64,000 bases of DNA. Origin: Roseibium marinum (GTDB taxonomy: Bacteria; Pseudomonadota; Alphaproteobacteria; Rhizobiales; Stappiaceae). The notes beneath the pieces are model-generated. The model ran no database searches. It had not been told where the DNA came from and saw only the letters and a program-made list of their open reading frames with translations. The number at the start of each line of letters is the position of its first letter. The first letter of the stretch is position 1. A program made the position numbers and the translations under genes. Below, in pieces: positions 1 through 64,000 of this stretch. The stretch lies in NCBI RefSeq assembly GCF_002906165.1, contig NZ_PPCN01000018.1, positions 1 to 64,000 on the forward strand, given 5' to 3'.

Positions 1-50
1 CGGATCAGGCTTACTTCAACGCTCTGACGCCGATGATGGTGGCGGCTTAA
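1..50 (+). CDS. IS3-family transposase OrfB, C-terminal tail (cut by window edge)
   Basis: The window opens inside a reading frame whose last residues read DQAYFNALTPMMVAA before a TAA stop at 48-50. A 'TP-D-x-AYF' tail is typical of the extreme C-terminus of IS3-family integrase-type transposases, where it follows the RPH..L.G motif. The following bases (about 58-118) also look like the non-coding right end of such an element. Only 15 codons are visible, so completeness cannot be judged. The family call is by recognition of the tail alone. Confidence 0.5.
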   Translation, partial: DQAYFNALTPMMVAA

Positions 51-822
51 TCGAGGCGAAAATCCACTTAGCGAAACGCCCGAAACTGTTCAGACAAACC
101 GAGCCAGCTCTGTCCCGCCAAAACGGGGCTCCGGGTTCCTTGCATAGACATGGGGGCCCGCAGCTCGATGACGTCCTTCCCGCCGACTTTGTTGGACGGC
201 TGCGCCTGCGGCGACGTGCTGCGCTTATCGCCGCCCAAAGAGGATGGTCGGCATTCAGGACGTCAACCCTGACTCTCGCCCTATAGCTTCTGTCTGCGCT
301 CCGTCGAACGGTCTGAATGTTTATTTGAGCGGAATTCAGATAGATCCTTCAAAACCGCTTCCCAATCCTCAAGCTCTTTGAAAAGATCGTCACAAAGGTT
401 CGAACTTTCTCCCAGCAGGTCCGCCATTTTATCTCTGCGCTACCGCCTTCGGCTAATTGAGCGCATGGCTCCGGGTTCGGACTTTTTCCTCGCTCCTCCG
501 CCATTCTCCATAAAAACTTGTGTTTCCGAACCCACTTAACGGGATCAGAGCATCCGCCGGGTTTTCAAAATTAATTTTTTGAGCCGAGCTTATCCCATGG
601 GCGTATGTCGGGCTTTCTCCAACGGCTAACCAAACGGCCGCTATGCGGATATTCCGTTGAAAAACTCCTGTTGTTTTAAGTTCTGAACGCTGATGCACTC
701 TCCTTACTGATTTGGGAGAGTCTGGCGATGATGGGTCCGAGGCAGGACGCCTTCGCGTGGTCTTGACGTCTCCTGGGTCAACGCGCCTCTCTGTCTCTGA
801 TCACGGAATGCGTCCGGCACTG
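51..822. other. Mostly non-coding stretch after an IS end
   Basis: About 770 bases without a convincing gene. The first 70 bases probably belong to the IS3-type element ending upstream. The only frame that looks protein-like is a 48-codon minus-strand ORF at 281-427, listed separately. A longer frame at 453-698 on the minus strand has no recognisable motif and no good ribosome binding site. No convincing terminator for the kinase gene that ends at 823 was found. Confidence 0.5.
281..427 (-). CDS. Possible small acidic protein, 48 aa
   Basis: ATG at 427 and TAG at 281-283 on the minus strand give 48 residues beginning MADLLGESSNLCDDLF and ending RSTERRQKL. The middle is rich in Glu, Asp and Leu and could form an amphipathic helix (FKELEDWEAVLKDL). 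There is no strong Shine-Dalgarno sequence (GAGAT at -9). It lies beside an IS end, so it could be a gene remnant. No family is recognised, and the call rests only on composition. Confidence 0.25.
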   Translation of the reverse strand: MADLLGESSNLCDDLFKELEDWEAVLKDLSEFRSNKHSDRSTERRQKL

Positions 823-1752
823 TCAGCCGGTGCGTGCCGGCTGCGCCTCCAGGGGTGACGTCTTTCTGGGGAACTCGGCGATAACGCGGCTGGCGACGGA
901 GGTGCCCTGTTCCAGGGCCCGCGGCAGGGTGAGGCCTTGCGCGATGCCGGCCAGGTAGCCGGCGTTGAAGCTGTCGCCCGCGCCGATGGTGTCGAACGGG
1001 TGTGTCTGCTCGGCGGGAACCTGGCAACGGCCGTCTGCGCCTGCTGCAATCGCGCCGCGGGCGCCGCATTTGACGACCAGAACTGCCTCCGCGCGCAGGT
1101 AGCTGCTCAATCGTCCGATCGCCTGCTCCAGATCTTCCGTCCCCGCAAGGCCCATGACTTCCTTGTCGTTGAAAAGACAATGATGCGCGCCGCGCAGCCA
1201 GCGAAGGCACATGTCCCTGGCGGAAACGCTCCAGCCGTCGCCCGGCCAGCCCGGATCGATCGCGATCTCCGCGCCGCGGGCGGTGAGGAAGGCCGTCAGG
1301 TCGTCATGCGCCTGCAGCAGGCCTGGCATGGCGAAGGCACCGGAAATCAGCACGATGGCGCCGTTGAGCGGCCAGGCCCCCAGGGCGCTTGTGACATCGC
1401 TCACCTGGAAGGCATCCAGATGGCCGTTGAAGGACAGGAAGGACCGCTCGGCGTGGTCGAACAGAACCCCGACGGAAATGCCTGTCGGGGCATCGAGGGT
1501 ACGGACACGGTCGAGAGGTCCGCGGAAACGGGCTCTCAGCATCTCGCCGTGCGGGTCGTTGCCGGTCGCGGAAACCAGTCCGCTGGAGACGCCGAGGCGC
1601 TGCAGGACGAGAGCGGTATTCGCGGCCGACCCGCCGGTGCGGTAGTCGGAGCGTTTCAAAAAGACCTCCGTCCCCGGTTCGGGCCACTGGCCGACGGTGC
1701 CGAGGACGAGATCTATATTGGTATTGCCAATGACGCAGATCGGGCGGGACAT
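823..1752 (-). CDS. PfkB-family carbohydrate kinase
   Basis: 309 residues, the usual size for a ribokinase-type sugar kinase, which phosphorylates a sugar or nucleoside with ATP in the cytoplasm. The N-terminus MSRPICVIGNTNIDLVLG and the GGSAANTALVLQRLG stretch match the substrate-binding half. DTIGAGDSFNAGYLAG near the C-terminus is PfkB signature 2, with the catalytic Asp and the anion-hole GAGD. The frame stays open further upstream to 1962, but that extension runs into a transposable element (1774-2037), so the Met at 1752 is the natural start. It is the last gene of the sugar ABC operon and probably phosphorylates the imported sugar or its oxidised product. The substrate cannot be deduced. 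Confidence 0.85.
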   Translation of the reverse strand: MSRPICVIGNTNIDLVLGTVGQWPEPGTEVFLKRSDYRTGGSAANTALVLQRLGVSSGLVSATGNDPHGEMLRARFRGPLDRVRTLDAPTGISVGVLFDHAERSFLSFNGHLDAFQVSDVTSALGAWPLNGAIVLISGAFAMPGLLQAHDDLTAFLTARGAEIAIDPGWPGDGWSVSARDMCLRWLRGAHHCLFNDKEVMGLAGTEDLEQAIGRLSSYLRAEAVLVVKCGARGAIAAGADGRCQVPAEQTHPFDTIGAGDSFNAGYLAGIAQGLTLPRALEQGTSVASRVIAEFPRKTSPLEAQPARTG

Positions 1753-1773
1753 GTTGCTCCTGACGTGACCTAG

Positions 1774-2037
1774 GGTCTGTGGACAATTAGGTTTGGGTCG
1801 CGGCGCGAGCCGGATTTCGGTGTCCGAACAGGAGGAAAGTCCGCAGTGGTGCCCCCCACCACAAGGACTTTCCGACGCAGTCGGGACCGAAATCCGCCGC
1901 GTCTCGAAGAGATTTGGCGCAAAATGCCCATTTCGGCGTCCCAATGTCTTGAAAGGGAACACCCTTCCTGCGACCTTGCTTCTTGAACTGGGCGTTTTGC
2001 ATCCAAACCTCGACCAAATCCTTATTGTCCACAGACC
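1774..2037. mobile_element. MITE-like non-autonomous IS5-family element (264 bp)
   Basis: The left end is GGTCTGTGGACAATTAGG. The right end, read as reverse complement, is GGTCTGTGGACAATAAGG, so 17 of 18 bases match. The tetranucleotide CTAG flanks both sides (1770-1773 and 2038-2041) as a target-site duplication. These termini resemble those of IS5-family (IS427-type) elements. At 264 bp there is no room for a transposase, and neither strand encodes a recognisable transposase fragment. It lies between the ABC ATPase stop (2061) and the kinase start (1752). Without it the two genes would be about 40 bases apart. The reading frame through it is open into the kinase. Confidence 0.8.
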
Positions 2038-2060
2038 CTAGAGTGCTCAAGCCGGGCGGA

Positions 2061-3071
2061 TCAGCCGCGAACCGGCGCCCCTTCTTCGTCGAAGCGGTGC
2101 AGACGCTCGGGCGCCGGTGTCAGATAGACGGGCATGCCGTGCCTGAAGCGCTCGCGCGGGGAAACCCGGGCAACGATGCTCTTGTCGCTCAGGGTTGTGT
2201 CCACGTGGACGAAAGTGTCCGAACCGAGAGCTTCCGTCAGGGCGATCTTGCCGCTCCACAGACCGCCTTCGGCGCTCAACGTGAGGTCTTCCGGCCGGAC
2301 CCCCAGTGTCGCCGCCCCATGCTGGCGCGCGGCATCCCCCGTCAGGAAATTCATTTTGGGACTGCCGATGAATCCGGCGACAAACCGGGACGCGGGGTTT
2401 TCGTAAAGCTCGAGCGGTTCGCCGATCTGTTCGACCCGGCCCTTGTTGAGGACGACGATCCTGTCCGCCAGGGTCATCGCCTCGACCTGGTCATGGGTCA
2501 CGTAGATCATCGTCGTATCGGCGAGCCGCGCGTGCAGGCGGGCGATTTCGACACGGGTTTCGCCTCTGAGCGCGGCGTCCAGATTGGACAATGGTTCATC
2601 GAACAGAAACAGCCGCGGCTGACGGGTGATCGCGCGCCCGATGGCGACCCGCTGCCGCTGGCCGCCGGAAAGCGCCTTGGGCTTTCGCTCCAGAAGGCCC
2701 TCGATCTGGAGCATGTGCGCGGCCTCGGCGATGCGCCGGGCGATTTCGTCCTTCTTGAGCTTTGCCTGTTCGAGCCCGAACGCCATGTTCTCGTAGACGC
2801 TCATATGCGGGTAGAGCGCATAGGACTGGAAGACCATCGATACGCCGCGTTTGGCCGGCAGCACGTCGTTGACGCGCTCGCCCTCGATCATCAGGTCGCC
2901 CGAGGAGATTTCCTCCAGACCGGCGATCAGGCGCAAAAGGGTCGATTTTCCGCAGCCCGACGGGCCGACAAAGGCGACGAACTCGCCCTTTTCTATGGAG
3001 AGACTGACGTCCTTGAGAACTTCGACGGAACCAAAGCTCTTGGAGACGTTCCTGAGGTCCACGGTGGCCAT
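2061..3071 (-). CDS. Sugar ABC transporter ATP-binding protein (UgpC/MalK type)
   Basis: 336 residues. The cytoplasmic ATPase powers import with the two permeases encoded just upstream. Visible motifs are Walker [13 protein letters not shown] (about residues 35-46), ABC signature [15 protein letters not shown], Walker [13 protein letters not shown] and the H-loop THD. The C-terminal part from about residue 235 ([18 protein letters not shown]) is the TOBE/OB domain typical of MalK/UgpC-like carbohydrate ATPases. Four bases separate it from the upstream permease gene. Confidence 0.93.
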
Positions 3072-3075
3072 GGAT

Positions 3076-3909
3076 TTATCCTTTAACGGCGCCGGCTGTG
3101 AGGCCGGACACGATCTTGCGCTGGAAAATGAGCACCAGCGCCACGAGCGGGAGCGTGACGATGACCGACGCTGCCATGATGTTCCCCCAGGGGATCTCGA
3201 ATTCGCTGCGGCCGGAGATGAGGGCGATGGCCACGGGAACCGTGCGCTGGCTGTCGGTCGACAGGAATGTCAGCGCGAACAGGAATTCGTTCCAGGCGTG
3301 AATGAACGCCAGAAGCCCCGTGGTGACCATCGCCGGCCACAGCAGCGGCAGGAAGACCCGGCGCACGATCACAAGCGGCGGAGCGCCATCCATGATCGCG
3401 GCTTCCTCGATTTCCGACGGCAGTTTGCGCATGAAGGTCGTCAGGACCCAGACGGTGAACGGCAGGGTGAAGATCATGTAGGAGAAGATCAGCGACCACA
3501 GAGAGTTGAACAGACCCATCATCCGGATCACCTCGAACAGGCCGGAGAGCACGGCGATCTGCGGAAACATGGAAACGGAAAGAACGGTCAGGAGCAGCAA
3601 GGCACGGCCCTTGAAGGGGATCCGCGCCAGAGAGTAGGACGCCGTCACCGCCAGCAGCATCGACAAGACAACCACGACCGTGGCCACGAATATCGAATTC
3701 AGGATCTGGTGGCCGAAGACGCCGTTGGTGAAGGCGGACTTGTAGTTGGAAAGGTCGAAGACATGCGGCAGGTAGTTCACGTCGAAAATGGCCTGCCCGC
3801 TCTCCAGCGAAGTCAGGATGGCGTAGTAGAACGGAAACACCGCCTGCAGAACGATGACGCCGAGCAGCAGGTAGAAGGCGGCCTTGCGCAGATAGCTTTG
3901 AACCTTCAT
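3076..3909 (-). CDS. Sugar ABC transporter permease (MalG type)
   Basis: 277 residues with about six transmembrane helices. It carries the MalG-type EAA loop ([21 protein letters not shown], around residues 185-205) that docks the ATPase. The protein ends GLTAGAVKG, as members of this subfamily usually do. The start overlaps the stop of the preceding permease by ATGA (3906-3909), which suggests translational coupling. It forms the inner-membrane channel with the MalF-type partner. Confidence 0.92.
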
Positions 3910-4844
3910 TCCCTGGTCCCACTCAAATCCATACGGGTTGCGTAGATGAAGCCTATGGTGATCATCGCGATGATCAGGAAGAGCAGTGTGGAGGCCGCGG
4001 ACCCGTAGGCGAATTTGTCGTAATCGAAGAGGTTCTCCCGGGCGAAGACCGACATGGTCCGGGTCTCCGGAGAGTTTGGCGTCAGCACATAGACGATGTC
4101 GAAGATGCGCAGCGCGTCGAGCGCCCTGAATACGACGGCAACGAGCATGGCCGGCAGCACGAGGGGCAGGGTGATCCTGCGGAAGGTGCGCACCGGTCCG
4201 ACGCCGTCAAGCCGGGCGGCTTCATAGATATCGTCCGGTATCATCTGCAGGCCGGCGAGGATGAGCAACGCCATGAACGGCGTCGTCTTCCAGATATCGA
4301 CCATCATCACCGCGGCCATGGCGGTGTCGGGAGACGCGGTCCAGGCGACAGGCGCGGACAGGATGCCGACGCGCATCAGCATGTCGTTGATGATCCCGAA
4401 CTGGTCATGCAGCATCCAGCCCCACATCTTGGCCGAAACGACGGTCGGGATTGCCCATGGGATCAGGACGGCGGCCCGCACCACGGCCCGGCCGGGAAAC
4501 TTCTGGTTCAGCACCAGGGCGATGACCATGCCGAAGATGGTTTCCAGGGTCACGGAGACGAGGGTGAACCTGACCGTGTTCCACACGGCACTCCACCAGC
4601 GCCCGTCGACCAGCAGCCCGAGCCATTCGCCGTTGCCGTCTCCGTAATCCAGCCATTCCAGATAATTCCGTATGCCGACAAACCGCGCGGAGCCGAAGGA
4701 GGTCAGCGAGGCATCGGTGAAGCCGAACCAGATGGTGCGCAGCAGAGGATAAAGCGCAACGGCGGCCAGCACGAACAGCATCGGGGCCAGGAAGACCCAG
4801 GCCGAGCGGGTTCGCTGTCTGGCCAGTCCGGATTGTGGTGCCAT
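3906..4844 (-). CDS. Sugar ABC transporter permease (MalF type)
   Basis: 312 residues from the Met at 4844 (MAPQSGLARQRTRSAW), preceded by GAGG five bases upstream. A longer frame to 4889 adds 15 unlikely residues. The first membrane helix (VFLAPMLFVLAAVALYPLL) and the EAA loop (YEAARLDGVGPVRTFRRITLP) are those of the MalF/UgpA family. It pairs with the MalG-type permease downstream. The gap of 84 bases after the binding-protein gene is the largest inside the transporter part of the operon. Confidence 0.92.
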   Translation of the reverse strand: MAPQSGLARQRTRSAWVFLAPMLFVLAAVALYPLLRTIWFGFTDASLTSFGSARFVGIRNYLEWLDYGDGNGEWLGLLVDGRWWSAVWNTVRFTLVSVTLETIFGMVIALVLNQKFPGRAVVRAAVLIPWAIPTVVSAKMWGWMLHDQFGIINDMLMRVGILSAPVAWTASPDTAMAAVMMVDIWKTTPFMALLILAGLQMIPDDIYEAARLDGVGPVRTFRRITLPLVLPAMLVAVVFRALDALRIFDIVYVLTPNSPETRTMSVFARENLFDYDKFAYGSAASTLLFLIIAMITIGFIYATRMDLSGTRE

Positions 4845-4928
4845 TTCATCCTCATTTACGGGTCCGTGACCTGGACGCACGCCCCGCAAGGTCCGGCAAG
4901 GGATCTCGCGGAGCGCACTCAGTGGCAG

Positions 4929-6194
4929 TTACCAGCCGTTGCCGCGCAGGCGTTCCAGGCGGGCATTGAGCTTGGCGAGATTGGCTTTCGCATCGCCCTT
5001 GCCGGACAGCGTGTCGTGAACGGCGGTCCAGATTTCGGAGGATACCTCGTTATAGGATTTTCTGGTCGCGGCCGAGGGACGCGGCAGGGCATTCTCGACA
5101 ACCGGTTTCCACAGCGGAATGAAGGGCTGTTCGGCTCCCACTTCCGCATCGTCATAGACCGACAGCAGGGTCGCGGGGCGCGAACTGTCGATCGCTCGGG
5201 CTTTCTGGCTGTCGAAGTCGTTCAGGAAGCGGACGAGTTCGATGGCTTCCTTCTGGTGTTCGGAATATTTCGACACGGCCAGATGCGATCCGCCGAGGGT
5301 GGAGGCCGGAGCCATTTCCGCGCCGCCGGACGGAAGTACGGCGACATCCACCTTACCCTTGACGGGGCTGTCGTCGCCGTTCACCAGCGCATAGGCGTAG
5401 TTCCAGTTGCGCATGAAGACGGCGTTGCCGGACTGGAAGACGCCGCGGGCATCTTCCTCGGCGTAGTTCAGGACACCCTCCGGCGCGATGGTGCCGACCC
5501 AGGACGCGGCCAGGTCGATTGCCTTGGCGGCATTCTCGTTGTTCACGGATATGCTGCCGTCCGCTTCCACGACGTGGCCGCCGCCGCTGGAGGCGATCCA
5601 TTCCATGGCGTTGCAGGTCAGGCCCTCGTAAGCGGCACCCTGGAAGACGTATCCCCACATGTCCTCGTCGCCCTCGGCCCGCTCACCGTCCATGATTTCC
5701 TTGGCGGTTGCGGTCAGCTCCTCCCAGGTTTCGGGAACCGGCTTGCCGTATTTTTCCAGAAGATCCGCGCGGTAATACAGAGCGGGTGCGCCCAGGAACA
5801 TCGGCAGGGCGACGAGCTTGCCGTCCACCGTCTGGCTTTCGACCGCGGCCGGTACATACTGATCGATGATATCGCTGGTCGCGTCCTTCAGGTCGATGAA
5901 ATGCTCGGCGATTTGCGGGGCCCAGATCACATCGAGGCGGTAAACGTCAATGTCCTTGGAACCGGCGGCCAGCCAGAGCTTGAACTGGGCGAACTGGTCG
6001 GTCGTCCGCTCCGGCATGGAGACGATTTCGACCGTGTTGCCGGTTTCGGCCTCGAACCGGTCGAGCGCGGCGCGCAGGACATCCTGGTCCTTTCCCACCG
6101 CTCCGTGAACGATTGCCAGGTCGGTTGCGGCAGCCTGGCTGCAAGCCATCAGCGCGGCGGCCGCGCCTGCCAGAATTATCTTTGATAATGCCAT
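4929..6194 (-). CDS. Sugar ABC transporter substrate-binding protein
   Basis: 421 residues, family-1 (MalE-like) extracellular solute-binding protein. The start at 6194 follows GAGGGG eight bases upstream. An N-terminal signal sequence (MALSKIILAGAAAALMACSQAAA) directs export. It contains LMAC, which could act as a lipobox, so the protein may be either free in the periplasm or a lipoprotein. Family features include DVIWAPQIAEHFIDL, VPETWEELTATAKEI and FQSGNAVFMRNWNYAY. The ligand is probably an oligosaccharide or sugar derivative, judged by the kinase and dehydrogenase in the same operon. Confidence 0.92.
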   Translation of the reverse strand: MALSKIILAGAAAALMACSQAAATDLAIVHGAVGKDQDVLRAALDRFEAETGNTVEIVSMPERTTDQFAQFKLWLAAGSKDIDVYRLDVIWAPQIAEHFIDLKDATSDIIDQYVPAAVESQTVDGKLVALPMFLGAPALYYRADLLEKYGKPVPETWEELTATAKEIMDGERAEGDEDMWGYVFQGAAYEGLTCNAMEWIASSGGGHVVEADGSISVNNENAAKAIDLAASWVGTIAPEGVLNYAEEDARGVFQSGNAVFMRNWNYAYALVNGDDSPVKGKVDVAVLPSGGAEMAPASTLGGSHLAVSKYSEHQKEAIELVRFLNDFDSQKARAIDSSRPATLLSVYDDAEVGAEQPFIPLWKPVVENALPRPSAATRKSYNEVSSEIWTAVHDTLSGKGDAKANLAKLNARLERLRGNGW

Positions 6195-6222
6195 TTCGTA
6201 TTCCCCTCTTTTATGTGTCAAT

Positions 6223-7788
6223 TCATGCGGTTCTGCAGAAGATGGGCGACGTCCACGCCATTTGTCCGCTCGATTGCCGGAGGCGGACATAGAGATTTTC
6301 ACCGGTTTCGAAGGCGCCGAGCGGCACCGTTCCGCGCCACTGCCAATCCGCGGGACGGGGCAGCGCGTGAAAGCGCCAGGCCGGGCTGTCGATCGGGCCG
6401 AGATTTCCCGAAAGGGCCCCTTCGAGAAGTCTGGCGGCCGGCACTTCGATCCTTTGACCGCACAGGTCCGCGCGGATGACGGCCTCCGCATGGGTGTTCA
6501 TCCGCAGCGCTATTCCCTGTGTGGCGGATGTGGCGTTGTTCGGGTTGGCTTCCGCCACCACGGAGAAGGCAGCCCGCCCGTCCCGCAGTGAGGCCTGAGG
6601 CAGACGATGCGCGGTGTCGTGGCCTTCGAGCGGAGACACGACTTCCGTTCCCCGGAAGCGGGGTTCGAGGCCGAAGATTTCACCGCCGTCGATGGTGACG
6701 GTTCCTTCCCATTCGTGATGCGAGCCGCGGGCGCCCCAGCCAAGTTCGAGAAAGAGAATTGTTTCGAAGGTATCCGCATCCTGCGCGACGGGAGAAGGTG
6801 AAAGGGCAGGCGAGATTCGCTGATACAGACGCCCGTTCCGCATCACGTCGATTGTGTCGATAAATCCGCCCGCGATTGCCTCGATGTCCAGGGACACGCC
6901 GTCTGACGGTTCAATGACCGATCCCTGAATGGCGCTGCCGATCGCGGTCAGAAGGTGGATGCAGTCGCCCGTCAGAGCATTTGTCCGCCGGTCCCGCAAA
7001 CCGTCCCAGATCGCCTCCCTGGTGTTCGTGGAGGTGTTCGCGGACGCATAGACGCTCATGCGGCCGTGTCCGTAGGAGCCGGGAAAGGCGCTGTGATGGT
7101 CGGTATTGCCAACAACGCCGAAAACATGCCCCTCGGAAAGTCCCCGCTGCATGGTGGAATGCCCGTCCACCGGACCCATCGAATGCAGGTAGCTGCGGTC
7201 CGTTTCCGACGTCTCGGCGCAGCCATGCATGGAGAACATCTCGACAAAGGGCGAGAGCTCGGGATCGAAGGTGGACCAGTTGATGCCGCGCGCTCCCTGC
7301 CGGTAGCCGATATGGTGCGGAAAAGCGAGGGCGCGTCCGGGCAGGGCCGTTTCGAGCATGTCACGTAATTCGTGGGGTGTGTCGGCCAGGTGCAGCGGCT
7401 CTGTTTCCAGGTCCTTGTAGACGATGGTGTAGTCGCCATCGGCGCAGGAGTGGATTTCATAGCCGGGGAAAACCGTGAAACCCGGACGGTCCGCCGCTCT
7501 CAGGGCCTCGTAATGCGCCTCCCAGCCATTGCGCAGCCTGGCGAAGCCCTTGACGTGGAAATCGACGATATGGGCGACGGACGGATCGTCCACGGGCATG
7601 TCCGGCCAGTGCGCATGACCGGTGATTGACAGAAAATCGAGCTGAAGCGCCGCGCGGGCCAGGGCGTCTTGAAAGCGTCCATGGCCGTAGGACAGGTCGC
7701 AGTGGTTGTGGATGTCGCCATAAAGGGGCGTCACACCGAGCTTTGCGGCCAGGGGAGTCAGGCGTTCGGGCAGCTTGGTCCGGTTCAT
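6223..7788 (-). CDS. PHP-type metal-dependent hydrolase (CehA/McbA-like)
   Basis: 521 residues. The N-terminal half has a PHP-like metal site: GDIHNHCDLS near residue 25, GHAHWPDMP, FPGYEIH, FPHHIGY and GNTDHHS. These provide the ordered His/Asp ligands of polymerase-and-histidinol-phosphatase-fold enzymes. The C-terminal 200 residues look like beta-rich accessory domains. There is no signal peptide. The start overlaps the dehydrogenase stop (ATGA, 7785-7788), so it is coupled to that gene. It may hydrolyse a phosphate or ester on the imported sugar. The substrate is unknown. A DUF3604-type relative is the main alternative name. Confidence 0.7.
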   Translation of the reverse strand: MNRTKLPERLTPLAAKLGVTPLYGDIHNHCDLSYGHGRFQDALARAALQLDFLSITGHAHWPDMPVDDPSVAHIVDFHVKGFARLRNGWEAHYEALRAADRPGFTVFPGYEIHSCADGDYTIVYKDLETEPLHLADTPHELRDMLETALPGRALAFPHHIGYRQGARGINWSTFDPELSPFVEMFSMHGCAETSETDRSYLHSMGPVDGHSTMQRGLSEGHVFGVVGNTDHHSAFPGSYGHGRMSVYASANTSTNTREAIWDGLRDRRTNALTGDCIHLLTAIGSAIQGSVIEPSDGVSLDIEAIAGGFIDTIDVMRNGRLYQRISPALSPSPVAQDADTFETILFLELGWGARGSHHEWEGTVTIDGGEIFGLEPRFRGTEVVSPLEGHDTAHRLPQASLRDGRAAFSVVAEANPNNATSATQGIALRMNTHAEAVIRADLCGQRIEVPAARLLEGALSGNLGPIDSPAWRFHALPRPADWQWRGTVPLGAFETGENLYVRLRQSSGQMAWTSPIFCRTA

Positions 7789-9077
7789 AGGAACTCCATC
7801 GTCTGCGGATTGACCGCGCGGCCGTGATTGCGGAGGCTGAGATGCGCCGCGTTGACGATCCGCAGCGATGCGACACCGTCGGAAATGCCGACAGGCGGCA
7901 TTTCGCCATCGCAATAGCGGCGCATGCGGCGGACGAGCTCCAGATCCGCGCCGAAATGCGAGCTGCCGCTGTCCTCGGCGCTTGCGTCGATCACCTCGCG
8001 ATGTTCGCCATGCTGGCTCACCACATCGATGGCGCCCGAATGCCGCTCCATCCGCAGGCGGCCGTTTTCGCCGACGATCTCCAGTGTTTCCTGGTCTTCC
8101 GAATAAGGACCGAAGATCGTGAAGAACAGGCACGCCTTGATGCCGTTTTCATATTGCACCGAGATGATGGCGTGATCGTCGATATCGGAACCGGGAAGGT
8201 AGACGCAATTGTCGTTCCGGTCCTGGGGATCGCGCGCCGAGAGCCAGCTTGCATTGGGAACACGGCCAACGCCTTCAGCCTTGTCGATCAGGGTCTCGTG
8301 GCGGCGGTAGGGGCACTCCCGGTCACATTCCGCACAGCGTTCGGGCGCATTCGGATCCGGTGTGAAAATGGATGATCTTCCTCCGATCGCGTTGACGGAA
8401 ACAGGTTTGCTGCGGGCGATCCAGTTGAACACGTCGAAATGATGCGAGCCCTTGTCGTTGATGGCGCCGCCGGACAGGGAGTTGGTCCGGTGCCAGAGCT
8501 GGAGATAACGCGTATAGGGGATGACAGAGCGCAGCAGAATCATCCGGGGAGAGCCGATGGCCGGTGTCCGGGCCCTGTCGACGACCGCAATCCACGGACG
8601 CTCGTAGCGGCGCGTGAAGCCCATCATGAACGGCCTTGCCGCGTCTTTTTCGATCCGGGCGATCTCTTCCGCATCTTCAAGCGTCACGGAAATGGGCTTG
8701 TCGAGATAAACGAGTTTTCCGGCTTTTGCGGCGGCTTCCACCGGTTTCACATGCGCGTGGGTGTGCGTCGTGACGATGACAAGGTCCACGTCCGGATGCG
8801 TGACCGCCTGGTCCAGGGAGCCGGCGGCCTGAACCGTGAAGTCGATGCCGGCGGACCGGTAGACCTCATCCAGGTGCTGCACCGCCTGCTCGGTGCGATC
8901 CTGTATCCGGTCGAATACCGTGACGATCCTGAACCCGGTTTCTTCGGCTGTCTCCGCCATCCGGGTCCCGACATAATAAATGCCGCGTTCGCCCGCGCCA
9001 ATGATGGCGACGCCCTTCGCTCGGGTCTTGCCGTCTTGAGCGGCGGCTTCTTGCGCGGTATCGGCCTGGAGAGTCAT
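7785..9077 (-). CDS. Gfo/Idh/MocA-family NAD(P)-dependent oxidoreductase
   Basis: 430 residues. The N-terminal Rossmann fold begins GVAIIGAGERG, and the family motif appears as YLDKPIS (the usual EKP, here DKP), with the Lys important for catalysis. The C-terminal half is the alpha/beta substrate domain (NDKGSHHFDVFNW). An unusual Cys-rich insertion, CAECDRECPY, sits near residue 250 and could bind a metal. It is the first gene of the sugar operon after the regulator and probably oxidises a sugar or cyclitol. A 38-bp dyad lies 38 bases upstream of its start. Confidence 0.88.
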   Translation of the reverse strand: MTLQADTAQEAAAQDGKTRAKGVAIIGAGERGIYYVGTRMAETAEETGFRIVTVFDRIQDRTEQAVQHLDEVYRSAGIDFTVQAAGSLDQAVTHPDVDLVIVTTHTHAHVKPVEAAAKAGKLVYLDKPISVTLEDAEEIARIEKDAARPFMMGFTRRYERPWIAVVDRARTPAIGSPRMILLRSVIPYTRYLQLWHRTNSLSGGAINDKGSHHFDVFNWIARSKPVSVNAIGGRSSIFTPDPNAPERCAECDRECPYRRHETLIDKAEGVGRVPNASWLSARDPQDRNDNCVYLPGSDIDDHAIISVQYENGIKACLFFTIFGPYSEDQETLEIVGENGRLRMERHSGAIDVVSQHGEHREVIDASAEDSGSSHFGADLELVRRMRRYCDGEMPPVGISDGVASLRIVNAAHLSLRNHGRAVNPQTMEFL

Positions 9078-9114
9078 TTACAGTCCCGTGATAAAAATTA
9101 CAGGACAAACGTAT

Positions 9115-9152
9115 GTGAGTATAACTTGGACGTGAAGTGAAGTTATACTCAC
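9115..9152. promoter_or_regulatory. Perfect 13-bp inverted repeat, probable operator
   Basis: GTGAGTATAACTT (9115-9127) and AAGTTATACTCAC (9140-9152) are exact reverse complements with a 12-base spacer. They lie immediately upstream of the dehydrogenase/ABC operon and overlap the last codons of the regulator gene. No T-run follows on either strand, so an operator for the neighbouring GntR/LacI-type regulator fits better than a terminator. This is an inference from position and symmetry. Confidence 0.55.
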
Positions 9153-10225
9153 TTTCGCCGGTTTTGGACACTCCCGAAGGTGGCGCGGTGAACTGGAAGA
9201 TAGTGGATGTCCGGTTCTTTATCCCGCCCGGCGAGGCGGTCCGAAATGACCTTCTCGAACAGCCGGATCTTTTCGGCATTCGAGCATCCCACGATATCGA
9301 ACCTGTCGTTGTGTTCCGACTGGAAGTCGACGCTTCCCAGCATCACGACCGAGAGGTCTTGCCCAATTCCGACGTTGAGATCCAGCAAGGCGCGCTCAAG
9401 AATATAGCCTTCCACAACGCCCCAGACGACTATCGCGCTGAACGGGAAACGGCCGTCCGGATTGCGCAATCGCGACAGCCTGTCTGAAATTTCAGCGCTT
9501 GTGTAATCGCCCGGCAGCGCATCCAGTTCAATCAGCCAGCTGGTGCCCGGACCGCTGGTTTGCCGCAAGCTGGTATATTCCCGCCTTGCCATGGCGATCT
9601 GCCGGGCGGGATGGGACGATGTCAGAAAGGCGATGTCCTCGTGGCCGGCATCCATAAGGTAGCGGTAGGCCGCACCCAGGGCCTCGCGCCAGTTGGTCCC
9701 TATGCCATCGACGTCCAGCCCGGTCGCGGACACGCCATCCACCACCACGAAGTCGGCATGCTGGTTGATTTCCGCCAGAAACGGGATCGACAGATTGGCG
9801 AAATGGACCTGAACCAGGCAGACCCTGAAACGTCCCAGGCGCGCAAGCACGCCTGTTGCCTGGTCTTCTTCGGTAAAGCCGACCATCAGCAGGCTCTTGC
9901 CCCCGGCCTTCAGCCGCCGCTCGATTTCCATCAGCAGGTTCCGCGCCAGACGGCTGTCGGAGAGGCGGTAGAGGATCAGTACATCCGTCCTGGGGGCATC
10001 GGGTTGCGGCGGCAGGGGAATGACAATGCCGGCGCCGCGCCTCGATGTCAGCCTGCCGGAAGCCAGGTAAGGGGCAAGGACCGCCTCGATCGTGCGCTGC
10101 GCCGTCGAAAACCGCCGCATCATCTGCCGGACGGTCGGCAGCCGCGCTCCCGGCCCTCTGGTCTCGATTTCGGTGTCAAGCCAGGCCCGAATCTCCGAAT
10201 GCAGATCCTTACTGTGACGGGTCAT
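9149..10225 (-). CDS. GntR-type HTH / LacI-type ligand-domain transcription regulator
   Basis: 358 residues. The first 70 form a GntR winged helix-turn-helix (ARLPTVRQMMRRFSTAQRTIEAVL, then GRLTSRRGAGIVI). From residue 85 on it looks like a periplasmic-binding-protein fold as in LacI (DVLILYRLSDSRLARNLLMEI, YRYLMDAGHEDIAFLTSS). This domain combination is known from AraR-like sugar repressors. It precedes the sugar ABC operon in the same direction, so it probably controls that operon in response to the imported sugar, perhaps through the dyad at 9115-9152. Confidence 0.8.
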   Translation of the reverse strand: MTRHSKDLHSEIRAWLDTEIETRGPGARLPTVRQMMRRFSTAQRTIEAVLAPYLASGRLTSRRGAGIVIPLPPQPDAPRTDVLILYRLSDSRLARNLLMEIERRLKAGGKSLLMVGFTEEDQATGVLARLGRFRVCLVQVHFANLSIPFLAEINQHADFVVVDGVSATGLDVDGIGTNWREALGAAYRYLMDAGHEDIAFLTSSHPARQIAMARREYTSLRQTSGPGTSWLIELDALPGDYTSAEISDRLSRLRNPDGRFPFSAIVVWGVVEGYILERALLDLNVGIGQDLSVVMLGSVDFQSEHNDRFDIVGCSNAEKIRLFEKVISDRLAGRDKEPDIHYLPVHRATFGSVQNRRK

Positions 10226-10288
10226 GACGGAAAATATGCGAGACGTCGCCGCTCATGGTTTCGATTGACCTTGTTCCAGGGGACGCAC

Positions 10289-10621
10289 TCACTTCCCCGC
10301 ACAATAACATGCCTCATAGGCGTCCTGGCCGAGGGCGGTCTGGGCGCAGGTATAGGCCTGCCAGTTCGATGTGTCGATCTGATCGGTGCCCTGAGCCGTC
10401 ACGGCATAGAGTTCGCTGAACCGCTTGCGCAGGGTCGCGTCGCTCTCGAGCCGGGCGGCCAGTGTCGCGCGGCTGGCGGGCATGAGATCCGCGATGGCAT
10501 AGGTGCCGCGGTAGACATATTCGACCTGCCGGTTCGGCAGGGCGCCTTTCGCGGTGGCGGCAAGGTTCGACAGACAGAATCTTGCTGAATCCGTCAGCGC
10601 AAACGCAATTCTGTTCGGCAT
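10289..10621 (-). CDS. Hypothetical protein, 110 aa
   Basis: A short protein (MPNRIAFALTDSARFCL...) ending in a Cys-containing tail, QDAYEACYCAGK. A weak AGGA lies about ten bases before the ATG. It has no signal peptide, membrane segment or recognised domain. It lies between two unrelated operons on the same strand. Base composition matches its neighbours, so it could be real, but nothing indicates its role. Confidence 0.45.
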   Translation of the reverse strand: MPNRIAFALTDSARFCLSNLAATAKGALPNRQVEYVYRGTYAIADLMPASRATLAARLESDATLRKRFSELYAVTAQGTDQIDTSNWQAYTCAQTALGQDAYEACYCAGK

Positions 10622-10795
10622 CCCGGGTGTTCCTGAATTTGATCTCGTTGTCTCGCCAGCCTAGAGGAACATGCTGTCCCGCGGAAACATTGAAAACCGG
10701 AAAAGGGCCGCTTCCCGTCGGGTGCCTGCGCTGCGCGCGCCGGTCCCGCGGAAAACGGCCCTTCCAGGGGCTTGGAGCCCGAGGTGGGTGATCCT

Positions 10796-10811
10796 GCGTT
10801 CAACTGAACGC
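10796..10811 (-). terminator. Hairpin after the peptide-binding protein gene
   Basis: GCGTTCA (10796-10802) and TGAACGC (10805-10811) form a 7-bp stem with a 2-base loop, eight bases beyond the stop of the gene ending at 10820. There is no T-run, so it may only protect the 3' end of the message. Confidence 0.3.
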
Positions 10812-10819
10812 GGGAGCCG

Positions 10820-12337
10820 CTAGTTCTTCACGGTGTCTTCCAGGAAGAACCGGCCGAGCGGGTTCTGGTAGAAGCCCTCGATATTGGCCCGCGAGACGTT
10901 GCGGTACGGGCTGTAATAGAGGTCGATCCAGTTCACGTCGTCCTTGGCGGTTTTCTGCAGCTCGACATACATTTCCTCGCGTTTGGCCGGGTCCATTTCC
11001 ACCCTTGCATCCGCGACGAGCTGCTTGACCGTGTCGTTGTTGTAGCGGGTCATGTAGTTCATGTTGGTGTCGTGGCCGAGCACGAAGGTCGTCTTCTGGT
11101 CCGGGTCGAGAATGTCGTTGGTCCAGTACATGACCGACAGGTCGTAGTCGCCCGCGACCAGCATGTCCCAGGTCTGGCTCGGATCCATCTTGATCAGGTT
11201 GACGGTGATCCCGGCCTGGGCGAGCTGCTGCTGCAGCAGGATGGCGATCTGCTCGTCGACCTCGTCGCCCGCATTGACCAGATAGTCGAGCGTCAGTCCT
11301 TCGGCGCCCGCCTCGCTCAGCATCTGCTTGGCTTTTTCCGGATCGTAGGGACGCTTGAGGTTGTCCGCGTAATGGTAGAGCGCGCCCTTGGGGACAAAGG
11401 AATAGGCGACCTCGCCGATACCGAATGTGACCGCGTCGACCACGGCCTGCTTGTCGATGGCAAGGTCGAGGGCCTGGCGGACTTCCTTCTTCGCCAGCTC
11501 GGGGCTCTCGTGGTTGATCAGCAGATGATCCTCACGGGTGGAGGGATCGAGCTCGACCTTGAGATCCGGGTTCTGCTTGAGCTGCTCGATACGGGAGAAG
11601 GGGACGAAGATGGCGGCATCCAGCTCACCAGCCTCGATCTTCAGCATGCGGGTATTGTCGTCGGGAATGGAGATCCATTCCACCCCGTCGAGCGACACCC
11701 GGTCCGCTTCCCAGAATTCCGGGTTCTTTGCAAGGATCACACGGTCGCCGCGCAGCCAGTCTTCCACCACGAACGCGCCGGAAGCGACGGGTTTTTCCGC
11801 GTAGGCTTCAGGCCCCATGCTTTCCATGCCGGCCTTGGAGATGATCGAGGCGCCGGGCATAGCAAGAGACGAGAGGAAGGGGGCGGAGGCTTCCGACAGC
11901 GTGAGAACAAGCGTCTTCGGGTCGGGTGTCTCCATCTTCGAGATCACCTTGTAGGAATCGCTCCAAAGGGACCCCTCGTCGTCGCGGATGCGCGTCAGGC
12001 TGTAGGCCGCGTCCTCGGCGGTGATCGGCGAGCCGTCGGAGAATTTCGCGTCGCGCATGGTGAATGCGTAGGTCAGTCCGTCGTCGGAGACGGTCCAGCT
12101 TTCCGCGAGACCCGGCTCCAGCTTCGTCCCCGTCTTGTCGACACGCACCAGAACGTCATAGACATTGGCGAAGACCCAGAAGTCGATATTCTGGGCGGTC
12201 ATGATCGGATCGAAGGTGGAGGAATCCTCCCGCCGTCCGATGGTCAGCACGCCCGCCGCTTCCGCGATGCTTGTGCCGAGTGTGAGCGCCGAGAGGGCGG
12301 TTGCCGCCGCCAGGCGTATTAGTTGGCGTTTTTTCAT
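10820..12337 (-). CDS. Peptide ABC transporter substrate-binding protein (family 5)
   Basis: 505 residues, the usual DppA/OppA length. The signal peptide MKKRQLIRLAAATALSALTL...AEAA ends near residue 28. Family features include DPIMTAQNIDFWVFANVYD, LAESWTVSDDGLTYAFTMRDAKFSDG and the late QLAQAGITVNLIKMD. AGGA precedes the ATG. It is the last gene of the operon hydrolase-dppB-dppC-dppD-dppF-SBP and follows the second ATPase gene by 27 bases. It captures a peptide or peptide-like ligand in the periplasm. Confidence 0.93.
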   Translation of the reverse strand: MKKRQLIRLAAATALSALTLGTSIAEAAGVLTIGRREDSSTFDPIMTAQNIDFWVFANVYDVLVRVDKTGTKLEPGLAESWTVSDDGLTYAFTMRDAKFSDGSPITAEDAAYSLTRIRDDEGSLWSDSYKVISKMETPDPKTLVLTLSEASAPFLSSLAMPGASIISKAGMESMGPEAYAEKPVASGAFVVEDWLRGDRVILAKNPEFWEADRVSLDGVEWISIPDDNTRMLKIEAGELDAAIFVPFSRIEQLKQNPDLKVELDPSTREDHLLINHESPELAKKEVRQALDLAIDKQAVVDAVTFGIGEVAYSFVPKGALYHYADNLKRPYDPEKAKQMLSEAGAEGLTLDYLVNAGDEVDEQIAILLQQQLAQAGITVNLIKMDPSQTWDMLVAGDYDLSVMYWTNDILDPDQKTTFVLGHDTNMNYMTRYNNDTVKQLVADARVEMDPAKREEMYVELQKTAKDDVNWIDLYYSPYRNVSRANIEGFYQNPLGRFFLEDTVKN

Positions 12338-12364
12338 CTGTCCTGTTCCCCTTTTATAGTCGGT

Positions 12365-13357
12365 TCAGATCCTGATCTCCCCGGGAGGGAGAATGCATGC
12401 GGCCCTGTGGGGCCCGTCACGCCCCAAACGGGGCGGTTCGCCGGTGCTGCAGTCCGGGAGGGCATTCGGGCACCGGGGATGGAAGGCGCATCCGCAGGGA
12501 AGCGCGATGGGACTGGGCGGTTCGCCGGCCAGCGGGTTTTCCGGCAGGCCGCGGTCGGGATCGATATCGGGAATGGCCCGCAGCAGCGAGGCCGTATAGG
12601 GATGGCGGGGTTCGGTGAACACCTCTTCGGTCGGTCCGGTCTCTACGATCCTGCCCAGATACATGACGGCGACGCGGTCGCAGAGACGCCGCACGATGGC
12701 GAGATCATGGGCGATGAAGATGATCGCCATGCCGATCTGCTCGCGCAGGTCCATCAGCAGATTGAGGATCTGTCCCTGGATCGATACGTCGAGCGCGGCG
12801 ACGCATTCATCCGCCACGATCAGCTTGGGTTCGACAGCAAGAGCCCGCGCGATCCCGATGCGCTGGCACTGACCGCCGGAGAGATCCAGCGGCCGTGAGT
12901 TGGCATAGCCCGCGTCGAGTCCAACCAGATTCAGGAGTTCGGCAATCCTGGAGCCGATCCGGGACGAAGGAACCTTCCTGTGAACCCGCAGCACCTCGGC
13001 GATCGCATCGCCGACACGCATGCGCGGATTGAGGGCACCGTATGGATCCTGGAAAATCATCGCGCTCTGGCGCCGCAGGCGGTTCAGGTCACCGACCGTC
13101 GCCCGCGCCATGTCCGTGCCGTCGAACACGATTTCGCCGGAGGTCAGCTCGCCGAGACGAAGGATGGCGCGGCCCAACGTGCTTTTGCCGCTGCCGGATT
13201 CGCCGACCAGCCCGAGCGTTTCTCCGGGCATGACGGCAAGCGAAACGTCGTTGACGGCCCGCAGCGGCGGTGTGCGCAGGCCCGGAATGAAGCCCGTGCC
13301 GCCGAAATGGACGTTGAGACCGGTCACTTCCAGAAGGGGGGCGGGTTTGACGTTCAT
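12365..13357 (-). CDS. Peptide ABC transporter ATP-binding protein (DppF/OppF type)
   Basis: 330 residues. It has Walker [16 protein letters not shown] and the C-terminal oligopeptide-transporter Cys pattern CAFHPRCPNALPDC. The signature is LSGGQCQRIGIARAL and Walker B is ADECVAALDVS, so Cys replaces the usual Arg/Lys and Pro. The catalytic Glu and the Asp are kept, and such changes occur in one DppF branch. The ATG at 13357 overlaps the preceding stop (ATGA). It energises import together with the DppD-type partner. Confidence 0.92.
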   Translation of the reverse strand: MNVKPAPLLEVTGLNVHFGGTGFIPGLRTPPLRAVNDVSLAVMPGETLGLVGESGSGKSTLGRAILRLGELTSGEIVFDGTDMARATVGDLNRLRRQSAMIFQDPYGALNPRMRVGDAIAEVLRVHRKVPSSRIGSRIAELLNLVGLDAGYANSRPLDLSGGQCQRIGIARALAVEPKLIVADECVAALDVSIQGQILNLLMDLREQIGMAIIFIAHDLAIVRRLCDRVAVMYLGRIVETGPTEEVFTEPRHPYTASLLRAIPDIDPDRGLPENPLAGEPPSPIALPCGCAFHPRCPNALPDCSTGEPPRLGRDGPHRAACILPPGEIRI

Positions 13358-14349
13358 GTCGCCGCCTCCGCCGGTGTGTGTGGGATTGGGTGATGACAGG
13401 CAACCTGATGACCGGGGCCGGACGTGACGAGGTCCGGGCACACGGTCGAGCACCACTCGTCGACGCGCGGACAGCGCGGATGGAACCGGCAGCCCGCCGG
13501 CATGTGCCCGATACGCGGCGGCTGGCCGTTGATGGTGCGCACCCTTTCGCCCGGATGCCCCTCGGCTGGCTGGCAGGCGACGAGACCGGCGGTGTAGGGA
13601 TGCCTTCCGCTGCCGATCACCTCCCGCTTGCCGCCAAGCTCCACGATGCGCCCGCCATACATCACCGCGACCCTGTCGCAGATCTGCGAGACGATGCCCA
13701 GATCATGGGTGATGAAGATGATGGAGACCCCGCGCGTGTCGCGCAGATCGGTCAGGAGTTTCAGGATCTGTGCCTGAACCGTGACATCGAGGGCGGTCGT
13801 CGGTTCATCCGCAATGAGGATGTCCGGGTCGCAGGCCAGGGCGACGGCGATCATGGCCCGCTGGCGCATGCCGCCGGAAAATTCGTGCGCATACGCATTA
13901 TAGCGCCGCTCCGGATCGGGAATGCCGACCTGCCGCAGGATTTCGACGGCCCGACCGCGGGCTTCCTTCCTGCTCACCGCCTTGTGGAAACGGATGCTCT
14001 CGGCGATCTGTTTGCCGATGGACATGACCGGATCGAGATGGCTGGAAGGGTTCTGGAAGATCATGCCGATCGATCCGCCGCGCACGTCCCGCATGGCGCG
14101 CTCGTCGAATGTAAAGATATCTTCGCCCTTCAGGATGGCGCTGCCGCCGGAGACCGAAAGGCGGCTGCTCTGCAGCAGCCGGATCAGGGCGCGCGAGGTC
14201 ATGCTCTTGCCCGAGCCGCTTTCTCCGACCAGGCCGAGGATTTCCCCGCGCTGCAGGTCGAAGGAGACCTGATCCACAATGGTATGGGTGGTTCCCTCGA
14301 CTTGGGCGACGACCGACAGGTCGCGGACGCTGAGGATGGGTTCGCTCAT
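13354..14349 (-). CDS. Peptide ABC transporter ATP-binding protein (DppD/OppD type)
   Basis: 331 residues starting at the Met of [13 protein letters not shown]. It has Walker [16 protein letters not shown], signature [16 protein letters not shown], Walker [13 protein letters not shown], and the C-terminal Cys pattern [14 protein letters not shown], which in some homologues binds an iron-sulphur cluster. The start overlaps the stop of the permease (ATGA, 14346-14349). A longer upstream frame exists but lies inside the permease gene. Confidence 0.92.
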
Positions 14350-15200
14350 TCGCGCACCCCCAGAAGTTCGCCCAGGCCATCGGCAAGCAGGCTGAACCCC
14401 ATGGCCAGCGTCACGATGGCGATGCCGGGGAACGTGGTGATCCACCAGGCCGAGGTAATGAAGCTCTGGCCTTCGGCGATCATGATGCCCCATTCGGCTG
14501 TCGGTGGCTGCACGCCGAGACCGAGATAGCTGATCGCAGCCCCGTTGAGCAGAACCAGCACCGCGTCCGACATGGAAAACACGACGGACCCGAGGATCGC
14601 GTTGGGCAGCAGATGGCGGAACATGATCCTGGAATGACTGTAGCCGAGACTGGTAGCCGCCAGAACGAAATCGGAGGACTTGATGACAAGGATCTGCGCC
14701 CTGACGAGACGGGCATAGGAGACCCAGCCGACCAGCGCCATGGCGACATAGAAACTGGAAAGGCCCGGCTTCAGAATGACGATGATCGCCATCATCAGAA
14801 CCAGGAACGGAAAGGCCAGGACCACATCGATGATGCGCATCAGGACCGTGTCGATCCAGCCGCCGAAATAACCGGCGCAACTGCCCAGCGTCGTTCCGAT
14901 CAGAAACGGAAAGACGACACCGAAAAGGGCGATCTGCAGGTCGATCCGCGCACCCCAGACGATGCGCGACAGGATATCCCGGCCGAAATTGTCGGTGCCG
15001 AACCAGTGAACGGAATTTGGCGGTTGCAGCCGGGCGGTCCCGTCCTGAAAGATAGGATCGTAGGGCGCAAGCAAGGGCGCCATGACGGCCAGCGCGAACC
15101 AGATCAGGAGGATCGCGCCGCCGAGATAAAGCGGCAGCGGACCGCCGCCGAAGGCAAGGCGGAACCCGGCGCGCGCGGTCTGTGTTCGCGCCAGGGTCAT
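14346..15200 (-). CDS. Peptide ABC transporter permease (DppC type)
   Basis: 284 residues. It has an N-terminal helix LYLGGAILLIWFALAVMAPL, then the DppC signature HWFGTDNFGRDILSRIVWGARI and the EAA-like loop AATSLGYSHSRIMFRHLLPN. The start at 15200 overlaps the DppB stop (ATGA). It is half of the inner-membrane channel. Confidence 0.92.
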   Translation of the reverse strand: MTLARTQTARAGFRLAFGGGPLPLYLGGAILLIWFALAVMAPLLAPYDPIFQDGTARLQPPNSVHWFGTDNFGRDILSRIVWGARIDLQIALFGVVFPFLIGTTLGSCAGYFGGWIDTVLMRIIDVVLAFPFLVLMMAIIVILKPGLSSFYVAMALVGWVSYARLVRAQILVIKSSDFVLAATSLGYSHSRIMFRHLLPNAILGSVVFSMSDAVLVLLNGAAISYLGLGVQPPTAEWGIMIAEGQSFITSAWWITTFPGIAIVTLAMGFSLLADGLGELLGVRE

Positions 15201-16135
15201 AGCTTCACCCTCGGGTCCGCGGCGACGGTCAGGATGTCCGCCAGGAAATTGACCAGCACGGTGGCCAGCGCGAAGCACATGGCGACGCCCTGGACGACCA
15301 TGTAGTCGCGGGTGAAGATGCCGCGCACCAGCAACTGGCCCATGCCGGGAATGGCGAAAACGCTTTCCAGAACCACCGTGCCGCTGATCAGCCAGCCGAT
15401 ATTGATGGCCAGCAGGTTGATTGTCGGGACGAGCGAGTTCGGCATGACGTGACGCCAGAACACCTGTCCTTCCGGAAGTCCGCGGGCGCGGGCCGCCGTC
15501 GCCTGGTCGGAATTGAGCTCGGCCAGCAGGCTGGCGCGCAGGTTGCGCGTCAGCACGGCGGACAGCGCAAGCGCCGCCGTCAGGCAGGGCAGGACCATAT
15601 GGTGCGCCTTGTCCACAAATGTGCGGCCGTACCCGCTTACCGGAAACAGGTCGAGCTGCACGCTGAAGACGATGATCAGCATGATGCCCAGCCAGAAAGC
15701 GGGAAATCCGAGCCCGGCGGTGCTCACGAGGCGGATGATATGATCGGCTGCCGAACCGCGGTTGCGGGCCGCGATGGCCGCCAGCGGAATGGCGATCAGC
15801 AGGGCGAGGCAGACCGCGCCGGTGACCAGGACCGCGGTCGGCTCGATCCGGGTGGCGATCAGTTTCAGGACGTCGACCTTGTAGAGGATCGACCGGCCCA
15901 TTTCGCCCTGGAAGAGGTTCTTGACGAAGTAGAAATACTGCATCCAGATCGGCTCGTTGAGGCCGAACTGGTCCCGGATGCGCTCGATGGCGCCGGGGGT
16001 GCTGCGCGGTCCCAGCAGCACGCGGACGGGATCTCCGGGGATCGAGCGGATGAGCACGAAAGTGATGATGCTGATGCCCACCAGGACGGGCAGCAGTTGA
16101 AACGGACGGAAAAGAACGAAGCGGTATCGGTTCAA
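15197..16135 (-). CDS. Peptide ABC transporter permease (DppB type)
   Basis: 312 residues with the DppB N-terminus (FRPFQLLPVLVGISIITFVL, then RSIPGDPVRVLLG) and the conserved TARARGLPEGQVFWRHVMPNS loop. It starts only eight bases after the stop of the proline-iminopeptidase-like hydrolase, so the peptidase gene heads the transporter operon. It is the other half of the import channel. Confidence 0.92.
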   Translation of the reverse strand: MNRYRFVLFRPFQLLPVLVGISIITFVLIRSIPGDPVRVLLGPRSTPGAIERIRDQFGLNEPIWMQYFYFVKNLFQGEMGRSILYKVDVLKLIATRIEPTAVLVTGAVCLALLIAIPLAAIAARNRGSAADHIIRLVSTAGLGFPAFWLGIMLIIVFSVQLDLFPVSGYGRTFVDKAHHMVLPCLTAALALSAVLTRNLRASLLAELNSDQATAARARGLPEGQVFWRHVMPNSLVPTINLLAINIGWLISGTVVLESVFAIPGMGQLLVRGIFTRDYMVVQGVAMCFALATVLVNFLADILTVAADPRVKL

Positions 16136-16143
16136 CGGCGGCC

Positions 16144-17031
16144 TCAGGATCGGTTTCGCTTCAGGAAGTCAAGAAGCACGGGGTAGTAGGCATCCGGTTC
16201 CTCGTAAAACGGCATGTGGCTGCTGTTGGGAAAAACGTGCAGCTCCGCATCCTTCAGCGCGAGCTTCATCTTCATGGCGCAGGCCGGGGTCAGTTCGTCG
16301 TGCTGGCCTGTGACGATCAGCACCGGCACTTCGATGCGCGGCAGGTCCGGGATCCGGTTCCAGTCCTTCAGATTGCCAATATAAAGAAACTCGTTGGGAC
16401 CCTGCATGGTTTCGTAGGGCGCCTTGTTCCAGTCGTCCACAGACCGGCTGATCGGCGCCGGCCGTGTGCTCAGGCGGCAGACGTGGCGGTAGGTAAGGAT
16501 CGTGATCGCCGCCTGGTATTCCGGGTGCTCCATCGTGCCTTCGGCTTCATGGCGCTGCATCATCGCGACGGTCTCGGAGCCGAGGGCGCAGCGCAGGCGG
16601 TTCAGTTCCTCCGCAAGATGCGGCATGTCGGCGACCGTGTCTTCCAGTATCAGCGATTTCAGCGCATCCGGATAGGTCAGCGCATAGTCGATCCCCAGCC
16701 AGCCGCCCCAGGAATGCCCCAGAAGATGAACCTTGCCGAGACCGAGCGCCAGGCGCACGGTCTCCACTTCTTCCACGTAGCGGGAGATGGTCCAAAGGGA
16801 AGTGTCATCCGGGCGGTCGGAACTCCCCGTTCCAAGCTGATCGAAGGCGACGACCCTGTAGCCTTCTCCGCCAAGGCAGGAATGGGCCTCGCGCAGATAG
16901 TCGCAGGGCAGGCCCGGACCGCCGTTCAGGCACAGGAGAACCTCGTCGCCCGCGCCGAAACTGTAGGTCTTGACCGTGTAGCCGTCCACGGTGACGTCCT
17001 GGGTCTGATCGGGCTCAAGTTCCTGCCACAT
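16144..17031 (-). CDS. Proline-iminopeptidase-like alpha/beta hydrolase (first gene of the peptide ABC operon)
   Basis: 295 residues from the Met of MWQELEPDQ. In-frame Mets at 17067 and 17112 are possible but less family-like. Features are the oxyanion stretch LCLNGGPGLPCDY (family HGGPG, here NGGPG), nucleophile elbow GHSWGGW, acid TGQHDELTP and catalytic His in NSSHMPFYEEP. Enzymes of this S33-like type remove N-terminal residues from peptides or cleave amides in the cytoplasm. It heads the dpp operon and is transcribed away from the LuxR gene, which probably controls it. It is a distant paralogue of the hydrolase at 18151. Confidence 0.88.
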   Translation of the reverse strand: MWQELEPDQTQDVTVDGYTVKTYSFGAGDEVLLCLNGGPGLPCDYLREAHSCLGGEGYRVVAFDQLGTGSSDRPDDTSLWTISRYVEEVETVRLALGLGKVHLLGHSWGGWLGIDYALTYPDALKSLILEDTVADMPHLAEELNRLRCALGSETVAMMQRHEAEGTMEHPEYQAAITILTYRHVCRLSTRPAPISRSVDDWNKAPYETMQGPNEFLYIGNLKDWNRIPDLPRIEVPVLIVTGQHDELTPACAMKMKLALKDAELHVFPNSSHMPFYEEPDAYYPVLLDFLKRNRS

Positions 17032-17262
17032 ATCCGCCGTTCCTGCCGGTTCGTTACACTTTCGCATCCGTTGAAAGGCTAGGAGTGGAGTGGCATGTCC
17101 GCTAGCTATCAATTTTAATAGAATGGCAGCCCCGTTGCCGTTTGTTCAGAAATGACTAATATGTGCTCATGAGTAAGAAAGGGGCAATATAAAAAGCCTC
17201 CGGACAACTTTTCGCAGGGTCGGGACCTGACTCGTCATTCCGCAGATAGGTGGTTTTCAGGA
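17032..17262. promoter_or_regulatory. Divergent promoter region of the peptidase-ABC operon and luxR
   Basis: 231 bases between two outward-facing genes. They include an imperfect 16-bp dyad with CTAT and ATAG ends at 17106-17121 (12 of 16 positions symmetric) and AT-rich patches. This is where the LuxR protein would be expected to bind if it regulates both sides. No exact lux box was recognised. Confidence 0.4.
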
Positions 17263-18030
17263 ATGCTGGAAACGCTGGAAGTTCTTGAGCACACGCTGGG
17301 CAAGGCGGCGTCGCTGGACGACAAGGTGGAAGCCGCCATGGTTTCCCTCAGCGCGAGCGGCTACACGTCTCTCGTCTATGACTACACGCCCGTGGTCAGG
17401 AGTTTCGAGGGGGATCTCATGACGCCGTCCCACCTCAGTCTCCGCAACGTGCCGGACGACATGCGTGCGCTGTGGTGCGATGCCGGATATTACCAGAAGG
17501 ACCCGGTGCAGCTCATGGCGATCCGCTCCACGACGCCCTTCATCTGGTCCTACCGCCAGACGCGCGACAAGACGCAGCTCGCCAACTTCATCCGGCAGGA
17601 CCACGAGCCGGTTGTGTCCTATCTGCACGACGCCGATCTGACCTGCGGCATCACGGTGCCGGTACACCGGACCCGCGGCGACATGGCGACCTTCACCGCG
17701 ATCCAGAAAGGCGCCGGCCGCCAGTTCGTCAAGGAGGCGCGCGAGCATCTGGCGGTGTTCGGCCTGCTCGGACAGGTCTTTCATGAACATGCCTATCCGC
17801 TGTTGAGCGAGGAGGAGCGGCGCACGGGCGTCATCCGGCTGACGCCGCGCGAGCGGGAATGCCTTTTGTATTCCGCCGAGGGGCTGACCGCCAAGGAAAT
17901 CGCCTACAAGATCGGCCGCTCTGTTCCCACCGTCATCCTGCACATCAACTCGGCGACAAAGAAGCTTGGCGCGCGCAACAGGCTGCACGCGGTCATGCTG
18001 GCCAGTCACTATCGGCTTCTGGACGAGTGA
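17263..18030 (+). CDS. LuxR-family regulator of the OryR/PsoR/PipR (plant-signal) type, LuxR solo
   Basis: 255 residues. An N-terminal autoinducer-binding domain (about 1-180) is followed by a GerE helix-turn-helix (LTPRERECLLYSAEG, GLTAKEIAYKIG, TVILHINSATKKLGA; about 192-250). Counting back from the conserved Asp80-Pro81 (TraR D70-P71), the residues at TraR positions 57 and 61 are Met67 and Trp71 instead of Trp and Tyr. Trp95 matches W85 and Gly129 matches G113. Trp57-to-Met and Tyr61-to-Trp are the hallmark of the LuxR subfamily that answers plant-derived compounds rather than acyl-homoserine lactones. No luxI-like gene is in the window. It is flanked by two proline-iminopeptidase-like genes and a peptide ABC operon, as known for that subfamily. 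Confidence 0.88.
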   Translation: MLETLEVLEHTLGKAASLDDKVEAAMVSLSASGYTSLVYDYTPVVRSFEGDLMTPSHLSLRNVPDDMRALWCDAGYYQKDPVQLMAIRSTTPFIWSYRQTRDKTQLANFIRQDHEPVVSYLHDADLTCGITVPVHRTRGDMATFTAIQKGAGRQFVKEAREHLAVFGLLGQVFHEHAYPLLSEEERRTGVIRLTPRERECLLYSAEGLTAKEIAYKIGRSVPTVILHINSATKKLGARNRLHAVMLASHYRLLDE

Positions 18031-18070
18031 CCGGCATATCTGACCGGCCCGGCACTTCCGACGCATTTCT

Positions 18071-18089
18071 ATAAGAATTGAGAGCTTAT
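18071..18089 (+). promoter_or_regulatory. 19-bp dyad upstream of the second peptidase gene
   Basis: ATAAG (18071-18075) and CTTAT (18085-18089) are perfect inverted arms around nine bases, giving a lux-box-sized 19-bp site 61 bases before the ATG at 18151. It lies in the 120 bases between luxR and the hydrolase. A LuxR target is plausible, but only the ends are symmetric. Confidence 0.3.
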
Positions 18090-18150
18090 CCGGCGCTTTC
18101 TCCGCGGACTAACCTGTTGGGGCTGCAAACAGGAGGTTGCAAGAGTTCGC

Positions 18151-19041
18151 ATGCTGATGATCGAGAATTACGCGCCCTTCGGAGCCTACAGGACCTGGTA
18201 TCGCATCACCGGAAATCTCGGCAGCGGGCTGACGCCGCTGATCGTGGTGCATGGCGGGCCGGGCTGTACCCACGACTATGTGGATGCCTTCGCCGACCTG
18301 GCGGAAGGCGGACGGCCCGTCATCCATTACGACCAGCTCGGCAACGGCAATTCCACGCGGCTGCCGGACAAGGGCGGCGACTTCTGGACGGTCGATCTGT
18401 TTCTTGCCGAACTGGACAATCTCATCAATCATCTGGGCATCGGCGGCGGCTACATGGTGCTGGGCCAGTCCTGGGGAGGGATGCTGTCCAGCGAACATGC
18501 GGTGCGCAAGCCGTCGGGGCTGAAGGCTCTGGTCATCGCCAACTCTCCGCCGAGCATGCGCCTTTGGGTCGAGGAGGCCAACCGGCTGCGGAAAGACCTT
18601 CCGCAAGATGTCCAGACCGTGCTCCTGACGCACGAGGTGGCAGGGACGATCGACAGCGAGGCCTACAAGGCCGCTTCGAGGGTGTTCTATGACCGTCACG
18701 TCTGCCGGGTGGTTCCCTGGCCGGCGGAGGTGGCGCGCACGTTCGAGATCATGGACGGCGATTCAACCGTCTACAAGGCTATGAACGGACCGACCGAATT
18801 CCATGTCATCGGCACCTTGAAGGACTGGTCGGTGATCGACCGGCTGGACAATATCGAAGCGCCGACGCTGCTGATTTCCGGCCGCCATGACGAGGCGACC
18901 CCGAAGGTCGTCCAGCCGTTCGCGGACAACATTCCCGATGTCCGCTGGACCATCTTCGAGGACAGCAGCCACATGCCGCATGTGGAGGAGCGCGAAGCCT
19001 GCATGAAAGTCGTCGGGACGTTCCTGGCCGAGCACGATTAG
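18151..19041 (+). CDS. Proline-iminopeptidase-like alpha/beta hydrolase (second copy)
   Basis: 296 residues. The family HGGPG motif is intact ([12 protein letters not shown]). The nucleophile elbow is GQSWGGM, the acid SGRHDEATP and the catalytic His is in [11 protein letters not shown]. Two close in-frame ATGs (18151 and 18157) follow an AGGAGG about 14 bases upstream. It is collinear with and downstream of the LuxR gene. In the OryR/XccR/PsoR group the neighbouring pip gene is the regulator's target, so the same is inferred here. It may process imported peptides or amide signals. Confidence 0.88.
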
Positions 19042-19085
19042 GATCGGTCTCCTGCCGGCAAATCAATGCCGGCAGCCACATGGAA
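19042..19085 (-). pseudogene. Relic of a TRAP dctM 3' end
   Basis: Read on the minus strand, about 42 bases match the final codons of the intact dctM gene at 25560-26837 with four differences, all transitions. The relic would encode PAFSMWLPALICR, against PAFSMWLPTLIYR in the intact gene. Similarity continues into the bases after the intact stop (AGACCG-TCCT). The rest of the gene is absent: an MFS porter gene ends at 19097 instead. It suggests that a TRAP cluster once stood here or that the tail was carried by recombination. Confidence 0.6.
19052..19075. terminator. Hairpin between convergent hydrolase and MFS genes
   Basis: CTGCCGGCA (19052-19060) and TGCCGGCAG (19067-19075) form a perfect 9-bp stem with a 6-base loop, between genes that converge. 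There is no T-run. It lies within the dctM-tail relic, and the same bases in the intact copy are not symmetric. Confidence 0.5.
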
Positions 19086-19096
19086 AATGCCGGCCC

Positions 19097-20497
19097 TCAC
19101 TTGAGGTCGGAGCCGGTATCCGGACGGAGCACATGTCCTTGATCGACATCGCCCAACTGGCGCAGGGGAATTCCGGCGATGACGTTGCTTTCGATGGTCG
19201 CGAGGTTTCTGGATTTTGTCTCCGGCAACCACACAAGCGAAATGACCAGCGAGCAAACGCAAACCGCCGCGAATATGAGAAAGACCCCATCGAGCCCGAT
19301 GCTTGAAACGCCTGTCAGGAAGACGAAGGCAATCAGCGCGTTGAACAGCCAGCTGGTGGCCGACGCCACCGAGATCCCGGTTTCCCGGATGGTCGAGGGA
19401 ACCAGTTCCGACATGAGGACATAGGGCAGGGGGCCGAGGCTGACGGCAAAGGCGCCGATATAGACGCACAACGCGATCAGGCCGAGGATGGGCAGGGACC
19501 AGACCTGGGCGGCGACAACGCCCAGAAGGCCGATGACCATAATGAGCGATCCGACGATGGCGAGCGGTCTGCGTCCCAGCCGGTCGACGGTTGCGATGGC
19601 CACGACAGTCGCGATCAGATTGATCAGGCCCAGTCCGAAAGTGGCGCCGAGGGCGGCGGTTCCCGGCGAGAACCCCAGGTCGACAAAGATCGCCGGGGCA
19701 TAATAAAGAATTCCGTCGATGCCGCTCAGGTTCTGCAGAATGAACAGTCCGCAGCATAGAGTCAGGACCGCCGGGGTCGACCCGATGCGCAGTGTTTTCC
19801 AGAGGGACAACGCCGGCCGTGCGGATCCTTCCGCCACGGGAACCCGTTCAAGGCCAAGGGATGCGGAAACGGTTTCCGCCTCGGCGTTTCGTCCCACCCT
19901 CGCCAGCCAGACCGGGCTTTCCGGCACCATCAGCAGTGCGGCAAACCCCGCCAGAGCGATCACGCCGCCAACACCGATGCCATAGGCCCATGCAGCCGGG
20001 TCATCTATCAGCAGCGGGACGGTATAGGCGGCCAGTATCCCCATGGTGACGGCGAGTTGGAACAGGGAAACGACACTTCCACGGAACCGGGCCGGTGTCG
20101 CTTCGCCTGCGTACATCGGCCCTGCCATGGAGGACAAACCGACGGACAGGCCGATCAGGACGCGCGCGGCGATCAGTCCGGGCAGATCGGGATGGGTGAG
20201 GGTAAGGCCATAACCGGCTGCCGCCAGCCCGAAGGCCGTCAGCAGCGTGATCCGCCGCCCGAATGCGCGCGCCAGAGGTCCGGCGGCGATCGCTCCGAGA
20301 AAGCAGCAGAACACCAGCGAAACGGTCACATATTCCTTGCCCCCCGTTCCGAGGGAGAATTCGCGGCCGATTTCGTCCAGCCATCCTGCAATGCTCGCGG
20401 TGCTGTAACCGAACAGCAGGCCCGCGCAAATCGTCAGGAACGACACGCGGCCTACCGCAAGGTAGAGCCGCGTGCCAGTGACTTGGGTGGGTATCAT
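19097..20497 (-). CDS. MFS sugar porter
   Basis: 466 residues with about twelve membrane helices. Sugar-porter signatures are present: the RARAFGRRITLL-type loop between helices 2 and 3, PMYAGEATPARFRGSVVSLFQLA, LSGIDGILYYAPAIF (QQ/QN-x-SG-x-N/D motif), VDRLGRRPLAIVG and VLMSELVPSTIRETG. It lies in the inner membrane. Its start overlaps the stop of a second porter (ATGA, 20494-20497). Having two porters after an aminotransferase and an oxidoreductase suggests handling of a modified sugar, in either direction. Confidence 0.88.
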   Translation of the reverse strand: MIPTQVTGTRLYLAVGRVSFLTICAGLLFGYSTASIAGWLDEIGREFSLGTGGKEYVTVSLVFCCFLGAIAAGPLARAFGRRITLLTAFGLAAAGYGLTLTHPDLPGLIAARVLIGLSVGLSSMAGPMYAGEATPARFRGSVVSLFQLAVTMGILAAYTVPLLIDDPAAWAYGIGVGGVIALAGFAALLMVPESPVWLARVGRNAEAETVSASLGLERVPVAEGSARPALSLWKTLRIGSTPAVLTLCCGLFILQNLSGIDGILYYAPAIFVDLGFSPGTAALGATFGLGLINLIATVVAIATVDRLGRRPLAIVGSLIMVIGLLGVVAAQVWSLPILGLIALCVYIGAFAVSLGPLPYVLMSELVPSTIRETGISVASATSWLFNALIAFVFLTGVSSIGLDGVFLIFAAVCVCSLVISLVWLPETKSRNLATIESNVIAGIPLRQLGDVDQGHVLRPDTGSDLK

Positions 20498-21831
20498 GCC
20501 GCCGCAGCGGGGCTGTGGCGCATTTCGATCTCTTCAAGACTGACGCCCTTGGTTTCAGGGGCATAGAACCAGGAGAAAATCGCCCCGAGGGTGCAGAAAA
20601 TTCCGAACAGGGCGAACGTCGCCACCGCACCGAAATGTGCCAGCACCACGGGGAAGGAGAACACGACGACGAAGTTGCAGCTCCAGTTCGCGACCGAGGC
20701 CATGGCCATGCCCCGGCTGCGCAGCGCCAGCGGGAACAATTCGGACATATACAGCCATGGCAACGGGCCGATGCTGACCGCGAAGAATGCGATATAGGCG
20801 AACAGACCGGCCAGGGCCAGCGGGGCCAGCTCCGGCTTATCGGCCTGCATGGCATATGCGATAACCACAAGGCTCAGCGCGGTACCGATGAAACCCAGAA
20901 TGAGCAGGGGGCGGCGGCCGAATCGGTCGACCACGAACATGGCGACGACAGTCATCAGCACATTCACCACCCCGATACCGACAGTGGCGGCCAACTGCGT
21001 GCTGGAACCGTCAAAACCCGCATGTTTCATGATGATCGGAGCATAGTAGATGACCGCATTGATGCCGCTGACCTGCTGGAAAACAAAGGCTGCGATGGTG
21101 AATATCACCACCGGCCGGACGTTTTCGGACAGGAACACACTCCATCCCGGCTCGGATACCGCCGAAGCTTGTGTGCGTTCGATTTCATCAACGACATGAG
21201 AGACCTGATCCTTGGACAGATCCGGCTGAACGAGGCCGATAACCTTGATTGCCTTTTCCCGTGCGCCATTCATGGCCAGCCAGCGCGGGCTCTCCGGCGA
21301 CAGGGTTATCCCGATCAGCGAAACCAGTGCTGGTACCGCGCCGAGCGCCAGCATCCACCGCCATGCGCCAAGGGGTTCAAGGACCATATCGATCAGGTAA
21401 GAGGAGAGAATGCCAACGGTGATCATCAACTGAAACGCCGACACCACCGCACCCCTGTATTTCGCGGGAGCAAGCTCGGCCAGAAACATCGGGGCCGCCA
21501 GGGCGGATGCCCCGATGGCGAGTCCAAGCATCAGACGCGCGCCGATGAGGATTTCCAGCCCCGAGGCCAGACCGGCCGCGATCGCGCCGATCGCGAACAC
21601 GAACGAGCACAGTATCAGCACTTTACGCCGGCCGAGACTGTCGGCATACATCGCCGCCAGAATGGCCCCTGCGACGGCCCCCAGCGGGACCGCGGCTGTC
21701 ATGAAACCTTCGCCGGTAGCCGAGATGTCGAAGGTCTTGGTGATCAGGGGCAGGGCTCCGGCAATCACGCCTTCATCGAACCCGAACAGCAGGCCGAAAA
21801 GAGCGGCCAGGGAAACCAATCGTATGAGCAT
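20494..21831 (-). CDS. MFS sugar porter
   Basis: 445 residues and twelve predicted helices. Motifs are ADSLGRRKVLIL, PMFLAELAPAKYRGAVVSAFQLMITVG split over helix 4-5, QVSGINAVIYYAPII, VDRFGRRPLLILG and MSELFPLALRSRG. It resembles inositol/xylose-type proton symporters and is clearly related to the porter downstream, so the pair probably arose by tandem duplication with divergence. It follows the GMC oxidoreductase gene by 18 bases. Confidence 0.88.
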   Translation of the reverse strand: MLIRLVSLAALFGLLFGFDEGVIAGALPLITKTFDISATGEGFMTAAVPLGAVAGAILAAMYADSLGRRKVLILCSFVFAIGAIAAGLASGLEILIGARLMLGLAIGASALAAPMFLAELAPAKYRGAVVSAFQLMITVGILSSYLIDMVLEPLGAWRWMLALGAVPALVSLIGITLSPESPRWLAMNGAREKAIKVIGLVQPDLSKDQVSHVVDEIERTQASAVSEPGWSVFLSENVRPVVIFTIAAFVFQQVSGINAVIYYAPIIMKHAGFDGSSTQLAATVGIGVVNVLMTVVAMFVVDRFGRRPLLILGFIGTALSLVVIAYAMQADKPELAPLALAGLFAYIAFFAVSIGPLPWLYMSELFPLALRSRGMAMASVANWSCNFVVVFSFPVVLAHFGAVATFALFGIFCTLGAIFSWFYAPETKGVSLEEIEMRHSPAAAA

Positions 21832-21849
21832 TCAAGTCATCCTCCGGGT

Positions 21850-23340
21850 TCAGGCCGACAAGCGTGCGAACACGCCTTCGGCGTGGCGCAGGGACCATGC
21901 AGTGATTGTGAGATAGCTGTTGGCCGAACCCTGTGAAGGCCATGCGGCCGCATCCGCGACAGACAGATTGGGCAGCTTCCAGAACTGACCGAAGGAGTTG
22001 GTCACGCCGGCATCGGGGTCTTCCGACATGCGCAGACCGCCAATCTCGTGCAGGGCCGCCCCCAGTGGATTGACCTGGGTGCGCAGGAGTTCCGCATCGA
22101 TTGCGTCGGCAACTTGCGGCAAGAAGGCATCCATCTCGTCCAGGATACGCTTGTCGCTGTCGCTGCGGTCGGCAATGACCGCGTATTTGCCCATGTCCCC
22201 GGGGCCGTCGCCCTGACCTTTGGTCAGCACGACTTCATTTGTCTCGGAGGATTCCCCGACACCAAAGCAATAGGCCAGAAGGTACAGCCCGTCGGGGTCG
22301 CAATCGAGCCAGACGGTGGCGTGATAGGGTGTGTACCAGGTTTCGGCGAACGGCCCCTGGATCTGGATGTGATAGGGACGCTCTTTGGTCGGCGGAACAA
22401 AGGCGTAAATCGGTTCCTTCAGCGGTTTCCGCAGCTTGAACAGGCCTTGAATGAACTGGTGATCGGCGATGTGGGTGCCGACATCGGGGTTCAGTTCCTT
22501 CAGACCCGATGCCAGGGCCAGGCGGGTCGACTGGATCGCACCGCCTGCAAACGTGTAATGCCGGGCAACCAGCCGGAAACGCTGTTCCTCGTCGGTGCCT
22601 TTTGCGATCAGGCCGGTGACGTTGCTCCCGTCATGATCGACCCGCTCGGCGATCGCGTCAGGCACCAGCACGATCCGTCCGCGCTCCACTTCGCGCGACA
22701 AAAGCCCGCTGCGGATCAGGCGGTCGGCGGAGCTGTCGAAACCGCGCGGCATGTAACCGTTGCGTGGCTCCTGGGTATCGACGCCGGTTGAAGCGTTTTC
22801 GGCCTCAATTCCGGCATCGTGCAACCGGTCGAGAAATCCCTGTTGCGCATCGCCGCGAAAAAAGGCCGGACGGTCCGTGTTGGGGCCCGAAACGTGCGTC
22901 AGGTTTTCGGCCTGCTGGTAATAGGGCTCGAACTCGTCATATGTGACGGGCCAGTCGGAAAAATCCCATTCCGTAAAGCGCGGGGTGCAGCCGCCCCAGA
23001 ACAGGGTACGACCGCCAACCGTCGCCCATGCGTCGCTGTTCAGGGGCGGAGACACGTTCTCGTCGAAATGGGCGCGGTCCGTCCAGGCGGTTCTGTAACG
23101 CACAAGGTTGTGGACCTGCGGCGTCAAATCGCTGCGGCTGCGGAATGGAGTTGACCCGACATGGCTTGGAAGCACAAACGGCCCGGCCTCGAGGATCACC
23201 ACCGACAGGCCCTTGTTGGCCAGTTGGATGGCGCTGGTGACGCCCGCCGTACCTGATCCCACGATCAGGACGTCGATATTTGTTGTGGCTTTCGCGATGG
23301 AAAACAGGTCGGAAGTCAGGACCGAAGACAGAGATTTCAT
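21850..23340 (-). CDS. GMC-family FAD-dependent oxidoreductase
   Basis: 496 residues. The FAD-binding fold starts LIVGSGTAGVTSAIQLANKG, with VILEAGP as the ribose-binding acidic end. WATVGGRTLFWGGCTPRF is the second FAD contact. The C-terminal catalytic pattern is HEIGGLRMSED plus SANSYLTITAWSLR, giving the His and Asn of the active site. Such enzymes oxidise alcohol groups of sugars, cyclitols or cholines to carbonyls. The gene sits between a DegT aminotransferase and two sugar porters, so it may make the ketone or aldehyde that the aminotransferase uses. No signal peptide is apparent. Confidence 0.88.
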   Translation of the reverse strand: MKSLSSVLTSDLFSIAKATTNIDVLIVGSGTAGVTSAIQLANKGLSVVILEAGPFVLPSHVGSTPFRSRSDLTPQVHNLVRYRTAWTDRAHFDENVSPPLNSDAWATVGGRTLFWGGCTPRFTEWDFSDWPVTYDEFEPYYQQAENLTHVSGPNTDRPAFFRGDAQQGFLDRLHDAGIEAENASTGVDTQEPRNGYMPRGFDSSADRLIRSGLLSREVERGRIVLVPDAIAERVDHDGSNVTGLIAKGTDEEQRFRLVARHYTFAGGAIQSTRLALASGLKELNPDVGTHIADHQFIQGLFKLRKPLKEPIYAFVPPTKERPYHIQIQGPFAETWYTPYHATVWLDCDPDGLYLLAYCFGVGESSETNEVVLTKGQGDGPGDMGKYAVIADRSDSDKRILDEMDAFLPQVADAIDAELLRTQVNPLGAALHEIGGLRMSEDPDAGVTNSFGQFWKLPNLSVADAAAWPSQGSANSYLTITAWSLRHAEGVFARLSA

Positions 23341-23351
23341 GGATTTAAGCC

Positions 23352-24665
23352 TCAGCGATTGAAATAGGCGGCAGCAACTTTGCGGAAAGCCTGAATTATG
23401 TCGTCGACATCCGCATCGGTCAGGATGGAGGCGATCGACAGAAGGCCCGAACGATCATGCAGGTCGTCACACACCGGCAAAAGTCCGCGGTGATAATCGA
23501 TCTGTGACGCAAAGGCGTTGTCGGGGTGTGTCCAGGGGTAACCATCGCGGCTGTTTGACCGCTTTTCGGTCAGGCTGGGGATGTTGAAATACCAGTGCAA
23601 CCCCCAGTCGCGCATCGGCAGGCAGCTCAGTGACCCTTCCGGTCCATGGATGCCCTCTGCCTTGACAGCAGCCATGAAACGCGAACAGATGTCGGCATCT
23701 TCAAAGGACATGATCATGAACGGGCCGGAATCGCCTTCCGGATCGATGACATGGCGGAACTGAATTTCGGGAATCTCGGACAGAGCTTCGCGGATGCGCC
23801 ATTTTGCACGACGCATGGCACCGGTGATCCGGCCCAGCTTGCGCGATTGCGCCAGTGCCATTGCTCCGGTCAGATCCGACATGCGAGCGCCAATGCCCCA
23901 GAACTGGCAGGTTTCATCCGAAGGATCAAACCGGCCGGCCTCGTTGCGGGCATAGCCAAGATCGTGCATGGCAACGATCCGGCGGAACAGCTCATCGTCC
24001 TTGCAGACGATCATTCCGCCATCGCCCGACGTCATGTTCTTGTTCATCTGAAAACTGAAAGTGGCTATATCGCCGAAGCGGCCGACGGGTGTTCCGTTCT
24101 GGCTTCCGCCGGCGGCCTGCGCGCAATCTTCAATCAGGCCTAATCCGTGCTTGCGCGCGATCTCGGCGATTTCCGTCACGTGTCCGGGCGCGCCGCTCAT
24201 GTGGACCAGCAAAATGGCCCGGCTGCGGGAACTGATCTTGCTCTCAAGATCCTTCACGTCCATGCAGAATGTGTCGTCGATATCGACCAGCCGGGGAATG
24301 GCTCCCGCCCGGACGATGGCGGAAATGCAGCTCACCCACATGTATCCGGCGACCAGAACCTCGTCGCCTGGGCCAACTTCAAGCGCGGAGAGGGCGATGG
24401 ACAAGGCTGCGGTGCCGGAAGAAACGGCCAGCGCATGTTTGTGCCCATAGGTTTCACACCATTCCCGCTCCAAGGTTTCCACCATGTATTGGGGGTCGAT
24501 GCCGTAGAATCGGAACGGACTTTGCGATCGCAATACCCGATCGACCAGTTCGCGTTCTTCCTCGCCGATCCAATGCGCGCCGGGAAGCTCCCAGGGCAAT
24601 GGTGTTGTGCGAACTGGTGTGCCGCCATCAATGGCCAATTTGTGTTCTTGATCTGTCACAGGCAC
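23352..24665 (-). CDS. DegT/DnrJ/EryC1-family PLP-dependent aminotransferase
   Basis: 437 residues if it starts at the GTG at 24665, ten bases after GGAGG. Another GTG at 24659 is possible, and a longer frame to 24833 has an unlikely Cys-rich leader. The IDGGTPVR beginning resembles the StsC/AHBA-synthase branch. Family features are YKHALAVSSGTAALSIALSAL-type cofactor loop, IEDCAQAAGG (Asp binding the pyridine nitrogen) and SFQMNKNMTSGDGG with the Schiff-base Lys. These enzymes transfer an amino group to a keto-sugar or keto-cyclitol. First gene of the operon DegT-GMC-MFS-MFS. Confidence 0.85.
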   Translation of the reverse strand: MPVTDQEHKLAIDGGTPVRTTPLPWELPGAHWIGEEERELVDRVLRSQSPFRFYGIDPQYMVETLEREWCETYGHKHALAVSSGTAALSIALSALEVGPGDEVLVAGYMWVSCISAIVRAGAIPRLVDIDDTFCMDVKDLESKISSRSRAILLVHMSGAPGHVTEIAEIARKHGLGLIEDCAQAAGGSQNGTPVGRFGDIATFSFQMNKNMTSGDGGMIVCKDDELFRRIVAMHDLGYARNEAGRFDPSDETCQFWGIGARMSDLTGAMALAQSRKLGRITGAMRRAKWRIREALSEIPEIQFRHVIDPEGDSGPFMIMSFEDADICSRFMAAVKAEGIHGPEGSLSCLPMRDWGLHWYFNIPSLTEKRSNSRDGYPWTHPDNAFASQIDYHRGLLPVCDDLHDRSGLLSIASILTDADVDDIIQAFRKVAAAYFNR

Positions 24666-25559
24666 CAGGCGTGGTCCTCCATATGGGTTCTGCGGGCAAT
24701 GCAAGCACCCGCGTTCGTTCAGCACGAGACAAGCGTTGTCGCCTCGCTCTAGGTCTCGGACCTTGGGTCCGTTTTCGTGTCGGGCGTGCGACCAACCAGG
24801 GGAGCTATTCGGATTGCCGGTGTTTTTCCCCAACAGTCTGTTGCGACTTGATTCCCCGATTTAATCGTCGCCCGGCGCATCGATGCGCTGGCGCTTCAGC
24901 CATGAAATTGCCGTGTGGAGCAGCGAACGGGAGAAAAGCCTTGCCCGAATGGCCCTGCCTTGACCCCATATGTGAGAAGAACCTAACCTCGATTTGTTCA
25001 AGTAATAGACAACTCAAGCGACCAAATTTTAGGTATCTATAATCCAAATGTGCCTTTGATTCTGCCGAATAACCTAGTAAAAATAACACTTTAAAAATTA
25101 ATATATTCCTACATGCGATGAGTTCCACTTACAGTTGAATTACAACTGCGCGATCTGGGAAGGCGATCCTGTCTTGTTCGATCGATCCAGATCCGAGGTA
25201 GCGATTTTCTTCAAGTAGAGGAGGCGCTGAAGAAGAGTGTTTCAGCGATGATCGGATCTTCGGCATTTGAAGGAACACGAGCCGGGAATTAGCGAAAGCG
25301 TTTTGCCGCAAGAATGGCATACCGGGAGTCCGGTGCCGATGCTCCCCACGTTGCGGTCTCCGTCGCAAAAGGCACCATCTATCGCGCCAAATTAGGTTGA
25401 GACCTTGAACCAAACCGGATCAGGCAGAATGAGCCGATTTTACCGGGAACGGTTCTGGCGGCGGCTACCGCGGCGAGAGGGGGCCGGTCGCTGCCGGAAG
25501 GAAGCACCGTTATGCCAATCGCTCACGCGTCCACACCGGCCGGTAGGGCGAGGAACGGT
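24666..25559. other. AT-richer intergenic region
   Basis: Roughly 890 bases between the aminotransferase start and the TRAP operon end, with no convincing gene. Minus-strand frames here lack ribosome binding sites and motifs. The part 25000-25130 is clearly richer in A and T than the genes around it and may hold the promoter of the aminotransferase operon. A small dyad, CAGTTG-5-CAACTG, lies at 25133-25149. The region could include remnants of a lost gene. Confidence 0.5.
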
Positions 25560-26837
25560 CTACCGGTAAATCAGTGTCGGCAGCCACATGGAAAATGCCG
25601 GTACGAAGGTGAGCAGGAGCAGGACAGCCACAAGCGGGATCAGGAACGGAGCCGTCGCGGTCACACATCGCTCGAAAGGCACATGGGCCACCTTCGACAG
25701 GACGTAGAGCACCATGCCCACCGGCGGTGTCAGAAGCCCGATCATCAGATTCAGGATCATGATGATGCCGAAATGCACCGGGTCGATGCCGAGGCCGACG
25801 GCGACCGGCAGCAATACCGGCGTCAGGATGGTGATCGCCGCGATGGTTTCCATGAACAGCCCGATCACCAGAATGATCATCGTGATGATAAGCAGCAGCG
25901 CCACCTTGTTGTCCGTCAGAGCCACCATCACTTCCGAGAAATGCCGGGCGGTCTGGTTGGCCGTCAGGATCCACGCGAAGATCGTCGACGCCGCGACGAT
26001 GAGCATGATCGCCGCCGTGGTCTCGACCGTTTCGAACGAGACCTTGAGGATCTTCTTCCAGTTCAGGGTGCGGTAGACGCCGACGCCGAGGACGAGACAC
26101 CATGCAACCGCGGCAATAGCCGCTTCCGTCGGCGTGAATATGCCGAACATGATGCCGCCAATGATGATTGCCGGTGTCATCAGCGGCAGCAACGCATCGA
26201 GGAATGTCCGCCCGAAGCGTCCGAGAACGAATTCCTGGTCCCGGGGGTAATTGCGGCGGCGCGAATACCAGGCGACCATGGCCATGAGCGCCAGAGCCAT
26301 CATCAGGCCCGGGACGATGCCTGCCATGAACAGCTGGCCGATGGAGGCGTCCGCGATGACGCCGTAGATGACCAGTGGCAGGGACGGGGGAATGATCGGC
26401 CCGATGGTCGAGGAAGCCGCCGTGATGCCGACCGCGAAATCCGTATCGTAACCGGCATCGCGCATCGCCTTGATCTCGATATTCCCGAGCCCGCCGGCAT
26501 CGGCCACCGCCGCGCCCGACATGCCGGCGAAGATGACGCTCGCGCCCACATTCACGTGACCCAGCCCACCATGCATCCAGCCGACCGTCGCACGGGCGAA
26601 AGCGAAGATGCGGGTCGTGATGCCCGCCGAATTCATCAGGTTGCCGGCAAGAATGAAAAACGGAACCGCGATCAACGGAAAGGAATTGATGCCGTTGACC
26701 ATATTGGCCAGCACGATCATCGGCGGCAGGCCCTCGAAGGCGACAAAGGCCAGCGAGGCCAGCGCCAGGGCGGCGGCGACCGGTACGCCGATAATCATCA
26801 GCGCAAACAGAAACAGGATCATGAGCACGATGGCCAT
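25560..26837 (-). CDS. TRAP transporter large permease (DctM)
   Basis: 425 residues, many membrane helices. DctM features include FPLIAVPFFILAGNLMNSAGIT near the start, the GMSGAAVADAGGLGNIEIKAM segment broken at helix 4, IIPPSLPLVIYG and LLTPPVGMVLYV. It forms the main channel of a sodium-driven, binding-protein-dependent importer for organic acids. It follows DctQ by 12 bases. A decayed copy of its last 14 codons lies at 19042-19085. Confidence 0.93.
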   Translation of the reverse strand: MAIVLMILFLFALMIIGVPVAAALALASLAFVAFEGLPPMIVLANMVNGINSFPLIAVPFFILAGNLMNSAGITTRIFAFARATVGWMHGGLGHVNVGASVIFAGMSGAAVADAGGLGNIEIKAMRDAGYDTDFAVGITAASSTIGPIIPPSLPLVIYGVIADASIGQLFMAGIVPGLMMALALMAMVAWYSRRRNYPRDQEFVLGRFGRTFLDALLPLMTPAIIIGGIMFGIFTPTEAAIAAVAWCLVLGVGVYRTLNWKKILKVSFETVETTAAIMLIVAASTIFAWILTANQTARHFSEVMVALTDNKVALLLIITMIILVIGLFMETIAAITILTPVLLPVAVGLGIDPVHFGIIMILNLMIGLLTPPVGMVLYVLSKVAHVPFERCVTATAPFLIPLVAVLLLLTFVPAFSMWLPTLIYR

Positions 26838-26849
26838 GCGGTCTTAACC

Positions 26850-27458
26850 TCAATCGATGGGCAGATGCGCGTCCAGCGAACGCACGACTTCTTCCGGCGT
26901 CTGGCGCAGGCGGCGCCACAGCCAGATGGCCGAGTAGAACGCCATGATGCCGAGCGCGATCACACAGATCGTGTAGATCCAGGCTTTCGGTATGGGCAGC
27001 GAGATCATTTTCTGCCGGGTCTTCTGGGTCAGCTCTATGCCGATCCAGGTCATGGCGCCGAAAAATCCCAGCGTGATCGTCTGCGACAGGACGGTCAGCC
27101 CCTTCGCCGCGGCGGGCGGGACCATGCGCATCAGGAATTCAAGCGTGATATGGGACCCGCGCCGCGTCGCCGTGATCGATCCCAGGAAACAGACCAGGAT
27201 CAGGAGGTAGCGTGCCACCTCTTCGGTCCAGGCTAGGGAATCGTTCAGGACGTAGCGGGTGAAGAACTGCAGGAAAACGACGACGGCCAGGACCCAGAAA
27301 ACGAGAATTCCCGGGCCGTCGACCCATCTGAGGCTGCTGAGGTCGGTTTCCGGATCCTCGAACTGCAGCAGATCGGGCGCGCGTGAAGCGCGCCTTTTCC
27401 GCGTGTGCGCGGCGGCGGGGTCGTTCGTTTCCGCCGCTGCTTCAGTCTGCCGGTTCAT
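26850..27458 (-). CDS. TRAP transporter small permease (DctQ)
   Basis: 202 residues with four membrane helices, as usual for DctQ. The family feature is the stretch FFTRYVLNDSLAWTEEVARYL followed by GSITATRRGSHI. A charged N-terminal extension of about 60 residues (KRRASRAPDLLQFEDPETDL) is longer than typical. Its start overlaps the DctP stop (27455-27458, ATGA). Confidence 0.9.
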   Translation of the reverse strand: MNRQTEAAAETNDPAAAHTRKRRASRAPDLLQFEDPETDLSSLRWVDGPGILVFWVLAVVVFLQFFTRYVLNDSLAWTEEVARYLLILVCFLGSITATRRGSHITLEFLMRMVPPAAAKGLTVLSQTITLGFFGAMTWIGIELTQKTRQKMISLPIPKAWIYTICVIALGIMAFYSAIWLWRRLRQTPEEVVRSLDAHLPID

Positions 27459-28432
27459 TGAGCGAGGGCCTGCATCCGCTCGTAATGTTCCTGGGTATAG
27501 GGCACTTTCGATTCATCCGTCAGGATGGGCGCGACAGCCGCCTGAAAGGCCGCCTTGTCGACTTCGTTCACCTGAATGCCCTGATCGCGGAACCACTGCA
27601 CCAGATCCTGTTCGGACTGGTAGATTTCATCCGCGTTCTGCGCCATCGCATCCTTGATCACCGCATCGACGACCGCCGCATCGTCACCCAGCTGACCCAT
27701 GGCGTTCTCGGAGACCACGACGATCAGCGAGTTGCCGATATGACCGGTCAGGTTGATGTTCGACTGGACCTCGTAGAACTTCTTGAACTTGATGGTCGGC
27801 AGCGGATTTTCCTGGGCGTCGACAACGCCCTGCTGCAGGGCCAGATAAACTTCCGAGAAGGCGATCGGGGTTGGATTCGCGCCGACCGCATTCGGGAACA
27901 GCACCATCAGGGGCGAGTCCGGTACGCGGATTTTCAGGCCTTCCATGTCCGCCGGTTTGGTGATCGGAAACTTAGAGGTCACGTGCCGGTAGCCGTACCA
28001 GGTAATTCCCATCACCGTATGCCCGGTGGCGTCCTTGTAGCCGTCGGAAAGGTCCGTGAAGAGATCGCTGTCGCGATAGGCCTTCCAATGATCGTAATTC
28101 TTCAGCATGAACGGATAGTCGGATATGGCGATGGGGCCATAGTCGCGTTCCGCGAAGTTCGGGCCGGTGTAGATCATGTCGACGGAGCCGATGGTCAGGC
28201 CTTCGTTGATCTCCGCTTCCTTGCCGAGCGACGAGGCCGGGTAGACGGCAATGCTCACCCGCCCGTCGGTCTTTTCCTTGATCTGTTCCGCGGCCCAGAG
28301 CGCCCATTTATGGTAGCTGGAACCTTCCTCGTAGACATGCGCCCATTTGAGATCCGCCGCCAGGGCCTGACCCGCAAGCGCAACCGTCATTGCGGCGGCC
28401 AAAAGGCCCCGCGATACCTTTTTTCCAAACAT
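27455..28432 (-). CDS. TRAP transporter substrate-binding protein (DctP)
   Basis: 325 residues. The start at 28432 is preceded by GGGAGG. The signal peptide MFGKKVSRGLLAAAMTVALAGQALA is cleaved near residue 25. The ligand-binding signature GLKIRVPDSPLMV contains the Arg that pairs with the substrate carboxylate, followed by LQQGVVDAQENPLPTI. It delivers a carboxylate-type ligand to DctQM. It is first in the operon and divergent from an FCD-GntR gene. Confidence 0.93.
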   Translation of the reverse strand: MFGKKVSRGLLAAAMTVALAGQALAADLKWAHVYEEGSSYHKWALWAAEQIKEKTDGRVSIAVYPASSLGKEAEINEGLTIGSVDMIYTGPNFAERDYGPIAISDYPFMLKNYDHWKAYRDSDLFTDLSDGYKDATGHTVMGITWYGYRHVTSKFPITKPADMEGLKIRVPDSPLMVLFPNAVGANPTPIAFSEVYLALQQGVVDAQENPLPTIKFKKFYEVQSNINLTGHIGNSLIVVVSENAMGQLGDDAAVVDAVIKDAMAQNADEIYQSEQDLVQWFRDQGIQVNEVDKAAFQAAVAPILTDESKVPYTQEHYERMQALAQ

Positions 28433-28492
28433 GTTTTTCCTCCCGTTGGCCGGAGCCGAACTCCTCCGCTCGTCTGGCCAATTCATGCATAA

Positions 28493-28504
28493 CTAGTATA
28501 CAAG
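28493..28504. promoter_or_regulatory. GntR-type operator candidate
   Basis: CTAGTATACAAG is palindromic at 10 of 12 positions around GTATAC and sits 61 bases upstream of the TRAP operon start, between the divergent dctP and GntR genes. FadR/FCD regulators often bind sites of this kind. A second GTATAT lies 12 bases further on. Assignment is by position only. Confidence 0.4.
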
Positions 28505-28670
28505 ATATTTTACGTATATGACATATTTACTGAATGCAAATGAATTCGAACTGGTCAGACCGACTGCTAACTGCTAGGCCCTCTTTGGAAATGCCGAGAG
28601 AAACCGCCGGTTCTCAAGGAGGTAGAGTATTGCCTCAAAACTTATAACCGGCCTGGTTTCAGGAGACGTG

Positions 28671-29438
28671 ATGGCCGTATTGGATAAAAGGCCTTCTGCC
28701 GAGATGAAAGTGCGCAAGCAGAGGGCGCCTAATTCGCCGCCGCGCGGCGCGCCGGACAGGCATGCCAAAAAGGCCATGCGAAACTCGGAGATCGTCTATC
28801 GCGATCTGCGCGATGCGATTGTCAACGTGACATTGCCGCCGGGAGCGCCGCTCGTCGAAAAGGAGATCACGGAAAGATACGGCATCAGCCGAACCCCGGT
28901 TCGCGAAGCCATGCTCAAGCTGGCCGAAGAACGGCTGGTGGATGTCTTTCCAAAATCGGGAACCTTTGTCGCCCGGATACCGGTCGCGGTTCTGCAGGAG
29001 GCGATTGTCGCCCGCCGCGCGCTCGAAGAAGTCTGTGTCCGCGAGGCGACCGCGAAAGCGACCAAGAGCCAGCTCATGCAGCTTCAGGCCGTCATCCAGC
29101 GCGAACGTGAACTCTGCGCCGCGGGTGACGAGCAGGCCTTCCACGACGCCGACAACGCGTTTCATGCCGGTGTGGCCGCTGCGGGCGGCTATCCTGGCAT
29201 CTGGACCATGATCGAAAAAATCAGGCTTCAGGTCGAGCGTTATCGCAGGTTGACACTGCCCCAGAAGGGCAGGATGAAGCTGATCGTCGCCGAGCACGCC
29301 GCCGTTCTCGACGCCATGGAGCACGGCGATGCGGATGCCGCTGTGGAGGCCATGAACAGCCATCTCAACAAGCTGCAGATCGACATCGAGACGTTCCGGG
29401 ATCTCTGGCCGGATTACTTTCTGTTCGACAAGAAATAA
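28671..29438 (+). CDS. GntR-family (FadR/FCD) transcription regulator
   Basis: 255 residues from the ATG at 28671, five bases after AGGAG. A GTG one codon earlier would be too close to that site. A basic N-terminal tail precedes the winged helix (VYRDLRDAIVNVTLPPGAPLVEKEITERYGIS, then SRTPVREAMLKLAEERLV). The C-terminal FCD domain has the metal ligand pattern (DNAFHAGVA, EHAAVLDAME, NSHL). It is divergent from the TRAP operon and probably represses it until the transported acid or a product binds. Confidence 0.9.
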   Translation: MAVLDKRPSAEMKVRKQRAPNSPPRGAPDRHAKKAMRNSEIVYRDLRDAIVNVTLPPGAPLVEKEITERYGISRTPVREAMLKLAEERLVDVFPKSGTFVARIPVAVLQEAIVARRALEEVCVREATAKATKSQLMQLQAVIQRERELCAAGDEQAFHDADNAFHAGVAAAGGYPGIWTMIEKIRLQVERYRRLTLPQKGRMKLIVAEHAAVLDAMEHGDADAAVEAMNSHLNKLQIDIETFRDLWPDYFLFDKK

Positions 29439-29591
29439 CACCTGCTGAAATCTGTATGTTCGACGGCCTGTCGACCGGTTATCGGATCATAGGGGCCATA
29501 CCGGCTGCTGCGGGCATCAATGAGTCCGGGAAACGGATGCCAACACTACGGCCGTCATGTGCAGGCTCTTGAGCCCCGCAGGGAAGACGCA

Positions 29592-29627
29592 AAAAAGGCC
29601 ATTCCGGTCGTCCGGAATGGCCTTTTT
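29592..29627. terminator. Bidirectional rho-independent terminator
   Basis: A perfect 16-bp stem (AAAAAGGCCATTCCGG and its complement) with a 4-base loop, A-run on the left and T-run on the right, lies between the convergent GntR and pntB genes. It can end transcription from both sides. Confidence 0.9.
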
Positions 29628-29648
29628 GTCATATGCGGTGGCTTCTCG

Positions 29649-31082
29649 TTAGCTGATCTGGGTCAGAAGCTTGTCGAGGCTGGCCTTGGCGTCGCCGTAG
29701 AACATCCGCGTGTTTTCCTTGTAGAACAGCGGGTTCTCAATGCCGGAGTAACCCGTGCCCTGGCCGCGCTTGGAAACGAAGACCTGCTTGGCTTTCCAGA
29801 CTTCCAGGACCGGCATGCCGGCGATCGGCGAGTTCGGGTCTTCCTGGGCCGCCGGGTTGACGATGTCGTTGGAGCCGATGACGATGACGACATCCGTATC
29901 CGGAAAGTCCTCGTTGATCTCGTCCATTTCCAGTACGATGTCGTAAGGGACCTTGGCTTCGGCCAGCAGCACGTTCATGTGGCCGGGCAGGCGGCCCGCG
30001 ACCGGGTGGATCGCGAAGCGCACGGTCTTGCCCTTGGCGCGCAGACGCTTGGTCAGTTCGCTGACCGACTGCTGCGCCTGGGCCACGGCCATGCCGTAGC
30101 CGGGAACGATGATGACGCTGTCGGCGTCTTCAAGGGCGGTGATCACGCCGTCCGCATCGATGGCGATCTGTTCGCCTTCGACTTCCATCGCCGGGCCGGT
30201 GGTGTTGCCGAAACCGCCCAGGATGACGGAGACGAACGAGCGGTTCATCGCCTTGCACATGATGTAGGACAGGATCGCACCGGAAGAGCCGACCAGCGCG
30301 CCGACGACGATCAGCAGATCGTTGCCGAGCGAGAAGCCGATGGCCGCCGCGGCCCAGCCCGAATAGGAGTTCAGCATCGACACCACCACCGGCATGTCGG
30401 CGCCGCCGATGCCCATGATCAGGTGATAGCCGATGAAGAATGCCAGCAGCGTCATCAGGATAAGCGTCCAGATACCCGCGCCGTTCAGGAACAGGATCAG
30501 CAGGATGAGGCTGAGAGTGGCCGCTCCGGCGTTCAGCATGTGCCCGCCCGGAAGCTTTTCCGCCTTGGAGGTGATCTTGCCGGCGAGCTTGCCGAAGGCG
30601 ACGACCGACCCGGTGAAGGTGATCGCGCCGATAAAGACGCCGAGGAAGACCTCGACCTTGAGGATCGACTGTTCGACCGGGCTCTTGTGAGCCAGTATCG
30701 CGGCGAACCCTTCCAGGGCCTCGCGCTCTTCAGAGCCCATGGATAGGACCCTGCCGAGTTCGATATAGGCGTTGAAGCCGACGAAAACGGCGGCCAGCCC
30801 CACCAGCGAGTGCATCGCCGCCACCAGTTGCGGCATCTCGGTCATCTGCACGCGTTGTGCGACGTAATAGCCGATGATCCCGCCGCCCGCGATCAGCAGA
30901 ACCGACAGGAGCCACAGGCCGGAGCCCGGGCCGATCAGCGTGGCGACAACCGCCAGCGCCATGCCGGCAATGCCGTACCAGACGGCGCGTTTCGCGCTTT
31001 CCTGCCCCGAAAGGCCGCCCAGTGACAGGATGAACAGTACAGCCGAAACCACATAGGCGGCCGTCGTGAAACCGAATTCCAT
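29649..31082 (-). CDS. pntB: NAD(P) transhydrogenase subunit beta
   Basis: 477 residues. The N-terminal half is membrane-embedded. The C-terminal domain III binds NADP(H) ([44 protein letters not shown]). Together with PntA it couples proton re-entry across the inner membrane to hydride transfer from NADH to NADP. It starts 12 bases after pntA and ends before a strong terminator. Confidence 0.96.
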
Positions 31083-31094
31083 GGCTCGGCCTCC

Positions 31095-32678
31095 TTAGGA
31101 TTTCTGGAACATGGCAAGCATGCGCCTGGTGACAAGGAAACCGCCGAAGATGTTGATCCCGGCCATGAAGACGGACAGACCGGCCAGCAGGATCACCAGG
31201 AAGGATCCCGAGCCGATCTGCATCACCGCGCCGAGGATGATGATCGACGAAATGGCGTTGGTCACCGCCATGAGCGGCGTGTGCAGCGAGTGGCTGACAT
31301 TCCAGATCACCTGGAAGCCTACGAAGACGGCGAGCACGAAAACGATGAAATGCTGCATGAAGCTGGCCGGAGCGATCAGACCCACGAGCAGCAGCAGCAG
31401 ACCGCCACCGGCCAGCAGCGACACCTGCTGTTTGGTCTGTGCCTTGAAGGCGGCAACCTCGCGGGCGCGCTTCTCCTCCGGTGTCAGCTCCTTCGGCTTT
31501 TCCTTGGGCTTTGCCGCGATCGCCTGAATCTTCGGCGGTGGCGGCGGGAAGGTGATCTCGCCCTGATAGGTGACCGTCGCGCCTCGAATGACGTCGTCTT
31601 CCATGTTGTGGACGACCTGCCCGTCTTTTTCCGGCGTCAGGTCGGTCAACATGTGGCGGATGTTGGTGGCGTAGAGGGTGGAGGCCTGGGACGCCATCCG
31701 CGAGGGGAAGTCGGTATAGCCGACGATTGTGACGCCGTTGGCGGTGACGACCTTCTCGTCGGCGACCGTGCCTTCCGCGTTGCCGCCGCGTTCGGCGGCC
31801 AGGTCGACGATCACCGAGCCGGGCTTCATGGCCGCGATCATGTCCTCCAGCCACAGTTTCGGAGCCGGGCGGTTCGGGATCAGCGCCGTGGTGATGACGA
31901 TGTCCATCTCCGGAGCGAGCTGGCGGAACTTCGCGAGCTGGGCCTCACGGAACTCCGGGGAGGAGACGCTGGCATAACCGCCGGTGGCGGCGCCGTCCTG
32001 CTGCTCTTCCTCAAAATCCAGATAGACGAATTCCGCGCCCATGGATTCGACCTGTTCGGCAACTTCCGGGCGGACATCGAAGGCGTAGGTCACCGCGCCG
32101 AGCGACGTGGCGGTGCCGATGGCGGCAAGACCGGCCACACCGGCGCCGACGACGAGTACCTTCGCCGGAGGAACCTTGCCGGCCGCGGTGATCTGTCCGG
32201 TGAAGAAGCGGCCGAAATTGTTGCCGGCCTCGATCACCGCGCGGTAGCCGGCGATGTTGGCCATGGAGCTGAGCGCATCCATTTTCTGCGCACGCGAGAT
32301 GCGCGGCACCATTTCCATGGCGATCACATTGGCGCCCTTGGCCCTGGCAGCTTCCAGTCCTGCCTCGTTGCCGCCCGGATTGAAGAAGGAAATCAGCGTC
32401 TTGCCCTTGGTCAGGTGACGCGTTTCCTTCTCGTCGGGCTGGCGCACCTTGGTGACGATGTCGGATTTTTTCCAGAGGCTTGCGGCGGTCTTGATGACCT
32501 CGACGCCGGCGTCTTCATACGCCTTGTCGGAAAAACCGGCCGCGGCTCCCGCGCCGCTCTGGATAAGGCAGCTGTAGCCGAGCTTTTGTAACTGCTTCGC
32601 CGAGTCCGGGGTCATCGCCACGCGGGCCTCTCCGGGGAAGGTTTCCTTTGGTGTGCCGATTTTTAGGGCTTCTGGCAT
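31095..32678 (-). CDS. pntA: NAD(P) transhydrogenase subunit alpha
   Basis: 527 residues from the Met of [24 protein letters not shown] split over the start. Domain I binds NAD(H) ([13 protein letters not shown], about residue 170). A Pro/Lys/Glu-rich linker (about 375-415) leads to the C-terminal membrane helices. This is the full-length fused alpha subunit as in E. coli. Many alphaproteobacteria split it into two genes. GGAG lies eight bases before the ATG. Confidence 0.96.
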
Positions 32679-33005
32679 ATGTCGCTCCAAGATGGTGACG
32701 CAGGCATGGCCTTTGGACAGGAGGGCCGAACGATCCGCGTACCCCCCACAAGCGCGCTGCGAATATAGAGACGAAAATTCTACCTGTGACAAGGTGTGTT
32801 GAACGATGTTTCGGACGGTATTTCGGGACGAATCCGAGAAAGCAGCTTTTTGCCGCAGAATGTTGGCCGGCTCACATGGAGCATTGCCGCGCGTCTTTGC
32901 GTTCACACCGCCGCCAAATACTCGAAAGGGAGGATGTATTAGTGTTTTCCATCCAAATCGTGCGGAAACTGGGCAGTTTGCACGCATTCTAATGCTTCGA
33001 TGGCG
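32679..33005. other. Intergenic region upstream of pntAB
   Basis: About 330 bases that should hold the pntAB promoter. No small ORF with a credible ribosome binding site, no clear dyad and no RNA gene was recognised. Confidence 0.5.
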
Positions 33006-33038
33006 AAAAAAGGCGGCTGCCCCTGAAGGCAGGCCGCC
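33006..33038 (-). terminator. Rho-independent terminator of the GST gene
   Basis: GC-rich hairpin (GGCGGCTGCC at 33012-33021 against GGCAGGCCGCC at 33028-33038, one bulged base), followed on the minus strand by a run of six T. It lies 12 bases beyond the stop at 33051. Confidence 0.85.
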
Positions 33039-33050
33039 GTTGCTGTCCGG

Positions 33051-33914
33051 TTATTGTGCTGCGGTGTCGATGGCCGGATCGAGATCCGATGCGTCGTGGC
33101 GTTCCGCCACGCCTTCGGATTTGTCCTCGGTCACCCGGTTGACCTTGCGCCCGCGCATCACCGCCGGGCGGGCGTCGATCTTTTCCGCCCAGGCCAGAAG
33201 GTTCTTGTATTCGTGGACGGCCAGGAATTCACCGGCACTATAAGCGCGGCCGAGCACCAGCCCGCCATACCAGGGGAAAATGGCGATATCGGCGATGGTG
33301 TAGTCTTCGCCGGCGATATAGGGCCGTTCGCCCAGCGCCTTGTCGAGGACGTCCATCTGGCGCTTTGTTTCCATGGTGAAGCGGTCGATGGGGTACTGGT
33401 ACTTCTCCGGCGCATAGGCGTAGAAATGGCCGAAGCCGCCGCCGACATAAGGGGCCGAGCCCATCTGCCAGAACAGCCAGTTCAGCATTTCCGTGCGGGC
33501 TGCGGGATCTTCCGGCAGGAACTCGCCGAATTTTTCGGCCAGGTAGAGCAGAATGGAACCGGATTCGAACACCCGGACAGGCTTGTCGGTGCCGCGGTCC
33601 ACCAGGGCCGGGATTTTCGAATTCGGGTTGGCGGCAACAAAACCGCTGGAAAACTGGTCGCCCTCGCCGATTTTGATCAGCCACGCGTCGTATTCCGCGC
33701 CTTGATGGCCACGCGCCAGTAGCTCCTCGAGCATGATCGTGACCTTCACCCCGTTCGGGGTCCCCAGAGAATAGAGCTGCAGCGGGTGCTTGCCCACTGG
33801 CAGGTCCTTGTCGTGGGTGGCGCCGGAGATCGGTCGGTTGATATTGGCGAACTGGCCGCCGCTCGGCTGTTCCCAGGTCCAGACCTTGGGCGGGGTGTAG
33901 GTTGCGTCACTCAT
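33051..33914 (-). CDS. yghU: Glutathione S-transferase-like disulfide reductase (YghU type)
   Basis: 287 residues. The N-terminal extension YTPPKVWTWEQPSGGQFANINRP and GATHDKDLPVGKHPLQLYSLGTPNG are characteristic of E. coli YghU-type nu-class GSTs. The thioredoxin-fold part includes NSKIPAL and RVFESGSILLYLAEKFG, where glutathione is held. The C-terminal helical domain follows. Nu-class enzymes bind two glutathiones and reduce small organic disulfides. It stands alone with its own terminator. Confidence 0.9.
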   Translation of the reverse strand: MSDATYTPPKVWTWEQPSGGQFANINRPISGATHDKDLPVGKHPLQLYSLGTPNGVKVTIMLEELLARGHQGAEYDAWLIKIGEGDQFSSGFVAANPNSKIPALVDRGTDKPVRVFESGSILLYLAEKFGEFLPEDPAARTEMLNWLFWQMGSAPYVGGGFGHFYAYAPEKYQYPIDRFTMETKRQMDVLDKALGERPYIAGEDYTIADIAIFPWYGGLVLGRAYSAGEFLAVHEYKNLLAWAEKIDARPAVMRGRKVNRVTEDKSEGVAERHDASDLDPAIDTAAQ

Positions 33915-34075
33915 GGGGAAAATGCTCCAGAACCGGATTGACTTGAACGTGCCTGCGGAAGTTCACGCGCAGATTTCTGCTCGAACCATCGCAATATTAC
34001 GATCAAATAGTATGGCCGGCTGGATTTGCCTAGGCCATGAACTCATAAAGTCATGCTTTCCGAACGATCCGAAGA

Positions 34076-35056
34076 TCACAAATCCGTATCCTGAAGCCAG
34101 CCTCGTTCCCGGTAGTACTTAAGCGCGCCGGGATGAAGATCGGCGGTCAGTCCTTCCTTGATCATGTCCTGCGGCGTGAGCCGCTCGAGCGCCGGATGCA
34201 GTTTCTTGAAATCCTCGAAATTGTCGAAGACGGCTGCAACGATCGTGTAGACGGCGGCGTCCGGCATTCTCGCCGAGGTCACCACGGTCGCTTTCGGTCC
34301 CCAGGTGGGAACATCGTCCGGATTACCCGTGTAAAGGCCGCCCGGAATGACGGCCGCCGCATAGGCCGGGTTTTCGGCGAGCAGCCTGTCGATGGCATCG
34401 CCGGCCAGCGGAACCATCCTGACATCGCAGGTGGAGACAGCTTCCTGGGCAGATGCGTTCGGCAGCCCGGCAACCCAGATACTGGCATCCAGTTTACCGT
34501 CGCACAGGGCAGGGACCTGTTCTGTGGAACTCAGGTCCGCGGCTAGCGAAAGGTCGTCGGGAGCAAGGCCGACGTATTTCAAGAGCAGCTCCGCCAGGAC
34601 ACGCGTACCGGACCCGAGATTGCCGAGATTGACGTCCTTGCCCTTCAGATCTTCGGGGCCATTGATGCCGGCCTCGGCGTGGGCCATCAAATGCATGGGT
34701 TCGGCATGTATGGAAAAGAGTGAGCGCAGCTCGGTATCGGGGCCTTCGGCTGCAAATGCGCCGGTGCCCTGCAGGCTCGCGGCCTGAATGTCGGATTGCA
34801 CGATGGCGAAATCGAGCGTGTGGTCGCGGATGGCATTCGCATTCTGGACGGATCCACCTGTTGATTCGACCAGGCAGCGGATGCCGTGATCCTTTCGGCC
34901 GAGATTGACAAGGCGGCATATGGCGCCACCGGCGGGATAATAGACGCCGGTCACGCCGGCGGTTCCGAACGTCACGAATTGCTGTGCGGATGCCGCACCG
35001 GCAAGCGCGAAAAAGGCGGCCAGAAAGGCACCTGGAATTCTTGATTTCAACCTCAT
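34076..35056 (-). CDS. TAXI-family TRAP-type solute-binding protein (orphan)
   Basis: 326 residues from the Met of MRLKSRIPGAFLAAFF. The signal peptide ends near residue 23. The family start QQFVTFGTAGVTGVYYPAGGAICRLVN and SGGSVQNANAIRDHTLDFAIVQSD-type stretches identify TAXI proteins, which usually deliver glutamate-like acids to a fused TRAP permease. No TRAP permease gene is next to it, so it either serves a distant one or has another role. A longer frame upstream to 35344 is not protein-like. Confidence 0.88.
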   Translation of the reverse strand: MRLKSRIPGAFLAAFFALAGAASAQQFVTFGTAGVTGVYYPAGGAICRLVNLGRKDHGIRCLVESTGGSVQNANAIRDHTLDFAIVQSDIQAASLQGTGAFAAEGPDTELRSLFSIHAEPMHLMAHAEAGINGPEDLKGKDVNLGNLGSGTRVLAELLLKYVGLAPDDLSLAADLSSTEQVPALCDGKLDASIWVAGLPNASAQEAVSTCDVRMVPLAGDAIDRLLAENPAYAAAVIPGGLYTGNPDDVPTWGPKATVVTSARMPDAAVYTIVAAVFDNFEDFKKLHPALERLTPQDMIKEGLTADLHPGALKYYRERGWLQDTDL

Positions 35057-35270
35057 GCGACCAGGCTCCCTCGGCTTGGGTCCCGCTGTTCGGGATCTCA
35101 CCAGCATATCCGATAAGGATTCGACAAGCGCTAACATTGATGTGTTTGGCCGGCGAACGTAAAGGGCTGTGGTGGTAACGCGGGGATCGGCCTGTCGTCG
35201 ATCTTTTATCCGGCTTGACCCTGGAAGTCCCACACTCCACAGGTCAGACTGGAAATTGGGGAGAAAACCA

Positions 35271-35897
35271 GTGATTCCGTTCGACGTCCTGACCGTTTTT
35301 ATTGCCGCCGCCGTCGCGCTGGGCTTTGCGCCCGGGCCGGACAATATCTTCGTTCTGACCCAATCGGCACTTTATGGCCGTCTTGCGGGGCTGATCGTCA
35401 CTCTGGGTTTGTGCACCGGCCTGATCGTCCACACAATCGCCGTCGCGCTCGGCGTTGCGGCCATCTTTCAGACCTCCGCGCTGGCGTTCATGATGCTGAA
35501 ATTCATCGGGGCGGGATATCTGCTTTATCTGGCATTTCAGGCCTTCCGGGCGGGAAAATCGGAGTTTTCCGGTCAGAAGGGGCCCGCTTTGTCCGCCTGG
35601 GCGCTGTACCGGCGCGGGATCGTGATGAATGTGAGCAATCCGAAGGTCGCTATTTTCTTCCTGGCTTTCCTGCCGCAATTCGCCGACCCGGCACGCGGCT
35701 CCGTTCCCTTGCAGATTCTTGTCTTCGGCGGGCTGTTCATCGGGGTGACGATCCTTGTTTTCGGCGGCGTTGCGCTGGGGGGAGGAATGCTCGGCACGTT
35801 CCTGAAGCGGTCCCCGAAAGCGCAGGTCTGGCTCAACCGGCTCGCTGGTCTGGTTTTTGTCGCTCTGGCGCTCCGGCTGGCGGTTTCAGAGCGCTGA
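35271..35897 (+). CDS. LysE/RhtB-family exporter
   Basis: 208 residues with about six membrane helices. It starts at GTG 35271, eight bases after GGGGAG. An in-frame extension to 35169 lacks such a site. Signatures are LGFAPGPDNIFVLTQSALYGR and GYLLYLAFQAFRAG, followed by MNVSNPKVAIFFLAFLPQF. The family exports amino acids such as homoserine, threonine, lysine or leucine by proton exchange. Confidence 0.9.
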   Translation: MIPFDVLTVFIAAAVALGFAPGPDNIFVLTQSALYGRLAGLIVTLGLCTGLIVHTIAVALGVAAIFQTSALAFMMLKFIGAGYLLYLAFQAFRAGKSEFSGQKGPALSAWALYRRGIVMNVSNPKVAIFFLAFLPQFADPARGSVPLQILVFGGLFIGVTILVFGGVALGGGMLGTFLKRSPKAQVWLNRLAGLVFVALALRLAVSER

Positions 35898-36085
35898 ATT
35901 GGCGGCAAACATCCAATAAACATCATTCCCCGCATTAAGGACGCTTTTTCTGCTCCTGTGGAATGGCTTGAATGAAAACACACTCTATAATTGATAAAAA
36001 TAACAAAATATACTTAAAATTGTAGATACTGCTATCGTTTCACCGGGTTTCGCGTCGTCCAGATGAAACCGGAGAGGATAGAAAC

Positions 36086-36964
36086 ATGGTGGTATTTAGT
36101 TCAAGGAGACTGGTTTCAGGTTTTCTGTTCCTGATCGCTTGCGGACCTGCAGTCGCGGGGGACTATCTTGAGGTCGAACCGGGAGTCGATATCTATTTTG
36201 AGGATCAGGGCAGTGGATCGCCCATTGTTTTTGTACCGGGCTGGACTTTCACCACCCGGGTTTTCGAGCACCAGATCAAGGCTTTTTCCGAAGCGCACCG
36301 GGTGATTTCATTCGATCCGCGCAGCCAGGGCCGATCGACCGTCACGCTGGAAGGTAACAATTACGTCACGCAAGGGGCGGATCTGGTAAAGCTGCTCGCG
36401 CATCTGAAGGTCGAAAAGCCGGTGCTTGTCGGCTGGTCGTTCGGCTGTCTGGCAACCTGGGAATTCGTCAAGACCCAGACGACTGCCGCCGCTGCCGCCC
36501 ATATGTGCATCGATTTGTCTCCAACGCCGATGACAGGGAACGAGGGAGACTGGGTCGAGGGCAGTATTGCCGAACTCGCGGATTTTTATGGCGGCGTCCA
36601 GACCGCGGCGGACCAGCGCGCGGTCATCAACTGGTACGCCGATGAAATCATGATCGAGCAGGACTACACGCCGGAGCTTTCGCGGTGGATCGTCGATCAG
36701 TCCTCGCAATCGCCGCCCTGGGTAGCCGCGGCCTATCTGGCTTCGGGCACTTTCAGCAATTATCTGGACGTTGCCAGGGACATCGACGCCAAACTGCCTT
36801 CCGCCTTCGTTGTCGCGGATCACTGGGCCGAAACAGCTACCGCCTATCTGGCGAAGCACGCGCCGAACAGCCAAGTGCACGCATTCGGCGGCCATATGAT
36901 GTTCTGGGAGTATCCGGAGAAATTCAATCCGATACTGGCCGGTTTGATCGCCAAGGCTGAATAG
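36086..36964 (+). CDS. Secreted alpha/beta hydrolase
   Basis: 292 residues. The hydrophobic N-terminus (LVSGFLFLIACGPAVA) is a signal peptide cleaved near residue 25, so the enzyme is probably periplasmic. The nucleophile elbow is GWSFGC, the oxyanion region VFVPGWTF, the acid VVADHW and the His FGGHMMFWEYP. Substrate unknown. An AT-rich stretch upstream (35985-36030) and a GGAGAGG-type site before the ATG support the start. It converges with egtD. Confidence 0.85.
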   Translation: MVVFSSRRLVSGFLFLIACGPAVAGDYLEVEPGVDIYFEDQGSGSPIVFVPGWTFTTRVFEHQIKAFSEAHRVISFDPRSQGRSTVTLEGNNYVTQGADLVKLLAHLKVEKPVLVGWSFGCLATWEFVKTQTTAAAAAHMCIDLSPTPMTGNEGDWVEGSIAELADFYGGVQTAADQRAVINWYADEIMIEQDYTPELSRWIVDQSSQSPPWVAAAYLASGTFSNYLDVARDIDAKLPSAFVVADHWAETATAYLAKHAPNSQVHAFGGHMMFWEYPEKFNPILAGLIAKAE

Positions 36965-36992
36965 ATTCGCGAATATCGCCGGGGAAGAGAAT

Positions 36993-37018
36993 GCCCCTGC
37001 CGCGAGAACGGCAGGGGC
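36993..37018. terminator. Hairpin between convergent hydrolase and egtD
   Basis: GCCCCTGCCG and CGGCAGGGGC form a perfect 10-bp stem with a 6-base loop. It sits 29 bases after the hydrolase stop and 32 bases beyond the egtD stop. No T-run follows, so it is a terminator by position and strength. Confidence 0.65.
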
Positions 37019-37049
37019 AGGATCCACGTTTTGCCAGACGAAAGACGCC

Positions 37050-37997
37050 CTATATCGCCTGCAACGTGTAGACCGAAAAGAGATTGTCCTTGTCGCTGTC
37101 CTGATTAAGGACCCGCCAACCTCCCTTGTTGACGATCGAGGTGAAGGCCTCTTCGCTGTATTTGTGCGAATTCTCCGTGTGGATGGTTTCGCCTTCAGCG
37201 AAGGAGATGCTTTCGCCGCTCACCGTCACCGTCTGGCTTCTCAGACTTTCCAGATGCATCTCAATACGGCTTTCACCGGCGTTCCAGAGCGCCCGGTGGG
37301 CAAAGGCCGCAAGGTCGAAATCAGCCCCAAGCTCACGATTGATCCGCTGCAGCAGGTTCCGGTTGAATGCGGCCGTGACGCCTGCCGGATCGTCATAGGC
37401 CTTGATCAGGACCGCCTCGTCCTTCGGCCTGTCTACCCCGACGATCATGGTCGCTTCCGGCATGGCGGCGCGGATATTGCCCAGCAGGTCGGCGGCTTCG
37501 GACCGTTCGAAATTGCCGATGGTCGATCCGGGAAAGAACACCAGAACCGGAAGTTCCGGCAGCAGCGGCAGCTTTCCGAGCGGCTGTGTGAAATCCGCTG
37601 CCACAGGAATGACGGCAAGCGAGGGATAGGCGCGCCGAACCCGTTCGGCGGCGTCCTGCAGGTGATTGGCTGAGATGTCAACCGGCATATAGACCGAAAG
37701 ATCCTCGAAGGCTCCGAGCAACAGGTTGGTCTTGCGGCTCGAGCCGCTGCCGAGTTCGACCATGGCGCCACGAGCTCCGGGCAGGTGCCGGTATTTGCGG
37801 ACGTTGTCCTCAAGGATCGCCAGTTCGGTGCGGGTCGGATAATAGGCGTCCAGCTCGGTAATGGCTTCGAACAGATGCGAGCCGACATCGTCGTACAGCC
37901 ATTTGCTGCTGACGGCCTTTCGCGGCGCCTTCAGGCCAGCAAGGATCTCGGTCCTGAAGGTGGCCTGGGTCATGTTTGGGGAGACGTGTTTGGTCAT
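37050..37997 (-). CDS. egtD: L-histidine N(alpha)-methyltransferase
   Basis: 315 residues, the usual size. EgtD trimethylates histidine with S-adenosylmethionine to hercynine, the first step of ergothioneine synthesis. Family features are SKWLYDDVGSHLFEAITELDAYYPTR split over residues 25-50, MVELGSGSSRKTNLLL (SAM site), VFFPGSTIGNFER and GVDRPKDEAVLIKAYDD. It overlaps egtB by ATGA (37994-37997), so the two are made together. Confidence 0.95.
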   Translation of the reverse strand: MTKHVSPNMTQATFRTEILAGLKAPRKAVSSKWLYDDVGSHLFEAITELDAYYPTRTELAILEDNVRKYRHLPGARGAMVELGSGSSRKTNLLLGAFEDLSVYMPVDISANHLQDAAERVRRAYPSLAVIPVAADFTQPLGKLPLLPELPVLVFFPGSTIGNFERSEAADLLGNIRAAMPEATMIVGVDRPKDEAVLIKAYDDPAGVTAAFNRNLLQRINRELGADFDLAAFAHRALWNAGESRIEMHLESLRSQTVTVSGESISFAEGETIHTENSHKYSEEAFTSIVNKGGWRVLNQDSDKDNLFSVYTLQAI

Positions 37998-39259
37998 TGG
38001 TCTGCTGCCAGTCTCAGGCCGAGCATCTGCCAGCGCTGATGGGGATAGAAGAAGGTGCGGTAGGAGGCCCGCATCTGTTGTCTCGGCGTGGCGCAGGAGC
38101 CGCCGCGCAGCACCATCTGATTCACCATGAATTTGCCGTTATATTCGCCGATGGCACCCTCCGGTGGCGTGAAACCGGGGTAGGGGGAAAAGTCGCTGCT
38201 GGTCCATTGCCACACGTCGCCCCAAAGGCCGGATCTGCGGCCGACCGGCATGAATGCACCGTTTTCCAGGAAATTTCCGTCGATATCCGTCGGCTCGGCC
38301 GCCGCTTCCCATTCCGCTTCCGTCGGCAGACGGTAACCCGCCCAGCGGGCGAAGGCGTCGGCTTCATAGTAGCTGACGTGAACCACTGGGGCAGAGAGGT
38401 CGACGGGACGGGGCCCCTGCAGCGTATAGGTCCACCAGACACCATCCTGGCGCCACCAGTAGAGCGGCGAGTCCCAGCCGTTTTTCTCGCGCACCGCCCA
38501 GCCTTCCATGAGCCAGAGCGTCTGGTTTGCGTACCCGCCGTCCTCCATGAAGGCGATCCACTCGCCGTTGGTGACAGGGCGGTCGCAGAGCCGGTAAGGA
38601 TCGAGCCACACCTTGTGGCGCGGGCCTTCGCAGTCATAGGCGAAACCCTCGCCGTCATGCCCGATCTCGAGCAGGCCGCCGTCGTAACCTGTCCAGCCGG
38701 TCTCGTTCACCGCGCTGACGCTGGCGGGTTTGGGTTCGATATAGGCGGGAAGGAGCGGGTTATAGGAAAAGGCGTTGAGAAGATCGGTCACCAGCAGTTC
38801 CTGGTGCTGCATTTCATGATGACAACCAAGCGTGATCAGTGCTTCCAGCCGCTCCGGATCAAGCGCGAAGGTGTCCCGGGCCAGTCCTTCGCGCACAGCG
38901 TCCTCCACATGGGAGCGATAGCTGAGCACATCGGTGACGGTCGGCCTCGACAGCAGGCCGCGGCGGGAGCGGGTATGCCGGGGTCCGGCCTGCACGTAAT
39001 AGGAATTGAACAGCACCGCGAAACGGTCGTCCTTCGGCCGGTAACCGGGAAGCGAGGGCTTCAGGATGAATTCCTCGAAAAACCAGGTCGTGTGCGCCAG
39101 ATGCCACTTGGGAGGGCTGGCATCCTCCATCGACTGCAGGCCCATGTCTTCGTCGTTCAACGGCGCGACAAGCCCAAGCGATTGCGCCCTGACCGTTTCG
39201 AAGAGATCCGAAGCCGCGGAAACCGGTGACGGTTCCGCCCGTCCGTCCAGGTTAGTCAT
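37994..39259 (-). CDS. egtB: Ergothioneine biosynthesis sulfoxide synthase
   Basis: 421 residues from the ATG at 39259, six bases after GGAGGA. The ATG at 39265 touches that site. The N-terminal DinB-like domain carries iron ligands (WHLAHTTWFFEEF and HHEMQHQELL). The C-terminal FGE-sulfatase-like domain has PVTNGEWIAFMEDGGY, YRLPTEAEWEAAA and VLRGGSCATP. The enzyme joins hercynine to a thiol with oxygen and non-haem iron in the cytoplasm. No egtA, egtC or egtE gene is nearby, as is common in alphaproteobacteria. Confidence 0.95.
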   Translation of the reverse strand: MTNLDGRAEPSPVSAASDLFETVRAQSLGLVAPLNDEDMGLQSMEDASPPKWHLAHTTWFFEEFILKPSLPGYRPKDDRFAVLFNSYYVQAGPRHTRSRRGLLSRPTVTDVLSYRSHVEDAVREGLARDTFALDPERLEALITLGCHHEMQHQELLVTDLLNAFSYNPLLPAYIEPKPASVSAVNETGWTGYDGGLLEIGHDGEGFAYDCEGPRHKVWLDPYRLCDRPVTNGEWIAFMEDGGYANQTLWLMEGWAVREKNGWDSPLYWWRQDGVWWTYTLQGPRPVDLSAPVVHVSYYEADAFARWAGYRLPTEAEWEAAAEPTDIDGNFLENGAFMPVGRRSGLWGDVWQWTSSDFSPYPGFTPPEGAIGEYNGKFMVNQMVLRGGSCATPRQQMRASYRTFFYPHQRWQMLGLRLAADQ

Positions 39260-39814
39260 TTGCATTCCTCCACGCGGAACCCGGCAAAATGCCTCCGGCC
39301 GGTCCTGTGACTGCCACCAGGCGGTTTGAAGGTAGGAGGGCTTCAGGGTTTTCCAATGTCGAAATTTGCAACTGGCCGGTGCACGAATGCGCGGCCGGGA
39401 CGCCTGTTTCCGGGTTGTTGAGAAAATAAAACAATGTTTTGAATAGTCCCATCATCGCCTCTTAAGCAAAGAAAAGTCCACAAAACCTTGGTTTCAGGTG
39501 TTATTTTGAACTTTTCAAACGCGGGAAAGTTCCCGATCGATGGCTGGGAAAATAGAAAACCAATCCTGACAGGGTGTGTCAGGATTGATTGCAGCGCCTC
39601 TTCACATTGGCGTGAGATTTCCGCTGACCGAACTTCGCGCACCGAAAGCGCGTTGTTGGAAACGCGCCGCCATCACGTTGGTTCAAGACAGATTGGCTTG
39701 CCCTTCGCCGGGCATGGTTGCCATGCAGCCCTCTTTGATGTCACAGCTTGGAACAGAAAGAACAGGTGACGCAGAGCTGCGCCCGACCGTGTCAGCTCAA
39801 TTCAGGGAGGTTCC
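39260..39814. other. Divergent intergenic region egtB/dapA with a perfect dyad
   Basis: 555 bases. It holds the outward promoters and, at 39562-39586, a perfect inverted repeat (AATCCTGACA, GGGTG, TGTCAGGATT). As both neighbouring genes point away, this is unlikely to be a terminator. No gene with a good start site was recognised on either strand. Confidence 0.55.
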
Positions 39815-40693
39815 ATGCCGGACATCAGAGGATCCATTCCCGCGCTTGTAACGCCCTTCAGGGACGGCAAGGTGGATTTCGAGGCGCTTGAGCGTCTCGT
39901 CGAATGGCACATTGAAGAAGGCAGCCACGGCATCGTTGCCGTCGGCACGACCGGCGAAAGCCCGACGGTCTCCAAGGACGAGCACAAGGATCTCATCAAA
40001 CGGGTCGTGGAGCTGGTGAACGGCCGCGTGCCGGTTATCGCGGGCACCGGCTCCAATGCGACAGCGCAATCCCTCGACATGCTTCAGGCAGCGGAAGCTG
40101 CCGGTGCCGATGCCGCGCTCGTCGTGACACCCTATTACAACAAGCCCAACCAGGCGGGGCTGCTCGCCCATTACCGGATCCTGCACGACAACAGCACGCT
40201 GCCGATCATCCTTTATAATATTCCCGGCCGTTGCGTGATCGACATCCTGCCCGAGACCATGGCCGAGATGGCCCGCTGGCCCAGGATCATTGGCGTCAAG
40301 GACGCCACCGGCAGCATGGAGCGGGTCAGTCAGCAGCGCGCGCTCTGCGGCAAGTCCTTTATTCAGTTGAGCGCCGAAGATGCCGCCGTTCTGGGGTTCA
40401 ATGCCCATGGCGGGCGGGGCTGCATCTCGGTCACCGCCAATGTCGCGCCGCGCCTGTGCGCCGAATTCCAGAAAGCGTCCCTTGCCGAGGATCTGGGCCT
40501 GGCCCGGGACTACCAGGACCGCCTGCTGCCCCTGCATGCGGCGGTCTTTCTCGAGCCCCCCGCGGCCTGCGTGAAATACGCGCTCGCGAAACTGGGGCAT
40601 TGCCGCGAGGACGTCCGCCTGCCGCTCACGCCGGTCACCGGGGAAACGAGGCTGGCAATCGACCGGGCCATGGAAACCGCCGGGTTGATCTGA
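39815..40693 (+). CDS. dapA: 4-hydroxy-tetrahydrodipicolinate synthase (DapA)
   Basis: 292 residues, preceded by AGGGAGG. Class I aldolase fold with the family marks: GTTGESPTVSKDEH (pyruvate pocket), YYNKPNQAGLLAHY with the catalytic Tyr, IGVKDATGS with the Schiff-base Lys (about residue 163). DapA condenses pyruvate with aspartate semialdehyde in lysine and diaminopimelate synthesis. It stands alone, so a related pyruvate aldolase in a catabolic role is a possible alternative. Confidence 0.9.
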   Translation: MPDIRGSIPALVTPFRDGKVDFEALERLVEWHIEEGSHGIVAVGTTGESPTVSKDEHKDLIKRVVELVNGRVPVIAGTGSNATAQSLDMLQAAEAAGADAALVVTPYYNKPNQAGLLAHYRILHDNSTLPIILYNIPGRCVIDILPETMAEMARWPRIIGVKDATGSMERVSQQRALCGKSFIQLSAEDAAVLGFNAHGGRGCISVTANVAPRLCAEFQKASLAEDLGLARDYQDRLLPLHAAVFLEPPAACVKYALAKLGHCREDVRLPLTPVTGETRLAIDRAMETAGLI

Positions 40694-40830
40694 GCTTCCG
40701 CCTTCGCCTTATGCCAGTATTGGTGGAATTTGTAATTTTCGGCATTGGTGATATTTACATGAGATTCGCCGCTTCTTGATCTGCGAGGCCGCCAAGCTTG
40801 AGAGCGATTTTCTCCCGTGAGACAGCCAAG

Positions 40831-41865
40831 ATGCCGAAGCGAACGCCGGAAGACATAGTGGACCGGCAAGCTCCGGCGATCCTGAGCGGCACGGACGGGA
40901 CTGGCAAGTCGGCCAGCGAGAACGGTGTCTTTCAGTCCGCAGTGATCGAGGACCCGGCCGTCCAGGCGCTGCTTCAGCCCTGGGTCGAGATGGAGTGCCA
41001 TCAGCTCAGTCATGGCGGCACAGTGGCGCGGCTGGACAGCCTTGATCTTGGAACGCACCAGGTTGTCCGCGAGCGCCAGGAGACATCGATCCACAAACTT
41101 GGCGCCACGCCGCCTGACTTCTGCACCTTGTCCTTCTGCATGAAAGCTCGGAGGTCCAGGTTTGCCGAACATTGCGCCGAAGAGGGCGAAACGATCTTCT
41201 TCATGCCCGGGAACGTCGAGTTCGACGTATTTGTTCCCGCGGGAGGCGAGACCGCCTATGTCGGCTTCAGCCAGGAACAATTCCTGCAAGGCGCACGGAT
41301 CCTCAATCCGGGGTTCTGGGAAAAGCCTCCGAAAGGCGTCGTGCCGCTGACCGCCTGCCGGCGAAGCGAACTCAAGAGCGCCGTCGATCTCTGGCTCCGG
41401 ACGGCCCGGGAGGCTGCCGGGCGTGGCGCGCCGCTGGATCCGGATGTCGTGCGCGGCCATCTTTTGCAGACTGTCCTGCAAATAGCCACCGTCACGGAAG
41501 AAGATATCGCACCGACGATCAACGAACGTCTGCGCGCTTTGCAGATCGGGCGAACGGCCCGATCCTTCGTCGATGAAAGCCTTGATACCGGCGAGCTGCC
41601 AACACTCGTCGGTATCTGCGCGGCGCTCGGCGTGTCCGAACGGACCCTGCGCTATGCCTTCCGCGAATATGTCGGCCTGTCTCCGGTCGCTTATCTGCGG
41701 GCCCGCCGGTTGAGCCGCGTCCGCGCGGTGCTTGCCGCGTCTGATCCGCAGGATGTCACGATCACCCAGGTGGCGATGCGCTATGGCTTCCTGCATCTCG
41801 GCCGCTTTGCCGGAGATTACAGGCTCATGTTCGGCGAAATGCCTTCAATGACGCTCGCTTCGTGA
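40831..41865 (+). CDS. AraC-family transcription regulator
   Basis: 344 residues from MPKRTPEDIVDR. A TTG at 40798 is possible but lacks a site. The C-terminal AraC domain (about 250-340) shows two helix-turn-helices: LPTLVGICAALGVSERTLRYAFREYVGLSP and ITQVAMRYGFLHLGRFAGDYRLMFGEMPS. The N-terminal 200 residues are an unassigned sensor domain. It precedes the autotransporter gene in the same direction and could regulate it. Confidence 0.85.
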   Translation: MPKRTPEDIVDRQAPAILSGTDGTGKSASENGVFQSAVIEDPAVQALLQPWVEMECHQLSHGGTVARLDSLDLGTHQVVRERQETSIHKLGATPPDFCTLSFCMKARRSRFAEHCAEEGETIFFMPGNVEFDVFVPAGGETAYVGFSQEQFLQGARILNPGFWEKPPKGVVPLTACRRSELKSAVDLWLRTAREAAGRGAPLDPDVVRGHLLQTVLQIATVTEEDIAPTINERLRALQIGRTARSFVDESLDTGELPTLVGICAALGVSERTLRYAFREYVGLSPVAYLRARRLSRVRAVLAASDPQDVTITQVAMRYGFLHLGRFAGDYRLMFGEMPSMTLAS

Positions 41866-42084
41866 AAATTTTATTTAACCGTCTCTGTTTTGCCGAAATC
41901 GGATAGCTGGCGTCGGGCAATGACTCTAGTGTGCGCGCAAAGAACTTGGACGAGGGAACGCAGAGTCCCTCACGCTAGCCTGAGGAAAAAATTCTTGTCG
42001 TCCGAAAAAGCTGTGCCGCCTCAGGCCCGAAACTTGAATGACGCCAACCGTTTCTTGCAGCCAGGGGACAGCACCGCAAGACCA

Positions 42085-44910
42085 ATGGACCCATCGCTCA
42101 CTCGTAGGTCCCGGTACCGGTCACCATACGCCTGGGCCATGGCGTCCGTTGCCGCGGTTTCGCTGTTCCCGGCCGGGGGGCAGGCGGCATCGCCCGTGAT
42201 CGGCGCGAACGGCACAAACGGGTCATCAATCGGCCTCAACGACACGCTGGTCGTGACCACCCTGACCACCGGCCTGGATTTCGACACAACGGACTTGACC
42301 GCTGTGGCAATCATTAGCAGCGGCGATCAAATCTCTGTATCCGTCAATGGTTCGCCTGCCGTCTTCATATCGATCTTTACGGGGGACACGCTGCAGGAGC
42401 TGGCCGCCGAGATTGACGCCATCGACGGCGTTCGGGCGACAGTCACCCAAACCGGTTCCAACGACACCATGAGCATTACCCCGGAAGACGTGAACACCAC
42501 CGTGGTGGTGGCCAACGCTGGAGGACTCCCGTTGTCCGCGGCCGGGTTAAACTTACCCGGTGCGCCTGTTACCTTCACGCCTGTCTCCACCCCGGGAGGC
42601 GACGGGACCAACGGTGGAGCTGCACAGGCATCGGCGGCCGCGACGCAGGTTTTCGGCGCAACCAGCTTCACCGGAGGAGCCGGCGGTGCCGGTGGTACGA
42701 CCGCCTACAACCTCGCTGCGACGGACGGTGGTGACGGCGGTGACGGCGGTGACGGCTTCCTGATCAACTCGGCCATGACACGTGTCGAACTTTCGGGCTC
42801 CTCCACTGTGATCGCCGGCGGGAGCGGTGGCGCTGGAGGCGCGGGAAGCGGCGGGGGAAATGTCGGGTCTCATGGAACCGGCGGCATCGGCATTCATCTG
42901 GTCGGCGCGGGCCTCGGCGCGGTGGAAATCGTCAATCGCGGAACGGTCTCGGGGGGGCTGAGCGGCGATGGCACGACCCGGAATCATGCGATCTATCTTG
43001 AGAACTCCGGCAATACCCTCAAGATGTACAGCGGAAGCGCCTTGACCGGGGACGTCTATCTGGGAACGGCGGACGGCACGCTGGAACTGGACGGGTCCGG
43101 GACTGAAGACGCAGATTTTTCCGGCGTCGCCACGCTCAGCCTGACGGAGGGATCTAGCTGGACGTTGTCGGGCGATATCGATCCGAACACGGGCGGCCTT
43201 TCGATTGCCGCAGCGAGCTCCAGTACGCTTGTGCTCACCGGAAACCTGAGCGGGGACGGGCTTGCGAAATCGGGTGAGGGGACGCTTTCGATTTCCTCCA
43301 CGGGGGCCTTCTCCAACGGGATTACCGTCTCAGGCGGCGCACTCACAGTCAACGGCAGCGCGGGCGCGGTAACCCTGAACGGTGGCACCCTGAACGGCTC
43401 GGGGACTGTCGGCGCACTGACGGCGAACTCCGGCAGCACGGTTGCGCCGGGCAATTCCATCGGCACGCTCAATGTCACCGGCAATACCAGCTTTGCCGCA
43501 GGCTCCACCTACGCGGTCGAGGTCGACAAGGACGGCAATGCCGACAAGATCGCCGCCACGGGCACCGTGACCATCGACAGTGGCGCAACCGTCCAAGTGT
43601 CGGCGGAAAACGGCACCGATGACGGCTCCACCTATGCCCCGACCACCACTTACACGATCCTGACCGGGGGGGCGGGTGTCACCGGCACCTTCGGTTCGGT
43701 CAGCGAGGACTTCGCTTTCCTCGACGCCGCCCTTGGCTATGGTGCCAACAAGGTCACCCTCGAGTTGACGCGTAATGCGTCAAGCTTCGCCTCTGCCGCG
43801 AAGACCGCGAACCAACGTGGGGCCGCGGGCGGTGTCAGCAGCCTGGGTGCCGGCAATGCGGTCTATGACGCGGTGGTTGTCCTGAGCGAGGCGGATGCCC
43901 GATCCGCCTTCGATTCCCTGTCGGGCGAGGTGCATAGTTCCACAAACACCCTTCTTATCCAGCAGAGCAGCGTTGCCCGCGATGCCGTGGGCGAGCGCAT
44001 TCGCGGAGCCTTTGACAGCGTGGCCTCCGGCGATATGCCAATGATCGCCTTCAATGGTCCCGGCGAAGCTCCCGCGGCCTCCGGTCGGGCAGTCGCCTGG
44101 GGCCAGGCCTATGGCAACTGGGGCAGGATTGGCGGCGACGGCAATGCAAGTACCATGGACCATTCCGGTGGCGGCATGGTCCTGGGCGCGGACATGGAAA
44201 TCCTGGCTGGCTGGCGCACCGGTGTGATGGCCGGCTATGGCAATACCAGCTTCGATGTCGATGCCCGTGCATCGTCAGGCGATGCCGGAAGCTACATGCT
44301 TGGCGCTTATGCAGGCCGTCAATTTGGCCCGCTGGGCCTGCGGATGGGCGCCAACTACACCCTCCATGACGTCTCTACCAGCCGCAACGCGACCGCCGGA
44401 ACGCTGACGAACACATTAAGCGCGAACTATAACGCCGCCACCGCACAGCTCTTCGGCGAGGCCGGCTATTCCTTCGGCACCGGTGCCGCCCGGTTCGAGC
44501 CGTTCGCGGGCGTCGCCCTGATCCATCAGCGCAGCGATGCCTTCACGGAGACCGGCGGTGCTTCGGCTCTCTCCGTCGACGCCACATCGCAGACCCTCGG
44601 CGTCACCACTCTCGGCCTGCGGACCGAGTGGCAGGTGGCCGCCGGCGATCATGTTACCGCCTCGCTCAGCGGTTCTGTCGGCTGGTCTCATGTCCTTGGC
44701 GATCCGGCTGCCACCTCGACAATGCGCTTTGCCACCGGCGACGGCTTCAAGATCAGCGGCACGCCGCTCGACCGCGACACGGCCCTTGTCGAGACGGGTC
44801 TGATTTTCGGCCTGGGCGAAAGAGCAAGATTCGACGTCAGCTATCATGGTGAGCTCGGCGAAAAGTCGCAGAACCATGGCTTCAACGCGAAATTCTCCGC
44901 ACGGTTCTAG
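42085..44910 (+). CDS. Type V autotransporter with flagellin-IN-like N-terminal segment
   Basis: 941 residues. The Met at 42085 precedes a signal peptide (YAWAMASVAAVSLFPAGGQAA). An upstream in-frame extension to 41890 is doubtful. Residues about 70-140 (ISSGDQISVSVNGSPAVFI, GDTLQELAAEIDAIDGV) resemble the flagellin/FlgK 'IN' repeat. Gly-rich runs such as GGDGGDGGDG follow (about 195-280). Then a beta-helix passenger repeat (LVLTGNLSGDGLAKSGEGTL, NGGTLNGSGTVGAL, VAPGNSIGTLNVTG). The last 270 residues form the membrane beta-barrel from AWGQAYGNWGRIGGDG, ending in Phe (FSARF). Probably a surface adhesin. Confidence 0.9.
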   Translation: MDPSLTRRSRYRSPYAWAMASVAAVSLFPAGGQAASPVIGANGTNGSSIGLNDTLVVTTLTTGLDFDTTDLTAVAIISSGDQISVSVNGSPAVFISIFTGDTLQELAAEIDAIDGVRATVTQTGSNDTMSITPEDVNTTVVVANAGGLPLSAAGLNLPGAPVTFTPVSTPGGDGTNGGAAQASAAATQVFGATSFTGGAGGAGGTTAYNLAATDGGDGGDGGDGFLINSAMTRVELSGSSTVIAGGSGGAGGAGSGGGNVGSHGTGGIGIHLVGAGLGAVEIVNRGTVSGGLSGDGTTRNHAIYLENSGNTLKMYSGSALTGDVYLGTADGTLELDGSGTEDADFSGVATLSLTEGSSWTLSGDIDPNTGGLSIAAASSSTLVLTGNLSGDGLAKSGEGTLSISSTGAFSNGITVSGGALTVNGSAGAVTLNGGTLNGSGTVGALTANSGSTVAPGNSIGTLNVTGNTSFAAGSTYAVEVDKDGNADKIAATGTVTIDSGATVQVSAENGTDDGSTYAPTTTYTILTGGAGVTGTFGSVSEDFAFLDAALGYGANKVTLELTRNASSFASAAKTANQRGAAGGVSSLGAGNAVYDAVVVLSEADARSAFDSLSGEVHSSTNTLLIQQSSVARDAVGERIRGAFDSVASGDMPMIAFNGPGEAPAASGRAVAWGQAYGNWGRIGGDGNASTMDHSGGGMVLGADMEILAGWRTGVMAGYGNTSFDVDARASSGDAGSYMLGAYAGRQFGPLGLRMGANYTLHDVSTSRNATAGTLTNTLSANYNAATAQLFGEAGYSFGTGAARFEPFAGVALIHQRSDAFTETGGASALSVDATSQTLGVTTLGLRTEWQVAAGDHVTASLSGSVGWSHVLGDPAATSTMRFATGDGFKISGTPLDRDTALVETGLIFGLGERARFDVSYHGELGEKSQNHGFNAKFSARF

Positions 44911-44988
44911 CGCGGGGTTTCCTGAAGTCCTTAGGCCGCCGGCAAACTCAGGGCGGCATTCACTCAACTGGCACCCTGAAATTCGGTC

Positions 44989-45019
44989 TTGACCCTGACA
45001 CTAGCGTCAATCCGCTAGG
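44989..45019 (+). promoter_or_regulatory. MerR-type promoter/operator upstream of the SDR gene
   Basis: TTGACC at 44989-44994 serves as -35. The spacer carries the dyad TGACACTAGCGTCA (44996-45009). A weak -10 (around GCTAGGA) follows about 19-20 bases later. A long spacer with an internal dyad is the mark of MerR-activated promoters. It is nearly identical to the site at 45948-45975. Confidence 0.65.
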
Positions 45020-45069
45020 ACCGGCACGAGGCGCATGAGCGCACGTGTCAATCAGGGAAGCGAACCGGA

Positions 45070-45834
45070 ATGAGTGAACAGACGAACTGGCAGGGCAAGG
45101 TCGCAATCGTAACGGGCGGAAGCTCCGGCATCGGGCAAGCCACGGCTTTGGCGTTGATCGAGCGCGGAGCGAATGTGGTCATCACGGGACGTGATGAGGC
45201 GAAGCTTGACGGGGTTGCCGGCAGAAGCGCGGCAATCGAGGCGGTCCAGGCCGACAGCGCCGACCCGGCCGGCGGCAGGCGCATTGTCGAGGCGGCGATG
45301 GCCCGTTGGGGCAGACTGGATCTGATCGTCAACAATGCCGGGGCCGGCAAACCGCTCGCCATCGATGTCTACGATGCGGAGACAATCGCGGACATCTGCG
45401 CGGTCAACATCGTTGCCCCGTCGCTTCTCTTGAAGGAGGCGCAGACGGCGTTGCGGGAGACGAAGGGCGCGGTCGTCAATATCGGAACAGCGATTTCTCG
45501 AAACGCGGCGCCGGGTCTGGCTCACTATGCGGCCACCAAGGCGGCGCTTGAGCATCTGACCCGATCCTGGGCCATCGAACTTGCACAGGACGGTATCAGG
45601 GTGAATGCCGTCTCTCCCGGCCCCGTCAAGAGCGGCGCCCTGACTGGCATGATGGGTCTGCCCGCCGAAGTCGCGCAATCCATAGAGGAAACCGAGGCTG
45701 CACAGGTCCCGCTGGGACGGCGCGGGGTGACCTCCGATCTTGTGCCGTGGATCCTGAGGCTCGGCAGTTCGGCCAATGAATGGCTCACCGCACAGGTGAT
45801 CACCATTGACGGCGGCTGGTCGCTGAGGAGCTAG
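45070..45834 (+). CDS. Short-chain dehydrogenase/reductase
   Basis: 254 residues. Cofactor motif VTGGSSGIGQA, NNAG (VNNAGAGKPL), catalytic Ser region and YAATKAAL with the Tyr-Lys pair, then the NAVSPGPVKSG segment. NAD(P)-dependent reduction of an unknown carbonyl. The gene has a MerR-type promoter matching that of the MerR gene downstream, so it is probably the main target of that regulator, perhaps in aldehyde or electrophile defence. Confidence 0.9.
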   Translation: MSEQTNWQGKVAIVTGGSSGIGQATALALIERGANVVITGRDEAKLDGVAGRSAAIEAVQADSADPAGGRRIVEAAMARWGRLDLIVNNAGAGKPLAIDVYDAETIADICAVNIVAPSLLLKEAQTALRETKGAVVNIGTAISRNAAPGLAHYAATKAALEHLTRSWAIELAQDGIRVNAVSPGPVKSGALTGMMGLPAEVAQSIEETEAAQVPLGRRGVTSDLVPWILRLGSSANEWLTAQVITIDGGWSLRS

Positions 45835-45861
45835 GCTTTTTTTCCGAACGCTGAAACTCAC

Positions 45862-45895
45862 GGCTTCCCTTCCCCTTGATGGGGAGAGGGAAGCC
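45862..45895. repeat. GC-rich hairpin after the SDR gene
   Basis: GGCTTCCCTTCCCC and GGGGAGAGGGAAGCC pair with one mismatch around a short loop. It may act as a terminator (no T-run) or be a short dispersed palindrome. It lies 27 bases after the SDR stop. Confidence 0.5.
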
Positions 45896-45947
45896 AGCCG
45901 CTTTACCGTCAGAGCAGCTTGTGCGATCGCCTTCTTGAAAATGAGGG

Positions 45948-45975
45948 TTGACCCTGACACTAGTGTCAAGGTGCT
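45948..45975 (+). promoter_or_regulatory. MerR-type promoter/operator upstream of merR
   Basis: TTGACC at 45948-45953, then the perfect palindrome TGACACTAGTGTCA at 45955-45968 and a weak -10 near GCTAGA. It matches the site before the SDR gene with one change in the palindrome, suggesting autoregulation and joint control. Confidence 0.7.
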
Positions 45976-45979
45976 AGAT

Positions 45980-46033
45980 CGTGTCGCATTCAATTGAATT
46001 CAGGAAACCCTGAATCCGCTTGAATGCGACACG
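45980..46033. repeat. 54-bp palindromic repeat, short form
   Basis: Outer arms CGTGTCGCATTCAA (45980-45993) and TTGAATGCGACACG (46020-46033) are perfect complements. An inner stem ATTCAGG/CCTGAAT (45998-46004 and 46009-46015) closes a 4-base loop. Its ends and flanking segments match those of the element at 58080-58184. It lies in the 5' leader of the MerR gene. Confidence 0.75.
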
Positions 46034-46061
46034 CTACGGAACCGCGTGGAAAGGAGCCGGA

Positions 46062-46532
46062 ATGCAGATCAAGGAAGCAGCCGAACGGCTTGGAATCACG
46101 GAGCGCATGCTGCGCCACTATGAGAAGTCGGGCCTCATGGAAACTCGCCGCTCGGAAAATGGCTATCGCAGCTATGGCGCCGCCGACCTGCGCCGCGCGG
46201 GCCGGATCCGCGATCTCATCGACACGGGCTTTTCAACCCGCGAGGTCCGCGCGATGGCGGCCTGCCTCTCCGACGAGGGCGCGGGACCCTGCGAGGGCGG
46301 CATTCCGCAACTCATGAAAAAGCTCGAGCAGATCGATCGCCTCAGAGCCGATCTCGACGAAAAACGGCAAGCCGTTCTCGACCGTCTCGCCACGTTCCGG
46401 GAGGCCCTTTCGATCCGGAGCGAAGAGAACGACCCGCACCCTGTTGGATCTGATGGTCCTCTTCCTGTTCGTCTTTCCCGTGCGGGGACACGAGTGCCGA
46501 TGGAGACTGATCCTCACGCTGCCGGGCGCTGA
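46062..46532 (+). CDS. MerR-family transcription regulator
   Basis: 156 residues from the ATG at 46062, after AAGGAG. N-terminal winged helix: MQIKEAAERLGITERMLRHYEKSGL and ENGYRSYGAADLRRAGRIRDL (split motif, residues 1-65). A dimerising helix follows (LMKKLEQIDRLRADLDEKRQAVLDRL, about 85-110). Only two Cys (ACLSDEGAGPCEGG) lie before the helix, so a metal or thiol sensor is possible but unproven. It probably controls itself and the SDR gene. Confidence 0.88.
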   Translation: MQIKEAAERLGITERMLRHYEKSGLMETRRSENGYRSYGAADLRRAGRIRDLIDTGFSTREVRAMAACLSDEGAGPCEGGIPQLMKKLEQIDRLRADLDEKRQAVLDRLATFREALSIRSEENDPHPVGSDGPLPVRLSRAGTRVPMETDPHAAGR

Positions 46533-46607
46533 GGGGTCTGTTTTTCCCGGCATGTGGCGTTCCGGCGACCCCGCATGACAGAGCAGCCGCCGAATTTACG
46601 CAAAATA

Positions 46608-48128
46608 TTACTGAACCCTGGGAAACAGCGTCTCGATCTCGTTGAGGTCGCTGTCGCCCTGAAGCTTGTCGAGCTCCGGTTTCCAGGGGCAGGCGGCCTC
46701 CGGTGCGTTCAGCATGTCCAGTGCCTTACCCGCCGACCCCGGGATGATCTGCAGCAGGGCTTCCATGACGACGCGCAGGCAGTCGAGGGTCACGTAGATC
46801 ACTGTCTGGCAGCGTTCCCGGGTTTCCTCGTTCTTGATGAGATCCCACGGCGCCTGTTCGGCGAAGTAGTTGTTCATCTCGTCGGACACCGTGATGATCG
46901 CCTGCGCCCGCGCCGGAATGTCGGCGAGGTTCATCCACGCGCTCATGCCACTGGTCGCTTCGACAACCGACTTGCGGATCACCTCGTCCTGGGCGTTAAG
47001 CGGACCGGGGGCGGGCAGCTTGCCGTCGAAACGCGCCTTGGAGAATTTCGCCGCCCGCGACAGGAGGTTGCCCACCTTGTTGCCCAGTTCGCTGTTGTAG
47101 GTCTGGGTGATCAGGTCGACGGATATCTGGCTGTCGCTGTCGGCGCGCATGTGACGGGCCAGATACCAGCGCAGCGCATCGACGCCCAGCTTGTCGATCA
47201 CCTCGATCGGATCGACGACATTGCCGATGGATTTCGACATCTTCATGCCGCCGGCGCCGACCCAGTGGCTGTGCACGGACAGTTTCTTCGGCAGCGGCAG
47301 GTCCGCGGCCATCAGCATGATCGGCCAGTAGACGCCATGCGGCTTCAGGATGTCCTTGCCGATCAGGTGTTCGCACTCCGCCCACCAGTCCTCATAGCCT
47401 TCTTCCGGCCAGCCGATATTGGTGAGGTAGTTGGCGAGAGCGTCGAACCACACATAGGTCACGAAGTCCGTATCGAAGGGCAGATCGACACCGAGCGTCA
47501 CACGGGCCTTCGGCCGCGAGATGCAAAGGTCTTCCAGCGGCTCGGACAGCATCTGCTTCAACTCGTTGCGGAAGGCTTCCGGCTGCACGAAATCCGGATT
47601 GTCGGCGATATGCTGCAGCAGTCGCTCGCGGAACGGCTCCATCATCAGGAAGTAGTTGGTCTCGTCGGTCTGCTCCACCTTCATGGTCGGATGCAGCGGG
47701 CACTGGCCGTCCTCGGTCAGGTCGGACTCTTTCTTGAACTCCTCGCAGCCCTTGCAGTAGGTGCCGGTATATTGCTTCTTGACGATCAGGCCCTTGTCGA
47801 AGATCGCCTGTTCCATGCCTGCAACGGCCGTCTTGTGACCCTCCCGGCTGGTGCGCACGAAATAATCGTAGGCGACGCCCAGACGGTCGAACACGTCCCG
47901 GAATTCCTTGCCGCGCATCTCCAGGTAGTCCGTCACCGACATGTCGAGTTCGGCGGCGGCTTCCTGGTTTTTCTGGCCATGTTCGTCCACGCCGGTGGAC
48001 AGCATCAGCTCGTATCCCAGCGCCACGCGGTTGCGTTTCAGGATATCGGCCATGACGGATGTGAAAGCATGACCGATATGCGGAGAACCGTTGACGTAGT
48101 AGATCGGGGTCGTGATGTAGCTTTTCAT
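46608..48128 (-). CDS. metG: Methionine--tRNA ligase
   Basis: 506 residues, the short type without the C-terminal dimerisation domain. It charges tRNA-Met with methionine. Class I motifs: GSPHIGHA (HIGH) near residue 13 and KMSKSIGN (KMSKS) near 298. A zinc-knuckle-like insertion shows CKGCEEF and CPLH. ITTPIYYVNGSPHIGHAF is typical of the bacterial enzyme. It is convergent with the MerR gene. Confidence 0.97.
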   Translation of the reverse strand: MKSYITTPIYYVNGSPHIGHAFTSVMADILKRNRVALGYELMLSTGVDEHGQKNQEAAAELDMSVTDYLEMRGKEFRDVFDRLGVAYDYFVRTSREGHKTAVAGMEQAIFDKGLIVKKQYTGTYCKGCEEFKKESDLTEDGQCPLHPTMKVEQTDETNYFLMMEPFRERLLQHIADNPDFVQPEAFRNELKQMLSEPLEDLCISRPKARVTLGVDLPFDTDFVTYVWFDALANYLTNIGWPEEGYEDWWAECEHLIGKDILKPHGVYWPIMLMAADLPLPKKLSVHSHWVGAGGMKMSKSIGNVVDPIEVIDKLGVDALRWYLARHMRADSDSQISVDLITQTYNSELGNKVGNLLSRAAKFSKARFDGKLPAPGPLNAQDEVIRKSVVEATSGMSAWMNLADIPARAQAIITVSDEMNNYFAEQAPWDLIKNEETRERCQTVIYVTLDCLRVVMEALLQIIPGSAGKALDMLNAPEAACPWKPELDKLQGDSDLNEIETLFPRVQ

Positions 48129-48234
48129 CCAGGCGCTTTCGAATTTCCGGGCGGCATGAAGTCGGTCGGACCGGGCCAGCCGCCGGTCCGCGAAGTAGGG
48201 TGCGAGCTATATTCCACACTCGCCTCAACAAGAA

Positions 48235-48264
48235 AAGCCCCGGACCTGGAAAAGGGCCGGGGTT
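48235..48264 (-). terminator. Rho-independent terminator after the YeiH-like gene
   Basis: AAGCCCCGG pairs with CCGGGGTT (one internal mismatch beyond). On the minus strand the stem is followed by a T-rich run (CTTTTCTTGTT). It lies 49 bases beyond the stop at 48313, and upstream of metG. Confidence 0.7.
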
Positions 48265-48312
48265 CCTTCCCTGATATGGGGTATCGATGCCAGCGGGAAA
48301 AGATGCCGCCGC

Positions 48313-49308
48313 TTATCCGATCAGCCAGATGCCGCCGAGCACGAACAGCGCCAGAAACACCGTCTGCGTGAGCATCATCCAGATGGCCGGGCCGCCGACC
48401 TCCAGGAGTTTGGGGATCGAGGTCTTCATGCCGACCGCGGCAATGGCGGCCAGCAGCGCCCAGCGCGAGACATGACCGGCGGTTTCCTTGGCGGCGTCCG
48501 GTATCAGGCCGAAGGAATTGCAGGTGGCCAGCACCAGGAACGCGATCACAAAACCCGGTACCAGCGGCGGACGGGTGGCATCGGGTGCGGCGCCCTTGCG
48601 CAGCACCAGTGCGGCCACCAGCACGATAGGGGCGAGCATGGTGACGCGGATCAGCTTGACCAGGGTCGACAGATCCCCGGTTTCCTCGGAAATCGAAAAT
48701 CCGGCGCCGACCACCTGGGCCACATCGTGGATCGTTCCGCCGAGGAACACACCCGTCGCGTCGGTGGTAAGCCCGAGAGAGCTCGTCAGGATCGGGTAGA
48801 AGATCATCGCCAGTGTCGACAGCACGGTCACGGTGATGACCGTGAAGGCGAGATCCCGTTCGCCGTTCTCGCGCTTCGGCAGGATCGACCCGATGGCCAT
48901 CGCCGCGGATGCCCCGCAGATCGCCACCGCACCGCCGGTGAGAAACGAAAACAGCCGGTCCCGGCCAAAAAGCCCGCCGATCAGAAGCGAGAATCCGATG
49001 GTCGCCAGTACGCCCAGAACGACAAGCGCCAGAAAGGGCAGGCCAAGAGCCTGCACCATTTCGACGCTGATGCGCGCGCCGAGCAAGGCGACCCCGAGCC
49101 TCAGCAGCGCCCGGGCGGAAAACGCGATCCCTTCGGCGGTTCTTTTTTCCTCGGAAAGAAAGTTCAGCGGCATTCCGAGCAGGATTGCCATCAGCATGGC
49201 CGGGGCGCCGTAATGCTCATTCAGGAACTGAGCCGCGATCGCCACGAGCCCGGCAAGGGCAATTCCGGGAAACAGGACATTCGCCCTGTCCTTCAAAGGT
49301 TCAACCAT
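48313..49308 (-). CDS. YeiH-family (UPF0324) putative sulfate/sulfite exporter
   Basis: 331 residues with about ten membrane helices. Family features include LLGARISVEMVQALGL, TGGAVAICGASAAMAI and FLGGTIHDVAQVVGAG. Members are annotated as putative anion (sulfate) exporters. It lies 161 bases after the flavin reductase gene of a probable desulfonation operon, same strand, with a terminator after it and none seen before it. Export of sulfite released by the monooxygenase is a natural guess. Confidence 0.85.
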   Translation of the reverse strand: MVEPLKDRANVLFPGIALAGLVAIAAQFLNEHYGAPAMLMAILLGMPLNFLSEEKRTAEGIAFSARALLRLGVALLGARISVEMVQALGLPFLALVVLGVLATIGFSLLIGGLFGRDRLFSFLTGGAVAICGASAAMAIGSILPKRENGERDLAFTVITVTVLSTLAMIFYPILTSSLGLTTDATGVFLGGTIHDVAQVVGAGFSISEETGDLSTLVKLIRVTMLAPIVLVAALVLRKGAAPDATRPPLVPGFVIAFLVLATCNSFGLIPDAAKETAGHVSRWALLAAIAAVGMKTSIPKLLEVGGPAIWMMLTQTVFLALFVLGGIWLIG

Positions 49309-49469
49309 CTGGTTTCCCTAACTTCTGATCCGCGGCTAATGGTCAATCGGCAATCCGCTCGCAACCTTGTCCGGAATGCCGAAAGGAGGGGCGGTGACGG
49401 AGGCCGGCCCGATCTGTACCCTGGATCTGCATGTCTGTCCGGGGCATTCAGCCGTCCCGATGCCGGTTC

Positions 49470-49985
49470 TTATTGCGGTGCGATTTGCCCCAGCTTGCCC
49501 GCGAAAAAGGTAAGCGCATCTCCCGTGCGCATTTCCGCCTGCAACACTTCTCCCAGCAAGATCAGATGATCGCCGCCCTCATAGGCCGTGAAACGTTTGC
49601 ATTCGAAACGCGCCAGACAGTTCTCGATCAGCGGCACGCCGTTTTGGTCCACCGCATAGCTCAGCTGGTCGAAGGCATGGGCATTGCGCGCAAAGTCGTT
49701 GCACACCTCGGCCTGCTCTCGTCTGAGGACGTGGATGGCATAGTGTTCGGCGGTCTCGAAATAGCGGAACCGCCGAGAGCCCTTGTCCAGCATCCACAGA
49801 ACCAGCGGCGGCTCGAGGGACACGGAGGAAAAGCTGTTGGCGGTGATGCCGACGGGACCGTCCACCGATCCGGTGGTCACGATTGTGACGCCGGTGGCGA
49901 AGCGGCCGAAGGCATCCCGCAGCAGGCGGGTGTTTTCGGCATCGGGCTCGAAGGTGACGGGATGATTTGCAGTCTGCATGGTCAT
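49470..49985 (-). CDS. Flavin reductase (SmoA/SsuE-like partner of the monooxygenase)
   Basis: 171 residues of the flavin-reductase-like FMN-binding split barrel (LRDAFGRFATGVTIVTT, GITANSFSSVSLEPPLVLWML, HVLRREQAEVCNDFAR). It supplies reduced FMN to a two-component monooxygenase. Start and stop overlap with the aldo/keto reductase by one base (TGATG), so the genes are co-translated. In known sulfo-SMO operons the equivalent is SmoA. Confidence 0.88.
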   Translation of the reverse strand: MTMQTANHPVTFEPDAENTRLLRDAFGRFATGVTIVTTGSVDGPVGITANSFSSVSLEPPLVLWMLDKGSRRFRYFETAEHYAIHVLRREQAEVCNDFARNAHAFDQLSYAVDQNGVPLIENCLARFECKRFTAYEGGDHLILLGEVLQAEMRTGDALTFFAGKLGQIAPQ

Positions 49986-50875
49986 CAGGGCACCTCTTGT
50001 CCGAGGGCCGCCTCATAAAGTCGATACCAGGTTTCGCGATCCAGTTTGACTTTCAGCGCATCGGAGATCCGGGCGATTCGTTCCGGATTATTGGTGCCCA
50101 GGACCGGTAGAATCCGTGCCGGATGCGCCAGCAGGAAGGCGACGGCGACCTCCGAGCGGTCAACACCATGATTTCCCGCCAGTTCATCCAGGACGGCGCC
50201 GAGCCGGCCGCCTTGCGAAATCAGCGCGCCGCCGCCGAGCGGCGACCAGGCCATCAGCCGTGTGCCGAGCCTTTGATGAAAGGCGAGATCGCCATTGGTG
50301 AAGGGCGAGATTTCCCTCAGGGAAATCTCGATCTGGTTGGTGACCAGTCGCGTCGACATCGCCGATTGCAGCAACTCCCAGTCCCAGGGACGGAAGTTGG
50401 AGACGCCGACGGCCTTCACTTTCCCGCTCTTCACCAGAGCGTCGAGCGCGGCGCCGGTTTCGTGATGATCCATCAACGGATCAGGACGATGAATCAGCAG
50501 CAGATCGATGGTCTCTATGCCCATGTCGGCAAGCGAGGTCTCGACCGATTTCTCGATATGGGCGCGCGAGGTGTCGTAGTATTTCAACGTCTTGCCGGCG
50601 TAGCGTCCGGCGGGGGCGACGATGCCGCATTTGGTGACGATTTCCATGCGCGCGCGCAGCGAGGGATTGGCCTTGAGCGCCCCTCCGAGCACCGCTTCCG
50701 CGGTATAGCCGCCATAGATATCCGCCTGATCGAAGGTGGTGATCCCCTGATCGAGGCAGATCTGGATCTTTTTCTCCACATAATCAGGGGAGGTGTCCGC
50801 ATCGTTGCCGATGCGCCACATGCCATAGATCAGGCGGGACAACTCGAGATTTTCGGAAAGCCTGACGCGTTCCAT
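49985..50875 (-). CDS. Aldo/keto reductase (SmoB-like)
   Basis: 296 residues of the AKR barrel: FDQADIYGGYTAEAVLG (catalytic Asp/Tyr), CGIVAPAGRYAG-type Lys strand, LLLIHRPDPLMD, VGVSNFRPWDWELLQ, and the C-terminal cofactor site. Members use NADPH to reduce aldehydes or ketones. In the sulfoquinovose monooxygenase pathway, SmoB is an aldo/keto reductase that converts 6-oxo-glucose to glucose. Here it sits between the monooxygenase and its flavin reductase with one-base overlaps, which argues for that role. Confidence 0.88.
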   Translation of the reverse strand: MERVRLSENLELSRLIYGMWRIGNDADTSPDYVEKKIQICLDQGITTFDQADIYGGYTAEAVLGGALKANPSLRARMEIVTKCGIVAPAGRYAGKTLKYYDTSRAHIEKSVETSLADMGIETIDLLLIHRPDPLMDHHETGAALDALVKSGKVKAVGVSNFRPWDWELLQSAMSTRLVTNQIEISLREISPFTNGDLAFHQRLGTRLMAWSPLGGGALISQGGRLGAVLDELAGNHGVDRSEVAVAFLLAHPARILPVLGTNNPERIARISDALKVKLDRETWYRLYEAALGQEVP

Positions 50876-52029
50876 TAGCGGCGTACTCCAGTGCCAAGCG
50901 GGGTTGCCGGGGTGCCGGCGGGAACGCGGCCGTAAACATGCGGCAGCGAGCAGGTCTTCAGGTTCGGCATAACCCGGGCACCGAAATGTTCCGCTTCTTC
51001 AATATGCGGATAGCCGGAGAAGATAAAGGCGCGGATGCCCATTTTCCGATAGGCCTCGATCTTCGACAGGACCTGATCGGTGGAGCCCACCAGCGCCGCG
51101 CCGCAGCCGGATCTTGCCCGCCCGACACCGGTCCACAGATTGGGTTCGATATAGCCGAATTCGTCGGCGATCTCGCGGTTCTTCGCCTGATGGGAGACGC
51201 CGAGGGATTTTGCATCGAGCGCGCGTTCGCGGATGGCCTTTCCCTGGTCGTCGTCCAGTTTCGAGACGATGTAGTCGGCGTATTCCTGCGCTTCCTTTTC
51301 CGTGTCCCGCACGATCATGTGGACGCGCAGGCCGTAATCCAGGGTGCGGCCGTAATTTTCCGCCACAGCATTGACCGCCTTCATGCGGCCTTCCAGCTCT
51401 TCCATCTTTTCCGGCCACATCAGATAGACATCGCAGTGCTGGCCGCAAAGCTCGAGCGCCGCCGGCGAGTAGCCGCCGAAATAGAGCAGCGGTCCGCCGG
51501 TCTGGTAAGGCCTGACCGGGTCGGTGGTCAGCCCCTTGAAGCTGTAGATCTCGCCTTCATAGTTGATCTCGTCCAGCGTCCAGGCCTGTTTCAGGATTTC
51601 GACTACCTCCCGGGAGCGCCGGTAACGGTAGCCACTGTCGGCCTGTTCACCCGGAAAATCGGAAGAGATGATGTTGACCGTCAGGCGGCCCTTGAGCATG
51701 TGGTCGAGCGTCGCGATGGTGCGCGCCAGCATGATCGGCTGCATCTCCCCGCAGCGGACAGCGGCCAGGAGATTGATCTTCTCGGTAATCGGCGCGCAGC
51801 CGGCAACAAAGGACAGGGTGTCCTGGCCGACCTGATAGGAGGACGGGCACAGGATGTTGCGGAAACCCTGATCCTCGGCGGTCTTGACGATCTCGGAACA
51901 ATGGTCCCAGGAAGACCGCAGATGGCCTTCCGGTACACCCAGAAACTGATAGTCGTCGGAGCACAATGCCGCGAACCAGGACACCTCCGCGGCATCGAGA
52001 TCCGGCGAAGTTACCGGGACAACGGTCAT
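50875..52029 (-). CDS. LLM-class FMNH2-dependent sulfonate monooxygenase (SsuD/SmoC-like)
   Basis: 384 residues from the Met at 52029, six bases after GGGAGG. An upstream in-frame Met adds 26 unlikely residues. Bacterial luciferase-like fold with SsuD-type features (LLAAVRCGEMQPIMLARTIATLD split, GRLTVNIISSDFPGE, SGYRYRRSREVVEILKQAW, PLLYFGGYSPAALELCGQHCDVYLMW). It uses reduced FMN and oxygen to cleave a C-S bond, releasing sulfite and an aldehyde. The aldo/keto reductase neighbour points to a sulfosugar such as sulfoquinovose rather than a simple alkanesulfonate. Start faces a UTRA regulator. Confidence 0.85.
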   Translation of the reverse strand: MTVVPVTSPDLDAAEVSWFAALCSDDYQFLGVPEGHLRSSWDHCSEIVKTAEDQGFRNILCPSSYQVGQDTLSFVAGCAPITEKINLLAAVRCGEMQPIMLARTIATLDHMLKGRLTVNIISSDFPGEQADSGYRYRRSREVVEILKQAWTLDEINYEGEIYSFKGLTTDPVRPYQTGGPLLYFGGYSPAALELCGQHCDVYLMWPEKMEELEGRMKAVNAVAENYGRTLDYGLRVHMIVRDTEKEAQEYADYIVSKLDDDQGKAIRERALDAKSLGVSHQAKNREIADEFGYIEPNLWTGVGRARSGCGAALVGSTDQVLSKIEAYRKMGIRAFIFSGYPHIEEAEHFGARVMPNLKTCSLPHVYGRVPAGTPATPLGTGVRR

Positions 52030-52205
52030 GTAGTGCCTCCCTGGACGAACCTGCCCTGTGCGAGCCGCTTGAAGGCAGGGTGAGCGGTCCTCGAAATGCC
52101 GGAACATCCTGTCTGTGTTCCACTGAACGCCAGCCGTACCGGAGTTTTCATTTGTTTTCGATTGGCTTCATTTTGCCTTCGATTTCTTCTTGCATATCAT
52201 CCGTT

Positions 52206-52219
52206 TTGATGTAAATCAA
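52206..52219. promoter_or_regulatory. Operator candidate of the UTRA regulator
   Basis: TTGAT-GTAA-ATCAA is a 14-bp dyad in the 229-base divergent region, 40 bases before the regulator start. A further ATCAA follows. HutC-type regulators bind short palindromes like this. Positional inference. Confidence 0.35.
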
Positions 52220-52258
52220 TAGTGTATCAATTTTCACAAGACAGGCAACCAGACCGCC

Positions 52259-52969
52259 ATGCCGATGGCCTCGCAAACCTCCAATGCACTGCCTTTATAT
52301 GTGCAGGTCAGCGAGCTTTTGATCCGCGATATCGCCGCCGGACGGCTGATTGACGGAGAGCGGCTGCCGCCTGAGCGGGGCATGGCCGAGGAACTGGGAA
52401 TCTCGATCGGCACCCTGCGCAAGGCGCTGGCGGACCTTACGGAAAAAGGCTTGCTCGAGCGGGTTCAGGGTTCGGGTAACTACATACGCCAGGGCGGCAC
52501 CGGTGACAGCGTCTACGCGATGTTCCGTCTGGAGCTGCTGACGGGCGGCGGATTGCCGCGCGCCGGCGTTCTGGAGCTGGACAGGCTGCGTAAACCGCGG
52601 GATCTGCCGGACTTCGGCACAAGCGGCGAGGGAACCCGCATCCGCCGTCTCAGATATCTCAACGATGTCGTCATCGCGGTGGAGGAAATCTGGCTCGACG
52701 GTGACGCGGGTCTGGTGAAACGGGAGTTTCTGTCCGATTCCCTTTACCGTTTCTATCAAAGGCATCTCGGTTTCTGGATCGTCCGCGCCGAGGACAGGGT
52801 CACCATCGGCAAGGTTCCCGACTGGGCGCCGGACGAATTTTCAAAGCCGCCGGGAACGGTTACCGGCTATATCGAACGGTTCAGCTGGGCGGACCGGCCG
52901 AAGCCGGTCGAATATTCGCGAACCTGGTTCGATACGGACAGGGCGCATTACGTACAGCGGTTGAAATAG
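52259..52969 (+). CDS. GntR-family (HutC/UTRA) transcription regulator
   Basis: 236 residues (ATG at 52259, another at 52265). The winged helix is LYVQVSELLIRDIAAGRLIDGERLPPERGMAEELGIS with GTLRKALADLTEKGLLERVQGSGNYI. The C-terminal UTRA domain (about 85-235) binds the effector. Divergent from the monooxygenase operon and followed 42 bases later by the Gfo/Idh gene, so it probably controls both sides in response to a sugar or sulfosugar. Confidence 0.88.
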   Translation: MPMASQTSNALPLYVQVSELLIRDIAAGRLIDGERLPPERGMAEELGISIGTLRKALADLTEKGLLERVQGSGNYIRQGGTGDSVYAMFRLELLTGGGLPRAGVLELDRLRKPRDLPDFGTSGEGTRIRRLRYLNDVVIAVEEIWLDGDAGLVKREFLSDSLYRFYQRHLGFWIVRAEDRVTIGKVPDWAPDEFSKPPGTVTGYIERFSWADRPKPVEYSRTWFDTDRAHYVQRLK

Positions 52970-53010
52970 CCAGGCGGGCGGACAGCCCCTGCCTGTCAAG
53001 GAGGACTTGA

Positions 53011-54135
53011 ATGCCTGCGAGGGTAAGATACGGGGTGATCGGCTGTGGCATGATGGGGCAGGAGCATCTGCGCAACATTGCCCTTCTGCCGGATACCGAG
53101 GTGACGGCGATTTTCGAACCTGATCCGGCAATGGCCCGGGCCGCAGCTGAATTTGCGCCAGGCGCCGAATTTGCAGGCTCCGTCGGTGAATTGCTGGATG
53201 TGGACGCGCTGGATTGCATTCTGATCGCCAGCCCGAACCACTGCCATGTTGCACAGATGGAGGAAATCCGCAGGAAGCGCCCTCTGCCGTTGCTGGTCGA
53301 AAAACCGCTCTTCACGGACCCGAAGGATCTGGCCGAACTGGAAGCCTTCAAGGCCTCCTATCCGGCGCCGGTCTGGGTGGCGATGGAATACCGCTACATG
53401 CCGCCGATTGCGGCCTTGATCGCGCGGGCCGAAGAGGTCACCGGCGGCATCAGGATGCTGACGATCCGCGAACACCGTTTTCCCTTTCTGCACAAGGTCG
53501 GTGCCTGGAACCGGTTCAACCGCTATTCAGGCGGGACTTTCGTCGAAAAATGCTGCCATTTCTTCGATCTCATGCGGCTGATCATGAAATGCGAGCCGGT
53601 GCGCGTCATGGCGTCGGCCGGACAGGACGTCAATCACAAGGACGAAGCATACGACGGCGAGCGGCCGGATGTGCTCGACAACGGCTATGTGATCGTCGAT
53701 TTCGAGAACGGCGCGCGTGCCATGCTGGAGCTTTGCATGTTCGCCGAAGGCGCGCGTTACCAGGAGGAAATCTCAGCAGTCGGACAGGAAGGTAAGATCG
53801 AGGCATTCGTGCCGGGTCCTGTGCGGTTCTGGCCGGAGGATCTGGGCGATCCGCCCGTACCGATGCTCGTCGTTTCACCGCGCAGTCCAAAGGGGCCGCG
53901 CCGCATCGACATTCCGGTCGATCCGGCCATTCTCGAGGCGGGCGACCACAACGGCTCGACCTTCTATCAGCACGCGGGATTTGCCGCGATGGTGCGCGGT
54001 GAAAAGGACGTTCCGGATGTGACGCTTGAAGACGGCCGCCGCGCCGTCGAAATGGGCCTCGCCGCCCAGCAGTCCGCCCGCACCGGTCAGGCTGTGCAGA
54101 TGGCGGCAAAGGCGCTTTCCTCAGTTGCTTGCTGA
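53011..54135 (+). CDS. Gfo/Idh/MocA-fold protein, possible NAD-dependent sulfoquinovosidase
   Basis: 374 residues. Rossmann start VRYGVIGCGMMGQEHLRNI, family motif LVEKPLF with the catalytic Lys, and FVEKCCHFFDLMRLI in the C-terminal domain. It has the size of sugar dehydrogenases in this family. Because it is next to a sulfo-SMO-like operon, it might instead be one of the NAD-dependent glycosidases of this fold (the SqgA/GH188 type) that release sulfoquinovose from its glycosides. Sequence alone cannot decide between dehydrogenase and glycosidase. Confidence 0.8.
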   Translation: MPARVRYGVIGCGMMGQEHLRNIALLPDTEVTAIFEPDPAMARAAAEFAPGAEFAGSVGELLDVDALDCILIASPNHCHVAQMEEIRRKRPLPLLVEKPLFTDPKDLAELEAFKASYPAPVWVAMEYRYMPPIAALIARAEEVTGGIRMLTIREHRFPFLHKVGAWNRFNRYSGGTFVEKCCHFFDLMRLIMKCEPVRVMASAGQDVNHKDEAYDGERPDVLDNGYVIVDFENGARAMLELCMFAEGARYQEEISAVGQEGKIEAFVPGPVRFWPEDLGDPPVPMLVVSPRSPKGPRRIDIPVDPAILEAGDHNGSTFYQHAGFAAMVRGEKDVPDVTLEDGRRAVEMGLAAQQSARTGQAVQMAAKALSSVAC

Positions 54136-54202
54136 AGCGGAAAAAACGCCCTGAAAAAGTAAAATAGGCAGCCGGCGTGGCGGAAGTCGCGCCGGTTGAC
54201 TT

Positions 54203-54634
54203 TTACCAGCGCTGGGCAGGCAGCAGGTTCTGAACGGCATCGGAACTGAAACCGTTGCGGCCCTGGCGCATGTTCAGGGCCTTGATCGGAAACTGATAGT
54301 TCCGTCCCGTATCGCTTTGCCTGCATTGCTGCCTGCGGTAGTCGAACTGGTCGGGTGTGCCCGTGTGGCCTTGAACCAGCACGCAGAAAACGTCATAATT
54401 GCCATTGATATCGACGTCGCGGACCGCGCCCTGGGCAACGATGACCTGCTTGTGGCGGGTAAAGGACTTGTCGAAAAGCAGGAAGTTGCAATAGGGCTCG
54501 TTGCCCTGCGGCGTGCGCGTGCTTTTGCAGTAAAAGAGTTCCGCCCGCGCCGGCTCCGGCGGTGCGATGGCAAGGGAGCCGATGCACGCCAGTCCCGCCA
54601 GAGCGACTGTCAGGAAGCCGCGAGATATATGCAT
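54203..54634 (-). CDS. Secreted hypothetical protein, 143 aa
   Basis: The signal peptide MHISRGFLTVALAGLACIGSLAIAPPEPARA (two pieces, cleaved near residue 31) precedes a small domain with four Cys (LFYCKST, PYCNFLL, VFCVLV, RQQCRQ) that could form two disulfides in the periplasm. Family not recognised. It lies tail-to-tail with the Gfo/Idh gene and head-to-head with the large SH3 protein gene. Confidence 0.65.
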   Translation of the reverse strand: MHISRGFLTVALAGLACIGSLAIAPPEPARAELFYCKSTRTPQGNEPYCNFLLFDKSFTRHKQVIVAQGAVRDVDINGNYDVFCVLVQGHTGTPDQFDYRRQQCRQSDTGRNYQFPIKALNMRQGRNGFSSDAVQNLLPAQRW

Positions 54635-54844
54635 GTTCGTAAACTCCTGGATTCAATGCGTCTGTTGAACAACGTCATGTTGCAGACAGATTGACACTTT
54701 ACCAAAGTAATACCTGTGACGCGCCGCACAGGGAATAGAAGCTCCGCGTTATAAAATCACAGGTCCGGGTGCCTTCCTGACAGCCCGCAAATGGCCATCG
54801 TGCGCGACCTCTTTGGCCCGACGCGGACTGCCTTTGGAGGCCCC

Positions 54845-57502
54845 ATGCGCAAGACTGTTTCCGTTTTTCTCTCCTCGGCATTGCTGGTTCAATCGGTTCT
54901 CGTGAACGGTGTGCTGGCCGCGCCGGCCGTTACAACGGCCAATGTCAATTTCCGGCAAGGTCCTGGAACCGGCTACGGCTCGTTCGGCACGGTTGCGAAC
55001 GGCACCGCGGTGGAGCTCGAAGACTGCGATGACGGCGGTGCCTGGTGTTCCATCAGCTACGGCGGCCGGAACGGCTTCGTCAGCGGCCGGTACCTGCAAT
55101 TGACCGAAGCGGAGGAAACGACCGGCTGGCCTCGCTCGTTCCGGACGGATGCCGGCGCGACGCTCGTGCTTTATCAGCCGCAATTCACCGCCTGGGACAA
55201 TTTCAAGACCCTCGAGGCACTGGTTGCCGCCGAATATCTCGAAAACAAGGATGCCAAGCCGGTCTTCGGCGTGATCGGCGTGAGCGGTCAGACCGTGGCG
55301 GATACCGACAGGGGTGAGGTCGATGTCAGCGCACTCCAGGTCACCAAGCTTGATTTTTCCGCGCTTGGCCGGGGAGCACTGACGGATCTCTCGCTGCAGG
55401 TCGGCAAGATCATGCCGACCGGCGCGATCACGGTGAAGGAGGAGCGGATCACGGCAGGCCTCGCCGAATACCAGCGCATGGAGGACGTTCAGGGGCTCGG
55501 CACGGACGCCCCGCCGGTCTTCGTGTCCACCGGGCCGGCCATCCTGGTGCAGACGGAGGGCGCGCCGATCTTTGCTCCTGTCAAGGGCGTGCAGGGTCTC
55601 GGTTTCGTCGTCAACACCAACTGGGACATCCTCAGGATCGACGAAACCGGAGAGCTCTATCTGCGCGACGAAAAGGCCTGGCTGACAACGAAGGATGTGT
55701 CAGCGGGCTGGCAACCGGTCACCGAACTTCCCGACCTGATCAAGACCCTGCCGGATGAAGACAACTGGAAGGAGACCCGCGATGCCATTCCGGGCGAACC
55801 GTTCCCGGACAATGTGGCACCGAAAGTCATCTATTCCGACAAACCGGCGGAAATGATCGTCTTTGAAGGTGAGCCGAAGCTCGAACCGGTCGAAGGCACC
55901 GGTCTGGAATGGGCGTCCAACACGGACAGCGACGTGTTTTTCCTGAAATCCACGTCCACCTGGTACATTCTGGTTTCCGGCCGTTGGTTCAAATCGGCAT
56001 CGCTCGATGGACCATGGTCCTTCACCACGCCGGACATGCCGTCCGATTTCCTCAACATTCCGGAAGACGCTCCCTATTATTCGGTCCGTGCCTCCATTCC
56101 CGGCACCTCTGAAGCCTCCCAGGCCCGCCTGAAGGCCAGCATCCCGACGACGGCGCGGGTGGAGGTTGGCTCGCTCAGCACGGATGTCGCCTATGCGGGC
56201 GATCCGGAATTCGAGCCGATCGAGGGCACCTCGATGTCCTATGCGGTCAACACCAATGATCAGGTGCTTCAGGTCGGCGCGAAATACTATGTGCTGCAGG
56301 ATGGTGTCTGGTTCGTCGGCGACAGCCCGGAAGGGCCTTTCGTGGTCGCAACGTCGGTTCCTGACGAGATCTACACCATCCCGCCGTCCTCGCCGGTCTA
56401 CAATACCACCTATGTGCGGATCTATGAAACCGAGCCTGGCGCGGTCTGGTACGGCTATACGATGGGCTACCTGACAGGATATCTGGCCTGGGGCGTCTTC
56501 GTTTATGGCACGGGCTACTATTACCGGCCCTGGTACCGGCCCGGCTACCGGCCGATCTATTTCCCAAGACCCGTGACCTACGGCATCGGCGCCTTCTACA
56601 ATCCGGTGCGCGGCACCTATGGCCGCTACGGCTACGCCTATGGCCCTCTGCGCGGCATTGCCGGTGGTGGCATCTACAATCCCCGCACCGGCGGCTATAT
56701 CCGCGGGGCGGCGATCAGCGGGCCGCGCGGCAGCGCCGGCTTCATCTCCGCCTATAATCCACGCACCGGCAACCGCGTCGTCGCCGGTGGCGCGCGCGGC
56801 ATCTACGGTTCCTGGGGCGGCAAGGTCGTCGTCACCGGACCGCAATGGTCGCGGACCCGCGATCTCCAGGCCGGCGCCGTGAACCGCTGGCAGCAGGACG
56901 GCAGTTCCGGCCGTGTAGCCAATCTCGACCGCCGCGGCGATGTCTTTGCCGGACGGGACGGCGCGGTCTACCGCCGCGATGGCGAAAGCTGGCAGAAATT
57001 CGAGGGTGGCCGCTGGGGAGATGTCGCCGCCCCATCGCGTGAAAACATTCAGGACAGGCTCGGTAATCCTGGAGCGAGCGCCGCGATCGGTGCCGGAGCG
57101 GGCGCGGCGCTGGTGAACCGCCCGGCCGGTGACAGGATCCAGAACCGGCCGAATGCCGGCAATCGGCCCAATGTTCAGCGCCCCGATGTACAGCGCCCGG
57201 CGAACCTGCCGGCGGGACAGCGGCCCAATATACAAAAGCCGAACGTGCAGCGGCCGGTACAGCGCCCGAACGTTCAAAGGCCGACTGTGCAAAGGCCCAC
57301 TGTGCAAAGGCCGCCTGCGGTCCAAAGACCGAATGTGCAGCGTCCGGCGCAACGGCCGCAGGCTCCGGCGCATCTGAACCGGGACAGCAGGGCGCGCCAG
57401 GTAGGCAATCAGCAGATCAACCGTCAGCGCAATGTGCAGCGGTCGCGTCCGCAACCCCAGGGGGCGACGACCATCCGGCGCGGCGGTGGCCGCCGCCGCT
57501 GA
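54845..57502 (+). CDS. Secreted SH3-domain protein with triplicated YYL/W modules and Arg-Pro repeats
   Basis: 885 residues from the ATG at 54845, after GGAGG. The signal peptide ends near residue 26. A bacterial SH3 domain (VNFRQGPGTGYGSFGTVANG, about 30-85) follows. Three copies of a roughly 100-residue module begin near 232, 336 and 448 (pattern: P-F-P-V-GT, NT-D-VL, YYL, GVW, GPW). Next comes a Tyr/Arg/Gly-rich stretch (YYYRPWYRPGYRPIYFPR, near 556) and RPG-type repeats. The tail (about 760-885) has many RPNVQRP/RPTVQRP repeats and ends in Arg. It probably binds cell wall or polysaccharide. Confidence 0.8.
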   Translation: MRKTVSVFLSSALLVQSVLVNGVLAAPAVTTANVNFRQGPGTGYGSFGTVANGTAVELEDCDDGGAWCSISYGGRNGFVSGRYLQLTEAEETTGWPRSFRTDAGATLVLYQPQFTAWDNFKTLEALVAAEYLENKDAKPVFGVIGVSGQTVADTDRGEVDVSALQVTKLDFSALGRGALTDLSLQVGKIMPTGAITVKEERITAGLAEYQRMEDVQGLGTDAPPVFVSTGPAILVQTEGAPIFAPVKGVQGLGFVVNTNWDILRIDETGELYLRDEKAWLTTKDVSAGWQPVTELPDLIKTLPDEDNWKETRDAIPGEPFPDNVAPKVIYSDKPAEMIVFEGEPKLEPVEGTGLEWASNTDSDVFFLKSTSTWYILVSGRWFKSASLDGPWSFTTPDMPSDFLNIPEDAPYYSVRASIPGTSEASQARLKASIPTTARVEVGSLSTDVAYAGDPEFEPIEGTSMSYAVNTNDQVLQVGAKYYVLQDGVWFVGDSPEGPFVVATSVPDEIYTIPPSSPVYNTTYVRIYETEPGAVWYGYTMGYLTGYLAWGVFVYGTGYYYRPWYRPGYRPIYFPRPVTYGIGAFYNPVRGTYGRYGYAYGPLRGIAGGGIYNPRTGGYIRGAAISGPRGSAGFISAYNPRTGNRVVAGGARGIYGSWGGKVVVTGPQWSRTRDLQAGAVNRWQQDGSSGRVANLDRRGDVFAGRDGAVYRRDGESWQKFEGGRWGDVAAPSRENIQDRLGNPGASAAIGAGAGAALVNRPAGDRIQNRPNAGNRPNVQRPDVQRPANLPAGQRPNIQKPNVQRPVQRPNVQRPTVQRPTVQRPPAVQRPNVQRPAQRPQAPAHLNRDSRARQVGNQQINRQRNVQRSRPQPQGATTIRRGGGRRR

Positions 57503-57547
57503 CGTCTCATGGCCCAACGCAGTGCCGTCTGAATTCCGCGCTGAGGG

Positions 57548-58063
57548 TCACTTGGCGCTCAGAATTTCTGTTTCGTAGACCTCGCTCCCTGCAAGTGGCA
57601 GCAGTCGGTGAGCCATTTCGTATTTCAGTTCTGTCAGGCGTGTTTCTTCCTCGAGGGAGCGGTCCTGTTTTTTGCCGAGAAGGACGAATTCCTCGCGCAC
57701 AAGTCCCGGACGAATGACGGCTTCGACCCGTCGGTCGCGATAACCGAAGCGCCAGAGATAGGGGCCAGGCGGTTCACTGATGATATCGGCACCGCCAAGG
57801 CTCCTGTCGACGGTGAACCGGTCTCCGGAGACCGCGCGCGTTACCATCTCGATGGCATCGCGCCCGCCGGGGCCTGAAAAGGCAGTCAGCAACGTGACTT
57901 CCCGGCGCTCAGGCGCTGCACTGTCGAGAAGCGGAAATGCCGCCTGCATGGCTTTCAGCGCATGAACGACACCGCCCGGAAAGCCGGGGCCGTGAAACTT
58001 CATGAGATCGTTGAAGCTGAAGGTTATGTCCTGTCCGTTTTCGCGAACCGTAATGCTGTCCAT
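57548..58063 (-). CDS. FmdE-like domain protein
   Basis: 171 residues. FHGPGFPGGVVHALKAMQ near residue 24 and GPGGRDAIEMVTRAVSGD in the middle match the pattern of the FmdE (formylmethanofuran dehydrogenase subunit E) domain, although the usual FHGH is FHGP here. Such domains are found with metal or molybdenum metabolism, but function is open. It is the last gene of a minus-strand operon, separated from the previous gene by a palindromic repeat. Fold recognition by eye. Confidence 0.55.
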   Translation of the reverse strand: MDSITVRENGQDITFSFNDLMKFHGPGFPGGVVHALKAMQAAFPLLDSAAPERREVTLLTAFSGPGGRDAIEMVTRAVSGDRFTVDRSLGGADIISEPPGPYLWRFGYRDRRVEAVIRPGLVREEFVLLGKKQDRSLEEETRLTELKYEMAHRLLPLAGSEVYETEILSAK

Positions 58064-58079
58064 ATTCTATTCCTTGTAG

Positions 58080-58184
58080 CGTGCCGCGTTTAAGCGGATT
58101 CATGGGTTCAGGAAGACGCCCGAGGCAGCGTTTGCATTGCAAATGCGTTCGGGCGATTTTCTGAATTCAATTTAACGCGGCGCG
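58080..58184. repeat. 105-bp palindromic repeat, long form
   Basis: Outer arms GCCGCGTTTAA (58083-58093) and TTTAACGCGGC (58171-58181) with nested stems: TTCAGGAA against TTTTCTGAA, GCCCGA against TCGGGC, and a central near-palindrome TTTGCATTGCAAA. The outer parts match the element at 45980-46033, while the inner part is an extra insertion of about 50 bases. The right arm supplies the stop codon of the gene at 58172-58789. Confidence 0.75.
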
Positions 58185-58789
58185 CTTTGGAGTTCCCGGA
58201 GCCTTGGAAGCATTGCTTCCAGAAACCGCGTCGCTGCCGGCATGAAATGTGAGCCGTGGTGATAACAGGGGTCGAGGGAGGTGACGATGAGACGGCCGGG
58301 CGCATAGCTCTGCCTGTCCTCGAACATCAGGACGCCGGTGTCGTCTTCAATGAGAGATTCCTGCTCGGGCTTCGGGGCGAAATGTCCGTGCAGGTGCCAG
58401 GTGGCGGCCTTTGCCGTCATGTCTTTCATCAGAACGTGCGACGGGTTGGAAATCCGTGGTTCCGGTCCTTTCTCGCCGGTGATCCACCACCAGAAATTCG
58501 TCTGGCAGGACGTGAACTCGATGCCCTCCAGCCAGCGGTCCGGAAAGATCTCGCCCATTGCGATCAGCACGCCGCCGCCATTCATATAGGCGACCAGCTG
58601 GTCCTTGAGCGGTTCGATCAGGTGGCTGTTCAGGCGGCAGGGCAGGAAAAGCACGTCGTAACGCGACAGGTCCGTCTTTGCGACGTCGCCGATATAGACG
58701 ATCTCGTCGAAGCAGTTCTCGAAGGGCGCTTCGGTGAGCGTGCGGTGGTGGAAGTAGGTTCCGCCGTCAATGGCTGCCACGAAACTCAT
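58172..58789 (-). CDS. Glutamine-amidotransferase-fold (ThuA-like) protein
   Basis: 205 residues, cytoplasmic. Features of the flavodoxin-like GATase1 fold: an initial FVAAIDGGTYFHH strand, YDVLFLPCRLNSHLIEPLKDQL, GGGVLIAMGEIF and late HFMPAATRFLEAM. It has a Cys in FLPC, but a full Cys-His-Glu triad is not evident. Its start overlaps the stop of a similar 200-residue gene (ATGA, 58786-58789). The stop lies inside the palindromic repeat. Function unknown. Confidence 0.6.
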   Translation of the reverse strand: MSFVAAIDGGTYFHHRTLTEAPFENCFDEIVYIGDVAKTDLSRYDVLFLPCRLNSHLIEPLKDQLVAYMNGGGVLIAMGEIFPDRWLEGIEFTSCQTNFWWWITGEKGPEPRISNPSHVLMKDMTAKAATWHLHGHFAPKPEQESLIEDDTGVLMFEDRQSYAPGRLIVTSLDPCYHHGSHFMPAATRFLEAMLPRLRELQSAPR

Positions 58790-59388
58790 CGGATGCTCCT
58801 TTCGAAATGACTGAAGAACCGGTGCAGCACGCTCAAGCCCTCCGGGTCCGCGCGGTGGAGGAAGGAAAAGAGGTCGTTGCCGGTGTGAACGAAGAGGCGC
58901 CCCTTGCCGATATGTGCAATCCAGTCGACCGGTACGCGATCGACGCCAAGCGTCGTCAGAACCTCGGCCCCTTCCGGCGGCGGATTGGTGCCGCGGCTGT
59001 AAAAGCCGGCGACGCCGCGCTGAAAGGTGAGATCGTCGGTGGTCAGGCCTTCAAACACTGAATGGCCTTCCTCGATGTGAATTCTGAGGCTTTCCAGCCC
59101 CTCCTGCGCGATCGGGCGAAACGGGGAAATCCCGGGGAGGAAGGGATGGGCGATATGTCCGTTGAAAACAATCGAACCGCCGCCTTCAAGGAACGTCTCC
59201 AGCCGCGACGATACGCTTTGCAGATGCTTTTGGTCCGAATGCATGGTCAGCACGATGCCGTCATAGACCGAAAGATCCCTGGACCCGAAAGCCGATTGCT
59301 GGTCGATATCGAATGTATATCCGCCGATCTTGCTTACGAATTTCGGCGCGCCGTCCGGCGTGTTCAACAGCCACAAAAACCTGCCCAT
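58786..59388 (-). CDS. Glutamine-amidotransferase-fold (ThuA-like) protein
   Basis: 200 residues from the Met of MGRFLWLLNTPDG. Strand-helix layout and phrases like YDGIVLTMHSDQKHLQSV, LEGGGSIVFNGHIAHPF and GKGRLFVHTGNDLF indicate the same fold as its neighbour, without an obvious catalytic Cys. It begins one base after the stop of the HupE-like gene, so it is co-transcribed with the ABC genes. Role unknown. The pair may form a heterodimer. Confidence 0.6.
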   Translation of the reverse strand: MGRFLWLLNTPDGAPKFVSKIGGYTFDIDQQSAFGSRDLSVYDGIVLTMHSDQKHLQSVSSRLETFLEGGGSIVFNGHIAHPFLPGISPFRPIAQEGLESLRIHIEEGHSVFEGLTTDDLTFQRGVAGFYSRGTNPPPEGAEVLTTLGVDRVPVDWIAHIGKGRLFVHTGNDLFSFLHRADPEGLSVLHRFFSHFERSIR

Positions 59389-59389
59389 G

Positions 59390-60613
59390 TCAGATAACGT
59401 CTCCAATGAGTTCCACACGCTCGATCAGCCAGTAAGCCGCTATGACGATGGCGAGCGACGCACCGGCCAATCTCAGTGCCTTGGGGTAATGAGCGCCGGC
59501 GCGGCTGGAGAGGCCAAGCAGGGCGAAGACCACGGCCACGATTGCCAGCTGCCCGATCTCGACGCCGATGTTGAAGGAAAGAAGCGACAGGATCAGGTCC
59601 GGCGACTGCCGGCCCAGCACGTCGGCGAGGACGAAGGAAAATCCGAAACCGTGCAAAAGACCCAGGCCAGCGGTAACGACGATGCCCGGGCCCCGGGCCC
59701 GGCCAAGGAGCGCGACGGCACCCGCATAGACGATGGATGCGGCGATAGCGGCTTCCACGGCAGGAATGAACCAGTTGACCGATGGAGCAAAGCCCAGGAA
59801 GCCTGCGATCAGCGTGATCGTGTGGCCGATGGTGAAGCCCGAAACAGTCCAGATCAGGCGGGAGAAGGAGGCGGACGCGAGCACCAGGCAGATCACGAAG
59901 AGGACATGGTCCGGGCCTTCCAGAATATGCTTCACGCCTTCGACGACATATCTGCCGATGGTCCTTGGCAGGCTGCGTTCCAGAATGACGGGTTCGAGCA
60001 ATTGTCCGCTGACATCGCGCAGTTCGACGCCGCCGCCTTTCCAGTCAAGGAAGTGATTATCGACGGAAACCTCTAGAGGCAGATCGATCTCCGGCAGCCT
60101 GTTGCGGATGGCGACGGTCTCCGAAAGCGGGCCGAGCGCAATCGAGATATCGACCACCGCATCGGCGATATAGGGGGCAATGCCCGTCGTTTCGCCGAGC
60201 GCTGCCCTGGCGTCGCCGATATCCGCAAAAGGGGGCAGGTCCTGTTTCAGGTGGACCGCCACAGACTGCGGTGTCAGGTCAACGGAATTGCCACCCGAGA
60301 AGATCTCGTACCCGCCCGCGATCTTGTTCATGAACGCGTCCGGCCTTGCGGCAATGGCCGCAGTGTCCAGCCGGTAGATCCATTGCCCGTTGATCTCCCT
60401 GGCTTCAATGAATTCCGATCGGATCGGATCGTCCGGCCGCTTTCGTGCGGCGAGGTCTTCCGCGAAGATGAGCGGAGCCGCAATCCTGATGAAGAGCTGC
60501 TCTTCTTCCCGGTCAAGAAGGAAAACCCGATACTGGCTGTTGCCGGCGAAATGGGCCAGGGCCGCGGTGACCGGCAGCAGCAGAGCGAAGATGGTCAGAA
60601 GGATTTTGCGCAC
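59390..60613 (-). CDS. HupE/UreJ-family membrane protein
   Basis: 407 residues starting at GTG 60613, which overlaps the preceding stop (TAGTG), seven bases after AAGGA. A signal peptide (ILLTIFALLLPVTAALA) and an extracytoplasmic domain of about 190 residues come first. A membrane domain with about six helices follows, carrying the family marks GVKHILEGPDHVLFV, GFTIGHTITLI, LHGFGFSFVLADV and FNIGVEIGQLA. HupE/UreJ proteins are linked to nickel or cobalt transport and here are linked to a dipeptide/nickel-type ABC system. Confidence 0.8.
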   Translation of the reverse strand: MRKILLTIFALLLPVTAALAHFAGNSQYRVFLLDREEEQLFIRIAAPLIFAEDLAARKRPDDPIRSEFIEAREINGQWIYRLDTAAIAARPDAFMNKIAGGYEIFSGGNSVDLTPQSVAVHLKQDLPPFADIGDARAALGETTGIAPYIADAVVDISIALGPLSETVAIRNRLPEIDLPLEVSVDNHFLDWKGGGVELRDVSGQLLEPVILERSLPRTIGRYVVEGVKHILEGPDHVLFVICLVLASASFSRLIWTVSGFTIGHTITLIAGFLGFAPSVNWFIPAVEAAIAASIVYAGAVALLGRARGPGIVVTAGLGLLHGFGFSFVLADVLGRQSPDLILSLLSFNIGVEIGQLAIVAVVFALLGLSSRAGAHYPKALRLAGASLAIVIAAYWLIERVELIGDVI

Positions 60614-63102
60614 TAGATTATCCTTGCGCTACTGGGATGCTCGACGGCATCGATGAGCTGCTTCGTGTATTCGTGAGAGGGCGTCAGGGCGACATCGTCG
60701 GCCTGGCCGAGTTCAACGATCACGCCATCGCGCATGACGGCCACACGGTCGCAGAAGTGGCGGGCCAGGACGATGTCGTGCGTGATGAACAGGATGCTTG
60801 TGCCCAGATCGCGGCGCATGTCTTCCAGCAGGTTCAGGATGTCCAGGCGGATCGACTGATCGAGCATCGACGTTGGCTCGTCCGCGAGGATGACCTGCGG
60901 ACGTGTGATCCGCGCCCGGGCGAAGGCCACACGCTGGCGTTGCCCGCCTGAAAGAGAGCCGACACGGCGGTTCAGGAATGCATCGTCGCAGGGCAGGTGG
61001 ACTTCGCGGAGCGCCGTTGCGATCTCCGCGCAATTGCAGGGCCGGCCGTCGATCCGCAAGGGCTCCGCCACCGCTTCCATGACGGACATGCGCGCACTCA
61101 GCGATTGATACGGATCCTGGAAGATCATGTGAACCGGCGTTCCGGAAGCTTTGTGAAGGGGCTCGCCCTCGAAAAGGACGGCACCCTCGTCCGGCGCGTA
61201 CTGGCCGAGCGACAGTCTGGCTGCCGTCGTCTTGCCCGACCCGGACCCCCCGACAAGCCCCAGAACCTCGCCCCGGCGCAGCTCCACGGAGACACCGCGC
61301 AGCGCATTGACAGGTTTTGCGCCCCGCAGTCTGGCTGCAAACCCCGCATTGAAGGAAATCGAGACGTTGTCGAGCGTCAGGATCTTGCCGCCGGCGGCCG
61401 GATGGCGCTGCCAGATCCGGGGGGCGTGCAGTTTGGGGATCGATGCGAACAGCGCGCGGGTGTGCGGATGGCTGGCGTGCTGTTCCAGGTCCCGGGGTTT
61501 GCCCGTTTCGACGATGACACCCTTTTCCATGATCGCCAGCCGGTCGGCCTCGGCGGCAATCAGCGGAAGGTCGTGGGTGACGAACAGGATGGCAATGCCG
61601 AGTTCTGCTCGAAGCTGTGCGAAGAGCGCCATGATTTCAGCCTGAACGAGCACATCCAGACCGGTGGTTGGTTCATCGGCGATCAGCACTTTGGGATCGT
61701 TGGCAAGCGCGATGGCGATCACCACCCGTTGCCGCATGCCGCCGGAAAGCTCATGCGGGTAGGCCGCGGCGCGGGCCGGGTCGATATGCACCAGTTGCAG
61801 AAGTTCGGCAACGCGGGCTGTTCCGCCTTCCTTGCCATGGATCTTTAGAGCTTCCGAAATCTGCCAGCCGATGTTGCGCACCGGATTGAGCGCGTTCATC
61901 GCCGATTGCGGAACAAGCGCGATGCTGGTGCCGCGCACAGCGCGCAGCCTGGCATTTTCGGCACTAAAGAGGTTTTCCCCGTCGAGCCAGACACCGCCGC
62001 CGGTGATCCGCCCGGCAGGCGGCAAAAGCCGGAGCAGGGACATGCCAAGGGTCGATTTGCCGGATCCGGATTCACCGACCAGTCCCACGAGTTCGCCCTG
62101 CCTCAGTTCCAGGGACACGTCCTTGACGGCGGGAACCGGTCCATCTCCGGTCCGGTACGCGATGCTCACGCCTTGCAACGACAGGATGCCATCTGACGCC
62201 TTTTTTTCAACGTCATCGAGCGCCTTGGCATTCCTGTCGGCCCGGGGCGTTTTATCGTCGCCGACTCCGTAGCCCATCAGTGCGAAGGCCACGACGGCAA
62301 GAGCAATCGCGATGCCGGGCGGCAGGATCCACCAGACCCAGCTTTCCGTCAGGAAGGCGGTGCGCGCGTTGGCGTGGAAAAGGATCGTGCCCCAGCTCTT
62401 GCGCAGGGGATCGCCGAGGCCAAGAAAGCTGAGCGAGCTCTCGATCAGGATCGCGTTATGGGCAACGCGCACGAATTGCGGCACGATCAGCGGTGCAAGA
62501 TCCGGCAGGATGTGCTTGCGCGCGATCCAGCCAAATTTGCCCCCCATTGCGCGCGCGGCCTGAACGTGCTCGGCGGCGCGCAGGCTGAGAACCTGGCTGC
62601 GCAGCTCACGCACCGGCTGTGCCCACATGACCAGCGTGATTACCAGAACCTGCACGCTCAGCGACGCCCCAAGGAACGTGCCGAGGACGATCACCAATGG
62701 CAGGAAGGGCAGGGACATGATCACATCGACGACGCGCATGGCCAGCTGGTCGATCAGTCCGCCGAAATAGGCGGCTCCGACGGCGACGAACGTTGCGAGC
62801 GCTGTTGTCAGAAGGGCGGTGACGATGCCGACACTGAGCGAAACGCGGCCGCCGGTCAGGACGCCAACCAGGATATCCTGCCCGGCGTCGTTGCATCCAA
62901 GAAGATGCGCCGCTGAGGGTGTTGCAAACGGCTGGCAGACGATCTCCCGTGCCCCGTAGGGAACCAGCATAGGGCCGAAGACGGCCGCGGCAATCATCAG
63001 GGTCAGGATGACGAGACCGGTCAGGCGGACCGCCTGTTCAGCAGTCAGGCGGTGGCGGCTCGGTGCGCCGAAAAACCGATCGGACAGGACGGTTTCGCTC
63101 AT
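60613..63102 (-). CDS. Fused peptide/nickel ABC permease plus two ATPase domains (DppC-DppD-DppF)
   Basis: 829 residues in one polypeptide. Residues 1-285 are a DppC-type permease (LLGCNDAGQDILVGVLTGGRVSL, the EAA loop AARAMGGKFGWIARKHILPD, SSLSFLGLGDPLRKSWGTI). Residues 300-545 hold the first ATPase (Walker [12 protein letters not shown] near 342, LSGGMRQRVVIAIALA, IADEPTTGLD). Residues 575-825 hold the second (GGSGSGKTTAARLSL near 620, [26 protein letters not shown]). No frameshift or internal stop was found. The start overlaps the DppB stop. Confidence 0.93.
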   Translation of the reverse strand: MSETVLSDRFFGAPSRHRLTAEQAVRLTGLVILTLMIAAAVFGPMLVPYGAREIVCQPFATPSAAHLLGCNDAGQDILVGVLTGGRVSLSVGIVTALLTTALATFVAVGAAYFGGLIDQLAMRVVDVIMSLPFLPLVIVLGTFLGASLSVQVLVITLVMWAQPVRELRSQVLSLRAAEHVQAARAMGGKFGWIARKHILPDLAPLIVPQFVRVAHNAILIESSLSFLGLGDPLRKSWGTILFHANARTAFLTESWVWWILPPGIAIALAVVAFALMGYGVGDDKTPRADRNAKALDDVEKKASDGILSLQGVSIAYRTGDGPVPAVKDVSLELRQGELVGLVGESGSGKSTLGMSLLRLLPPAGRITGGGVWLDGENLFSAENARLRAVRGTSIALVPQSAMNALNPVRNIGWQISEALKIHGKEGGTARVAELLQLVHIDPARAAAYPHELSGGMRQRVVIAIALANDPKVLIADEPTTGLDVLVQAEIMALFAQLRAELGIAILFVTHDLPLIAAEADRLAIMEKGVIVETGKPRDLEQHASHPHTRALFASIPKLHAPRIWQRHPAAGGKILTLDNVSISFNAGFAARLRGAKPVNALRGVSVELRRGEVLGLVGGSGSGKTTAARLSLGQYAPDEGAVLFEGEPLHKASGTPVHMIFQDPYQSLSARMSVMEAVAEPLRIDGRPCNCAEIATALREVHLPCDDAFLNRRVGSLSGGQRQRVAFARARITRPQVILADEPTSMLDQSIRLDILNLLEDMRRDLGTSILFITHDIVLARHFCDRVAVMRDGVIVELGQADDVALTPSHEYTKQLIDAVEHPSSARII

Positions 63103-64000
63103 GCCCGCCTCGCGCGTGGATCCAGAAGCGGATAGCCGAGATCGGCGGCGAGGTTCGCCAGGACAACGCTCAGGGTGGCCAGCAGAAAGACGCCCTGCAG
63201 GAGGTTGTAATCCCTTGCGCCCACGCCCTCGACGATCAGGCTGCCGATGCCCGGATAGGAAAAGACCGTTTCAATCACCAGAGCTCCGCCGACCAGATTG
63301 CCGATGCCGATCATGATGTTGGTGTAGATGGGCAGGCATGCGTTTCTAAAGGCGTGAGCGGTGAATATTCGGTTCTCGCTTGCCCCTTTGGCCCGGGCGA
63401 AGGTGATGTAGTCCTGCCCGAGCGCGATTGTCATGGCCGAGCGCGCGGTCAAAAGGATGTTGGCTGTCTGGAAGAGTGTCAGCGCAGTGACCGGCATGAT
63501 CAGCCGCAGGGCAACGCCTGAAATCCAGTCCCAGGATCCTGGCATCGCCGTCAGGGGCGCCGCGCCATAGGACGGCAGCCAGCCGAGATGGGCTGAAAAC
63601 AGGGTGATGAGCAGCATGGCGACCCAGAAGGGTGGGGCCGAGCCGAGAAACATCACGCCGACCAATGACATGATGTCAAGTTTGCCGCCTTTCAGCTTCG
63701 CGGCGGCAACCCCGAGCGCCGAGCCGGCAATGGCGCTGAGGACCAGCGCCCATCCCATCAGGAGAAGTGTCCAGGGCAGGCGGGACAGAACCACCTCCCA
63801 GACCGGCATGCCGTAGCTGACCGAGGTGCCCAGATCGCCTGAAAAGACGCCGGTGACATAATTGGAGAATTGCGTGCTGACGGGCAGATCCAGGCCGAAT
63901 TCCCTCATGACCTGCGCATGTTCTTCCTGGCTCATGTTGGCGAGCACGTCTTCGGGAAGAAGAAAGTCGATGGGCTCCCCCGGCGCAATGCGGGGGAGCG
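63099..64000 (-). CDS. Peptide/nickel ABC permease (DppB type), 5' end outside the window
   Basis: The frame is open to the window edge. The first visible residues RIAPGEPIDFLLPEDVLANM continue the DppB N-terminal region (G-D/E-P motif). Later parts: LPVSTQFSNYVTGVFSGDLGTSVSYG, LPWTLLLMGWALVLSA, SAMTIALGQDYITFARAKGASENRIF and VFSYPGIGSLIVEGV are all family-typical. It overlaps the fused permease-ATPase gene (ATGA, 63099-63102). A binding-protein gene is expected upstream, beyond the window. Confidence 0.93.
   Translation of the reverse strand, partial: LPRIAPGEPIDFLLPEDVLANMSQEEHAQVMREFGLDLPVSTQFSNYVTGVFSGDLGTSVSYGMPVWEVVLSRLPWTLLLMGWALVLSAIAGSALGVAAAKLKGGKLDIMSLVGVMFLGSAPPFWVAMLLITLFSAHLGWLPSYGAAPLTAMPGSWDWISGVALRLIMPVTALTLFQTANILLTARSAMTIALGQDYITFARAKGASENRIFTAHAFRNACLPIYTNIMIGIGNLVGGALVIETVFSYPGIGSLIVEGVGARDYNLLQGVFLLATLSVVLANLAADLGYPLLDPRARRA

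Follow-up and report, generated by a model that had tools for sequence, protein, structure and literature searches.

A probable PipR/OryR-type sense-import-degrade module around a LuxR solo in Roseibium marinum

PAB LuxR solos of pathogens and of beneficial bacteria have been linked to plant colonisation (2023 review). According to the account of Pseudomonas sp. GM79 (mBio 2016, PMC4981722), pipR lies between two peptidase genes, with aapA heading a transporter operon and pipA downstream, and the genetic data given there indicate that the importer is needed for the response and that the peptidases damp it; a sense-import-degrade gene layout with two peptidases is therefore already known. A pip/transporter - nesR - pip layout is likewise given for NesR of Sinorhizobium/Ensifer meliloti (2023 review). 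In Xanthomonas, an APC-superfamily transporter gene is described upstream of the oryR-type gene (PMC4981722), and the table of the 2023 review gives a peptide transporter for OryR/XccR. The locus of PsrR in Kosakonia KO348 follows the order ABC importer - psrR - pip, with one pip in the figure legend, and according to the same report neither HEHEAA nor ethanolamine nor rice root macerate induced pip (PMC7301841).

Here we analyzed a 64,000-nucleotide stretch of Roseibium marinum DNA (the window). A reading made from the sequence alone had placed eight genes between positions 10820 and 19041, and all of them were confirmed in position and order. The features of the locus are the following:

10820..12337, minus strand: periplasmic solute-binding protein (SBP), AapF-type, 505 aa (Pfam SBP_bac_5; match to AapF 7kz8/7kz9)
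12365..13456, minus strand: OppF/DppF-type ABC ATPase (F), from domain calls; the listed GTG start is probably too long
13354..14355, minus strand: OppD/DppD-type ABC ATPase (D), from domain calls; start approximate
14346..15278, minus strand: inner-membrane permease C, from domain calls; the listed start may be too long
15197..16135, minus strand: inner-membrane permease B, from domain calls
16144..17031, minus strand: peptidase 1 (TIGR01250), a proline-iminopeptidase-family hydrolase, AapA-like by position, heading the operon; start reassigned
17103..17124, no strand: predicted operator 1, TAGCTATCAATTTTAATAGAAT, between the divergent genes for peptidase 1 and LuxR (PWM rank 1)
17263..18030, plus strand: LuxR solo of the PipR/OryR (PAB) subfamily, 255 aa (domains, M67/W71)
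18066..18087, no strand: predicted operator 2, TTTCTATAAGAATTGAGAGCTT, with its centre 74.5 bp upstream of the ATG of peptidase 2 (PWM rank 2)
18151..19041, plus strand: peptidase 2 (TIGR01250), a proline-iminopeptidase-family hydrolase, PipA-like by position

The Pfam/NCBIfam calls comprised SBP_bac_5, two ABC ATPases with oligo_HPY tails, two BPD_transp_1 permeases, Autoind_bind plus GerE and two TIGR01250 members. The operon of peptidase 1, permeases B and C, ATPases D and F and the SBP lies on the minus strand, luxR diverges from it and peptidase 2 stands behind luxR, an order shared with aapA-F/pipR/pipA of GM79, which also has two peptidases and an AapF-type SBP (PMC4981722). The open reading frames of ATPases D and F were over-long in the program-made list. 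Peptidase 1 most likely starts at ATG 17031 and not at TTG 17112, because the longer frame runs into the conserved operator and the L097 homologue begins at the equivalent Met.

The LuxR protein of the window matched PF03472 with 77.2 bits and PF00196 with 48.6 bits, and its M67 and W71, mapped through the spacing of conserved residues, correspond to TraR W57M and Y61W; the residues at the six PAB positions read MW-DP-W-G. In an alignment of 84 rows (one locus having been entered twice, as L004 and L103), W71 was present in every row, whereas position 67 was M in 54 and W in 30. GM79 PipR retains W57 according to PMC4981722, unlike the protein of the window, which has M57 as in Xanthomonas and Ensifer. 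The PAB residues and an adjoining pip gene are also common to OryR/XccR, and the likeness to NesR was drawn from layout and from a 2015 survey group carrying W57M/Y61W. The closest named relative was found in Roseibium sp. AS2 (94%); identities were 46-53% to the Pseudomonas rows (best 80 of at least 334 loci) and 46-50% to Rhizobium-named relatives (among the matches listed). A search for luxI with PF00765 gave no match in the window's genome, and the same search was positive in 6 of 45 genomes of the genus. A canonical AHL-sensing solo that came to stand next to a peptide operon by accident would fit the Autoind_bind and GerE domains and the retained equivalents of D70, P71, W85 and G113, but it is very improbable, as Y61W and W57M are hallmarks of non-AHL PAB solos, a peptidase adjoins luxR in 80/80 loci (best 80 of at least 334), and the genome's second Autoind_bind protein keeps, as judged by eye, the AHL-type W/Y residues. 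The identity of an AHL receptor was thus rejected on the basis of W57M/Y61W together with gene context.

Among solved structures the SBP matched AapF best (7kz8/7kz9, 753 bits, 1.1e-225), with the runner-up at 176 bits, so that the AapF-type binding protein and importer that characterise the PipR/Aap ABC branch are present. AapF is the HEHEAA-binding protein, and an Asp and an Arg of DppA bind the amine and the carboxylate, respectively. When the SBP was aligned to 5f1q, the segment around the DppA Asp was retained and the DppA-type loop with the Arg fell in a gap, which offers a hint about the ligand pocket. Regarding the two TIGR01250 members flanking luxR, peptidase 1 scored 272 bits in its longer TTG frame and peptidase 2 scored 273.3 bits (cut-off 167.65). 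Peptidase 1 retains, as judged by eye, the Ser, Asp and His of the active site and the two glutamates that align with E213 and E245 of factor F1, and so does peptidase 2, whose best solved match was 7a6g (481 bits); by alignment, the predicted active sites of both enzymes are complete. The two diverged peptidases pointed out in the sequence-only reading are no peculiarity of this locus, since pipR of GM79 is already flanked by aapA and pipA (PMC4981722).

The same reading had also proposed a comparison of gene order, and this found the flanking genes to be co-conserved with luxR among the best 80 of at least 334 loci sampled by LuxR similarity, the opposite of the outcome that had been named as refuting that reading. 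In this sample, which is mostly of Rhizobium-type and Pseudomonas loci (30 Pseudomonas rows), so that its rows are not independent, a peptidase was found beside luxR throughout (80/80), and the importer was AapF-type in 74 loci and unrelated in 4. The outer neighbours of the window (Gfo, GntR-like, MFS1 and GMC) occurred in 0/80 of these loci and MFS2 in 1/80. Among 87 genomes of the family, luxR and an AapF-type SBP were found in the same two, one of them the window's own; since this genome carries both by construction, the chance of such a coincidence is 1 in 86. Furthermore, in the sister genome G055 DNA homology spans window positions 10822 to 19015, and outside these limits no aligned block >150 bases was found at E<=1e-15 in the 19.4 kb compared. 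It is practically inconceivable that common gene families came together at the locus by chance: importers with SBP_bac_5 proteins are indeed abundant, the genome itself giving 25 first-look SBP candidates, but among the 17 that were scored only the SBP of the window reached E<=1e-120, luxR and the AapF-type SBP coincide in the family genomes as described, and genes outside the block are unconserved. The conservation across 80 loci and the homology limits in G055 thus rule out chance adjacency.

A decayed peptidase-2 stub lies at the equivalent site of the sister genome G068, which weakens a simple gain in the lineage of the window only. A recent foreign origin as judged by GC was dropped, because the contents of module (62.6%) and window (61.4%) are so close that composition is uninformative in this respect. 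No conserved extra gene beyond the core emerged from the 25 largest flank clusters of the 80 loci and the window, which were mostly Pseudomonas chromosomal synteny; one of these clusters consisted of ABC ATPases scattered across 20 loci. Additionally, a Mesorhizobium/Parvibaculaceae clade carries an unrelated importer, and Dongia-type operons have the importer and peptidase 1 without a LuxR regulator, which counts against the module reading.

Operator-like inverted repeats were predicted upstream of both peptidases. A PWM built from 26 distinct sites in the peptidase-2 promoters of other species, none from the window, placed two sites in the window, one in each promoter: among the 63,979 positions scored in the window, operator 1 (22.2 bits) had the highest score and operator 2 (15.6 bits) the next highest. 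Simulated 64-kb windows contained 0.005 matches of >=15.5 bits per window and reached 22.2 bits in 0/200, and one of the 200 got up to 16.3 bits, above operator 2. The latter, one base off an exact CTA-N10-TAG, also scored below every training site (17.9-29.7 bits). Among the best 80 of at least 334 loci, the downstream operator was found in 72/73 with peptidase 2 and in 1/7 without it; L004 has peptidase 2 and a site of just 6.3 bits. In the luxR-less importer operons no PWM site exceeded 8.9 bits (5/5 operons). The inverted repeat upstream of pipA lies at -71.5 in GM79 (PMC4981722), and the one in the window at -74.5, whereas the pip box proposed for Kosakonia differs in sequence and position from the footprint found here (PMC7301841). 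The same conserved operator at both flanking promoters, together with the co-conservation across 80 loci and AapF as the best match of the SBP, supports the sense-import-process logic that had been read from the sequence alone.

The present analysis showed the component genes and their co-conservation, two predicted operators and the lack of a luxI match in the genome, and the locus is very probably a complete PipR/OryR-type sense-import-degrade module. By analogy with GM79 genetics, import would be required, LuxR would be the receptor and the peptidases would exert negative feedback. The AapF-like SBP and the B/C/D/F importer would take up a small molecule from outside the cell, probably one that resembles an amide or short peptide and carries a free amine. 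Inside the cell this molecule would bind the LuxR solo, which would then activate transcription through the two copies of the operator: peptidase 2 would be under the control of operator 2, and the peptidase-1/importer operon, possibly together with luxR, under that of operator 1. The switch would be reset when the two aminopeptidases cut the ligand or one of its derivatives. As an amide of an N-substituted glycine, HEHEAA has a secondary amine of the kind that iminopeptidases accept; this chemistry would make it plausible both as the ligand and as a peptidase substrate. The ligand at this locus may nevertheless be another molecule, as HEHEAA is reported not to be bound by a close homologue of the transporter protein (2023 review) and did not induce pip through PsrR of Kosakonia (PMC7301841).

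With somewhat less than even likelihood, the locus is mainly a nutrient system, in which LuxR would be a local regulator of amide/peptide uptake and breakdown and the apparent signalling would be substrate induction; this overlaps with the sense-import-degrade reading and neither excludes the other. In its favour, luxR-less relatives retain peptidase 1 and the importer, with an APH-type kinase and/or a carbon-nitrogen hydrolase gene upstream in 4/5 operons, and a strict pattern fitting both window operators occurs just twice in the 6.06-Mb genome, both times at the locus, so that no wider regulon was seen. However, this pattern was derived from those same two sites and weaker distant ones would escape it, its reversed control matched once, and the link of PAB solos to plant colonisation (2023 review) also speaks against a mainly nutritional role.

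The locus would extend the sense-import-degrade module, a circuit known from work on plant endophytes and pathogens, to an apparently marine genus, which provides a test of the plant-specificity of the ligand. Roseibium is mainly marine, and its member here is unlikely to be a plant associate of the classical kind, a point against the PAB module reading. We consider it a tentative and rather unlikely proposal that the plant-signal label is too narrow and that this is a general circuit for iminopeptidase-cleavable amine-headed amides, such as ethanolamine conjugates or capped dipeptides. Such a circuit would have arisen from an older luxR-less, Dongia-like import-and-cleave operon joined by a LuxR receptor, the operator and a second peptidase, lineages not tied to plants, such as Roseibium, would apply it to amides from algae or other marine sources, and its importer would be exchangeable, as in the one Mesorhizobium/Parvibaculaceae clade, while receptor, operator and peptidase 2 stay. 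The cross-species operator is a handle to find wired modules and to predict promoters for reporters. Lastly, the report that a homologue of the HEHEAA transporter protein does not bind HEHEAA raises the question of which component determines the ligand, and the clade with the exchanged importer and the operons lacking luxR provide natural experiments on it.

Domain searches confirmed the gene calls within the module, which a sequence-only reading had described as a peptide-type ABC operon headed by a proline-iminopeptidase-like gene (peptidase 1) and divergent from luxR, with a second such gene (peptidase 2) behind luxR. The contig bearing it (C18) belongs to a 6.06-Mb genome, and the module is laid out as follows:

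Minus strand, outward from luxR: peptidase 1, permease B, permease C, ATPase D, ATPase F, solute-binding protein (SBP)
Plus strand: luxR, with peptidase 2 next after it
17103-17124, divergent region: operator 1 (predicted), position weight matrix (PWM) score 22.2 bits
18066-18087, before peptidase 2: operator 2 (predicted), PWM score 15.6 bits

This gene order is the same as that of aapA-F, pipR and pipA in Pseudomonas sp. GM79, where, according to the original report (mBio 2016, PMC4981722), the aapA-F operon comprises a peptidase (aapA, the first gene), two membrane proteins, two ATPases and a binding protein, pipA is situated behind pipR, and pipR has one peptidase gene on each side. The two peptidases are therefore the type arrangement.

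The proposal that peptidases and importer belong with this luxR was borne out by gene order across relatives. Scanning genome contigs with a LuxR alignment gave at least 334 relatives, of which we took the best 80 and examined every one; Rhizobium-type genomes and Pseudomonas make up most of these, so they do not count as 80 independent observations. One or more peptidases lie near luxR in all of the best 80 loci, and 74 of them carry an AapF-type SBP (at least 60% identity). Of the 80, 63 have one peptidase of each kind, 9 have peptidase 2 alone and 4 have peptidase 1 alone; three more carry two peptidase-1 types and no peptidase 2, and one carries two together with peptidase 2. As controls, the neighbours Gfo, GntR-like, MFS1 and GMC, from outside the module, were each found in 0/80 of these loci, and MFS2 gave one weak match in 80 (27% across half of its length). 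In L004/L103, L008, L019, L050 and L102, a second paralogue of the peptidase-1 type (54-57% identical) sits between permease B and peptidase 1, giving three peptidases each in L004/L103 and L102. The six loci without an AapF-type SBP include L003, which is cut off by the contig end and also stops 362 bases past luxR, so that its missing peptidase 2 is uninformative, and L054 (Pseudomonas sp. ANT_H4), which has no SBP match and one ATPase only as a cross-hit, apparently missing; luxR, both peptidases and both operators are present in L054. The other four (L034, L059, L069, L072) keep the PipR-type luxR, peptidase 2 and both predicted operators (15.1-29.1 bits), lack peptidase 1, and have as importer an unrelated peptide-type ABC system with an SBP only 24-25% identical (best solved match in L034: 8upi, 181 bits). 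Because they form one supported clade (97/91) in the LuxR tree, they point to an importer swap that would have happened once. Isochorismatase-family hydrolases also occur near the module in L034 (3255-3947), L048 (11771-12454) and L078 (11873-12556), those of L048 and L078 being 72-74% identical to that of L034 (Parvibaculaceae and Pleomorphomonas).

Among 87 family genomes, luxR (E≤1e-20) and the AapF-type SBP (E≤1e-120) were found in the same two, the window's own and a sister genome (G055), a coincidence whose probability is about 1 in 86, since the window's genome has both by construction. In class-wide searches of 385 genomes, scoring the best 6 (luxR) or best 3 (SBP) candidates per genome, luxR (E≤1e-40) was found in 3 and the SBP (E≤1e-140) in 8, namely the 3 luxR genomes and 5 without this luxR. 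Peptidase 1 and AapF-type importer genes also form five luxR-less operons (L096-L100; the first three from G349, G426 and G123, with the L096 SBP identical to a Dongia rigui protein). Their fetched stretches, two of which run up to a contig end or close to one, contained no LuxR at E≤1e-5 and no predicted operator above 8.9 bits. An APH-family kinase gene lies just upstream of the operon in L096, L097 and L098, and a carbon-nitrogen hydrolase upstream in L096 and L098, with another in L099, so that 4/5 have one or both. In Roseovarius L019, which has no peptidase 2, an APH-family gene (10780-11745) directly behind luxR is related (46% identical) to one upstream of the luxR-less Dongia operons.

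Upstream of peptidase 2, CTA-N10-TAG was present in 67 of 74 promoters examined, against about 1.9/74 in letter-shuffled sequences. Among the promoters lacking an exact copy (window, L004, L010, L026, L028, L045, L061), L045 and L061 have the site outside the stretch first examined, later found by PWM at 28.3 bits, and L010, L026 and L028 come close to the motif, scoring 19.8 bits. The PWM was built from 26 distinct sites, all from peptidase-2 promoters and none from the window, and its top two scores in the window, exceeding those at all 63,977 remaining positions, are operators 1 and 2. First-order Markov windows (64 kb, n=200) gave 0.005 matches of at least 15.5 bits per window, with a maximum of 16.3 in one window and none at 22.2. 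Operator 2 is the weaker, under the lowest training site (17.9 bits) and one base off the core; the two promoters of the G055 locus score 22.8 and 20.9. The centre of operator 2 lies 74.5 bp ahead of the start of peptidase 2, not far from the position of the inverted repeat at -71.5 in GM79, where a two-base mutation reportedly abolished activation (mBio 2016, PMC4981722). In the best 80 of at least 334 loci, the 250 bases ahead of luxR contain a site scoring 12 bits or more in 79 (L003 falls short at 11.8 bits, and L019 reaches only 12.2), and a downstream site was found in 72/73 loci with peptidase 2 (the exception being L004, 6.3 bits) and 1/7 without it (Fisher p 1.6e-7, which overstates the evidence as the loci are related). 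In L070, a strong operator-like site (22.4 bits) lies near 10770, behind luxR, and peptidase 2 was not found there. Across the whole genome, a stringent motif drawn to fit the two window sites matched only at these two, and once when read backwards; being derived from those sites, it shows only the absence of other close copies.

Among named proteins, the closest to the window LuxR comes from Roseibium sp. AS2 (94% identical), which suggests that the genome is probably from Roseibium or a near relative. It has M at TraR position 57 and W at 61, and keeps the equivalents of D70, P71, W85 and G113, positions being assigned by residue spacing in alignment rows that contained no TraR. In the 84 rows (window, the best 80 of at least 334 and three further loci, with L103 duplicating L004), W61 is invariant (84/84) and position 57 is M in 54 and W in 30; the latter are exactly the 30 Pseudomonas rows, in agreement with a remark on W57 in the GM79 PipR paper. 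No luxI (PF00765) was matched in the window's genome, the same search being positive in 6/45 genus genomes, and the window LuxR looks like a true solo. A second Autoind_bind LuxR of this genome (L001 1432-2214, contig C11) keeps the AHL-type W/Y/D/P residues and, no luxI being found, could be an AHL-listening solo. Among 72,556 plasmid records, 150 also carry a match to the receptor (E≤1e-40), and Rhizobium accounts for 121 of these.

In alignments with 1mt3, which we take to be tricorn-interacting factor F1, residues read by eye show that both peptidases retain the motif of the serine nucleophile, the catalytic aspartate and histidine, and glutamates at the positions of F1 E213 and E245, which presumably hold the amino end of the substrate. 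The window SBP matches AapF (7kz8/7kz9) at 753 bits, the next solved protein reaching 176 bits. A legend in the AlphaFold 3 paper gives 7kz9 as AapF of Pseudomonas sp. PDC86 with HEHEAA bound, which PMC7301841 names N-(2-hydroxyethyl)-2-(2-hydroxyethylamino)acetamide. By its structure this compound belongs to the amides of N-substituted glycines, and a proline iminopeptidase could act on it.

Alignment of the window with the G055 locus (19.4 kb fetched) is confined to 10822-19015, and the flanks differ. The window DNA to the right of this block (from MFS1 on) is shared by four further genomes among the 45 of the genus, all without a match to this luxR. In one of these, G068, a degraded remnant of the 3' part of peptidase 2 adjoins the shared flank with its MFS gene (L113 14079-14206). 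It is 72.5% identical across 131 positions and scores 65.3 bits; the highest score among 200 shuffles was 29.2. This stub indicates that the G068 lineage once had peptidase 2 at this site and then lost it, as it probably did the whole module. In the LuxR tree the window protein is paired with that of G055, and the pair falls outside the clades of Pseudomonas, Rhizobium and Mesorhizobium; the tree is midpoint-rooted with L019 as a long branch, so we make no claim on origin. Elsewhere in the window, a Methyltransf_33 gene adjoins an FGE-sulfatase/DinB gene (37050-39265), a pair we assume to be typical of EgtD/EgtB-type thiol-histidine synthesis, 41890-44910 encodes a 1006-aa protein with an autotransporter beta-domain, and a 570-aa stretch inside an ORF by a sugar-type ABC operon (6223-7935) had no Pfam match at E≤0.001.

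The literature searched held nothing on LuxR solos in Roseibium, on a Labrenzia LuxR with an iminopeptidase, or on OryR/PipR in a marine setting. Earlier surveys already include Rhodobacter, Citreicella, Shinella and Aureimonas members, and extension beyond classical plant hosts is thus not itself new. The module belongs, with good support, to a known system, and its host is an under-described one.
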